Origin: a virus
Reading direction: 5' to 3' (one strand)
Virus record (IMG/VR): IMGVR_UViG_3300032323_000879
Span: 1-31,112 of that record
Length of the DNA stretch: 31,112 nt
Part shown: one piece after another, positions 1 to 31,112 of the stretch
Numbering within the stretch: position 1 is the first letter of the stretch
Layout of the letters: each line of letters starts with the position of its first letter
The notes under the pieces: model-generated
Databases searched by the model: none
Told to the model about the DNA's origin: nothing
What the model saw: the letters and a program-made list of their open reading frames with translations, nothing else
Program-made: the position numbers and the translations under genes

Positions 1-45
1 AAAACGGCGGTTTATAATAGAGATATTCAGATGGCTGGCTACTAG
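1..45 (+). CDS. possible 3' end of an upstream gene (partial)
   Basis: Frame 1 is open from the window edge to TAG at 43-45 and reads 14 residues ending IQMAGY. It may be the tail of a gene that starts outside the window. The same frame stays open after the TAG as far as 213, so the two pieces could once have been one gene. The stretch is too short to recognise. Confidence 0.3.
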   Translation, partial: KTAVYNRDIQMAGY

Positions 46-84
46 GGGTTTAGTGGCGTTACTGTTAATAAGAAAGGTAGAACT

Positions 85-213
85 GTGATTAAGAATGGAC
101 CGCTGTTTTTTAAAAAATTTTCCTACGGGAAAAATCAGCCTGAAAACGGTCATCCCACGTGGCACACGTACGTTGTTGCTAGCCCTGTACAGCGGGATTG
201 TTTTGTGGTATAA
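85..213 (+). CDS. small hypothetical protein with GTG start, or remnant of an interrupted gene
   Basis: A 42-residue reading frame starts at GTG 85, with AAAGG at 73-77 as a plausible ribosome binding site, and ends at TAA 211-213. The peptide is hydrophilic and aromatic-rich (FFKKFSYGKN, then HPTWHTYVV) and looks protein-like, but I do not recognise it. The frame is actually open from position 46, straight after an in-frame TAG at 43-45, so it could instead be the C-terminal part of a gene broken by, or read through, that amber codon. Its stop overlaps the -10 box of the next promoter. Confidence 0.35.
   Translation: MIKNGPLFFKKFSYGKNQPENGHPTWHTYVVASPVQRDCFVV
118..133. repeat. small inverted repeat with TACG loop
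   Basis: TTTTCC (118-123), loop TACG, GGAAAA (128-133) form a perfect 6-bp stem. On the plus strand the loop is a C(UACG)G tetraloop, a known stabilising loop class. On the minus strand the stem is followed by six T residues (117-112), which resembles a weak intrinsic terminator. It lies within the small frame at 85-213, so the terminator reading is uncertain. Confidence 0.35.
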
Positions 214-214
214 T
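186..214 (+). promoter_or_regulatory. sigma70-like promoter with extended -10
   Basis: TATAAT at 209-214 is preceded by TGG (extended -10 TGn at 206-208). TGTACA at 186-191 lies 17 bp upstream and matches 4 of 6 bases of TTGACA. It sits 27 bases ahead of the first gene of the small-gene run, whose AAGGA ribosome binding site is at 231-235. It looks like a host-polymerase (early/middle) promoter, unlike the late elements near the tail genes. Confidence 0.6.
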
Positions 215-240
215 AGATCTATGGTCTATAAAGGAATATA

Positions 241-450
241 ATGAAAGTCTATCTGTTGCATGAATATAGAGATGATCTGCATACTACTATGGGAGTATTT
301 GCTTCTAAGAGTAAAGCTTCTAGTGTTGCTAGGGATATATCCAATATGGCAGGTCTAGAATTACAGGATGATGGATTAGCTATTGTTGAATACTGTAATA
401 ACGATTATAATCATGTTGTATGGGTTGAAGAAATGGATGTTATAGAATGA
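241..450 (+). CDS. hypothetical small protein (69 aa)
   Basis: Starts at ATG 241 with AAGGA at 231-235, and is the first gene behind the extended -10 promoter. It has no membrane segment and no cysteine pair, and is acidic at the C-terminus (WVEEMDVIE). I do not recognise a family. Its stop overlaps the next gene's start as ATGA (447-450), so the two are probably translationally coupled. Small unknown proteins of this kind in T4-like phages are often early host-takeover genes, but nothing in this one shows that. Confidence 0.7.
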   Translation: MKVYLLHEYRDDLHTTMGVFASKSKASSVARDISNMAGLELQDDGLAIVEYCNNDYNHVVWVEEMDVIE

Positions 451-647
451 AGTTATTTAAAGAAACAACTGTTGATTGGGCAGTACCTACTAAGAATCAT
501 ACTTATTTGTTATCTGATAATAAGGAATGGTTATATGGTATTGTACGGGGGAATGACTTGGAAGTACTAAAGAAAAGAGTTAAATTTTCTCCCCGCTATA
601 GAACCTTTAAGGTAGTTCGCAACAGGGAAGAATTACATAGTCTATGA
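447..647 (+). CDS. hypothetical small basic protein (66 aa)
   Basis: Starts at ATG 447 in an ATGA overlap with the preceding gene, and ends in another ATGA overlap (644-647) with the next. The C-terminal half is basic (LKKRVKFSPRYRTFKVVRNRE), so nucleic-acid or acidic-partner binding is possible, but there is no recognisable domain. Its place in the chain of coupled genes and its clean boundaries support it as real. Confidence 0.65.
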   Translation: MKLFKETTVDWAVPTKNHTYLLSDNKEWLYGIVRGNDLEVLKKRVKFSPRYRTFKVVRNREELHSL

Positions 648-742
648 TCGGATACTGGTTCGCCGGCTTCCTGCTGTTTTTAATTATTAACCTCGTCATT
701 ACGATCTGTATTAGACGATGGGGTACATGGAGAGTTAAATGA
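644..742 (+). CDS. tiny single-span membrane protein (32 aa)
   Basis: ATG 644 overlaps the previous stop as ATGA, and TGA 740-742 overlaps the next start in the same way. The peptide is one hydrophobic helix (about residues 4-23, GYWFAGFLLFLIINLVITIC) followed by a basic tail (IRRWGTWRVK). By the positive-inside rule this suggests N-out/C-in insertion in the inner membrane. Base composition looks more GC-rich than the tail genes. The function is unknown; a lysis regulator, superinfection-exclusion peptide or membrane adaptor are possibilities only. Confidence 0.55.
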   Translation: MIGYWFAGFLLFLIINLVITICIRRWGTWRVK

Positions 743-876
743 AGTTACTTAGAGCAATACTAAATAATATCGAGGCTAGGATTTACCTGCTCGCCGGCTG
801 TCTGACTTTAAGTGTTCTGGCCCTCCTCTCGCCTAAAGTTTGTCTGAGTGCGCTTCAATCTCTTACAAGGAAGTAA
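739..876 (+). CDS. tiny membrane protein (45 aa)
   Basis: ATG 739 overlaps the previous TGA (740-742), and the gene stops at TAA 874-876. It has a short basic N-terminus (MKLLRAILNNIEAR), one hydrophobic segment at about residues 15-31, and a C-terminal SLTRK. The cysteines at 21 and 35 do not form a convincing lipobox, so I do not call it a lipoprotein or spanin. It is the second of three consecutive membrane peptides. Confidence 0.5.
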   Translation: MKLLRAILNNIEARIYLLAGCLTLSVLALLSPKVCLSALQSLTRK

Positions 877-879
877 TAT

Positions 880-951
880 ATGTTACTGTTCTATATTCTA
901 TTAGTACTATTTGTCGTAGCTGTTGTCTATGTAAGACATATCCGTAAATGA
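880..951 (+). CDS. tiny single-span membrane peptide (23 aa)
   Basis: ATG 880 lies three bases after the preceding stop, and TGA 949-951 overlaps the next ATG (948) as ATGA. The whole peptide is a hydrophobic helix (LLFYILLVLFVVAVVYV) plus a basic end (RHIRK). It is very short, but the precise start/stop coupling to both neighbours and the ideal transmembrane pattern argue that it is translated. Function unknown. Confidence 0.45.
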   Translation: MLLFYILLVLFVVAVVYVRHIRK

Positions 952-1166
952 ATATTATTGGCTACCCATCACAAGCACAGTCTGATGATTGTTTTGTCTT
1001 GACTATCGAGCACTATGATAGCTTTAAGTTTAAGGTCCCTGCTCGAGGGTATAACCTTAAGTCTTGGATCGACTTTGAGAAGACTATGCACATAACAAAA
1101 AAGGTGACCATTAAAAAGATCACCTTCTCTGAATACACCAAGTTAAATCCTTGGGCTACACGTTAA
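948..1166 (+). CDS. hypothetical small protein (72 aa)
   Basis: Starts at ATG 948 in an ATGA overlap with the 23-residue peptide gene, and ends 4 bases before the stop of the convergent tape measure gene. The protein is soluble, mixed in charge and lysine-rich in the second half. I recognise no family. The 3' part of the gene (1097-1126) holds the inverted repeat that serves as a terminator for the opposite strand, so this coding sequence and the minus-strand terminator overlap. Confidence 0.65.
   Translation: MNIIGYPSQAQSDDCFVLTIEHYDSFKFKVPARGYNLKSWIDFEKTMHITKKVTIKKITFSEYTKLNPWATR
1097..1126 (-). terminator. intrinsic terminator of the minus-strand tail operon
   Basis: AAGGTGA (1101-1107) and TCACCTT (1120-1126) form a perfect 7-bp stem with a 12-base loop. 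On the minus strand the stem is followed by a T run (complement of A 1097-1102). It lies about 45 bases beyond the stop of the tape measure gene, the last gene of the minus-strand operon. It has no T-tract in the plus direction. Confidence 0.65.
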
Positions 1167-1170
1167 GCTA

Positions 1171-2778
1171 TTAAGCTCCCCAAGCCATTCCACCACGAGC
1201 CCACTGATCATCTGGCTCCCAGTTAGTAGTCTTAGATTTAATAACAGCAGCGGTATTAGTATTATTCACGATTGTCTGTGAAGTATTATTCATACCTGCT
1301 ACTGCTGCTCCAAGAGCTGCCTTAGTAGCACCTTCATCCTTCACTGCAATATTCTCACCAGTCGTTTTCTCAAGTGCCTTAGTAGCTACACCTGTTTCTC
1401 CAGTAGGTTGTACTCCTCCGCCAGAATCAGGATTAGGTAGACCCAATAGATCTAATACTTTCTGTTTAATGTCTATACCAACAAGTTTAGATATTCCACT
1501 AAATGGTGCTAGGAATCCACTAATCATCTTAGCTAACATGTTCTTAAACATATCGCTCCAAGATATCTCACCTTTAAACGCCTTAACGAGTTCTTCAATC
1601 ATTCTAACAGGTGTCATGAAGAAGTCTACAATACTATCAACAGCGCCTTTAATTAAATCTTTAAATGAGAAACTATCCAATGACTTACTTATGTTTTCGA
1701 ATCCCATTGCATTAAGCAACCAAGACACACCATCTTTTAGTAGATCTAATAGTCCACCAACCAATCCGTTTAGAAGACCTGTAAGTCCTCCCTTAACTGC
1801 GCCTATAAACTTATTAACATACCCGCCTTCAGTATTATTCCATCCATCTAGTGCACCAGTTACAGTATCAAATATTGAGAGAATAACTTGAATAGGAATA
1901 ACAATCTTACCGATTAGCTTACCAAGCTTAGCGCCTAGTTCAAAGAAGATACCAAGTCGCTGGCCGATTGCTTTAAAGTATCCCAAGAATTTAGATAACA
2001 TACTTGGACCATCGCCAAATAGTTTACCCCATAGACCTGAGATCTGACCGAATAAAGATCCTATGCCACTTAGATAACCAGTGAATAGTCTCCATCCCTT
2101 TTGAATTACACCAATGACTTTACTAATAACAGTGTTCTCTGTTACTAATGCTTTAAGCTTTACGAAGAAGTCTACAAACTTAGTGAATCCAGCTTTTACA
2201 CCTGTAATGATTTTAGAAAGTATTCCACCTTCCTTAGTGAATAAGTTTGTAATTGGCTTGAGTACTTTGCCAAACACTCTCATGTATTCACCAACTAAAC
2301 CTGCAACAAAACCTGCCAAAAGACCAGCAGCACCAATTAGAATGTCAAGGATACTACCCTTGCGTAAATCTTTATGAATAGATTCTAATAATGCAGTTTG
2401 CTTTTTATCTTCTTCTGTTTGTTCTTCTTCAGCTAGAATTCTTTTCTCTTCACGCTTAGTTGCCTCAGCTGCGTTTTCTGCACTAATTCCACCTTGAACG
2501 TTCATCCCTGTAACACTAGTAGCATTACCACTAACATTTAAACCAAGTAAAGCTTGAGCTGTTAACTCAGTGTTTTGACGAATGCTTCTTAGAATATCAG
2601 CGTGCTGATGAAAGATACCTTCAGAATAATCATTGTTGATCATCATATTCTGATTCATATATTGCATAGTAGTTATCAAATCACCAAGACCACCTTCGAT
2701 TCCGGTGATCTTACTACGCACTGAATCACTTGATTGTGACTTAGCAGGTGCTGATCCAGCGTTTTTCTTCTTTGCCAT
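1171..2778 (-). CDS. tail tape measure protein (T4 gp29 position)
   Basis: A 535-residue virion protein predicted to fill the tail tube and set tail length. The N-terminus is polar (lysines, then a Gln/Asn-rich stretch) with a charged, probably coiled-coil segment at about 105-140. A long middle (about 145-440) has repeated hydrophobic, glycine-rich amphipathic segments typical of tape measures. The C-terminus is polar, with an IVNNTNT stretch and the ending WARGGMAWGA. T4 gp29 is 590 residues, so a slightly shorter tail than T4 is expected (inference). It is the last gene of the minus operon and directly follows the holin (TAATATG junction). The family call rests on composition, position and length rather than a diagnostic motif. 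Confidence 0.75.
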   Translation of the reverse strand: MAKKKNAGSAPAKSQSSDSVRSKITGIEGGLGDLITTMQYMNQNMMINNDYSEGIFHQHADILRSIRQNTELTAQALLGLNVSGNATSVTGMNVQGGISAENAAEATKREEKRILAEEEQTEEDKKQTALLESIHKDLRKGSILDILIGAAGLLAGFVAGLVGEYMRVFGKVLKPITNLFTKEGGILSKIITGVKAGFTKFVDFFVKLKALVTENTVISKVIGVIQKGWRLFTGYLSGIGSLFGQISGLWGKLFGDGPSMLSKFLGYFKAIGQRLGIFFELGAKLGKLIGKIVIPIQVILSIFDTVTGALDGWNNTEGGYVNKFIGAVKGGLTGLLNGLVGGLLDLLKDGVSWLLNAMGFENISKSLDSFSFKDLIKGAVDSIVDFFMTPVRMIEELVKAFKGEISWSDMFKNMLAKMISGFLAPFSGISKLVGIDIKQKVLDLLGLPNPDSGGGVQPTGETGVATKALEKTTGENIAVKDEGATKAALGAAVAGMNNTSQTIVNNTNTAAVIKSKTTNWEPDDQWARGGMAWGA

Positions 2779-2779
2779 A

Positions 2780-3196
2780 TTAGCCTATTACTGGTGGTTT
2801 TACAATTGGAGGTACTGCAACTTTAGGTACTGCTACTGTAGGAACTGTTGGTGCTGATGCTACAACAGGAGCTGGAGTAGATGCTACTGTTGTTGGAGTA
2901 GTTGATGCTCCTGCAACTTTCTCTTGAGTTCTACCATATGCTGCGATACCGAGGACTGCGCCCATTGCAATATGATATAATCCTGCACCTTGCAAAGTAA
3001 TAGGTTGCCATTGTGTTTTTACTTCACCGCCACCAATTACTTGAACGACTGACCATAGTACTGGAAAGATTACAAAGTCTGCGATACACGTAAGCATGTA
3101 TGACCATCCCATCATTGGGCGCCATTTACTATTCATCCAGTCTTCTTTTTTCTTTTCTGAATCACTCATATCTTTATAATCTTTTTCTGCTGACAT
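2780..3196 (-). CDS. holin, GTA 3-TM-like
   Basis: A 138-residue membrane protein. After a charged N-terminus (about 1-25) comes W-RP, then a hydrophobic stretch at about 28-56, and a second hydrophobic segment at about 70-88 ending AAYGRTQEK. This RP...(Y)GRTxEK layout is what I know from the GTA_holin_3TM family, which releases gene transfer agents and some phages. A low-complexity Ala/Pro/Val/Thr tail (about 95-138) follows. The start ATG 3196 has a strong AGGAG (3210-3206) that overlaps the stop of the frameshift extension upstream. Its position inside a tail assembly operon is unusual; it could alternatively be a membrane-associated tail or injection protein. Confidence 0.65.
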   Translation of the reverse strand: MSAEKDYKDMSDSEKKKEDWMNSKWRPMMGWSYMLTCIADFVIFPVLWSVVQVIGGGEVKTQWQPITLQGAGLYHIAMGAVLGIAAYGRTQEKVAGASTTPTTVASTPAPVVASAPTVPTVAVPKVAVPPIVKPPVIG

Positions 3197-3208
3197 ACTA
3201 CTATGCTC

Positions 3209-3400
3209 CTAGTGTTTGTTGTTAAGTCGTTTAATACGTTCATTCTCTTCTTTAACATAATCTACTAACATAGCAATATAAATTTCTCTCTCCCACGGCA
3301 ACATCTCATCCAATTCAGTCAAACTATATTTGTGATGCTGCATCATAATAAAGTTAGCTCGGTAATAATTTTCCAAGCTATCGTGTGAGAGAGCTACCCG
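3209..3400 (-). CDS. -1 frameshift extension of the gp26-like protein (chaperone-type fusion)
   Basis: In the -1 frame directly after the slippery heptamer T TTT TTC (3406-3400, minus strand), 63 codons are open up to TAG 3211-3209. The peptide begins RVALSHDSLENYYRANF, contains LTELDEMLPWEREIY, and ends in a charged helix rich in Lys, Glu and Arg. It fills the whole 197-base gap between the gp26-like stop and the holin. An internal ATG (the MMQHHKYSL start) could also give a separate small protein. Siphophage and P2-like tail assembly chaperones are made by exactly this kind of shift just upstream of the tape measure gene. The fusion would be about 297 residues. Confidence 0.65.
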   Translation of the reverse strand, partial: RVALSHDSLENYYRANFIMMQHHKYSLTELDEMLPWEREIYIAMLVDYVKEENERIKRLNNKH

Positions 3401-4101
3401 AAAAAACTTTCTAATCCCTCAAGATGTACGTGGTTGTCTTTGCCACAACTAGTACATTTAAAATCAATATCTTTCTTTAGTTTTGGTAATCCACTAAAGA
3501 AGTCTTTAATTTTTTCAAATTGTGCTTTATTTAAAGATTCAATAAAGTCAACTAACTCTTGTTTTGTTTGTGTAGCTACATCATACACGTTTTCTGTATC
3601 AAAGATTTTATCGATACACGCCATGATAATAGCATATGTATTTTCAGTATCGCTTTTCTTAGGATCGATACTTCTCATAACTAAATCAGAACTTGGATAT
3701 TTCATAATTACGCCAATTTGATTAGTCAACATAATCTTTAGTTCTGGTAGTGATGATACGTCTATCTCAATTGACTCTAAATCAATATCTAATTCGTTAC
3801 TAGTTTTACAATCAGTACACTTTAAACCAATGTGTGATTTCTCACCAACTGCTTTAGATCTTAACTTTAGGAAAAGATATTCTAATTCAGCAACTGGTAA
3901 ATCTTTACCATCAACTTTACCAAACGTGCATGTACTAACGATATCATGCATCGCTCTCATGATTTGCTTTTGGTCTTGCGACTCTAAAGCCATCAATAAT
4001 ACTTTTTCTTCTTTCACTAAGAACGGACGATATGATACTGTCTTCTTACTTAGTGGTAATTCAACTTCATACGTTGGTGTATTTAAAATAGGTAGTGCCA
4101 T
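3394..4101 (-). CDS. 26: gp26-like baseplate hub/assembly protein with two CxxC pairs
   Basis: 235 residues from ATG 4101, preceded by GGAG (4110-4107); an in-frame TTG at 4113 would add four residues but lacks that site. The sequence fits the T4 gp26 baseplate family (T4 gp26 is 208 residues): an N-terminal LPxxxxxVSYRPFLVKEEK region and a zinc-ribbon-like pair of CxxC knuckles at 95/98 and 216/219. It ends ESFFG then TAG, and the Phe-Phe codons form the U UUU UUC slippery heptamer. Some ribosomes should therefore make a longer protein. Its place after the tube-fold gene and before holin and tape measure fits a tail assembly role. Confidence 0.75.
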   Translation of the reverse strand: MALPILNTPTYEVELPLSKKTVSYRPFLVKEEKVLLMALESQDQKQIMRAMHDIVSTCTFGKVDGKDLPVAELEYLFLKLRSKAVGEKSHIGLKCTDCKTSNELDIDLESIEIDVSSLPELKIMLTNQIGVIMKYPSSDLVMRSIDPKKSDTENTYAIIMACIDKIFDTENVYDVATQTKQELVDFIESLNKAQFEKIKDFFSGLPKLKKDIDFKCTSCGKDNHVHLEGLESFFG

Positions 4102-4122
4102 AATATTCTCCAATGAATAATT

Positions 4123-4782
4123 TTATAAACCAAATGACTGCAATGTTCTTCCTGCTGAGCCCAAAAGTACTTTACCTTTAGACAATACTGATTCGACAAA
4201 TCCTTCCTGTGACCAATCTTCATATGTAAATGTCACAGATAACTTTTGAAACTGATTTTCACCAGTATTTGTTAAGTCATATGACGAAACTGTAATTGGA
4301 TATGCATTTCTTAACGTACATGTGTAAACTGGAACATCTCTTTGATCCAATTGTTGTATAATTACATCTGTTGCGTATGAAGAACGATACTTCATAGTCA
4401 TTTTACGGCGATCAAATATGCTATCAGTCCATCTATCGAAGAATTTTTTCATAAAATGATCGTTTGTGATGTGAAATGACATCGTAACATCATCATTAAT
4501 GTAGTTATACGGCATTTTTAATGACAACATGTTGTTTGACAGCTCTGTTGTTGAGACTTGACGACCCGGCATTGTCACAGAATCACACAAAATTGATATA
4601 TCTCTTGGATCATTTACAAATTGTCTATTTCCATTTGCAGTATTGCCTCTATCAAACGCTCTAGCAATCAATTCTTGTGGATCGAAACTAATTAATGGCA
4701 GTGGCATATACACAGCGTAGCGATTTGTTGGTGCTAATCCGCCGCGTTTGCTAACAAGTGTCTTAAAATTATCTACGTTCAT
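4123..4782 (-). CDS. tail tube-fold baseplate protein, gp54-like
   Basis: 219 residues. The C-terminal part, with NAYPITVSSYDLTNTGENQ then a VTFTYEDW strand, resembles the end of T4 gp54 (CIPISVSSPELSYDGDNQ...VTFAYR). The middle (VTMPGRQV, then MPYNYINDDVTMSFHI) fits the gp19/gp48/gp54 tube fold. The likely role is nucleating tail tube polymerisation on the baseplate. T4 gp54 is about 320 residues, so this is a short version; a tube subunit or another tube-like cap is possible. ATG 4782 overlaps the upstream gene's TGA (ATGA). Confidence 0.6.
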   Translation of the reverse strand: MNVDNFKTLVSKRGGLAPTNRYAVYMPLPLISFDPQELIARAFDRGNTANGNRQFVNDPRDISILCDSVTMPGRQVSTTELSNNMLSLKMPYNYINDDVTMSFHITNDHFMKKFFDRWTDSIFDRRKMTMKYRSSYATDVIIQQLDQRDVPVYTCTLRNAYPITVSSYDLTNTGENQFQKLSVTFTYEDWSQEGFVESVLSKGKVLLGSAGRTLQSFGL

Positions 4783-5375
4783 ACTCTTAGTATCTTTTCT
4801 CTAGATTCTTTCCAAACAACTTTCTTATTGACGCCTTCGAAACGTTCAGTTGGCAAAAATATTGCAACTTCCCACTCTTGTGAAGGTACCATCATTAGTC
4901 TGGATGTAATATTATTTGTTAAGTAGTGCTTAAAGCACGGGGCAAACTCTTTAAAGCGTCTTGAACTAGATAATAGTTGATAACTTAATCTAAAACGCTT
5001 CCTTTCATCAAATTCAGTCTTATTTGCGATGTCCATTAGCTTATCAAGCAATAAAGCTCTTGTTAATGGATTCAAATAATGTAAATTCAGTCCATAAAAT
5101 CCTCCAGGTGCTGGTGCAACTGCAAGAATTAAAGGAAATGTATCGTAATATGGTAAAGTTTCTTTTTCTTTAGGATCATATATGAAATGATACATGTATC
5201 CTGGAAAAAATCTATTTTTAGCTACTAAATTTGGATCTTTTAAAAATTGAACTTCATTAAAAGCTCTAATTCCTCTTATACGATTGTTAAACCACGTCTG
5301 TGATTCTCTTGTATAAGAATTAATGCCAGCAGTAGCTAGTTCAGTTTTTAATTTGTCTAATAAAGATATTGCCAT
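4779..5375 (-). CDS. conserved T4-like phage protein of unknown role (198 aa)
   Basis: 198 residues starting at ATG 5375. The core motif YHFIYDPKEKETLPYYDTFP (about residues 62-81), then GFYGLNLHYLNP, looks like a family conserved in marine T4-like genomes, but I cannot name its function. The start is immediately preceded by AATAAATA-GAGAT. It is flanked by gp4 (head completion) and a tube-fold protein, so a virion assembly role is likely (inference). The few cysteines do not form a motif. Confidence 0.7.
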   Translation of the reverse strand: MAISLLDKLKTELATAGINSYTRESQTWFNNRIRGIRAFNEVQFLKDPNLVAKNRFFPGYMYHFIYDPKEKETLPYYDTFPLILAVAPAPGGFYGLNLHYLNPLTRALLLDKLMDIANKTEFDERKRFRLSYQLLSSSRRFKEFAPCFKHYLTNNITSRLMMVPSQEWEVAIFLPTERFEGVNKKVVWKESREKILRV

Positions 5376-5380
5376 ATCTC

Positions 5381-5388
5381 TATTTATT
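5381..5388 (-). promoter_or_regulatory. late-promoter-like AATAAATA five bases before a start codon
   Basis: The minus strand reads AATAAATA (5388-5381), then GAGAT, then ATG 5375. The T4/cyanophage late -10 consensus is TATAAATA/NATAAATA with its last base at about -6, which would place +1 on the A of the start codon. The same geometry occurs at 11267 and 21137. It overlaps the stop of gp4 and may be chance in AT-rich sequence. Confidence 0.3.
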
Positions 5389-5827
5389 ATAGAATTTTGA
5401 TACCCATTGACTTAATTGTGTCTTCTGTCCAAATTGCAAAGGTCCAACCTCTGTCTTTAGCATATTCTTCTGCCGCTTTCCACTTACATTGATTTTTTAC
5501 GTAAGTTGCAGCCTCAGTAAGATACCTTGCAGTTTGTCTTGAGGGTTTTTTAGGTGGAAGAGTTTGATTTTTAGGCTTAATCTCAATAAGCCAAGTCCCC
5601 TGTGCTGTAGTGAACTTCAAATCTACATAATATCTGTGATATTTTTTATCTAAAGGATAATAATATGGAATAACTACCTCTTCACTAACCCATTTTAATA
5701 TTTGAGCATTTTCATCACACCAACGAAACACATTTCGCTCCCACAATGATCTATAGATGACATTTCTATAGTCACCTGCATATTTTGCGGGATTTTTTGG
5801 TTTAAAGAAACCTTTATAAGTTGCCAT
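5387..5827 (-). CDS. 4: head completion protein gp4 (nuclease-fold)
   Basis: 146 residues. MATYKGFFKPKNPAKYAGD, then NVIYRSLWERNVFRW, VSEEVVIPY, HRYYVDLKF and WLIEIKPK closely follow T4 gp4 (GFF..KPKNPSKYKG..IIYRSSWE, then a VDFYV strand and LIEVKP). The Asp and E-x-K spacing (VDLKF ... EIKPK) is the signature of a TnsA/restriction-endonuclease-like core. T4 gp4 acts after packaging to complete the head so the tail can join. T4 gp4 starts M-A-x-Y, so I choose ATG 5827 over an in-frame GTG at 5845. It is the first gene of the minus-strand operon. Confidence 0.85.
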   Translation of the reverse strand: MATYKGFFKPKNPAKYAGDYRNVIYRSLWERNVFRWCDENAQILKWVSEEVVIPYYYPLDKKYHRYYVDLKFTTAQGTWLIEIKPKNQTLPPKKPSRQTARYLTEAATYVKNQCKWKAAEEYAKDRGWTFAIWTEDTIKSMGIKIL

Positions 5828-5834
5828 ATAAATA
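5827..5834 (+). promoter_or_regulatory. T4-type late promoter for the baseplate operon
   Basis: An exact TATAAATA on the plus strand, 35 bases before the gp48 start. Expected initiation is near 5840, leaving a 30-base leader with a GAAGAGA-type ribosome binding site (5857-5863). T4 late genes use this single-element promoter with gp55/gp33/gp45. It overlaps the start of the divergent gp4 gene. Confidence 0.6.
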
Positions 5835-5869
5835 ACTAAGTCCACATATAGTAAAAGAAGAGATGATTA

Positions 5870-6745
5870 ATGCCATTAAATAACATATACCGCAGTGTCA
5901 TTGGAGATAGCACCAATAAAACACCTAGTTATAGGTATCCACTTAATGACGTTGACAAATATCAGAACATTGTAAAATTCACAGCTTTAAAGCGTGATGA
6001 AAAAAGTAGAACTGAAAGGTTTAGAGCTTCTCCTGAATTTGTCGCATCATCACTTGGTTCTGTTAGTTTATATATGCCTGCCGGATTACAAGTTAATGAT
6101 AACTTAAGTTACGATAACGTTGACACTGGTTTAGGTGGTATGGCAGTTAACTCGTATCAAAACTCTGCATCTGCTGGGCAATTTTTAAAACAAGTTGCTT
6201 CAGACTTACCAGAAGTTGGTGATCGGTACGTTTCACAATTACTAGCAACAGCATCTCAAGAAAAAGGTTTAGTTGGTGGTGCTGCTGGTCAGTTATTAAT
6301 TAATAGAGGTGAAGTAGTTAATCCACATACGCAAATGTTATTTAGATCTCCAGCGCTACGTCAGTTTAACTTTAGTTTTAAACTAATGCCAAGAACCCGT
6401 GCTGAAGCAAAAGAGATTATTTCAATCATTAGATTTTTCCGTGAAGCAGCATATCCATCATTATCGAATGGAACTCAGTCTTCACAAACTCAAGGTAATA
6501 ACAAATCATTAGATATGGCTACATATCAATTCCCAGATGTATTTGATATTCAATATTTGACTAATAATAAAATTAATAAAAATTTAATTAAATATGGTAG
6601 AGCATATATCACCGCAGTTAGCGTAAACTACAATCAAACATCACCAACGTTCTTTGAAGATGGAATGCCATCTGAAATAGATTTGTCGTTAACGTTCCAA
6701 GAAACCAAAGCTCTATCACGTCAAGAGATTGCTAAAGGTTATTAA
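5870..6745 (+). CDS. 48: baseplate tail tube cap gp48
   Basis: 291 residues, shorter than T4 gp48 (364). The N-terminal half (PLNDVDKYQNIVKFTA...GSVSLYMPAGLQVNDNLSYDN) and the strongly conserved core (VVNPHTQMLFRSPALRQFNF, then FKLMPRTRAEAKEIISIIRFF) are characteristic of the gp48 family. It sits on the baseplate hub and, with gp54, forms the platform from which the tail tube grows. It is the first gene of the rightward late operon, with the TATAAATA at 5827 upstream, and its stop is one base before the gp53 start. Confidence 0.85.
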   Translation: MPLNNIYRSVIGDSTNKTPSYRYPLNDVDKYQNIVKFTALKRDEKSRTERFRASPEFVASSLGSVSLYMPAGLQVNDNLSYDNVDTGLGGMAVNSYQNSASAGQFLKQVASDLPEVGDRYVSQLLATASQEKGLVGGAAGQLLINRGEVVNPHTQMLFRSPALRQFNFSFKLMPRTRAEAKEIISIIRFFREAAYPSLSNGTQSSQTQGNNKSLDMATYQFPDVFDIQYLTNNKINKNLIKYGRAYITAVSVNYNQTSPTFFEDGMPSEIDLSLTFQETKALSRQEIAKGY

Positions 6746-6746
6746 T

Positions 6747-7469
6747 ATGTCAGAATATTTTCAAAATTTCCCATTAATACAATATGATACTTTTTACGAT
6801 GGACAAAAAACTGATGTAGTTGATATTTTTAGAACCGTAAAAGTAAAAAGCGAATATAAAGATAACGTTACCTTTTATACGTTTTATAACATACAAGATG
6901 GCGAAAGACCAGACGTAGTATCAAGTAAACTTTATGGTTCATCAAAATACTTTTGGACTTTCTTCATGATAAATGATAACTTAGTTAATTATTTTAGCGA
7001 TTGGCCATTGAGTAATCAGGATATGCAAGAATTAATTGCACACAAATATGAAGGTATTACCTTATTAAGCGATGAAGATATTTCAACTAAATTTACAAAG
7101 AATACAATCTTTGAAGGATTGATTTCTGGCGCTAGAGCAAGGTTAATTGATAAAGATCCAAACTTGGGTTTATTGCGAGTAGAAATCATAAGTGGTCGAT
7201 TCGCTGCAAACGAAATTGTTCGTGACTCTTTAACAAATGAATTTGTTGTAATTAAAGGACAAATAGCATTTGCAGACGCTATTCATCATTACGAAAATGC
7301 TGATGGTAAATACGTTAATAAAAATACAATTGGGGCAACACCAATTACAAATACAGAATATGAGTTTGACGTTAACGATAAAAAAACTAAGATAAAGGTT
7401 TTAAGACCAGCTTATGTTCAAGTTATCGCTGATCAATTTATAGAACAAATTAGAGTTGAAGAAGAATAA
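6747..7469 (+). CDS. 53: baseplate wedge protein gp53
   Basis: 240 residues from ATG 6747 (MSEYFQNFPLIQYD). An upstream in-frame non-ATG start inside gp48 is unlikely. The motif ERPDVVSSKLYGSSKYFWTF followed by a ND..NYFSDWPL stretch is the conserved gp53 core. T4 gp53 is 196 residues; the extra C-terminal part (about 110-240) is a beta-rich extension. gp53 stabilises baseplate wedges and joins them around the hub. Its stop overlaps the hub gene start (TAATG). Confidence 0.8.
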   Translation: MSEYFQNFPLIQYDTFYDGQKTDVVDIFRTVKVKSEYKDNVTFYTFYNIQDGERPDVVSSKLYGSSKYFWTFFMINDNLVNYFSDWPLSNQDMQELIAHKYEGITLLSDEDISTKFTKNTIFEGLISGARARLIDKDPNLGLLRVEIISGRFAANEIVRDSLTNEFVVIKGQIAFADAIHHYENADGKYVNKNTIGATPITNTEYEFDVNDKKTKIKVLRPAYVQVIADQFIEQIRVEEE

Positions 7470-8719
7470 TGAGTAAATCCGATTATTCGGTTGATTCCGT
7501 AGTTATAACCAATGTAACTGGAAATGAATTTGAAATAAAAGATTTAGTTACAGGTATTGACATCTATGAATCTTTGTCTTCACCATATATTAAGTGTGAA
7601 TTGGCAATTGCTGATGCTGCAAATATGATTGAGACTATTCCAATCATTGGCCAAGAAAAAATCAAAGTAATTATTAAAGATCTCAATATTGGTAATACAA
7701 TTAAAAGAAACTTTTACATTTCATCAATTCAGAATTATGTAAAAGGTAATAATCAATCTTCTGTTTATATTTTAAAATTAGTAACAGAAGAATTTATGAT
7801 GAATAGTTTATCGTTAGTATCTCAATCATTTACTGGACAAATTAGTCAGTCAATTGATAAAATTTTAAATAATTATTTGAACAGTAAAACTAAAATTACT
7901 GAATCTACAAATGGTGACTATCGATTAATCGTACCAAATTGGAATCCATATAAGGCAATTGATTGGTTAACTAGACGAGCTATTACATCAACTGGTTATC
8001 CGTTTTGTTTTTATGAAACGCTAAAGGATGGCATACACTTTGAATCATATGAATCTATGTTTAACAAAACCATATTTGAAAAATATGTTCATAGATCTAA
8101 TAGTTTAAATAAAGATGATTTAGATCAAACGGCTGCTACTATGAAAACTGCGTTACGATACGATATCACTGAAATGTCAAACACCGGTAAGAATATTTTA
8201 CGTGGTGCTTTTGGTCAATCAATGCACATCATTGATCATGCAAATAAAAGTTATAATTTAGTCAAATACGATTATCAAAAAGACTTTAAAAGAAAAAAGA
8301 GATTAGATAAAAATGCGTTTTTATCAGAGTCTTTTAAAGTTAATAATAAATCTATTTCAGAGTATGATGTAGTTCATAGTGTAGCTTTAAAAAATCCTTT
8401 AGCATATGAATCAAGTAGTTTAAATAATTATAATAACCAAATAGAGTTTACAAAATTAGAATCAGATCCACTAATATATCAACTTGGTTTAATTAAAATT
8501 AATATGACTGTAAAAGGAAGAACTGATTTGAGCGTTGGTAAAGTGATAGACTTTGAAGTAGAAAAGAATAAACCAATATCATCATCTAATCCTAAAAATT
8601 CAAATGAGTATTTAAGCGGAAAATATCTTATACAGAACATTCATCATAAAATGGAAAATGGCATCTATTATATTGTTATGGATATCGTAAGAGAATCTTT
8701 GGGTAAGAAAGCAAAATAA
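7469..8719 (+). CDS. 27: baseplate hub subunit gp27
   Basis: 416 residues, against 391 in T4 gp27. The N-terminal strand pattern (VVITNVTGNEFEIKDLVTGIDIYESL, with SPYIKCELAIAD) and the conserved RFWNxxPYKAIDWLTRRA-like segment (here VPNWNPYKAIDWLTRRAITS, about residues 150-172) are typical of the gp27 hub family. It forms the trimeric torus that adapts tail tube symmetry to the gp5 spike. The next gene is gp5, its physical partner. Confidence 0.8.
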   Translation: MSKSDYSVDSVVITNVTGNEFEIKDLVTGIDIYESLSSPYIKCELAIADAANMIETIPIIGQEKIKVIIKDLNIGNTIKRNFYISSIQNYVKGNNQSSVYILKLVTEEFMMNSLSLVSQSFTGQISQSIDKILNNYLNSKTKITESTNGDYRLIVPNWNPYKAIDWLTRRAITSTGYPFCFYETLKDGIHFESYESMFNKTIFEKYVHRSNSLNKDDLDQTAATMKTALRYDITEMSNTGKNILRGAFGQSMHIIDHANKSYNLVKYDYQKDFKRKKRLDKNAFLSESFKVNNKSISEYDVVHSVALKNPLAYESSSLNNYNNQIEFTKLESDPLIYQLGLIKINMTVKGRTDLSVGKVIDFEVEKNKPISSSNPKNSNEYLSGKYLIQNIHHKMENGIYYIVMDIVRESLGKKAK

Positions 8720-8720
8720 T

Positions 8721-10007
8721 ATGTTACCAATGATGTGGTTTACTGGTGTAATTGAAGATAGAATGGATCCATTAGAATTGGGTCGTGTAAAAGTTCGTAT
8801 TTTTGGTTTGCACACAGATGACGTTTCGAAAATATCAACAGATGATTTACCTTGGTCACATGTAATGATGCCAGTTAATTCTGCATCTATTTCTGGCGTT
8901 GGTATTACTCCAACTGGATTAGTTGAAGGTTCTTGGGTTGTTGGTTTTTTTGCTGACGGAGAAAATGCTCAAGATCCAATTATCATGGGTTCATTGCCTG
9001 GAAAACATACACAAACTATCGATGAATTAAAGGCGTTTAAAAACTTTAATGGCACATATCCAAGATGGTATAATGAAACAGATGTGTCAAAAGTTGCAAG
9101 AGGTACTTGGAAAGATCATGCATCATATGCAACACGATACGTATCGCGTGTAACTGGAGTTGAAAAATCAACTAAGGCTAATTTAAATACAGTTGCAATT
9201 AGTCCAGAAGAAGAAACACGCGAAACTTGGGATGAACCAGAACCGCGTGATGGCATTGGTGGTTTGTATCCATATGTTCATACTTATGAATCTGAAACTG
9301 GTATGGTAAAAGAATATGATGATACGCCAAACGCAAGTCGCATACATGAATTTCATCCAGCTGGCACATTTTACGAAATTTATCCAGATGGGAAAAAGGT
9401 TACTAAAGTAGTTGGTGATAATTATGAAATCATTATTAAAAATGATAACGTATTAATTAGAGGTTCTTCTAATATTACCATTGAAGGCAATTGCCGCCAA
9501 TTGGTTAAAGGTGATTATACACTTGAAGTTGGTGGTGATTATAATTTAAAAGTACATGGTAATAGAAATACTAAAATTACACAAAATGATTTGATGGAAG
9601 TGATTGGTTCATCAAATACTAACGTTGCAGAATCACATACTTTTAGAGTTGCTAAAGATCAAACAATCATCATTGATAGAGATAGAGTTGAAAGTGTTGG
9701 TGGTACAGTAAACTATAACGTTACTGGCATAGTTGATTATACATTTCTTGATGCATTAACAATATTTTCAAATGGTGCGCAATCGCTTTCAACTAACTCA
9801 TCACAACAACTTTTATCAAAATCTGGATTAGAGTTTGGTTCTCAAGCTAATTGGACATTAAAATGTAATGCTAATTTATTAATTGATGTTGTTGGTAGTT
9901 TTACTGCAAATTCACAAGGTGCATTAGCATTTACTTCAGATAGTACATCTTCAATTACTTCAACAGGAGCATTTGGTATTAATGCTTCTAGAATTGACTT
10001 AAACTAA
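8721..10007 (+). CDS. 5: gp5-like central spike without a lysozyme domain
   Basis: 428 residues. Residues about 5-95 match the gp5/VgrG OB-fold (FTGVIEDRMDPLELGRVKVR, then WVVGFFADGENAQDPIIMGSLPG). From about 240 onward there are repeated short V-x-G-type strands (YTLEVGGDYNLKVHGNRNTK and onward) of the gp5C-type triple-stranded beta-helix needle. T4 gp5 (575 residues) carries a T4-lysozyme domain between these parts; I see no such domain here. The muralytic activity appears to be moved to the next gene. Confidence 0.8.
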   Translation: MLPMMWFTGVIEDRMDPLELGRVKVRIFGLHTDDVSKISTDDLPWSHVMMPVNSASISGVGITPTGLVEGSWVVGFFADGENAQDPIIMGSLPGKHTQTIDELKAFKNFNGTYPRWYNETDVSKVARGTWKDHASYATRYVSRVTGVEKSTKANLNTVAISPEEETRETWDEPEPRDGIGGLYPYVHTYESETGMVKEYDDTPNASRIHEFHPAGTFYEIYPDGKKVTKVVGDNYEIIIKNDNVLIRGSSNITIEGNCRQLVKGDYTLEVGGDYNLKVHGNRNTKITQNDLMEVIGSSNTNVAESHTFRVAKDQTIIIDRDRVESVGGTVNYNVTGIVDYTFLDALTIFSNGAQSLSTNSSQQLLSKSGLEFGSQANWTLKCNANLLIDVVGSFTANSQGALAFTSDSTSSITSTGAFGINASRIDLN

Positions 10008-10008
10008 T

Positions 10009-11268
10009 ATGGCAAACTTACCTTCTCCTTGTGGGTTAAGTGCTTCCTTAGATGAAGCACTATCTCAGATTGATACTTTAAAACAAAAGATTTCTGGTGG
10101 ATTAAATTCTATTGGAGATCTTGGTGCAATTGCAAATTCGATTAAAGAAAAACTTGGTGAGATTAAAGTTCCTGAAATTCCAGAGTTAGATTTACAAACT
10201 GAATTAGCATCTTTACCATATCTTTCACCTGCTGAATATACTGCAAAAGTTGCTCAATTAAAAACTATATTTGGAAGTAGCGTTGAAAATCTTGATAGTT
10301 TAATTGATAAAATACCAAAGCCTCCAACATTAGCAGCATCTTCTGAAAATTTAGTTGAACAACTAAAAAATCTTGCTGCTGGAAAATTACCAGACACACA
10401 GTCTATTATAGATGCTTTAACTCCTGAAGGTATTGCTAAGGCTATTGGTGATATGTGTAAAGATACACCAAAAGTTGTGGTTGTAGTTACTACAGATGAA
10501 AGTGGAAAAGAAGTTATTGGTCCAGTTCAAACTAAACCCGAATCTACTCCAACGCCAACAAAGAATCCAGAAAAAGAAAAAACACCATCACCTCCTCCAG
10601 CTGGTGGATTTACTTTTGCTTTTACCAAAGAAAAATTAGAAAGAGCTGGTGGAGCCGCTGCAGCAGCATGGTATGATGCGTTTGCAATAACTCTTCCAAA
10701 GTATGGAATAACTACACCAGATAGAGTCGCTGCGTTTGTTGCGCAAATTAGAGTTGAATCTGGAGACTTTAAAGCACTAAAAGAAAATTTAAATTATAGA
10801 GCCAAAGGATATTTTGCAATCTGTGCTAATAGACTTAAACTGTCTGCAGTTGAAGATTGTGCTGTATATTTACAAACAGAAAAACAGACTGCAACTGGAT
10901 TATATGAAAGAGCGATAGGTTCTTCAACTATTCACAATGTTGGTAGGAATCTTGGTAACACAGAAGTTGGTGATGGCCATAAGTTTATTGGTAGAGGTTT
11001 AAAACAATTAACTGGTCGTTTTAATTATACTAGAGCTTCTAAAGATTTATATGGCGATGATAGATTAGTTAAAAATCCAGATTTAGTTGCAACTGATAAA
11101 CAAGTTGCGCTTGAAACCGCTTGTTGGTTTTGGTCTAAAAATAATTTATCAGCCATTGCAGATTCTTGGGATATTACTACATTATCTAAAAAAGTTAATG
11201 GTGGAACTATAGGTTTAGATAAACGTATTTTATATAGTGATCAAGCCCGTACTATCATGAAAGCTTAA
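10009..11268 (+). CDS. tail-associated GH19 muralytic protein
   Basis: 419 residues in three parts: a helical N-terminal region (1-150), a Pro/Thr/Lys-rich linker (about 175-200), and a C-terminal GH19 chitinase/lysozyme-like domain (about 205-419). GH19 signs are FVAQIRVESGDF with the probable catalytic Glu 250, KENLNY with Glu 259, and GRGLKQLTGRFNY (328-340). The usual His before the first catalytic Glu is Val here. The N-terminal part has no signal peptide and probably docks on the baseplate, since the gene sits between gp5 and gp25. Likely roles are local peptidoglycan cleavage during DNA entry or, as an alternative, the lysis endolysin. Confidence 0.8.
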   Translation: MANLPSPCGLSASLDEALSQIDTLKQKISGGLNSIGDLGAIANSIKEKLGEIKVPEIPELDLQTELASLPYLSPAEYTAKVAQLKTIFGSSVENLDSLIDKIPKPPTLAASSENLVEQLKNLAAGKLPDTQSIIDALTPEGIAKAIGDMCKDTPKVVVVVTTDESGKEVIGPVQTKPESTPTPTKNPEKEKTPSPPPAGGFTFAFTKEKLERAGGAAAAAWYDAFAITLPKYGITTPDRVAAFVAQIRVESGDFKALKENLNYRAKGYFAICANRLKLSAVEDCAVYLQTEKQTATGLYERAIGSSTIHNVGRNLGNTEVGDGHKFIGRGLKQLTGRFNYTRASKDLYGDDRLVKNPDLVATDKQVALETACWFWSKNNLSAIADSWDITTLSKKVNGGTIGLDKRILYSDQARTIMKA

Positions 11269-11274
11269 TAAATA
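11267..11274 (+). promoter_or_regulatory. late-promoter-like AATAAATA before gp25
   Basis: AATAAATA overlaps the stop of the GH19 gene and is followed by TAGAT and ATG 11280. A T4-type late start would fall on the A of the ATG. The arrangement matches those at 5388-5373 (minus) and 21137-21152. No good ribosome binding site lies between the element and the start. Confidence 0.3.
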
Positions 11275-11279
11275 TAGAT

Positions 11280-11723
11280 ATGCGTACACAAAATAAATCA
11301 GACTTAGTTCTTAAAGTTGGTAAAGCCAGTATTGTCGCTCAAGATACTCTTTATAGTGATTTAAATTTATCACTTATACCAAATCCGGTAAGTGGTGATA
11401 TTAATCCTATTAAAGACATTGAAGCTATTAAAAAATCAGTGGTTAACTTAATTTTAACTAATTTTTATGAGCGACCATTTCAACCTGAAATTGGTTGTGG
11501 CGTAAGAGGATTGTTGTTTGAATTAGCAGATCCCATTACAATTACCGATTTAGAATATGCAGCTAGACAAGTAATAGAAAACTTTGAACCACGTGTTGCT
11601 GTATTAGATATTAATGCTATTGATGATCCAGATAATAATTCTTATATTATGACAATAGAATTTCAAATTTTATCTAACGAACAAATTGCAGAAGTAACAA
11701 CAATCCTAGAGAGATTACGATAA
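11280..11723 (+). CDS. 25: baseplate wedge subunit gp25
   Basis: 147 residues of the GPW/gp25 family (T4 gp25 is 132). The diagnostic segment is LILTNFYERPFQPEIGCGVR (about 57-76), followed by LLFELADP and a DLEYAARQVIENFEPRV helix, with final beta strands. gp25 forms the core of each baseplate wedge with gp6 and gp53 and initiates sheath assembly. It overlaps the gp6 start by one base (TAATG). Confidence 0.88.
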   Translation: MRTQNKSDLVLKVGKASIVAQDTLYSDLNLSLIPNPVSGDINPIKDIEAIKKSVVNLILTNFYERPFQPEIGCGVRGLLFELADPITITDLEYAARQVIENFEPRVAVLDINAIDDPDNNSYIMTIEFQILSNEQIAEVTTILERLR

Positions 11724-13585
11724 TGGCATCAAATTTAAAAGTCACCGAATTAGACTTTTTTCAAGTACGAGAAAATCTTAAAGATTATTTAAAAACACAA
11801 ACTAAATTCAAAGACTATGACTTTGATGGTTCTGGCATTTCAGTTCTTTTAGATATATTAGCCTATAATACACATTATAATGCAATTAACGCTAATATGG
11901 CAATTAATGAAATATTTTTAGATTCAGCGCAATTGCGAAATAACGTAGTATCACATGCTAAAATGTTGGGATACTTACCAAGATCTATGAACGCATCATT
12001 TGCCCTTATTGATGTATTAGTTAATAATCCAATAGGTAATCCATCTACGTTAACTATTAATAGAGGCACTGAATTTACTACTGTTGTAGATGGTGTACAA
12101 TATACATTTACAGTTTTAGAATCTCAATCTATTTCTCCAGTGAACGGAGTTTACACATTTGAAAATTTAAAAATTAGTGAAGGCAAATTACTTAGTTATT
12201 CACACACTGTTGATAGTTTTGATAATGCGCAATATTTTAATATTCCAGATCCTTCGATTGATACTTCTTCACTAGTGGTTAAAGTAAAAGATAATAATAC
12301 AACCACTTCATATGATGTGTATACTATTGTTAGAAACTTTGTTGAAATTGATTCTAATACTAAGGCATACTTTTTACAAGAAGGTGTTGATGGAACTTAT
12401 CAAGTTTATTTTGGTGATGGCATTGCTGGTAGAAAACTTCAAGCTGGTAACGTAATAGAGTTAGAGTGGTTAAGTACTAATGGAGCTCTTGCCAATGGCG
12501 CATCAACATTTACGCTATCGACGTCAATTCAAGGTAATTCTAATGTAACAGTTACTACGTTAAGTAAAGCTGTAGCTGGTGGTGATAGAGAAAATATTGA
12601 CTCAATTAAGTTTAATGCACCATTATCATACGTAGCTCAAAACCGCGTTGTTACACCAGACGATTATAAAGCGGCTATCATTAATAACTATCCAAACATT
12701 GAAACTGTTGCTGTGTGGGGTGGTGAAGAAAACGATCCACCAGATTATGGTAAAGCTTACATATCAATTAAACCAAGTAATGCTGAAACATTAAGTCCTA
12801 CTGAAAAACAATTTATTCGTGACCAAATTTTAAAAACGCGTAACGTTGTTTCTATTACACCAGAGTTAGTAGATCCAGAATACACATACATTAAATTAGA
12901 AGTGTTCTTTAAGTATGATCCTAACTTAACTAATAAAACGGCCGGCGAATTGCGCCAAGTTGTGTCAGATGTAATTAGTAACTATAATGATACTGAGTTA
13001 AAACAATTTGATGGTGTATTTAGACACTCTAAACTTTTACGATTAGTAGATTTAGCGGATCCAGCTATTTTGAATAGTACTATTCGTGTGTATATGCAAA
13101 AGCGTTTAGTACCAGAAATTGGAATAAGTAAAAAATATACTTTATCCTTTTCTGCCCCATTGTATTCATCGGGTAGTAATGAAAAGATTATTTCATCTAC
13201 TGGATTTACATATAATGGCTTTACACAATACATTCACGATTTACCACAAAATACTAATCAAGTTACTAATGATTTAATAGTACGTCATCCATTACAAATT
13301 TATCGTATTATAGGTGATGCTAAACAAGTAACTATTCAAGATGCAGGTTTTATTATCGCAGAAGAGGGTTTAGTAGTTTTAGAAAATTTTAACCCATCTG
13401 CGTATGATGGTAATTATATTTCAATCTCAGCGCAACCTAACTCAAATGATATTGCGCCAAAACGTAATCAACTATTACAAATTGACATGGGGATTACCAC
13501 TATTAATCCAGAAGTTGATACAATTGCAACCGGTGGATCTATCGCTGGTATTGGTTATAACACAACACCAAGGCATAACGATTAA
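11723..13585 (+). CDS. 6: baseplate wedge subunit gp6
   Basis: 620 residues, close to T4 gp6 (660). The N-terminal block (DFDGSGISVLLDILAYNTHY, ANMAINEIFLDSAQLRNNVV, AKMLGYLPRS) and the DRENIDSIKFNAPLSYVAQN / VVTPDDYKAAI block (about 290-320) are characteristic of gp6/gpJ-type wedge proteins. gp6 dimers form the inner iris ring of the baseplate. It follows gp25, the partner it binds in the wedge. Confidence 0.88.
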   Translation: MASNLKVTELDFFQVRENLKDYLKTQTKFKDYDFDGSGISVLLDILAYNTHYNAINANMAINEIFLDSAQLRNNVVSHAKMLGYLPRSMNASFALIDVLVNNPIGNPSTLTINRGTEFTTVVDGVQYTFTVLESQSISPVNGVYTFENLKISEGKLLSYSHTVDSFDNAQYFNIPDPSIDTSSLVVKVKDNNTTTSYDVYTIVRNFVEIDSNTKAYFLQEGVDGTYQVYFGDGIAGRKLQAGNVIELEWLSTNGALANGASTFTLSTSIQGNSNVTVTTLSKAVAGGDRENIDSIKFNAPLSYVAQNRVVTPDDYKAAIINNYPNIETVAVWGGEENDPPDYGKAYISIKPSNAETLSPTEKQFIRDQILKTRNVVSITPELVDPEYTYIKLEVFFKYDPNLTNKTAGELRQVVSDVISNYNDTELKQFDGVFRHSKLLRLVDLADPAILNSTIRVYMQKRLVPEIGISKKYTLSFSAPLYSSGSNEKIISSTGFTYNGFTQYIHDLPQNTNQVTNDLIVRHPLQIYRIIGDAKQVTIQDAGFIIAEEGLVVLENFNPSAYDGNYISISAQPNSNDIAPKRNQLLQIDMGITTINPEVDTIATGGSIAGIGYNTTPRHND

Positions 13586-13587
13586 TC

Positions 13588-14484
13588 ATGGCCATTACAA
13601 CTGGTAAACAAGATTTTTATTCTTTAAATGCTATTATACCTGAACACATTCGTCAGAATGATGGCAATTTGCACGTATTTTTAGAAGAGTATTTTGAGTG
13701 GATGCAATCCGCTAATAATCAACCTGGTCATATAATTAATACTCTTTTAGATAATAGAAATATTGACAAAGCTTCTATAGAATTTGTTGAATATTTACAA
13801 AGGGAATTTGCTACTTCTATTCCTCAACAAATTCAAGCAGATCCACGCAAATTATATAAGCAAGTTAATGACATTTATCGTTCAAAGGGTTCTATTCCTT
13901 CTTATGAAGCGTTGTTTAATTTATTATTTAATGATGAGATTGAATTATATTACCCTCGTGTAGATTTATTGAAACCTTCAGATGGTAGATGGGACATTGC
14001 ACAAAATCGTTATTTGTCTAACGACGGTTTTATTTCAGATAAAAAGTATATACAAGATAGTAAATATTATCAAAACTTTTCTTATGTAATCAAAACTGGT
14101 CAAACAATTGACTATTGGCGAGATGCGGTTAAGAAATTTTTACATCCAGCCGGTTTTGCCTTTTTCGGACAAGTATTAATACAATCGTTTGCAAATAAAC
14201 GATATGGGCCTCCTCCAGGATTATCTGATCCCCAAGAAGGAAAATTACCAATTATTATATCTTCTGTAAATGCTTCAAGCAGAGGTTTAAGTACTAGATT
14301 ATCATTAGACAAATATGGTCGCAGTTCTAATGCATTAAGTTCGAACTATTTGTATTTTGATCAAAGTAAGTTTATTAATACAGAAGAAAATAGTCGCTAT
14401 GGTGATTTAACATTTAGGGTAGTTAATTCAGGTGCTAAGACTAATTTAACTATACCATCTGATATAATCTTAATAAATAACTAA
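13588..14484 (+). CDS. baseplate wedge-associated protein (gp7 position)
   Basis: 298 residues. It has a conserved N-terminal region: IPEHIRQNDGNLHVFLEEYF, then RNIDKASIEFVEYLQREF, DIYRSKGSIPSYEALFNLLF and a short YYPRVDLLKPSDGRW block (about 16-150). This region recurs in marine T4-like phages in the slot between gp6 and gp8, where T4 has gp7 (1032 residues). It may be a compact functional equivalent of gp7 linking wedge components, but homology to gp7 is not evident to me by eye. A late-promoter-like element for gp8 lies in its last codons. Confidence 0.65.
   Translation: MAITTGKQDFYSLNAIIPEHIRQNDGNLHVFLEEYFEWMQSANNQPGHIINTLLDNRNIDKASIEFVEYLQREFATSIPQQIQADPRKLYKQVNDIYRSKGSIPSYEALFNLLFNDEIELYYPRVDLLKPSDGRWDIAQNRYLSNDGFISDKKYIQDSKYYQNFSYVIKTGQTIDYWRDAVKKFLHPAGFAFFGQVLIQSFANKRYGPPPGLSDPQEGKLPIIISSVNASSRGLSTRLSLDKYGRSSNALSSNYLYFDQSKFINTEENSRYGDLTFRVVNSGAKTNLTIPSDIILINN
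14472..14479 (+). promoter_or_regulatory. late-promoter-like AATAAATA ahead of gp8
   Basis: AATAAATA overlaps the end of the preceding gene. A T4-type start would fall near 14485, giving a 27-base leader before ATG 14512 that contains AAAGGA (14498-14503). This spacing suits a normal led mRNA. AT-rich coding sequence makes chance matches common. Confidence 0.4.
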
Positions 14485-14492
14485 TATAATTT

Positions 14493-14506
14493 AAGTCAAA
14501 GGACTT
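14493..14506 (+). promoter_or_regulatory. small hairpin holding the gp8 ribosome binding site
   Basis: AAGTC (14493-14497), loop AAAG, GACTT (14502-14506). The Shine-Dalgarno AAAGGA occupies the loop and the start of the 3' arm, just before ATG 14512. The stem is only 5 bp, so any effect on translation would be modest. Confidence 0.35.
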
Positions 14507-14511
14507 TATAA

Positions 14512-15816
14512 ATGCCAGCAATTATAACCTCAAAATTTCGATTCCAAAACGCAAAAAACTTAATAACAGATATTTCAAATCCATTTAATAGTTATTATTT
14601 GTTTGTTGCGCGCACTCAACCTTGGACTCCAACTGATACGTCAGTTCCAACCCCTATTGATCGCTTATCAGATGAAACCGAAGCGTGGTCAAACGTTTTA
14701 GCTCTTAAGAGAATTGCAGCTTCTCAAATAAGTCATTGCGCACCTAGATATAACTGGATTTCCGGTACAGTATATACTGAATACGACGATCAGGATGTTG
14801 CATTATCTACTAAACAATATTATGTTGTTACAGATGAATTAAACGTATACAAATGTATTCAAGCAGGCGCTGGAGCATCTTTTATTAAACCAACGGGTAC
14901 AAGTGTAAGCATTAGTAATACGCCATTAGCTGATGGTTATCGTTGGAAATTTATGTTTACTATTACTGGTAATGATGTTAATAAGTTTTTAACTAACTCA
15001 TTTGTTCCAGTTAAAAGATTAACATTAGATGATAACTCAATTCAATGGTCTATTCAAAACGCAGCAATTGATGGTGGAATTCATAGAATTAGATTAACAA
15101 ACGCTGGTTCTGGTTATTCTGCAGCGCCTACAGTAACTATTCGTGGTGATGGTGCTGGTGCTACTGCTACAGCGACTATCACCGGTGGTGTTGTAACTGG
15201 TATTCAAATGGTAAATCCTGGAACTGGTTATACTCGAGCTATGGTAACTCTAAGTGGTGGTTCACCTTCAACTCCAGCTACAGCAAGAGCAGTTATGTCT
15301 CCAGCTGGTGGCCACGGATCAAATCCAATTAATGAGTTGAATGGATTTTATGTAATGATTCAAGTATTATTAGAAGGCGCCGATGGTTCAGGTGACTTTG
15401 TCGTTGATAATGATTATCGTCAATTAGGTATTGTGCGTAATCCATATGATTATGGAACAACGACAGTTGCAACATCTACTACAAAGACTGCGTTAACAGT
15501 TTTAAATCATGGTACAACAACTGGTGGTTCCTTTATTAGAGACGTTATTGTCGTAGGACAAACGTCTGGCGCAGAAGGATACATAACTAGTGTTGATACT
15601 GGATCTATTAAGATTTATCAAAATGATTCTACTGGATATATTCCATTCCAATCTGGTGAAGTTATTAATTTTAGTGGTGTAAGCGCTTCGATTACTTCAA
15701 TCATTAATTCAGAAATTGAAAAATATTCAGGCGAAGTATTGTATATAGAAAATAGAAGCCCTGTTAATAGAGCTTCAAATCAAACAGAAGACGTACGTTT
15801 AGTTGTTGAAATGTAA
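14512..15816 (+). CDS. 8: baseplate wedge subunit gp8
   Basis: 434 residues, longer than T4 gp8 (334). The start (IITSKFRFQNAKN, then YYLFVARTQPW) and the end (SGEVLYIENRSPVNRASNQT, then ED and a final beta strand) correspond to T4 gp8 (IVTSKFRTEKM, SGEMIYMENRPPIIMAMDQT). The middle has an insertion of glycine-rich beta repeats (about 195-260: GSGYSAAPTVTIRGDGAGAT and a second similar unit GTGYTRAMVTLSGG). gp8 dimers form part of the outer wedge. It is preceded by AAAGGA at 14498-14503. Confidence 0.85.
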   Translation: MPAIITSKFRFQNAKNLITDISNPFNSYYLFVARTQPWTPTDTSVPTPIDRLSDETEAWSNVLALKRIAASQISHCAPRYNWISGTVYTEYDDQDVALSTKQYYVVTDELNVYKCIQAGAGASFIKPTGTSVSISNTPLADGYRWKFMFTITGNDVNKFLTNSFVPVKRLTLDDNSIQWSIQNAAIDGGIHRIRLTNAGSGYSAAPTVTIRGDGAGATATATITGGVVTGIQMVNPGTGYTRAMVTLSGGSPSTPATARAVMSPAGGHGSNPINELNGFYVMIQVLLEGADGSGDFVVDNDYRQLGIVRNPYDYGTTTVATSTTKTALTVLNHGTTTGGSFIRDVIVVGQTSGAEGYITSVDTGSIKIYQNDSTGYIPFQSGEVINFSGVSASITSIINSEIEKYSGEVLYIENRSPVNRASNQTEDVRLVVEM

Positions 15817-15831
15817 TTAAGAAAGATACAA

Positions 15832-18800
15832 ATGACATTAAAGGTCTATAACTCAGATCCATATTTTGATGACTATAGCAACGATAAAAAGTTTTATCGT
15901 ATTCTATATCGTCCAGGCGTTGCAGTTCAAGCGCGTGAACTTACACAAATGCAGACTATTATTAATGAGCAAGTTGCTCGTTTTGGTAGACATATGTTTG
16001 AAGAAGGCGCAATGGTTATTCCAGGTGGAACAACTATTGATTTAGAATATGGTTATGTAAAGATTAACGATTTAGCTCCTAATGGTTCTGATGTTGCAAC
16101 ATATGTTGATGAATTTATTGGAACAACTATAACTAGTCAAACTTCTGGATTGAATGCTAAGGTTGTTTCAGTTACTCCAGCTACTAATACGGATCCAATT
16201 ACACTATTTGTTAAATATAGTGATTCTGGTACAAATAAAACAACTAAAACATTTGCTGCTAATGAAATTCTTTTGTCGGATGGCGTAAATATTCGTGAAT
16301 GTCAGATTAGATCAGCGATTGATAGCGTAGGTTTTGGTTCTGCAGTTTCAGTTGCACGAGGTGTATATTTTGTTTCAGATATGTTTGTTTTAGTAGAAGA
16401 TCAAACAATCATTTTAGAAAAATATAACACAACTCCAACATATAAAGTTGGTTTTACGATTAGTCAAAATATTATAACGTCACAAATTGATCCAAGCTTA
16501 AATGATAACGCTAATGGTTCTCCAAACTATGCTGCTCCAGGTGCACATCGCTATAACATTAATTTAGTATTATCAAAAAGAGCATTAACTGCTGATACTG
16601 AAAACTTTGTTCAGATTATGCAAGTTGAAGATGGTGTTATTCGCTCAAAAGTAAATGCAACACAATATTCTGTTATTGAAGAAACTTTGGCTCGTAGAAC
16701 GTATGACGAATCTGGTAATTATACAGTTAAGTCATTTAATATCGAAGTTCGTGAGCACTTAAAAAATGGCGACAATCGTGGTATATTTACTGCAGCTAAT
16801 GGTGGACTTGAGTCTAAATTAGCTATTGGTATGGAAGCTGGTAAAGCATATGTTCGTGGATTTGAAATTGGAACATTAGCCACTAACTATATACCTGTCG
16901 ATAAGTCACGTGAATTTTCATCTGATAACAACGTTGCTATTCCATTTAACCTTGGTGCATTTGTAAATATTACGAATTTGTATGGTGCACCAAACATTAC
17001 AACATTCCCAATTGTTTCATTAAGAAACGCTACAGTTAGCGTTGGTGGAACTGCTCCTGGAACAGAAATTGGTACTGCGCGAGTTAGAGCAATTGAACAT
17101 TTCTCTGGAGTATTAGGTAATTCTGCAGCAACATACCGTTTCTTCTTGTTTGACATTAGGATGAATAGTGGACAAAACTTTTCATCTGTAAGAGCAGTTT
17201 CTGTAGCTGGAACTCCTCCTACTACAGCTAACATCATATTAGATTCTGGAAATGCAGTTCTTCAAGGAACTTCTGCAAATAGTTTATTAGTACGTATGCC
17301 ATACGATGTTATTAAAACTATTCGTGGTATTGGTGGTACTATTGATACTAACTACTCAGTTAGACGTGTTTACACAGGTTCATTATCAAACGGACAAGTA
17401 CAATTAACTGCTGGTGTTAATGAACAATTTATTACTCCGTATTCTAGTCGCGACTTTTTAATGGTTCGCAATGATAATGGAGCAATCATTAATCTTGATT
17501 CAGCTTATACTGGTCTTGGTGGTGGATCGCGTGTTGTATTATCTGGTACTCCAAATGGTAAAAATATTCTTATTAAGTTAGATGACCTAGGCTTAACGAC
17601 GCAAGCATTTACATTAATCGCAACAATTTATAAACAAGAAGCGATTGAAAAGCAAAAAACATTAGTAAGTGATTTTAACTTTAATATTACTTCTCCAAAT
17701 ACAACACCTGGCAACTTTGATTTGCTTAACAAAGCAGACATTTATAAACTAAAAGCAGTTTATATGTCTACTAGTATGAGCGTTAACGCAACAACAACTA
17801 GTCAAAATGTTACAGATCGTTATCAATTAGATGATGGACAGCGCGATAACTTCTATGACATTGGACGTATTACGCTTAAGACTGGTCAACCGGCTCCTTC
17901 CGGACGCTTATTAGTTGTGTTTGACTATTTCACACATGGTGCTGGTGATTATTTCTCAGTAGATTCATACACTGGTCAAATTCCATATGATGATATTCCA
18001 GTTTATCAATCGCGCTTTGAGTCATTTGCATTACGCGATACATTAGATTTCCGTCCAAGAGAACGTGATGATGGCACATCATTTGTCAACGACGTTGGTA
18101 ACAATATTACTGGTGCGTCTTTAGTTGAAATTCCACGTATTGGTGATAATATACGTACAGACTTTGACTTCTATTTGGCACGTATTGATAAGATTTACTT
18201 AGATGCTAAAGGTAACTTTGGTGTAGTTAAAGGTGTTTCATCATTAACACCTAATGCACCTAAAGATCCTGATGACGCAATGGTTTTATATGAAGTAGCT
18301 CTTAAACCATATACGTTTGGACCACAAGACGTTATTCCTACGCTAATTGATAATCGTCGTTACACAATGCGAGACATTGGCCGTTTAGAACAACGTATTA
18401 AGAACCTTGAGTATTACACTTCTCTTTCATTGCTTGAAAAAGAAACTGCTGACTTACAAATTCTCGATAATAACAATATCGATAGATTTAAGAACGGATT
18501 TATCGTAGATCCATTCTATGGACATAATATTGGTAATCCTGGTGATCCAGATTATTTTATTTCGATTGACGCTGAAAGAGGCGAAGCTCGTCCTCAGTTT
18601 TATGAAGATACAGTACGTTTAGATTATAACGTAGCAGCTTCTTCTAATATTCAAAAAACTGGTGATGTATTAACATTACCATACACTGACGTAACGTTTA
18701 TTAACCAAGCATCAGCTTCTCGCACTGAATTTGTTAATCCATTTGACGTAATTAGTTTTATTGGCATTATGGATCTTTCACCTAGTTCAGACGATTGGAA

Positions 18801-21141
18801 AGATACTGAATCACGTCCAGAATTGATTGTTGATAATCAAGGATTATTTGATGTTGTTAACTTCCTCGCTGATGAATCTGGTGTTCTTGGCACAGTGTGG
18901 AATGAGTGGCAAACTCAATGGACTGGTCGTTCATTAACAAACAACACTACAATAGCTTCTGGTGGAAATTGGTTACAAACTACTACTAACGTAATTGAAA
19001 CTATTCAATCGTCTGAGGCGCGCGCAGGTATTCGTACTTCGGTAGCTCCTGATACAATTCAGTCTTCTCTTGGAGAACGTGTTGTAGACGTACGAATGAT
19101 TCCATTCATTAGATCAAGAAGAGTTAAGTTTAAAGTAATAGGTCTTAAACCAGATACAAGAATGTATCCATTCTTTGAAAGTATTCCAGTTTCTGATTTC
19201 TGTAAACCGTTAACATCATTTGAAAGATTTTCTGATGTTCCAGTTGATGCAGAACCAAACACTAGTGCAATTCGTCATCCTGACTTAACAGCAACTGATA
19301 TCACTAATGGATTGAATGCTTTAGTATCTAATTCAGCAGGTGAATTAATTGGTGAATTCTATATTCCAAATACTAGTGCTGTAAGATTTAGAACTGGTGA
19401 TCGTACATTCCGTCTATCAGATGACATTAACAACAACTTTGACTTGGCTACATGTTCAGCACAAGCTGTTTATACTGCTAGTGGTATTACAGAAACACGT
19501 CAAGAAGTTTCTTTGCGCTCACCGCAACTACAACAAACAACTATTTCTGAAACACGCACAGTAACTAACTCACGACTAATCAACACATTTGTTAATACTG
19601 AATTCTGGGATCCATTAGCACAAACATTCTTGGTTGACAAACCAGGTGGTGTAATGATCACTAAGGTTGATTTATTCTTTGCTGAGAAAGATGCTAACAT
19701 TCCTGTTACAGTACAAATTCGTACTGTTGATAATGGCTATCCAACAACAACTATCGTTGGTTTTGGTCAAGTTACATTACCAGCTTCACAAGTTAATACT
19801 TCAACAGATTCAACTGTTGCAACAACATTTACATTCCCAGCACCTGTATACTTAAATCAAGGTCGTGAATATTCTATCGTTGTTTTAGCAAACTCACAAG
19901 CATATAAATTGTGGATTGCTCAATTAGGTGAAAATGAAGTTGGTTCTACAAATAGAATTTCTAAACAACCAACGACCGGCGTATTATTTAAATCACAAAA
20001 CGGTTCTACTTGGAACGCTGATCAGATGCAAGATATGAAATATAAATTATATCGTGCATCATTTAATACGAACGTAAAAGGCACATTAGTTTTAAATAAC
20101 GCAAATATTCCATTACGTAAACTATTTGATAATCCAATTTACACAACTAATAATAGTAATATTGTTCATGTATTCCATAAAAATCATGGTATGCCTTTAA
20201 ACTCTAAAGTTATCATTAGTGGAGTTAATGCAGCTGTTAATGGAATTCCAGTTGCGCAATTAAACACAACTCAAACATTAACTGCTGTTGAGCAAGATTG
20301 GTACTCATTTGTGGTTTCAACAAATGCAAATGCTACTGGTAACTCTGGTGGTACTGCAGTTTATGCGACTGAGAATAAGTGTATTAATATTCTTCAACCG
20401 AGCGTATCAGCAGTTCAATTCCCAGATACTAGAACAACATGGGGACTACGTTTAACAACATCACAATCATTAGCTGGAACTGAAGCAGCCTATACATTAG
20501 ATGGTGCAAATGATTACCGTCCTGCAATTTTAAATGATAACTATCTTACAGATCGTCCGTATATGATTGCTTCTACTATCAATGAAAATGATAGGTTGGG
20601 CGGTACACGTTCATTCTGGTTAAAAGGTGAATTTACAACCACTGCTGATAACGTTTCTCCAATGGTTGACTTAGAACGTATGTCAGCAATTTGCGTTGCT
20701 AATCGAATTGATGATCCACAAGCTATTGGCGGTGGCGCAAGTGGTAAAAATCAAGTGAGAAATTTCGTTTCTGAATTATCACCAGTTGGCGCTTCATCAT
20801 TGTGCAGATATATTACTCGTAAAATTACTATTGATCAAGCAGCTACTGCATTAAAGATTATCTTCTCAGCAAATCGCCCAGATGGTTCAACAATTGAAAC
20901 CTATTATAAAGTTCAAGCACCTGGTTCAGATCAAAGATTCGAAGACTTACCTTGGGTTGCTGCAACTGGTCAAATCATTCCTTTAACTACTGAGAATACT
21001 TCAACATTTAAAGATTATGAGTATCTCAATCAAGGATTAACACCATTTACTTTATTAGCAGTTAAGGTTGTATTAAAATCACAAAACTCTTCTAAAGTTC
21101 CACGTATACGTGATTTTAGAGTGATCGCATTAGCTACATAA
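15832..21141 (+). CDS. large DUF4815-type tail/baseplate structural protein
   Basis: 1769 residues, the largest gene in the window. The N-terminus (NSDPYFDDYSNDKKFYRILY, then RPGVAVQARELTQMQTIINEQ and IPGGTTIDLEYGYV) is the DUF4815 signature of marine T4-like phages. A conserved block in the middle (about 700-900: LDFRPRERDD, YTMRDIGRLEQRIKNLEYYT, then LLEKETADLQ) resembles the region that contacts the baseplate. The rest is beta-rich and ends in a compact fold. It likely sits at the baseplate periphery and connects to fibres, taking the place of T4 gp10-gp12-type proteins; that role is inferred. A ribosome binding site AAGAAAG (15819-15825) precedes it. Confidence 0.75.
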   Translation: MTLKVYNSDPYFDDYSNDKKFYRILYRPGVAVQARELTQMQTIINEQVARFGRHMFEEGAMVIPGGTTIDLEYGYVKINDLAPNGSDVATYVDEFIGTTITSQTSGLNAKVVSVTPATNTDPITLFVKYSDSGTNKTTKTFAANEILLSDGVNIRECQIRSAIDSVGFGSAVSVARGVYFVSDMFVLVEDQTIILEKYNTTPTYKVGFTISQNIITSQIDPSLNDNANGSPNYAAPGAHRYNINLVLSKRALTADTENFVQIMQVEDGVIRSKVNATQYSVIEETLARRTYDESGNYTVKSFNIEVREHLKNGDNRGIFTAANGGLESKLAIGMEAGKAYVRGFEIGTLATNYIPVDKSREFSSDNNVAIPFNLGAFVNITNLYGAPNITTFPIVSLRNATVSVGGTAPGTEIGTARVRAIEHFSGVLGNSAATYRFFLFDIRMNSGQNFSSVRAVSVAGTPPTTANIILDSGNAVLQGTSANSLLVRMPYDVIKTIRGIGGTIDTNYSVRRVYTGSLSNGQVQLTAGVNEQFITPYSSRDFLMVRNDNGAIINLDSAYTGLGGGSRVVLSGTPNGKNILIKLDDLGLTTQAFTLIATIYKQEAIEKQKTLVSDFNFNITSPNTTPGNFDLLNKADIYKLKAVYMSTSMSVNATTTSQNVTDRYQLDDGQRDNFYDIGRITLKTGQPAPSGRLLVVFDYFTHGAGDYFSVDSYTGQIPYDDIPVYQSRFESFALRDTLDFRPRERDDGTSFVNDVGNNITGASLVEIPRIGDNIRTDFDFYLARIDKIYLDAKGNFGVVKGVSSLTPNAPKDPDDAMVLYEVALKPYTFGPQDVIPTLIDNRRYTMRDIGRLEQRIKNLEYYTSLSLLEKETADLQILDNNNIDRFKNGFIVDPFYGHNIGNPGDPDYFISIDAERGEARPQFYEDTVRLDYNVAASSNIQKTGDVLTLPYTDVTFINQASASRTEFVNPFDVISFIGIMDLSPSSDDWKDTESRPELIVDNQGLFDVVNFLADESGVLGTVWNEWQTQWTGRSLTNNTTIASGGNWLQTTTNVIETIQSSEARAGIRTSVAPDTIQSSLGERVVDVRMIPFIRSRRVKFKVIGLKPDTRMYPFFESIPVSDFCKPLTSFERFSDVPVDAEPNTSAIRHPDLTATDITNGLNALVSNSAGELIGEFYIPNTSAVRFRTGDRTFRLSDDINNNFDLATCSAQAVYTASGITETRQEVSLRSPQLQQTTISETRTVTNSRLINTFVNTEFWDPLAQTFLVDKPGGVMITKVDLFFAEKDANIPVTVQIRTVDNGYPTTTIVGFGQVTLPASQVNTSTDSTVATTFTFPAPVYLNQGREYSIVVLANSQAYKLWIAQLGENEVGSTNRISKQPTTGVLFKSQNGSTWNADQMQDMKYKLYRASFNTNVKGTLVLNNANIPLRKLFDNPIYTTNNSNIVHVFHKNHGMPLNSKVIISGVNAAVNGIPVAQLNTTQTLTAVEQDWYSFVVSTNANATGNSGGTAVYATENKCINILQPSVSAVQFPDTRTTWGLRLTTSQSLAGTEAAYTLDGANDYRPAILNDNYLTDRPYMIASTINENDRLGGTRSFWLKGEFTTTADNVSPMVDLERMSAICVANRIDDPQAIGGGASGKNQVRNFVSELSPVGASSLCRYITRKITIDQAATALKIIFSANRPDGSTIETYYKVQAPGSDQRFEDLPWVAATGQIIPLTTENTSTFKDYEYLNQGLTPFTLLAVKVVLKSQNSSKVPRIRDFRVIALAT

Positions 21142-21144
21142 ATA
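21137..21144 (+). promoter_or_regulatory. late-promoter-like CATAAATA before the 67-residue gene
   Basis: CATAAATA overlaps the stop of the DUF4815 gene, followed by AGATT and ATG 21150. Predicted late initiation falls on the A of the ATG, the same spacing as at 11267 and 5388 (minus). It could start a separate late transcript for the fibre and modification genes. Confidence 0.35.
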
Positions 21145-21149
21145 AGATT

Positions 21150-21353
21150 ATGAGAGCAAAAGTAATAGACAATAAAAACCTCGAAAAAGATATGAGAACC
21201 GGAGCGGTTATTAATACTAACCACTCCGCATATCTTCAAGCTATTGAGAGAGCTAATAAAGCTAAAGAAGACAAAGAAAGAATTGCCACTTTAGAAAAAG
21301 AAGTTGGCGATATAAAAGACATGTTAAAAATAATTTTAGAGAAAGTAAGTTAA
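21150..21353 (+). CDS. small conserved coiled-coil protein between structural genes (67 aa)
   Basis: 67 residues. The N-terminal half (MRAKVIDNKNLEKDMRTGAV, then INTNHSAYLQAIERA) matches a pattern I associate with small proteins next to the large structural gene in cyanophages. The C-terminal half is a charged heptad-like helix (KEDKERIATLEKEVGDIKDM, then LKIILEKV) suited to a coiled coil. It may be a virion linker or assembly factor; the function is unknown. Its coding sequence carries an extended RNA stem at 21187-21236. Confidence 0.75.
   Translation: MRAKVIDNKNLEKDMRTGAVINTNHSAYLQAIERANKAKEDKERIATLEKEVGDIKDMLKIILEKVS
21187..21236 (+). other. extended RNA stem-loop inside the 67-residue gene
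   Basis: An outer 8-bp stem (AAGATATG 21187-21194 with CATATCTT 21229-21236), a 5-base one-sided bulge (AGAAC 21195-21199), and an inner stem (CGGAGCGGTTA 21200-21210 with TAACCACTCCG 21218-21228, one C-A mismatch) close a 7-base loop TTAATAC. It has no T-tract, so it is not a simple terminator. Confidence 0.6.
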
Positions 21354-21354
21354 T

Positions 21355-22428
21355 ATGGCATTAATTCTAATTGAAGAAGATGATACCTTTAATGAATGGC
21401 GTCTTAAGAATAATGATTTAGGCACATTTGTTGGCGATAAAGATAACTTAGGTACTACCGCTAAAGTTATTGTTAACGCTATTAACGAAATTCGTTCAGG
21501 TTTTATTGAAGGCACATTAACAACTTCATCTAGTGTTTTTAGAGTACAAGTAGATACGCCTGACGCGCATGAACTTATATTAGATGCTTCAGGTAATTTA
21601 ACTGTAACTGGTCAAATGAATAGTACTCAGTTTAATGGTCCATTAGTTGGTAATGTAACTGGTAATATTAGTGGTAACTCCGGTACTGCGACTATTTTAC
21701 AAACTACTAGAAATATTGCTTTAACTGGTGATGCAGCGTGGAACGTAAACTTTAATGGTTCTACTAACGTAACTGGTGCATTAACATTAACTAATAGTGG
21801 TGTTGTTGCTGGAACATACACAAAGATAACTGTTGATAGTAAAGGCAGAGCGACAAGTGGAACATTGCTTTCTTCTGCAGACGTTACTACTGCCTTAGGA
21901 TATACACCTTGGCATGCTGGTAATGATGGTTTAGGTTCTGGTTTAGATGCTGACTTATTGGATGGATTCGTTTCTTCAATAGCTGCTACAGCAAACACAG
22001 TTCCAGTGCGTGATGGTTCCGGCAATATTACAACAAACGTGTTTATTGGTACTGCAACTTCTGCTCGATACGCTGACTTAGCTGAGAAATATTCAACTGA
22101 TGTAGAATATAGTGTTGGTACAGTTGTTATTGTTGCTGGTCCAGAAGTTGAACAAGAAGCAACTGCTTCTACGACATTTGGTCAATTAACATTAGGTGTT
22201 ATCTCTGAAAAACCTGCGTATCTAATGAATGCTGAATCAGTTGGTCAACCAATTGCACTTAAAGGCCGTGTTCCAGTTAGAGTTGTTGGAGTAATTGTTA
22301 AAGGTCAACCAATCTCTGCGTCTAATACAGTTGGTTGCGCAACATATGGCCAAGTTAATACGATTGGTATTGCTTTAGAAACTAATATGGATTTAGAAGA
22401 AAAGTTAGTGGAGTGTTTTATTAAGTAA
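21355..22428 (+). CDS. tail-fibre-like protein
   Basis: 357 residues. It has a short N-terminal attachment region (about 1-45), then Gly/Asn/Thr-rich beta repeats (GNVTGNISGNSGTA at about 99-112; GALTLTNSGVVAGTYTKITV, then DSKGRATSG), the common fibre motif LDADLLDGFVS (197-207), and a C-terminal domain beginning SARYADLAEKYSTD (236-249). That ADLAEKY domain caps many phage fibre proteins and may act as a trimerisation or intramolecular chaperone module. The likely role is host recognition or a fibre segment. It is followed after one base by the accessory modification block. Confidence 0.75.
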   Translation: MALILIEEDDTFNEWRLKNNDLGTFVGDKDNLGTTAKVIVNAINEIRSGFIEGTLTTSSSVFRVQVDTPDAHELILDASGNLTVTGQMNSTQFNGPLVGNVTGNISGNSGTATILQTTRNIALTGDAAWNVNFNGSTNVTGALTLTNSGVVAGTYTKITVDSKGRATSGTLLSSADVTTALGYTPWHAGNDGLGSGLDADLLDGFVSSIAATANTVPVRDGSGNITTNVFIGTATSARYADLAEKYSTDVEYSVGTVVIVAGPEVEQEATASTTFGQLTLGVISEKPAYLMNAESVGQPIALKGRVPVRVVGVIVKGQPISASNTVGCATYGQVNTIGIALETNMDLEEKLVECFIK

Positions 22429-22429
22429 T

Positions 22430-22939
22430 ATGATTACTCATGATGAAGTTGTAGAGTTTCTCCACAACCCTTTGGCATACGAACAAAATCTAGTTTCAAA
22501 GATAAATTCTAAGGGGGAGCAAATCCTCCTTAGTTCGTTTAAAGATCTGTATGATAGTGAACCACGCAGCATTAAGATCGAAGGCATGGAAAGATTCTCA
22601 AAAAATGTTTGGGAAAAATGCTTAGAATATGGAAGAATATATAATCATATAGGACCAGTGACGTGTCATGTTTTCTTTGCATATGAAAACTCTCCATCAT
22701 TTGATATGCACACTGATCCAGACGATGTTATAATATATTGTTGTAGTGGCAAAAAAACTATGATAATTGATAATAAACATCATACTATAAATGAAGGTGA
22801 AAGTGTTTACATTCCAGCAAATACTTTTCATCAAGCCTTAAATGAATTTGCTGCAGTAACTTTAAGTTTTGGTTTAGAAAAATTTTTGAAAGATAAAGCT
22901 ATTAATTATGAATTGGGCATTATATCTAAAGACTACTGA
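22430..22939 (+). CDS. JmjC/cupin-like Fe(II) oxygenase
   Basis: 169 residues with a double-stranded beta-helix pattern. Candidate Fe(II) ligands are H94 and D96 in DMHTDPDD (an HxD motif) and H134 in YIPANTFHQALN. Strands IIYCCSGKKTMII and the EGESVYIPA turn fit JmjC-type 2-oxoglutarate hydroxylases that act on protein or peptide side chains. It is short compared with cellular JmjC enzymes, so a metal-binding cupin without hydroxylase activity is the alternative. It overlaps the first radical SAM gene by 32 bases and follows the fibre gene by one base, so the two functions are probably linked. Confidence 0.6.
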   Translation: MITHDEVVEFLHNPLAYEQNLVSKINSKGEQILLSSFKDLYDSEPRSIKIEGMERFSKNVWEKCLEYGRIYNHIGPVTCHVFFAYENSPSFDMHTDPDDVIIYCCSGKKTMIIDNKHHTINEGESVYIPANTFHQALNEFAAVTLSFGLEKFLKDKAINYELGIISKDY

Positions 22940-23966
22940 AACATGCAATTTAAATTGCAAGCATTGTTTTACTAATGGTACCAATGGTCCTAAAATATTT
23001 TGGGATACGAAGAAAGTTACAAATTGGTTAACACGATTCCTTCAATACGTTCAAAAAGACGATATAGTTCATTGTGAATTTCATGGGGGAGAACCATTCT
23101 TAGTTCCAGTATTTCAAATGGAGCAAATGTTTGAAGAATGCAATCATTTACATGAAAACGTTTCATGGGGAGCTACATCTAATTTAGTATTCAAATTATA
23201 CGATGAGCACATTGATCTTATAAAAAATAAATTTAATTTTAGAATAGGTACTTCTTGGGATCCAAAAATTCGTTTTGCTAATAATAAACAATATGAGTTA
23301 TGGCATAAAAACATAAAAACGCTATTATCACATGGTATAACAATTAAGCTTTTTATTAGTGTTACTCAAGACACATTAGACATTGAACCAATCGTATTGC
23401 TAAGATGGATACGTAGACTAGGCGTTCAAGAAGTTTCATTTGAAAGATTAACTAATAATGGTAATGCAAAGCTTTATCCTGACATTTTTCCAAAAAATAT
23501 AGAGCAGGATAAATGGTTCTTAAAAATGCATGAACAAATTGTTAAGTATAACACTAGAAATTGGTTTTCAAATGAATTCTTTGAAACGATTTATGCTAAA
23601 TTTGAGTCAGGTTTTATAAAAGGTTCTACATTCTGTAGAGATTGTGAAGAAAAGATTCTTACATTAAATGCAAATGGATCTATATCTGGTTGTCCAAATT
23701 CAGCACCTGAATTTCAGTTTGGACATATAGATGATAAGATTGAAGATTTAATGTCGTCTCCAAAAAGAATAGAAAACATTGCGTGTGAAAGAAGTAGAGA
23801 TCCTAGATGTTATAGTTGTGATGTATTTGAATATTGTGGAGGTGACTGCCATCAATTGCAATGGCAAGATGATATATGTGGTGCACCAAAAAGTTTAATG
23901 CGTCATTTGTCAACTCTTACACATAAAAAGACTGTGATAAAAATAAAAAGCATCCCCCATGTTTAA
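22908..23966 (+). CDS. radical SAM/SPASM protein maturase A
   Basis: 352 residues. The radical SAM cluster motif C13-x3-C17-x2-C20 (TCNLNCKHCF) and the GGEP SAM-binding motif (60-63) define the TIM-barrel domain. A C-terminal SPASM domain (about 240-330) has Cys at 243, 246, 262, 301, 304, 310, 314 and 324, with LTLNANGSISGCP and CxxCx5CGGDC, enough for auxiliary [4Fe-4S] clusters. SPASM enzymes such as anSME, AlbA and PqqE modify peptides or proteins. It starts inside the oxygenase gene and overlaps the next radical SAM gene by 8 bases, implying coupled expression. The substrate is inferred to be the CHxS-tailed protein at 24971. Confidence 0.88.
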   Translation: MNWALYLKTTETCNLNCKHCFTNGTNGPKIFWDTKKVTNWLTRFLQYVQKDDIVHCEFHGGEPFLVPVFQMEQMFEECNHLHENVSWGATSNLVFKLYDEHIDLIKNKFNFRIGTSWDPKIRFANNKQYELWHKNIKTLLSHGITIKLFISVTQDTLDIEPIVLLRWIRRLGVQEVSFERLTNNGNAKLYPDIFPKNIEQDKWFLKMHEQIVKYNTRNWFSNEFFETIYAKFESGFIKGSTFCRDCEEKILTLNANGSISGCPNSAPEFQFGHIDDKIEDLMSSPKRIENIACERSRDPRCYSCDVFEYCGGDCHQLQWQDDICGAPKSLMRHLSTLTHKKTVIKIKSIPHV

Positions 23967-24960
23967 TGCATATGAGCGTTATGGTGATCCATATAAATTA
24001 GTTGAATTTAGAATGATGATATTGAATCATTGTTCTATGGATTGTCGTGGTTGTTTTTATAAAAGAACAGATAATAATTTTAATGATTTTTCTTCAGCCT
24101 ATAAGTTGGCTGAAGATTTAGTTAATAACGATTATAAACTTGAAACGTGTTATTTACTTCCAACTGACATTTTTGATAATCCAGACAATTATAAGTTATT
24201 AGATAACAAAGACTTTCAAAATACATTAAAGATGTTTTCATACGTTGGAATTGCATCAACAATAGAAACTGAGTTTGATCATAACTTTTTTGAACTTATT
24301 AATAATATTAGCGCAGAATTAAAAATTGAATTGCAAATTAATTTATTAATTGCAAAACTCTTTGACATAAATTATCAAATTATTTTAAAAAGTAGAATTA
24401 AAGCTATTAAAGAAAAATACGGAGATAGGATAGTTATTAACTTAGCAATTAATACGGGATTTTCATTAAGCAATAATGAAAAGGAAAAACTAAAGTCTTT
24501 AATTAGCTTTTTATCAGATGATGAAATAATAGAACTAAATTTTACTTTCTTATATAATAAAGAAATATCTTTAGATAAAAAGAAAAATATGTTAAAAGAA
24601 AGCATAAAAATCATTAATGAATTTGGTGATTTTTATGAATCAAATAATGAATTCAAAACAAAATATAATAATAGAACATTATTAAGAAAACCAGCTTTTT
24701 CCTTTGTTGGTAATCCAAATAGAATATATTTAAATCCTATTATACCATTTGACGAATATGTGTATATTGATGATGCAGCATTTTTAGTCGACGGGACAAC
24801 ATATGATGATTTTTTAAACACATATGGACAATTGCAAGATATAAATAGTACAATATTAGACAAGTGTAATAACTGTGATAATCTTAGTCATTGTCTTGGT
24901 AAAAGTTATTTTACAATTGCAAATAAATTCGATTTAAAATGTTTTATGGATATAAACTAA
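23959..24960 (+). CDS. divergent radical SAM protein, short C-terminal Cys set
   Basis: 333 residues. The radical SAM motif is C25-x3-C29-x2-C32 (HCSMDCRGCF). No GGEP-like motif is obvious. The C-terminus has C303-x2-C306-x5-C312-x15-C328, probably one auxiliary cluster, which is smaller than a full SPASM domain. The middle is Lys/Ile/Asn-rich. It is coupled to maturase A by an 8-base overlap and is immediately followed by the CHxS-tailed protein. The protein at 28900 shares the same Cys layout (x16 instead of x15), so the two form a distinct subfamily here. Exact chemistry unknown. Confidence 0.75.
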   Translation: MFNAYERYGDPYKLVEFRMMILNHCSMDCRGCFYKRTDNNFNDFSSAYKLAEDLVNNDYKLETCYLLPTDIFDNPDNYKLLDNKDFQNTLKMFSYVGIASTIETEFDHNFFELINNISAELKIELQINLLIAKLFDINYQIILKSRIKAIKEKYGDRIVINLAINTGFSLSNNEKEKLKSLISFLSDDEIIELNFTFLYNKEISLDKKKNMLKESIKIINEFGDFYESNNEFKTKYNNRTLLRKPAFSFVGNPNRIYLNPIIPFDEYVYIDDAAFLVDGTTYDDFLNTYGQLQDINSTILDKCNNCDNLSHCLGKSYFTIANKFDLKCFMDIN

Positions 24961-24970
24961 AGGGCTTTTT

Positions 24971-25600
24971 ATGGCTAGTGCTGGTAATTTAGTAACTAAA
25001 CAAACTATTATTAATGATTTTTTCGCTACTGTTATAGCACCAGCTCCAAGAGCAAATGCTTGGCACAAAGCTAACATTCCAACATTTAATTCTGCGTTCA
25101 GTGGTGCTTGGGGAACATTTGACCATAGGGTAACTGTTACTCCTTTTTCAATTATAGGTGCTACTACTCCGTCTGGAACTGTTGTAGATGTTTTAACGGA
25201 ATCGACGACTGGAATGTCTGCTCCTTCACAAGCTGATTTAAATACGATTAATATAACGGCAAGTAATATTGTTTCTGTATTAAGAAATTATGCGTATAAT
25301 ACTTCTCGTGTTAGATTAGTTCGCGCTGGAATATATTATAATAATACGACATATGGCGGAAGTGGAGTTTTTAATGAGCAAGTTAATTATGCGCATTTAA
25401 ATGATAATTACCTACGAACTGAACCGTTGAATGTCGCAGGTCCAGTAGTAAACCAAACTATCATTGCAACTCAACTTGATAATTTTTATAGCTCACTTAG
25501 ATCTGCAGCAAACACTGACACATATGGTGATATTTTAGATTTACGCATATGTCATCAATCATGTCACTATTCATGTCATAGTTCTAGAGGAAGAAGATAA
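24971..25600 (+). CDS. small structural-like protein with C-terminal CHxS repeats (putative modification substrate)
   Basis: 209 residues. The first 190 are Ala/Thr/Asn/Ser-rich and beta-like, resembling a phage structural or fibre-tip subunit, and contain no cysteine. All three cysteines lie in the C-terminal repeat CHQSCHYSCHSS (194-205), followed by a basic RGRR end. The repeats are [C-H-x-S] three times, so the tail also reads as three His-x-Ser units, like the targets of the bacterial His-Xaa-Ser (Hxs) radical SAM systems. It lies between two pairs of radical SAM genes. I infer that it is their protein substrate, with the tail as the modified core. A metal-binding tip is the alternative. 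AAGGG (24960-24964) precedes ATG 24971. Confidence 0.7.
   Translation: MASAGNLVTKQTIINDFFATVIAPAPRANAWHKANIPTFNSAFSGAWGTFDHRVTVTPFSIIGATTPSGTVVDVLTESTTGMSAPSQADLNTINITASNIVSVLRNYAYNTSRVRLVRAGIYYNNTTYGGSGVFNEQVNYAHLNDNYLRTEPLNVAGPVVNQTIIATQLDNFYSSLRSAANTDTYGDILDLRICHQSCHYSCHSSRGRR
25550..25585 (+). repeat. three tandem 12-bp repeats encoding CHxS
   Basis: Units at 25550-25561, 25562-25573 and 25574-25585 each encode Cys-His-x-Ser. The Cys codon is TGT in all three; His is CAT, CAC, CAT; the variable residues are Gln, Tyr, Ser. The mix of silent changes and kept residues suggests selection at the protein level. Confidence 0.85.
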
Positions 25601-26659
25601 ATGTTTCACCTATTTAATTCAGTCTATATAGACTTTGATTTTTGCTTTGAGCCAATGGGTAAGGATTTTATATTAGCATCTGATATTTTTGGTAGTATGC
25701 CAATGGTAACAGTGCAGAACAATGAGGCGTATAAATCTCAGCCTTCATTTGAAGATTTAATTAAAGAAAGTTTTTCTAATAACAAAGAACTCTTATGGAA
25801 AAACTTAATTAATAGATCTAAAAAAGTTGTTTTATATGTAAAACCTGAAAAATTATATGAACTACAAATTGAGTTTTTAAAAAGTGTGTTTGAATATGCT
25901 GAATGCAAAGATTTATATAAAATACATGTTTCATTTATTGAAAGCATAAGACTAAGATCGTATTATGAAGTTCGTGATAAAGATTCTCGTAAGCAAATAA
26001 TTTTAAACACAATTCACCCATTACAATATGCACAGTTTGAAGAAATTTATAATAACACGGAGATATCTAAGACGTTGCAAAGGGTAGATAAAACTGCTTT
26101 ATCTTTTGAATACTTATTAGCAGATTACTTATACAATTCTTCAACAAAATATAAACATGCACTATTATCTAAAATAGAAGTTATGACTTGGGATAATTGG
26201 TTAGATGAATTAGAACAATTGAAATATGAAATCATATTTGGTTCATTAAATTTGAATCGCATAGACCCAAATTTAAGTTTAGAGATCGGTAATATTGAAG
26301 AACAATTGTCAAATAGTGATACATTAAAATGGGCCGTTGATCGTAACTTTACACACAATAGAAAATATATAAAATCTACATACGATTATAAAACGTTTGA
26401 TCCACTATGGAAAGACATATATGAAATATACTCCGGTCAAGAAAAAATGGATGATTTGAACGAATTGATTAATACAAATCAATACGAAAAACTACTTTGG
26501 CGTGACATTGATAGGGGTTTTGGTTGCACATACACCGGTGAAATGTTTAAAACTAAATCTAACCACGTATTTGCAACGTATTGTTACACCGTAGTTAAAT
26601 CAGAAAATAAAGATGAATTAGCACCATTTAGATTAGATGATACAAGTAATCAAAGTTGA
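25601..26659 (+). CDS. unknown protein of the radical SAM block (352 aa)
   Basis: 352 residues starting directly at the base after the CHxS gene's stop. I recognise no domain. It has a FCFEP segment near the N-terminus, a helical middle rich in Lys/Glu/Leu (about 45-125), a HPLQYAQFEE stretch, and an aromatic C-terminal part (LLWRDIDRGFGCTYTGEMF, about 302-320). There is no cluster-type Cys motif and no membrane segment. It overlaps the next oxygenase gene by 23 bases. Its tight linkage suggests a leader-binding, scaffold or chaperone partner of the maturases, but that is position-based inference only. Confidence 0.65.
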   Translation: MFHLFNSVYIDFDFCFEPMGKDFILASDIFGSMPMVTVQNNEAYKSQPSFEDLIKESFSNNKELLWKNLINRSKKVVLYVKPEKLYELQIEFLKSVFEYAECKDLYKIHVSFIESIRLRSYYEVRDKDSRKQIILNTIHPLQYAQFEEIYNNTEISKTLQRVDKTALSFEYLLADYLYNSSTKYKHALLSKIEVMTWDNWLDELEQLKYEIIFGSLNLNRIDPNLSLEIGNIEEQLSNSDTLKWAVDRNFTHNRKYIKSTYDYKTFDPLWKDIYEIYSGQEKMDDLNELINTNQYEKLLWRDIDRGFGCTYTGEMFKTKSNHVFATYCYTVVKSENKDELAPFRLDDTSNQS

Positions 26660-27071
26660 GATACCAGAAACATTATTAAATTTAGTTGATAATTTTGATG
26701 ATGATGGTTTAAGAGATTTCCTCGGTGCATTTAATTACACCGAGGAATTTCAGTCTTGGGCTAGACGATATATTGTATTTGATAAATTAGTAAAAAATTG
26801 GATTAACTATACTAAGTACGATCTTGTAACTGATAATTCTTTCACATGGCATGACGATATACATAGAAAAGGATCTACTTTAGGTATATTATGGTTAGAT
26901 GGTTCTATTGGATATGGTGGTGATCTTTTAGTCATGGATGATAATTGCGAAATACATCGCATAATATTTGAACCAAACACACTAATTATTATGGAGAATA
27001 AATTCCCGCATAAGGTAGAACATTATTTTGGAAGTGAACCAAGAGTTGCGTTGAATTTTACACTAAAATGA
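26637..27071 (+). CDS. 2OG-Fe(II) oxygenase, prolyl 4-hydroxylase-like
   Basis: 144 residues. Predicted facial triad: H72 and D74 in FTWHDDIHR and H125 in KFPHKVEHYF; R136 (GSEPRVALNF) is the expected 2-oxoglutarate anchor. Strands LGILWLDGS and GGDLLVMDD fit the P4H fold. Such enzymes are common near fibre genes in marine T4-like phages and hydroxylate protein side chains or small molecules. It overlaps the next radical SAM gene by 4 bases, mirroring the oxygenase/SPASM order at 22430-22908, although the two oxygenases belong to different subfamilies. Confidence 0.75.
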   Translation: MIQVIKVEIPETLLNLVDNFDDDGLRDFLGAFNYTEEFQSWARRYIVFDKLVKNWINYTKYDLVTDNSFTWHDDIHRKGSTLGILWLDGSIGYGGDLLVMDDNCEIHRIIFEPNTLIIMENKFPHKVEHYFGSEPRVALNFTLK

Positions 27072-28192
27072 ATATATTTACAAATGAGTTTAATGTTATC
27101 TATGTAAGAGTAGTACAGGGATGTAATTTAAATTGCACACACTGCTTTACATTAGGTAATAAAGATCCATATATGCTTACTAATATGACATATATAAAAG
27201 ACTTTTTATCTTCTATAAAAGATAATGTCGATCCTCAAAAGGCTACATTTTATATTCATGGTGGTGAAACATTCCTTGCGCCATTTTCCCATTTATCAGA
27301 AGTTAATAATACGATTAGATCCATTTTTCCGGAAATGAAAATGGATATTATACCCCAAACAAATTTATTGTATAATATTGATGATGAGTTTATAAAATTT
27401 CTTAAAGATGAATACAGATCTACAGTTGGAGTATCTTGGGATGCAGACATTAGATTTGGATCAATTGCAATTAACAAGAAAACTGATCAAGAAAATTTGT
27501 TTTTTAATAACTTAAAAACTTTACTACAAAATGACATTAAAGTGCATATATCAATTACTGCACAAAAGCATTTATTGAATTACGACCCATTAGAAATTGT
27601 AAAAATGTTTGATGGAGTAGATTCTATTGATTTTGAATTATTAACTACTTTTGACGAGCAAACGCGCAATTTAAAACCTAATAACAAAAAGTGGGCTATT
27701 TGGTTAGAAAAGATTGTAGATTATTATCAACATAATAAAACTACGTGGTGTTTACCTCAAATTGATCTTTTTACAAAAACACTATTAACTGGTAACCTAT
27801 TTGATTGTAAGTGTAATTGTTGCGATAAAAGAACATTCACATTAAACCCAAATGGTACTGTAGGTTTATGTCCAGATAAAACGTATGTTGAACCATTTTC
27901 AAATACTGAAGAAATGAGAAATAACTGGGATACGTTCCAAGAAAAATCATTAGATGTTATGATGAAAAAGCTTATAGAAATGGATCAACATACTATGTGT
28001 TTTACATGCGAGCATTACGACATTTGTGGAGGTAATTGTGACGCTAGTCTTTTCGATGAAACTGACGAGTGTCCATTATCAAAAAGCGTTATAAGTAAAA
28101 TAAGAAATAATAAAGAAGTATTCATAAAACTTTATGAAGAAAAAGCAAAAGTGAATTTAACTGAATTAAGGACGAATTATGAAATACATTAA
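27068..28192 (+). CDS. radical SAM/SPASM protein maturase B
   Basis: 374 residues. The radical SAM motif is C19-x3-C23-x2-C26 (GCNLNCTHCF), with HGGET (64-68) in the GGEP position. The SPASM region (about 245-340) has Cys at 247, 249, 251, 252, 268, 311, 314, 320, 324 and 335, with FTLNPNGTVGLCP and CxxCx5CGGNC. It is clearly paralogous to maturase A: shared CNLNCxHCF, HGGExFL, SWDxxIRF, NxNGxxxxCP and YCGG/ICGG blocks. It overlaps both neighbours (4 bases upstream, 14 downstream). It probably modifies a protein or peptide; the second copy may act on another residue or another substrate. Confidence 0.88.
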   Translation: MNIFTNEFNVIYVRVVQGCNLNCTHCFTLGNKDPYMLTNMTYIKDFLSSIKDNVDPQKATFYIHGGETFLAPFSHLSEVNNTIRSIFPEMKMDIIPQTNLLYNIDDEFIKFLKDEYRSTVGVSWDADIRFGSIAINKKTDQENLFFNNLKTLLQNDIKVHISITAQKHLLNYDPLEIVKMFDGVDSIDFELLTTFDEQTRNLKPNNKKWAIWLEKIVDYYQHNKTTWCLPQIDLFTKTLLTGNLFDCKCNCCDKRTFTLNPNGTVGLCPDKTYVEPFSNTEEMRNNWDTFQEKSLDVMMKKLIEMDQHTMCFTCEHYDICGGNCDASLFDETDECPLSKSVISKIRNNKEVFIKLYEEKAKVNLTELRTNYEIH

Positions 28193-28898
28193 TGCTGTTG
28201 CTCCAATAGCAATTGATCAAATTAAAGAATATTTCAAAGATAAGAATACACTATTTGTTATTGACTATAACGAAAGCAAACTACAAGATAAAGTGTTTTT
28301 AACATATCTTTCAAATTTAGATATACCGTGCGACATTAATCTTGATACTACACCTAAAGAAAAAGTTTTTCAATTGTTAGCCTCGTATGTTGATATTAAA
28401 AACATTTGCAATATACCTTTATTGAACGTAATGATAGCGGAAATTATTTTAAAATCCGTTGGTGTAAATTCTAATATTATTTTTTCTAAAGAATATTTTA
28501 CTAATGAAGAAATTTACACATTCATTGAAAATAATAGAAATAATCTTGTTAAATGGATTGATTTTATCGATTCATCAATGGTATTTTTACTTTATAGTTA
28601 TAAAGATTTAAATGAAAAATTAAAGGTTGAAGAATCGTTCCCAATCGTAGATGATCATAACTATGTGGGTTTAAATGTAGTAAATTTATTTAAAATTCCT
28701 GGATTTTTAGAATTATATTTTTCATCTACAAAAGAAGTTAAAATGCTTTACTTTAAACAACAATTTGAAACATACATGTTTAAAGGTAAAGCGTTCTTAG
28801 AATACTACAATAATAATGTTAATGTATTTGTTCCATTATTAGCAAAATTAATTAGTAAAGAATTACCATTAGAACCACAATTCGATATTGAGAAATAA
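28179..28898 (+). CDS. unknown protein of the radical SAM block (239 aa)
   Basis: 239 residues; ATG 28179 is preceded by AAGGA (28168-28172). It is hydrophobic and Asn/Lys/Ile-rich, with cysteines at 53 and 78 that form no motif, and helical stretches such as NIPLLNVMIAEIILKSVG (about 79-96). No domain recognised. It lies between maturase B and the second short radical SAM gene with minimal spacing, so it is part of the same operon. It might be an accessory or substrate-binding subunit; there is no direct evidence. Confidence 0.65.
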   Translation: MKYINAVAPIAIDQIKEYFKDKNTLFVIDYNESKLQDKVFLTYLSNLDIPCDINLDTTPKEKVFQLLASYVDIKNICNIPLLNVMIAEIILKSVGVNSNIIFSKEYFTNEEIYTFIENNRNNLVKWIDFIDSSMVFLLYSYKDLNEKLKVEESFPIVDDHNYVGLNVVNLFKIPGFLELYFSSTKEVKMLYFKQQFETYMFKGKAFLEYYNNNVNVFVPLLAKLISKELPLEPQFDIEK

Positions 28899-28899
28899 T

Positions 28900-30003
28900 A
28901 TGGATGCATATTTAGCTTCTGGAAGTTTAAACGAATCTAATACGTTTTATTTTAATTTAAACTTTGAATTATTAAATGGTTGTCAATTTAACTGTAAAGG
29001 TTGTCACGTCAATAAAAATGGTTCTATGCCAATTGACGATACTAGTTATGCGCAGTTACAAAAGATAATGAATTCGTTTACTCCAGAAAATTCATATAAA
29101 CCATTCATTGCGTTCATAGCTCCTACAGATTTCTTATCTGCAAATAATACATATTCAGTTTTAACTGATAAGCGTGTCATTGAAATTTTAAATAAGTTTA
29201 AAAGAATTTCATTTCAAACCACATATTTGGACATGTCTAAAGCTAGTTTAGTAGCTGACGTATTAAAAGATCATTACTCTAATATGGAGTTAGAAATTAA
29301 CGTAATTATTGAACCGGATAAAATCGAAAATCAAAAATATCTTAGCGTTCTTAAGAAACACCAAGATGAAATGATTGAGTTATTAAAATGGCCTACGAAA
29401 GTAAGATCATTTGGTATTATGAATGTATACGACTACGATAACACCAAATTAGCTCATATATTAAAAGATTATGATTACTTACATCAAAAAGTAAAACACT
29501 TATTCGAAACTACAATTGATTTTAATTTTTCACTAGGTAGAAAAGATCAAAGTTTAACTAAAGAAGAGTTTGAAGATGCAACGAAGAGAATTAAAAACAT
29601 GTTTAATAGTTCTCTAATATCTACTGAAAAAAGTGGTTATTTAAGATTTTCATTTGGTCGATTAAACGACTCATTGGTTGAACGCCAATACAACTGGAAA
29701 AATGGAGAGTTTTATTATTCTCCTCTTTTATATGAAAGATACGTATCATTTGTTGATGAACTTAAAATGCCTATTAATGACTACACTGCAAAAGAGTTTG
29801 AAGAGTTTGAACAGGATGTGCAATTACAACAATATCTCAACGTTTCAGACAAAACCGAATGTGAAGATTGCGCAATGTTAGGTTCATGCGTTGATCGTGG
29901 AATTTTACATTTAATGGATATTCACGGAATAAAAGATTGTTTAGTCGCTAAAGAAGCAATGAGCGTAGTTAACGTTATGGGTACACTCCCATATAATGAC
30001 TAA
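28900..30003 (+). CDS. second divergent radical SAM protein, short C-terminal Cys set
   Basis: 367 residues from ATG 28900, two bases after the previous stop; an in-frame TTG at 28888 lies within the preceding gene and is less likely. Radical SAM motif C28-x3-C32-x2-C35 (GCQFNCKGCH). The C-terminus has C321-x2-C324-x5-C330-x16-C347, the same unusual arrangement as the protein at 23959. A GGEP motif is not evident; IAPTDFL occupies the matching region, as LLPTDIF does in the paralogue. It is probably a radical SAM enzyme working with maturase B. It overlaps the next gene by 8 bases. Confidence 0.78.
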   Translation: MDAYLASGSLNESNTFYFNLNFELLNGCQFNCKGCHVNKNGSMPIDDTSYAQLQKIMNSFTPENSYKPFIAFIAPTDFLSANNTYSVLTDKRVIEILNKFKRISFQTTYLDMSKASLVADVLKDHYSNMELEINVIIEPDKIENQKYLSVLKKHQDEMIELLKWPTKVRSFGIMNVYDYDNTKLAHILKDYDYLHQKVKHLFETTIDFNFSLGRKDQSLTKEEFEDATKRIKNMFNSSLISTEKSGYLRFSFGRLNDSLVERQYNWKNGEFYYSPLLYERYVSFVDELKMPINDYTAKEFEEFEQDVQLQQYLNVSDKTECEDCAMLGSCVDRGILHLMDIHGIKDCLVAKEAMSVVNVMGTLPYND

Positions 30004-30694
30004 CTTAATTGATTTAGCGTATATTGACGATCTCGAGTATGCTAAAATTATATTATCATCTGGAGATTATTTTCCTGGATTCTATAGGTTTACTATGGGA
30101 ACTAGGAAATATGATCAAGGGCAAATGACAATTAGTGGTTTATTAAAGGCATATTTTAATCAACCATTAACGTATGGTGAATTGATGAACTATCCTTGCA
30201 AGCGATTAGAAGAACTTGATGATCGTTTAAAAGGTAGATCTGATTTAGCAGTTTATGAGTTACTTGATGAGAAGTATAAATCTTGGATGCTTCATGCAAA
30301 TGAATACGATTTAGTTTTATTAGAAAAACATAATCTAAAAGATTTAGAAGTTGATACAACGTATTTCTTTATGGGCGCACTAATACGGTTTACAAAAGAT
30401 TCAATTTTACTTGGTTATGATGATTATAGAAAAACTACAATTGAAACTATTAATGCCCCTTTTACATTTGTAAAAGATTATGTTTCAAAGATCTATAGTA
30501 ACTTTAGCGATTTGTTTATTCCAGCAGAAGTTATTGGAACTATTATAATTGATGAGTTAGTTACAATAGATATTGATATTAAAAAACTTTTAACCACAGA
30601 TAATAGTAACGTAGTATTTGGTTCTAATCGAGATGCATCAAAAAATCTTTCAATGCGTTGGGCTAAAGATATTTGTTTTTCGGAAATAGAATAA
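29996..30694 (+). CDS. unknown protein of the radical SAM block (232 aa)
   Basis: 232 residues beginning MTNLIDLAYIDD. It overlaps the upstream radical SAM gene by 8 bases and the downstream start by one base (ATAATGA). The N-terminal half contains FYRFTMGTRKYDQGQMTISG; the middle is helical and Glu/Leu/Asp-rich (about 50-115). There are only two cysteines and no motif. I recognise no family. Operon position is the only clue to function. Confidence 0.65.
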   Translation: MTNLIDLAYIDDLEYAKIILSSGDYFPGFYRFTMGTRKYDQGQMTISGLLKAYFNQPLTYGELMNYPCKRLEELDDRLKGRSDLAVYELLDEKYKSWMLHANEYDLVLLEKHNLKDLEVDTTYFFMGALIRFTKDSILLGYDDYRKTTIETINAPFTFVKDYVSKIYSNFSDLFIPAEVIGTIIIDELVTIDIDIKKLLTTDNSNVVFGSNRDASKNLSMRWAKDICFSEIE

Positions 30695-31089
30695 TGAATG
30701 ATTTTATTCGTAATGATAGTCATATAACTTCTTGCACTATAACTAATGTTAAATCTAATGGTGATGCAACTATTGAGTTTGCGCACTTTAAAGAAGCAAG
30801 ATATGATGTATCTTATATTGTCATTTATGAATATGAACATGAGTATTATTATCCTATGGTCTTAGAATATAGACTAATAGATAATAATATATTGTATTTA
30901 ACTGAAGAGTTAAATATAAAAACTGCTAGTGAGTTATTTAGAGTACTAAGTTCTTCTATGGAAAAGGAAGAGAAATGGACTAATGAATTTAAATTAGCGT
31001 TAGTACATTTAAAGAATAAACCTAAAAGATGTTTTAAACTTAATAATTTTATAGTTAATAATGTAGACACCACACACGTGTATGAGTGA
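30694..31089 (+). CDS. unknown small protein (131 aa)
   Basis: 131 residues from ATG 30694, whose first base is the last base of the preceding TAA; an in-frame TTG at 30673 would extend it into the upstream gene and is less likely. The N-terminal half is Tyr- and beta-rich (YDVSYIVIYEYEHEYYYPMV, about 38-57); the C-terminal half is helical and basic (KLALVHLKNKPKRC). No known domain. It continues the tightly packed block. Confidence 0.6.
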   Translation: MNDFIRNDSHITSCTITNVKSNGDATIEFAHFKEARYDVSYIVIYEYEHEYYYPMVLEYRLIDNNILYLTEELNIKTASELFRVLSSSMEKEEKWTNEFKLALVHLKNKPKRCFKLNNFIVNNVDTTHVYE

Positions 31090-31112
31090 ATTCCTAAGAC
31101 ATGTTCTAAAAG
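31082..31112 (+). CDS. start of a further gene (partial)
   Basis: ATG 31082 opens a frame (MSEFLRHVLK) that runs to the window edge and overlaps the previous stop (TGA 31087-31089) by 8 bases. The same overlap length occurs at two other junctions in this block, so it is plausibly the next gene of the operon. It is too short to identify. Confidence 0.4.
   Translation, partial: MSEFLRHVLK

Follow-up and report, generated by a model that had tools for sequence, protein, structure and literature searches.

A conserved slippery heptamer and a predicted −1 frameshift joining gp26-like and gp51-type sequences in T4-like phages

A single gp26-like gene of an uncultured marine T4-like phage very probably gives rise to two tail assembly chaperones, a short one and a long one, through a programmed −1 frameshift just ahead of its stop codon. 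The gene lies in the 31,112-base record IMGVR_UViG_3300032323_000879 (positions 1 to 31,112), which is referred to here as the window. Two products sharing a common N-terminal part are predicted from the reading frames and their conservation, and the interpretation as a frameshifted chaperone gene draws on four observations: conservation of a slippery heptamer, the missing start codon of the downstream frame, colinearity with T4 gp51, and a comparison of protein folds.

The gp26-like gene (positions 3394 to 4101, minus strand) encodes a 235-residue protein from an ATG at 4101 that is preceded by GGAG, and the open reading frame can be extended upstream to a TTG at 4113. Its product matches the T4 gp26 family profile PF12322 (T4_baseplate; E 1.9e-64, scoring 217.8 bits against a curated cut-off of 24.5), as well as phrog_150 (E 1e-65). 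The 3′ end of the gene reads GAA AGT TTT TTC GGG TAG and contains the heptamer T TTT TTC (3406 to 3400, minus strand), with the 0-frame TAG (3396 to 3394) one codon beyond it, a spacing that is identical in 97 of 124 representatives of the related loci described below. The −1 frame runs from CGG (3400 to 3398) to a TAG at 3211 to 3209 on the same strand, giving an extension of 63 codons plus stop (3209 to 3400) and a predicted long product of 297 residues (234 + 63). Downstream is a holin-like gene (GTA_holin_3TM, PF11351, E 6.4e-07; 2780 to 3196, minus strand) starting with ATG at 3196. A sequence-only reading of this region had described a heptamer placed before the gp26 stop, a well-formed −1 frame of 63 codons, and an extension that fills the gap up to the holin, and each of these descriptions is borne out.

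The neighbouring genes are also on the minus strand. Upstream of gp26 is a gene for a tail-tube-like protein (4123 to 4782; PF23849, E 5.9e-07; PF06841 gp19, E 6.7e-07; phrog_3629 tail tube), and two genes downstream is a gene for a 535-residue protein (1171 to 2778) that is a candidate tape measure, weakly identified and mainly by position. It has a sub-threshold match to Tape_meas_lam_C (E 0.097) and shares its place with a gene annotated as tape measure in Caulobacter phage Cr30, with only E 0.016 to the Cr30 protein. We note that the chaperone gene is separated from the candidate tape measure gene by the holin-like gene, which is of the gene-transfer-agent type.

To gather related loci we used protein similarity and never the heptamer itself. 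A first set contained 160 loci from viral_contigs plus the window, and a second contained 135 loci (84 from viral_contigs and 51 from genome_contigs), 134 of which were counted after locus L299, which begins inside the extension, was dropped. Three viral_contigs searches were each capped at 80 loci, the best among at least 600 matches, which biases the viral sample towards close relatives. In genome_contigs the extension profile matched these 51 loci and no others. Distant gp26 seeds recovered two viral_contigs loci with Cr30, two with phi-pp2, and none with X1. The sequence-only reading had proposed an alignment across T4-like genomes as a check, and the outcome is uniform: the −1 extension and, ahead of the gp26 stop, an in-frame T TTT TT run are present in 161/161 loci of the first set, and the same arrangement is present in all 134 second-set loci with both parts. 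Combined, 295/295 loci, including the window, have the extension and T TTT TT(C/T/A) just before the gp26 stop. Because the viral_contigs searches overlap, the 238 distinct sequences among these loci are a better count than 295; 203 of them are under 85% identical and 98 are under 70% identical. The 203 sequences use TTTTTTC (126), TTTTTTT (60), or TTTTTTA (17). Separately, loci L269 to L319 are T4-like phage contigs in bins labelled Euryarchaeota, Thaumarchaeota, Chloroflexi, Planctomycetota, and others, labels that are most likely binning errors; one of them, 188 kb long, belongs to the assembly of Nonlabens xiamenensis strain 1Q3.

Conservation of the heptamer is not simply conservation of amino acids, because the residue ahead of the Phe-Phe pair varies (Ser in 68 of the 124 representatives, Asn in 28, Asp in 24, Ala in 3, and Gly in 1) while its codon always ends in T and the first Phe codon is TTT in 124/124; TTT makes up 74% of Phe codons in gp26. 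In 13 representatives Phe-Phe has become Phe-Leu through TTA, with the heptamer retained. Phe-Phe pairs elsewhere in gp26 are written T TTT TT in just 8 of 108 cases, and the 28 open reading frames of the window (9,843 codons) contain four such in-frame runs. Under the codon usage of the gp26 body the heptamer pattern has a log10 p of about −45, a value that treats the representatives as independent and is hence overstated. Judged from these codon choices, a 0-frame X XXY YYZ heptamer ahead of the stop is kept beyond amino acid need. A run of T is present in all loci, and slippage during transcription rather than translation, yielding a mixed mRNA population, would lead to an identical long product. 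However, the run is six T in 99 representatives, seven in 17, and eight in 8, all below the run of nine A/T for which bacterial transcriptional slippage is described in the relevant part of PMC5009743; moreover, the phase and form of the heptamer are fixed, and a Shine-Dalgarno-like element (see below) is favoured at the spacing of −1 ribosomal shifts. We therefore regard transcriptional slippage as scarcely credible, and retain ribosomal frameshifting as the preferred reading.

The extension itself has the properties of a coding region. It matches phrog_634, annotated as baseplate hub assembly catalyst (gp51-type; E 3.4e-26), and also phrog_150, the gp26 family profile, at its C-terminal end (positions 235 to 277 of 282). 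Searching with the extension by tblastn returned 648 phage records at E values up to 1, and in the 60 best rows the matches start at extension residue 1 or 2; its length among relatives is 57 to 70 codons. Within the first eight residues of the extension the window has no start codon; its first possible start is a TTG at 3376 whose preceding 20 nucleotides lack a purine-rich ribosome binding site. An ATG, GTG, or TTG is usable at or before residue 8 in 22 of the 124 representatives (16 with ATG) and absent in 102. Residues 2 to 18 lie ahead of the first Met in most relatives, and their divergence at −1-frame codon positions 1, 2, and 3 is 0.357, 0.263, and 0.553, which is the pattern of translated sequence. 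By this measure the extension is a real coding region, with coding sequence in the −1 frame ahead of any possible start.

The missing start codon and the heptamer conservation together support the programmed −1 frameshift proposed in the sequence-only reading, and they bear directly on whether the extension might instead be a separate small gene (gp51) with its own start codon or translated by re-initiation after the gp26 stop. It is annotated as a separate gene in GenBank, for example in Mosig and P-SSM2, and some relatives could express it in that way. Besides the 16 representatives with an early ATG, the heptamer-bearing phages P-SSM2 and S-PM2 have an ATG at extension residue 4, and phi-pp2, TCU-VP04, and Cr30 have a TAATG or TGATG overlap alongside the heptamer, such that a free small protein is possible in P-SSM2, S-PM2, phi-pp2, and Cr30. 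Four distant relatives, the Ackermannviridae phages IME250, PS5, and phiDP10.3 and the Vibrio phage K452 (loci L171, L172, L174, and L175), carry the −1 extension with no heptamer; these are the only cases of the two frames without a slippery sequence, which the earlier reading had named as one form of contrary evidence (the other being a separate start codon with its own ribosome binding site), and they have a stop/start overlap instead. The junction is TAATG in Dickeya phage phiDP10.3 and K452, and TAATT in PS5 and IME250, which suggests that re-initiation operates in these four phages, perhaps from ATT at TAATT. As an account of the window and its closer relatives, however, a separate gene is highly improbable: the window offers no start by residue 8 and no recognizable ribosome binding site for its first TTG, the 102 representatives that lack an early start nonetheless evolve at residues 2 to 18 as −1-frame codons, and re-initiation would not select T TTT TT(C/T/A) while the amino acids change.

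Frameshifting at the heptamer likely has an upstream stimulator. The sequence GAGGG (3416 to 3420, minus strand), a candidate Shine-Dalgarno-like element, lies 9 nt 5′ of the heptamer, and Shine-Dalgarno-like sequences stimulate −1 shifts at spacings of 9 to 14 nt, as described in the part of PMC5009743 that deals with them. Codon choice at this site is skewed. Where Glu occupies codon −4 (75 representatives), it is written GAG in 50, compared to 643 of 2,640 among the remaining Glu codons of gp26 and to 17 of 68 where Glu precedes Gly at another place in the gene (Fisher p 5e-7 for the latter comparison); among the 59 representatives under 70% identity the corresponding values are 27/37 and 6/30. 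The sequence-only reading had pointed to a weak downstream AGCT/AGCT pairing as the stimulator, and an 8-bp hairpin with this pairing does exist (3355 to 3380, minus strand), beginning 19 nt past the heptamer, but it is not conserved and is probably not the stimulator. Downstream RNA structure was rejected in this role because the best hairpins in the 124 representatives begin at scattered positions and alifold found no conserved 3′ structure among them; hairpins starting 4 to 10 nt from the heptamer with −6 kcal/mol or better are present in only 10 of the 124. The region past the heptamer folds somewhat more readily than controls from the gp26 body (mean z −1.0 to −1.45 versus −0.29 to −0.58).

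The predicted long product, the gp26-like part followed by the extension, has the layout of T4 gp51. In profile comparisons, the gp26-like part aligns with positions 6 to 199 of T4-type gp51 (Prob 97.2, E 3.1e-11) and the extension with positions 202 to 250 (Prob 95.6, E 1.1e-8), so by sequence comparison gp51 is colinear with gp26 plus extension. T4-type gp26 matches the gp26-like part (Prob 99.5) and not the extension (Prob 0.2).

The heptamer and −1 extension are present in 15 of 22 named phages tested, and these 15 span Kyanoviridae, the KVP40 group, Angelvirus, Cr30, SRB7757, X1, ACP17, Milchi, and EniLVp02. The seven phages without a heptamer are the four with proposed re-initiation and RB14 (T4 type), RB49, and Aes508, in which gp51 is encoded apart from gp26 and on the other strand. 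T4-type gp26 still has EFF followed by three residues at its C-terminus, with EFF written GAG TTC TTT. One reading of this distribution, to which we give roughly even chances, is that the frameshift, driven by the internal Shine-Dalgarno sequence and not by 3′ structure, is ancestral in the wider T4-like group and has persisted in T4-like phages of marine origin, in the KVP40 group, and in several deep lineages. The T4-type coliphages would then have swapped it for a copied gene, with gene 26 duplicated into a separate gene 51 and the heptamer decaying afterwards, and the Ackermannviridae would have swapped it for re-initiation. Frameshifting, gene duplication, and re-initiation would form a natural series of ways to meet one two-product requirement. 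In Campylobacter phage IBB_35, gp51 reads as a fusion of gp26 and the extension (Prob 93.0 for the extension part); this phage was left out of the 22, its gp26 gene being outside the stretch examined.

None of the 23 phage records inspected (one of them without annotation) shows gp26 as a joined gene. Several records start gp51 at an internal Met; in Mosig and Melnitz, for example, gp51 is annotated from an internal start (L163, 5768 to 5902; L181, 3055 to 3198), losing conserved N-terminal residues of the extension. Recognition of the joined arrangement would give T4-like marine phages a correct gene model.

Structural comparison also bears on the chaperone assignment. A model of gp26 (pLDDT 94.9) was compared with 998 PDB chains, and the top three are 3fgx (Z 8.0), 2ob9 (HK97 tail assembly chaperone; Z 7.5), and 3klu (YqbN; Z 6.5), values in a range that is also seen for unrelated models; the next row is at 5.1. 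These three are phage tail assembly chaperones according to the pertinent section of PMC9603447, and they align at rmsd 3.7, 4.7, and 5.2 over 85, 86, and 89 residues, respectively, all within gp26 residues 1 to 99. The modelled resemblance of the N-terminal domain to solved chaperones is in line with the other evidence, and the Z values alone may be due to chance. Foldseek alone gave no PDB match to the gp26 model under E 0.001, and sequence searches of solved structures gave no relevant match for gp26 (best E 0.18 among three rows) or for the extension (best E 0.034 among 17 rows). The fold search with the extension gave a best Z of 3.2, from which no reading is drawn.

We propose that most ribosomes would terminate at the gp26 TAG and make the short form (TAC-N). 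A minority, presumably paused by GAGGG 9 nt upstream of the heptamer, would slip back one base with two tRNA-Phe on T TTT TTC, presumably at a low rate, bypass the stop, and add the 63-residue helical domain, yielding a long form of gp26-gp51 type (TAC-NC). If lambda G/GT is a guide, the tape measure protein would be coated by many copies of the short form and few of the long one, and the extension would recruit tail tube subunits. An alternative is that the frameshift is real and the products are chaperones of baseplate hub assembly, with a role other than coating the tape measure. T4 gp26 and gp51 are described as hub assembly chaperones in the corresponding part of PMC3004832, which reports that gp51 is essential, that its function is unknown, and that it is not part of the finished particle; the window gp26 also has an added part with two CxxC pairs, putatively zinc-binding, outside the region matched to the HK97 chaperone. 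On the other hand, tail assembly chaperone folds rank first in the comparison, the two-product frameshift scheme is that of tail assembly chaperones, and the gene is placed between the tail-tube-like gene and the candidate tape measure. We consider the hub role unlikely, and favor tail assembly chaperones.

The window has other features of note. A cluster at 22430 to 31089 (plus strand, as are all genes in this paragraph) resembles a peptide-modification cassette. It includes two proteins that are radical SAM/SPASM peptide-maturase-like by profile, with many matches far below equivalog cut-offs (22908 to 23966 and 27068 to 28192), two further proteins with CxxxCxxC near the N-terminus (23959 to 24960 and 28888 to 30003), and, between these, a 209-residue protein (24971 to 25600) with the C-terminus ICHQSCHYSCHSSRGRR, for which one viral_contigs scan found no relative. 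The cluster may resemble a His-Xaa-Ser system; the match of the 22908 to 23966 protein to HxsB is weak (33 bits against 370). In the structural gene region, a gene at 10009 to 11268 encodes a GH19 chitinase-like domain (PF00182, E 2.5e-12) and matches phrog_181 endolysin (E 5.7e-83).

That gp26 and the small frame are the T4-like counterpart of tail assembly chaperones, as the sequence-only reading suggested, gains from the gp51 colinearity and the fold comparison, but it is not new. According to papers that cite it, Vladimirov, Gautam, and Davidson (2022, Virology 566:9-15) assigned tail assembly chaperone genes in T4-like phages. The 2024 PRFect paper cites this work for a short gene and a longer fused gene in some T4-like phages, and the 2025 Adele paper (PMC12846349) cites it for T-rich slippery signals in T4-like TAC-N genes. 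The chaperone assignment is thus already known, and the slippery site in some T4-like phages is probably known too. Among the open papers surveyed we found no description of the site in cyanophages or pelagiphages, and Vladimirov et al. 2022 may contain one. The present analysis adds how widely the site is conserved across the marine lineage, codon-level evidence for the heptamer and for an internal Shine-Dalgarno sequence, a test for start codons, and a map of the three arrangements.

In the comparison with T4-like phages, the gp26 part is homologous to gp26, the extension has its homologue in the C-terminal portion of gp51, and the predicted long product has the gp51 architecture. The arrangement differs in that RB14, RB49, and Aes508 encode the long form in its own opposite-strand gene, whereas the window would use one gene and a −1 shift. 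The chaperone genes of Vandenendeviridae and Andersonviridae, as treated in the relevant part of the study of phage Adele (PMC12846349), similarly shift to the −1 frame at a T-rich site close to the end of the TAC-N gene, and their extension frame is open in all genomes aligned there; their conserved motif, however, is GTTTTT, and these phages belong to another lineage than the window. Escherichia coli dnaX, as outlined in PMC5009743, resembles the window in having a Shine-Dalgarno-like sequence 9 to 10 nt upstream of a homopolymeric heptamer, inside the 9 to 14 nt range. The window differs from dnaX in having a U run rather than an A run and no conserved 3′ stem-loop that could be detected. 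In P2, E/E′ comprise a short form and a −1 frameshifted long form from a gene near the tape measure. Lambda G/GT follows the same plan, with a short form, a −1 frameshifted long form, and a location near the tape measure gene, as set out in the lambda scheme of PMC5009743. The window gp26 is larger than these proteins and has the added CxxC-containing part; the likeness drawn here to lambda and P2 is one of scheme.

Follow-up and report, generated by a model that had tools for sequence, protein, structure and literature searches.

A conserved cassette of radical-SAM enzymes and iron oxygenases beside phage tail-fibre genes, a likely maturation system for a fibre-associated protein

Directly downstream of the tail-fibre gene in the viral DNA studied here (a fragment of 31,112 bases, hereafter the window) lies a gene cassette that is likely devoted to the post-translational maturation of a fibre-associated protein. 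Its gene content, conservation and linkage, the invariance of the tail of its presumed substrate and the link to fibres in both phages and bacteria are shown by the data below; the modification itself has to be inferred. The initial annotation of the window, made from sequence alone, had already proposed that a tail or fibre protein is matured in a RiPP-like way and knew of no such combination in a phage. The proposal is supported by the linkage of the genes, the co-occurrence of three of them (rA, rF and Z) and the S74 neighbours in Bdellovibrionota, and no description of the combination in any virus was found in the open-access literature searched. If true, this would be (to our knowledge and within that literature) the first case of a phage structural protein modified by radical-SAM chemistry, and would bring a rare, oxygen-sensitive multi-enzyme chemistry into virus assembly.

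All the genes that had been placed after the tail-fibre gene were found in the order proposed, with neighbours overlapping or abutting: a cupin, four CxxxCxxC proteins, a 2OG-Fe(II) oxygenase and a 209-aa tailed protein. The cassette also contains conserved partner genes that the initial annotation had not described. The features are as follows.

15832..21141, + strand: large tail/baseplate-region protein, phrog_358 family (PHROG match, 1733 bits)
21355..22428, + strand: tail-fibre protein, directly upstream of the cassette (PHROG tail fibre matches, E=1.7e-20)
22430..22939, + strand: cupin/JmjC-like putative Fe(II) oxygenase, HTD...H (Pfam Cupin_2, PF07883, E=1.8e-9)
22908..23966, + strand: rA, radical SAM/SPASM maturase (CNLNCKHC; TIGR04085 above cut-off)
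23959..24960, + strand: rC, radical-SAM-like protein (CSMDCRGC; C-terminal Cys cluster)
24971..25600, + strand: SUB, putative 209-aa substrate protein ending CHQSCHYSCHSSRGRR (homologue in every cassette of sufficient length)
25550..25597, + strand: SUB tail [CHxS]3-R-G-R-R, presumed modified core and recognition end (residues 194-209)
25601..26659, + strand: U1, conserved partner of unknown function, phrog_36207 (in 45/51 long loci)
26637..27071, + strand: OX1, 2OG-Fe(II) oxygenase-like (PF13640 E=6.7e-4, below cut-off)
27068..28192, + strand: rB, radical SAM/SPASM protein (CNLNCTHC; SPASM 24.8 bits)
28179..28898, + strand: Z, conserved partner, phrog_20767 (in 51/51 long loci)
28900..30003, + strand: rD, radical-SAM-like protein, phrog_31457 (CQFNCKGC; PF04055 14.6 bits)
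29996..30694, + strand: U2, conserved partner of unknown function (relative in the Bdellovibrionota cassette L328)
30694..31089, + strand: U3, small partner of unknown function after U2 (33% identical to the L328 gene after U2)

The TTG at 28888 that had been listed as the start of rD is probably wrong, since its relatives start MDAYLAS. The window ends inside the cassette, which in the closest relative (L013) runs on with three more radical-SAM genes. Relatives contain further radical-SAM enzymes, named rE, rF and rG, and those of the window's own virus probably lie just past the window end. Across relatives, the number of radical-SAM enzymes in the cassette ranges from four to seven, with iron oxygenases in addition.

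The CxxxCxxC motif was confirmed in all four proteins claimed as radical SAM enzymes. Membership of the superfamily is met for rA and rB and remains at motif level only for rC and rD. The PF04055 profile scored over the cut-off for rA (genome search), near it for rB and weakly for rD, and rC had no Pfam match. Support for the latter two rests mainly on the invariant CxxxCxxC and on C-terminal Cys clusters (Cys25/29/32 and Cys303/306/312/328 of rC are invariant in 6 relatives; the rD motif is likewise invariant among relatives). The claim of two full SPASM domains is also supported, with rA at 36.2 bits against the TIGR04085 cut-off of 27 and rB just under it. None of the maturases met a curated equivalog cut-off for ranthipeptide, sactipeptide or cyclophane enzymes; the best NCBIfam match of rA was PapB (59.7 bits vs a cut-off of 340) and that of rB was YhhB (59 bits vs 445). 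Against the PDB, the rA profile matched anSME (4k37) and 5wgg. As for the two Fe(II) oxygenases that had been claimed, the cupin is supported by its Pfam match and is present in all 51 long loci, and OX1 stays below the cut-off of its family. The AlphaFold2 model of Z (pLDDT 91) had no PDB fold match at E<0.1, and its N-terminal beta-alpha-beta order is unlike the winged helix of an RRE or PqqD-like leader-binding protein. A relative of rB is found in the bacterial locus L328, where the counterpart of U3 matches at a pairwise E=2e-21.

The Cys/His/Ser repeat tail of SUB was confirmed at the C terminus of the protein. In 160 distinct SUB proteins every Cys, His and Arg of the tail is invariant, with synonymous codons varying freely, while the rest of the protein diverges; conservation in so many distinct relatives rules out that the tail is a chance repeat. 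We read this pattern as that of a core which is modified and followed by a fixed RGRR element at the C terminus, an inference made without mass-spectrometry data on the tail. The extreme C terminus of the tailed proteins is a nearly invariant [SA]R[GS]RR. The core has undergone repeat expansion in one locus (L209) and is replaced by variant cores in the bacterial proteins, all with the RGRR end, i.e., it evolves in the manner of RiPP cores. The cassette fulfils one of the criteria for a RiPP system, namely a ribosomal precursor whose core is conserved or variable and which is encoded next to modifying enzymes. Substrates are usually about 180-260 aa long; a second class (class 2, 124-140 aa) often comes in tandem pairs and is found alongside paralogues of rD. 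Since little outside the tail is conserved, a BLAST search of SUB against cultured phages gave no matches, and neighbouring genes were therefore used for the search. The fold model of SUB was poor (pLDDT 71); Foldseek found no match to it in the PDB and, in BFVD, only uncharacterised phage proteins, among them one of Atu_ph07. The C-terminal half resembles the bacterial version (pairwise E=7e-11).

The initial annotation had suggested a marine T4-like setting, which proved too narrow. The cassette is present in cultured jumbo phages of Burkholderia (members of a group described as phiKZ-related), Agrobacterium, Sinorhizobium and Pseudomonas, in hundreds of IMG/VR contigs and in bacterial chromosomes, with order and composition conserved across these distant genomes. 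It had also been proposed that radical SAM genes regularly found without a CHxS-tailed protein would refute the reading. This check did not refute it: of the 75 rA loci whose downstream sequence extends for 700 bp or more, all 75 contained the tailed protein, adjacent in 69 and about one gene away in the other 6. Conversely, an unbiased DNA-pattern scan for the tail found a radical-SAM gene in 109 of 114 loci with a tailed protein, while most of the remaining five were short or lay at an edge. Furthermore, rA, rF and Z each match the identical 7 of 50,697 phage records. Pattern matches in the genome collection were kept only where the tail meets a stop codon; most of the 104 were rejected as chance GC-rich repeats, and L115, L171, L181 and L191 were also judged chance. 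One apparent substrate-free cassette (L426) turned out to have a variant tail, FCHSSCHYSCHSSCHGDGPGNGGGV.

Fibres are the setting common to viral and bacterial cassettes, since these adjoin phage fibre genes in the former and S74 pilin-like proteins in the latter. In 68 of the 75 IMG/VR loci a relative of the fibre gene precedes the cassette, usually at a distance of no more than about 25 bp, and in 42 of the 51 long loci relatives of the large phrog_358-type protein are encoded upstream as well. The fibre gene of the window itself had no S74 match. A glimpse of the virion comes from Atu_ph07, whose mass-spectrometric proteome includes one gene cluster spanning CDS 170-215 (PMC6102473). The tailed protein is gp170 (numbering checked by gp215, the capsid) and sits exactly at the edge of this cluster. 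This makes virion presence possible and is suggestive without being proof, as it rests on the cluster boundary alone. All three virion clusters reported are 46 CDS long (PMC6102473), so that their boundaries were perhaps set by a window of CDS.

Some Bdellovibrionota, a phylum that includes predatory bacteria, carry nearly complete cassettes in their chromosomes. In nine such loci a Peptidase_S74 pilin-like gene is nearby, in genomes that have only 2-19 S74 domains. By eye, the bacterial tailed proteins have no obvious signal peptide, so their route to the pilus is unexplained, and this counts against our preferred explanation. Most bacterial rA proteins fall in clades apart from the phage clade, leaving recent phage-to-bacterium transfer as the sole source unsupported; the tree was a quick one, with a very long outgroup branch and an uncertain root.

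The mechanism that we propose takes SUB as the substrate. rA, usually encoded beside it, and the other radical-SAM enzymes (rB, rC and rD in the window; rE, rF and rG in relatives) would work one after another on the [CHxS]3 core and most probably produce crosslinks that involve Cys and possibly His, and the cupin and 2OG-Fe(II) enzymes would add hydroxylations. The [SA]R[GS]RR end may serve as the recognition element for the enzymes, and matured SUB would be associated with the fibre or the tail, where it would stabilise the fibre or arm it for contact with the host. The resemblance of rA to peptide-crosslinking maturases (PapB, DynA, PDB 5wgg) supports maturation as such; the chemistry and its order, the part played by RGRR and the location in the virion are all inferred. 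Against this explanation stand the absence of a mass spectrum of the tail and of any mutant, the poor SUB fold model without a PDB match and the assignment of rC and rD mainly by Cys motifs. A bolder reading, which by a small margin we are inclined to doubt, sees here a kind of virion maturation not described before. A fibre-tip protein would receive a Cys-His tail that several radical-SAM enzymes, together with Fe(II) oxygenases, have crosslinked and hydroxylated, and in Bdellovibrionota the same machinery would arm the S74-type pilus fibres; virus and bacterium would then have a chemically finished contact tip in common.

Other explanations fit part of these data. The cassette might modify the tail to yield a RiPP-like peptide effector or a bacteriocin that the phage releases or injects and that is no part of the fibre. 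The expansion and variation of the core typical of RiPPs, a Cys-rich core with SPASM enzymes and the small, often paired class-2 substrates speak for it. We consider it unlikely, however: no leader-peptidase or exporter gene was recognised in the cassettes, the usual substrate is longer, the genes adjoin phage fibre genes and bacterial S74 fibre-like pilins, and the Atu_ph07 homologue is at the edge of a virion cluster. Still less probable is a metal-binding tip with Cys/His ligands, the enzymes modifying another target such as the fibre or a small molecule. Cys-His pairs are good metal ligands and metal-capped phage spike tips are known, but the linkage of the tail to several radical-SAM families is near-absolute and different Cys/His cores can take the place of the tail next to the same enzymes; moreover, SPASM families chiefly modify peptides or proteins. 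That these are auxiliary metabolic or anti-defence genes merely travelling with the fibre gene can be all but discarded. Radical-SAM genes have indeed been annotated piecemeal as accessory in FLC6 and SURPRISE13 (PMC8066314, PMC11898562), but order and composition are conserved between jumbo phages that are far apart and in bacterial chromosomes too, and the tailed protein accompanies them every time. The maturation reading would give a function to many 'hypothetical' jumbo-phage genes, tie phage fibres to the fibre-like pilins of Bdellovibrionota and predict new amino-acid chemistry in virions, testable in the cultured Atu_ph07, FLC6, SURPRISE13, Phosso and DT01.

No known maturase family was matched at its cut-off. 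A known system with a similar layout is the His-Xaa-Ser system (HxsA/HxsB/HxsC/HxsD; TIGR03979, TIGR03978, TIGR03977), which also has a short repeated C-terminal His/Ser motif and at least two radical-SAM neighbours; the substrate of one Bdellovibrionota assembly (L356) resembles it, ending CHSSHSSHSSHSSRGRR. In contrast to that system, the cassette described here has a Cys-His repeat of period 4 with an RGRR end, and it lies in virus fibre loci together with oxygenases and Z. Membership was rejected on scores far under the cut-offs: 33.3 of 370 bits for rA with HxsB, 24.5 of 267.9 for rF with HxsC and 16 of 121.65 bits with HxsA for the L356 substrate, the nearest variant; the window substrate had no HxsA match, and none of the scanned partner proteins, Z included, matched HxsD. 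The PapB, DynA and CteB-type (5wgg) maturases have the radical SAM/SPASM architecture of rA and rB and include their best profile matches. Unlike the ranthipeptide, sactipeptide and cyclophane systems, whose cut-offs the cassette enzymes do not reach, several distinct radical-SAM enzymes are here encoded in one cassette together with a full-length, probably structural protein. The anSME enzyme is a SPASM protein that modifies protein Cys/Ser, but the cassette has no sulfatase and its candidate substrate is unrelated. Finally, the Peptidase_S74 intramolecular chaperone of tail fibres, which pilin-like genes next to the bacterial cassettes carry, marks fibre-like proteins and is an accompanying fibre feature, distinct from the maturation system.

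Starting at position 22430 of this 31,112-base virus record, and preceded on the 5' side by the fibre gene and other tail genes, there is a run of overlapping or abutting genes in the order cupin (a putative Fe(II) oxygenase), rA (a SPASM maturase), rC, SUB (the putative substrate), U1, OX1 (2OG-Fe(II) oxygenase-like), rB, Z, rD, U2 and U3, where Z and U1 to U3 are conserved partner proteins. The substrate is the following:

24971-25600, SUB, 209 aa, C-terminus ICHQSCHYSCHSSRGRR

CxxxCxxC is present in four proteins and SPASM domains in rA and rB. rC had no match in Pfam, its N-terminal CxxxCxxC and C-terminal cysteines being invariant among six relatives; the cysteines of rD are also invariant and its Radical_SAM match is below threshold. 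Profile-profile comparison of either with rA or rF (the latter, like rE and rG, a further radical-SAM enzyme of related loci) gave low probability only. The gene set, motifs and CHxS tail beside the fibre gene described in the initial annotation were thus confirmed, with the reservation that the radical-SAM assignment is weaker for rC and rD than for rA and rB, resting mainly on the motif. The closest relative of the window in the rA tree (L013) has most of its set plus rE, rF and rG, and the window probably stops before these genes.

A scan of IMG/VR with rA gave 361 relatives, of which the best 80 were retrieved. SUB was found in all 75 loci that extend 700 bp or more downstream; in 69 it was the immediate neighbour and in 6 it lay about one gene off. 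The other five loci reached the contig edge. Radical-SAM genes regularly lacking a CHxS-tailed protein, which would have refuted the initial proposal, were therefore not seen in the rA loci. Scanning for the tail DNA, blind to the enzymes, retrieved at least 120 loci, and a radical-SAM gene was nearby in 109 of the 114 having a SUB gene; the two sets have contigs in common and cannot be counted as independent. When rF served as the query of a third scan, the tail was found in 67/80 loci. The others look like contig or stretch edges, the one exception being L426, with a variant SUB tail. Loci reaching 8.5 kb or more downstream numbered 51, and most of them carried four radical-SAM enzymes (cupin 51, rA 51, Z 51, rE 50, rF 50, rG 47, U1 45).

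All Cys and His residues of the tail, together with three Arg, are invariant in 160 distinct proteins; the Ser positions hold S, with some N or A, and the x position is free. By comparison, mean column identity over the whole substrate alignment is 21%. TGT/TGC and CAT/CAC are each common and six Arg codons are used, indicating that selection acts on the protein and not on a DNA repeat. One substrate (L209:7832-8515) has an enlarged core of many CHSS/CHDS/CHSN units followed by SARGRR. A second class (124-140 aa, often in tandem pairs) is located after a fibre gene with the same tail and goes with several rD paralogues (L091, L104, L136, L153 and similar loci).

In cultured phages rA matches seven records, every one a jumbo phage:

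Burkholderia phages FLC6, FLC8 and SURPRISE13
Agrobacterium phage Atu_ph07 (two records)
Sinorhizobium phage Phosso
Pseudomonas phage pPa_SNUABM_DT01

A hypothetical gene follows rA in all five loci inspected (SURPRISE13, FLC6, Atu_ph07, Phosso, DT01), and the four that were translated end in VCHSSCHTSCHGSRGRR, FCHSSCHASCHNSRSRR, YCHTSCHASCHSSRSRR and ICHTSCHTSCHSARGRR. Searches by tblastn with rF and with Z recovered the identical seven of 50,697 records and none besides, so the parts of the cassette travel as one unit. The SURPRISE13 cassette (L004:18406-19583) has two dihydrofolate-reductase genes inside, as does that of FLC6.

The closest known system in logic is the His-Xaa-Ser system; membership was rejected, the tests for HxsA, HxsB, HxsC and HxsD having all failed, and no cassette protein scanned reached an NCBIfam equivalog cut-off. 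The papers on FLC6, SURPRISE13 and RP12/RP31 give radical-SAM or oxygenase genes one by one. No virion-maturation system of this kind was described in the open-access literature searched (most subscription journals and bioRxiv were outside its scope), so an earlier description cannot be excluded. Radical-SAM maturation of proteins and peptides is already known; it is the setting that appears new, without precedent in that literature.

Gene set, linkage, tail invariance and fibre setting are shown by these data. Family searches of the cassette proteins assigned the enzyme families behind the mechanism we propose. As families, SPASM enzymes whose closest relatives are PapB, DynA and 5wgg form crosslinks in peptides or oxidise their residues, in many cases at Cys, and cupin and 2OG enzymes hydroxylate. 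We infer that rA would act first on SUB, since it is nearest to it and always present; that the RGRR end may serve as a recognition element, as it is retained where the core differs; and that Z, being universal, may be a scaffold or substrate-binding partner. The product is most likely a fibre- or tail-associated component, its modification and chemistry being inferred. One gene cluster of the Atu_ph07 virion proteome starts at CDS 170 (PMC6102473), which is the tailed protein. This is the strongest published hint of a possible virion location, merely suggestive because the evidence is a cluster boundary and each of the three clusters given there has the same length of 46 CDS (PMC6102473). The RiPP-like maturation of a tail or fibre protein initially proposed is supported and extended, its place in the virion remaining an inference.

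A tail-pattern scan of 84,980 species in a genome collection gave few true tails, all in Bdellovibrionota except for apparent phage contigs within MAGs. Nearly complete CHxS cassettes are chromosomal there (L325-L330, L346-L355), on contigs of 78-382 kb and one of 4,153,408 bases, and the genes on either side were judged by eye to be housekeeping ones (rpsT with acyl-CoA genes; genes for cytochrome oxidase; an ABC-F gene). rA was detected at E<=1e-40 in 16/291 sampled genomes of the phylum. A quick rA tree placed most bacterial sequences apart from those of phages, which argues against one recent transfer. Bacterial tails vary more than phage tails (e.g., YCHGNFPPPCHGSRGRR, YCHSNHCSHSNHGSRGRR), and those inspected finish in R[GS]RR, beside Z. 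A pilin-like protein with the fibre-chaperone domain Peptidase_S74, mostly also with an N-terminal prepilin methylation motif, was near the cassette in 9/9 bacterial loci tested. Since these genomes have just 2 to 19 S74 domains each, it is very improbable that the nine cases all arose by chance, with the caveat that the genomes are relatives of one another.

The substrate L356:4310-4918, whose short contig also carries a fibre-like gene and is possibly from a phage, ends in WCHSSHSSHSSHSSRGRR, a tail that bridges the CHxS and His-Xaa-Ser repeat types. A small partner (~140-150 aa, starting MKEW/MKEY) appears in phage and bacterial cassettes (L006:21088-21513, L347:7209-7670, L356:3891-4337). 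Also beside the bacterial cassettes are two further proteins, one of ~195 aa with the C-terminus GRHWVK(V/I)K and a small one of ~122 aa, and some cassettes contain a B12-binding/radical-SAM protein of ~575 aa (L326:6571-8310, by Pfam matches; L329:13568-15280, by resemblance alone).

Follow-up and report, generated by a model that had tools for sequence, protein, structure and literature searches.

What is a phage protein doing with all of its cysteines crowded into a short, repetitive tail at its very end? The protein is encoded in a stretch of 31,112 nucleotides of viral DNA (IMG/VR record IMGVR_UViG_3300032323_000879, positions 1 to 31,112), which we call the window. Its last 16 residues, by translation of the open reading frame, are CHQSCHYSCHSSRGRR, followed by a stop codon at 25598-25600. 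Three CHxS units precede RGRR, and Cys 194, 198 and 202, the sole cysteines of the 209-residue protein, all lie inside the tail, exactly as first described; LDLRI comes immediately before it. The original prediction read this layout as that of a RiPP precursor, likened the units to the His-x-Ser targets of the Hxs radical SAM enzymes, and suggested that the remainder of the protein may be a virion subunit used as a carrier. Most of what is known about radical SAM chemistry on peptides comes from bacterial peptides and cofactors. We consider it likely that the tail serves as a RiPP-like core at the C-terminus of a folded carrier, which is probably borne on the virion and associated with a fiber, and that several radical SAM enzymes, encoded in a dedicated cassette, mature it.

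The Gene Cassette

Myophage baseplate genes occupy about 11.7-21.1 kb of the window and are followed by a fiber gene and then by the tail gene and its enzymatic neighbors (Table 1). Clustering of 1,493 ORFs from 139 loci gave the order of the cassette: fiber, cupin, radical SAM A, tail protein, the orphan families D20767 and D36207, and radical SAM B, C and D with 2OG oxygenases. E-type radical SAM proteins are added to the cassette in some clades.

Table 1. Features of the window from the fiber gene onward.
Feature	Position	Strand	Remarks
Tail-fiber-like protein, 357 aa	21355..22428	+	phrog_7389 and phrog_19602 tail fiber matches; weak, sub-threshold Peptidase_G2 (IMC) match
Cupin/JmjC-like protein (phrog_8014)	22430..22939	+	conserved immediately upstream of radical SAM A
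Radical SAM A with SPASM domain	22908..23966	+	CxxxCxxC and conserved C-terminal Cys
Divergent radical SAM E-type protein	23959..24960	+	CxxxCxxC; adjoins the tail gene in the window's clade
Tail protein, 209 aa	24971..25600	+	folded alpha/beta body and C-terminal CHxS tail; phrog_35144 family
C-terminal tail CHQS-CHYS-CHSS-RGRR, residues 194-209, proposed modification core	25550..25597	+	tail conservation
Orphan partner family phrog_36207 (D36207)	25601..26659	+	conserved in cassette
Possible 2OG-Fe(II) oxygenase	26637..27071	+	PF13640, E 7e-4, below gathering score
Second radical SAM/SPASM protein, A subfamily	27068..28192	+	nearest curated model YhhB, below cut-off
Orphan partner family phrog_20767 (D20767)	28179..28898	+	in 111 of 139 (often truncated) loci
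Second radical SAM E-type protein (phrog_31457)	28888..30003	+	profile match

The tail protein and its two partners fall, by homology only, into three PHROG families without a described function (phrog_35144, phrog_20767 and phrog_36207). The phrog_35144 profile matches residues 130-209 of the window protein (E 4.7e-9) and was matched by 41 of the 43 family members tested. D20767 gave a confident AlphaFold2 model, for which Foldseek and VIA-align found no fold match. Two further observations concern gene content. The radical SAM cassette of two Burkholderia jumbo phages (L002, 13387-16616, and L006) includes two adjacent genes annotated as dihydrofolate reductase, and the tail gene of two large contigs (L125 and L121) has additional oxygenase-like and glycosyltransferase-like genes beside it.

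Conservation of the Tail and Linkage to Radical SAM A

Searches of named phages with the window tail protein (tblastn) gave no match even at E 10, and short queries made from the tail gave no relatives there either. Relatives were reached through the neighboring radical SAM A protein and through a degenerate DNA pattern for CHxxCHxxCHxxRxRR, with an in-frame filter applied afterwards. The pattern scan yielded at least 120 stretches in viral contigs and 88 in genomes; many bacterial matches (Streptomyces, Lachnospiraceae and others) were dropped as chance arginine- or histidine-rich frames. Nearly all in-frame matches, among those listed, stop exactly after RxRR. Together with loci found later, the filtered matches comprise at least 167 distinct proteins with the pattern at the stop codon, in which the invariance of C, H and R is no evidence, since the pattern dictates it; among the matches listed, 123 of the 167 have no cysteine before the tail. 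The positions that the pattern leaves free are more informative. Among the matches listed, position 4 of the units is mostly S or N (S in 152, 132 and 149 of 167 proteins for the three units), and the G of RGRR is kept in 150 of 167. The shared tail is far from chance.

The radical SAM search uncovered homologous loci in Burkholderia phages FLC6 and SURPRISE13, Agrobacterium phage Atu_ph07, Sinorhizobium phage Phosso, Pseudomonas phage DT01 and IMG/VR contigs. In all five annotated records (these five phages, FLC8 being left out), a protein of about 178-306 aa with the same tail is encoded directly after the radical SAM A gene. An unbiased set was formed from 80 loci fetched by radical SAM A alone; these are its closest relatives (about 60% identity or more), so that the choice of loci was independent of the tail but covers no wide range. 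Enough downstream sequence is available for 75 loci of this set, and all 75 have the tail, each with exactly three units; in the other five the contig ends 0-273 bases from the enzyme gene. C and H are kept in every phage tail of the set. Median pairwise identity is 88% for the tails vs. 40% for the bodies, as anticipated for a fixed tail on a varying body, and it is still 81% for the tails of pairs whose bodies are less than 30% identical. At invariant residues, 41% of comparisons show different codons; codon choice is free to vary, which indicates that the constraint acts on the peptide and not on the DNA.

We looked for loci that keep the body and the radical SAM genes while lacking the tail, and found none among the 75 unbiased loci. 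One apparent counter-example, L008, has radical SAM A and no tail, but it shares its gene order with L079, in which the tail genes are located upstream, and its contig stops at that point. In L331 (G156, positions 1-18000) a radical SAM A homolog is present and no tail ORF ending in RxRR was found; the gene is missing there, or its tail is a variant. No such ORF was found next to second copies of radical SAM A on short fragments. In small phages, two tail genes stand in tandem, each encoding about 127 aa. Among 13 records chosen from loci of this type, one of them a bacterial bin (G303), D20767 is present in all and radical SAM A in 11, the other two records being fragments of 33-39 kb. Unit number can also increase, as the original prediction allowed: a 231 kb contig (L041, IMGVR_UViG_3300028797_000096) encodes at 8105-8878 on the minus strand, beside several radical SAM genes, a tail with four units (CHSNCHSNCHSNCHTNRSRR).

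Such linkage might be incidental, the enzymes being auxiliary metabolic genes or acting on the large fiber, and the tail gene a mere neighbor. Two published findings speak for this: the radical SAM cassettes of pelagimyophages lie in the host-recognition region and were treated as add-on genes (PMC7029224), and 12 radical SAM genes occur in a single T4-like genome (PMC5332604). Radical SAM genes also appear in the annotations of FLC6 and PhiRP12/31 (PMC8066314, PMC5468394); the available parts of these four papers do not mention the tail. We nevertheless regard a mere neighbor as very unlikely, as the linkage extends across several unrelated jumbo phages, T4-like contigs, small phages and bacterial chromosomes, often with the tail gene directly after radical SAM A, and as the pattern did not select for position 4 or for the G of RGRR, both of which are conserved. 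The 75 unbiased loci and the conserved cassette order thus bear out the predicted association of the tail with SPASM radical SAM genes.

The Radical SAM Enzymes and Known Systems

In 24 sequences of radical SAM A, the cysteines of CxxxCxxC (C13, C17 and C20) and seven C-terminal cysteines (C246, C262, C301, C304, C310, C314 and C324) are invariant. The protein scores above the cut-off for PF13353 and for the SPASM domain TIGR04085 (36.2 bits, cut-off 27), and just below it for PF04055 (29.2 vs. 29.5 bits). The curated models that match it best are PapB, DynA, a methanogen peptide-modifying enzyme and the anaerobic sulfatase maturase, all far below their cut-offs; radical SAM A therefore lies near peptide-modifying enzymes, yet forms a family of its own. 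For radical SAM D of L007 (16489-17421), the best curated match is prokaryotic viperin (2.1e-9, well below cut-off).

The original prediction had placed the tail beside the Hxs system (HxsA/B/C/D). C-terminal His-x-Ser repeats and several radical SAM enzymes are common to both, and one bacterial tail variant described below ends in HSSHSSHSSHSS. The present system differs in the Cys before each His, the large folded body, the orphan partners and the phage fiber context. Scores set against cut-offs were 33.3/370 bits for HxsB (TIGR03978), 29.7/267.9 bits for HxsC (TIGR03977; the figure is from radical SAM C of L007) and, for the HxsA repeat protein, 16.1/121.65 bits at best, from the variant L330, with no match for the window protein. 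As no Hxs model was reached, the tail system is not a member, and perhaps works like Hxs. Of the RiPP-like reading, the part that rests on conservation, linkage and varying units is supported; the part that assigned the tail to Hxs is not.

The CXXX-repeat radical SAM system likewise has a Cys at every fourth residue near the C-terminus and a SPASM maturase, but the present tail adds a His after each Cys and the RGRR end, and the maturase model TIGR04115 gave only 25.7/350 bits. Membership of the PapB ranthipeptide maturases was also rejected (NF047865, 59.7/340 bits). PapB and the dynobactin maturase DynA (57.6/450 bits against radical SAM A) are nevertheless its closest curated relatives, and both make covalent rings on peptides; their substrates are short peptides, whereas here the protein has 125-364 aa and a terminal core. 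By description, the nearest precursors are those of the proteusin type, which have a long, partly structured leader and a C-terminal core (PMC10858898, in the part available). Here the carrier looks like a structural fiber or virion protein, with no evident cleavage. As in RiPPs, a ribosomally made candidate core is co-encoded with its presumed maturases (75 of 75 unbiased loci). The leader, if the protein is RiPP-like, would be the body of 110-350 aa; no protease or short cleavable leader was recognized among the cassette genes scanned. No description of phage RiPP or phage radical SAM systems was found in the literature searched, preprints and most subscription papers being outside its scope.

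Relatives in Bdellovibrionota

A radical SAM A homolog at E 1e-60 or better was found in 16 of the 290 Bdellovibrionota genomes searched, which is not a random-sample rate, since eight of the 16 (G001-G008) were already known from the pattern scan. Some of the bacterial contigs are from metagenome bins, where misassignment is possible; one homolog lies on a contig of 4.15 Mb, which with other long contigs argues that at least some of the bacterial cassettes are chromosomal. The tails include the canonical form and the forms CHGNFPPPCHGSRGRR, CHTNVPTPPPCHASRGRR, CHSNHCSHSNHGSRGRR, CHSSHSSHSSHSSRGRR and CHSNCYTPPPKSRSRR; CHGNFPPPCHGS has two units, and CHSSHSSHSSHSS a single Cys. Unit number, spacing and Cys content thus vary beside the same enzymes while the R-[GS]-R-R end stays, as would be expected of a repeated core; this extends to mixed units and to HSS repeats the variation in repeat number that had been foreseen. 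The HSS form occurs in L330 (G153, 4346-4918), whose tail CHSSHSSHSSHSSRGRR has His-Ser-Ser repeats with one Cys and comes closest to the HxsA repeats, which gives some added weight to the His-x-Ser reading.

These variants bear on two other explanations. The tail might be an unmodified metal site of three Cys and three His, possibly built by several subunits at the tip of a fiber or spike, with the radical SAM enzymes acting elsewhere. Some phage spikes have a metal ion held by His residues at their tip, and a metal site would suit both the retention of C and H throughout the phage tails of the unbiased set and the scarcity of Cys (0.1%) and His (0.8%) in the bodies. Wide variation in unit number and spacing, down to the two-unit and single-Cys tails, and the near-perfect co-occurrence with radical SAM A make it unlikely. 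Alternatively, the tail could be an attachment signal, which the enzymes couple covalently to another virion or fiber protein or which directs assembly. The R-[GS]-R-R-COOH end is indeed the most constant element, even where the CH units change, and a fiber gene adjoins the cassette in phages and bacteria. Yet a terminal carboxylate signal alone needs no repeated CH units, and no sortase-like or ligase gene was recognized in the cassette; we regard an attachment signal as improbable. A modification core remains the preferred reading: repeated, countable units stand before a fixed basic end, next to SPASM enzymes.

The bacterial loci have fiber-like genes of their own. A pilin-like gene in L217 has an N_methyl match below cut-off and a Peptidase_S74 match above it, and an S74 domain was confirmed in a neighbor gene of L140. 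Similar-looking genes with a pilin start and S74 are recognizable only from sequence inspection and position in L320, L321, L323, L324, L325 and L332. Beside many Bdellovibrionota cassettes lies a companion gene whose product ends in GRHWVKxK; L319 has this companion and a gene with a pilin-like start beside its cassette, as do L320, L321, L323, L324, L325 and L332. A phage-like fiber on a pilus-type anchor is possibly present in these predatory bacteria.

The Body, the Fiber and the Virion

The AlphaFold2 model of the tail protein has an alpha/beta body of moderate confidence (pLDDT 73) and a tail of low confidence. No solved relative of the body was found with Foldseek or VIA-align, which in itself is no evidence for a new fold. 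Viral Foldseek matches were family members and proteins of 500-660 aa from phage ctijX18; in BFVD, three such proteins with a body-like fold (A0A8S5USJ7, USJ8 and USV2) belong to this one phage, Myoviridae ctijX18. The body is rich in T, G, A, N and S. It is split into two ORFs in L018 and L103 and, with equal spacing, in L268, L269, L270 and L273. In L103 the first ORF has a Gly_rich_2 domain (PF21722, 1.8e-10) and a weak tail-fiber match, and the second ends in the tail.

Evidence on virion location comes from Atu_ph07, whose tail protein is FDI40_gp170 (AUZ94952). The major capsid protein, AUZ94997, is called gp215 in the available text of the virion study (PMC6102473); the accession gap of 45 agrees with that from gp170 to gp215, so the numbering matches. 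According to the same text, most virion proteins identified by mass spectrometry fall in CDS 31-76, 170-215 and 284-329 (PMC6102473), and gp170 is the first gene of the second cluster. From this place at the cluster boundary we infer that gp170 was detected in Atu_ph07 virions. Of the proposal that a virion subunit serves as the carrier, the virion part thus gains support, the Atu_ph07 homolog being probably a virion protein. The fiber is the element common to the phage and bacterial loci, which suggests that the tail protein is a fiber accessory or tip.

Proposed Mechanism

The tail protein would be the substrate of a dedicated maturation cassette, as its linkage to the enzymes suggests. Its folded body would act as a carrier that places it on the phage fiber or virion. 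The last 16 residues would form a RiPP-like core, with the three C-H-x-S units as modification sites and the terminal S-R-G-R-R as a recognition or end signal. The Cys/His units would be rebuilt by radical SAM A jointly with the cupin, the 2OG oxygenases and the remaining radical SAM enzymes. The chemistry is conjectural: the product would most likely be thioether or other covalent rings, and, given a modified tail, ring formation at the C-H-x-S units falls somewhat short of an even chance, with oxidation or methylation as alternatives. About five radical SAM enzymes and several oxygenases are a large set for 16 residues, so other substrates may exist. We speculate that the two orphan families, D20767 and D36207, are dedicated partners that present the tail; D20767 is without a known fold and its recognition role stays putative. 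Equally speculative is the fate of the finished tail, which may serve as a stiff, exposed tip or as a point of contact, either on the particle or, in Bdellovibrionota, on a pilus-type fiber.

Significance

The retention of so large a cassette across phages and bacteria implies a heavy viral investment in remodeling a few residues of a single surface protein. The chances are about equal for and against an undescribed, widespread virion modification, in which radical-made covalent structures on the Cys-His repeats of a fiber-tip protein provide a chemically hardened or reactive point of host contact in phages and, through shared descent, in predatory bacteria. The cassette is present in the cultured phages Atu_ph07, FLC6, SURPRISE13, DT01 and Phosso. 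If the proposal is true, many radical SAM genes that are now listed as auxiliary metabolic genes would acquire a function.
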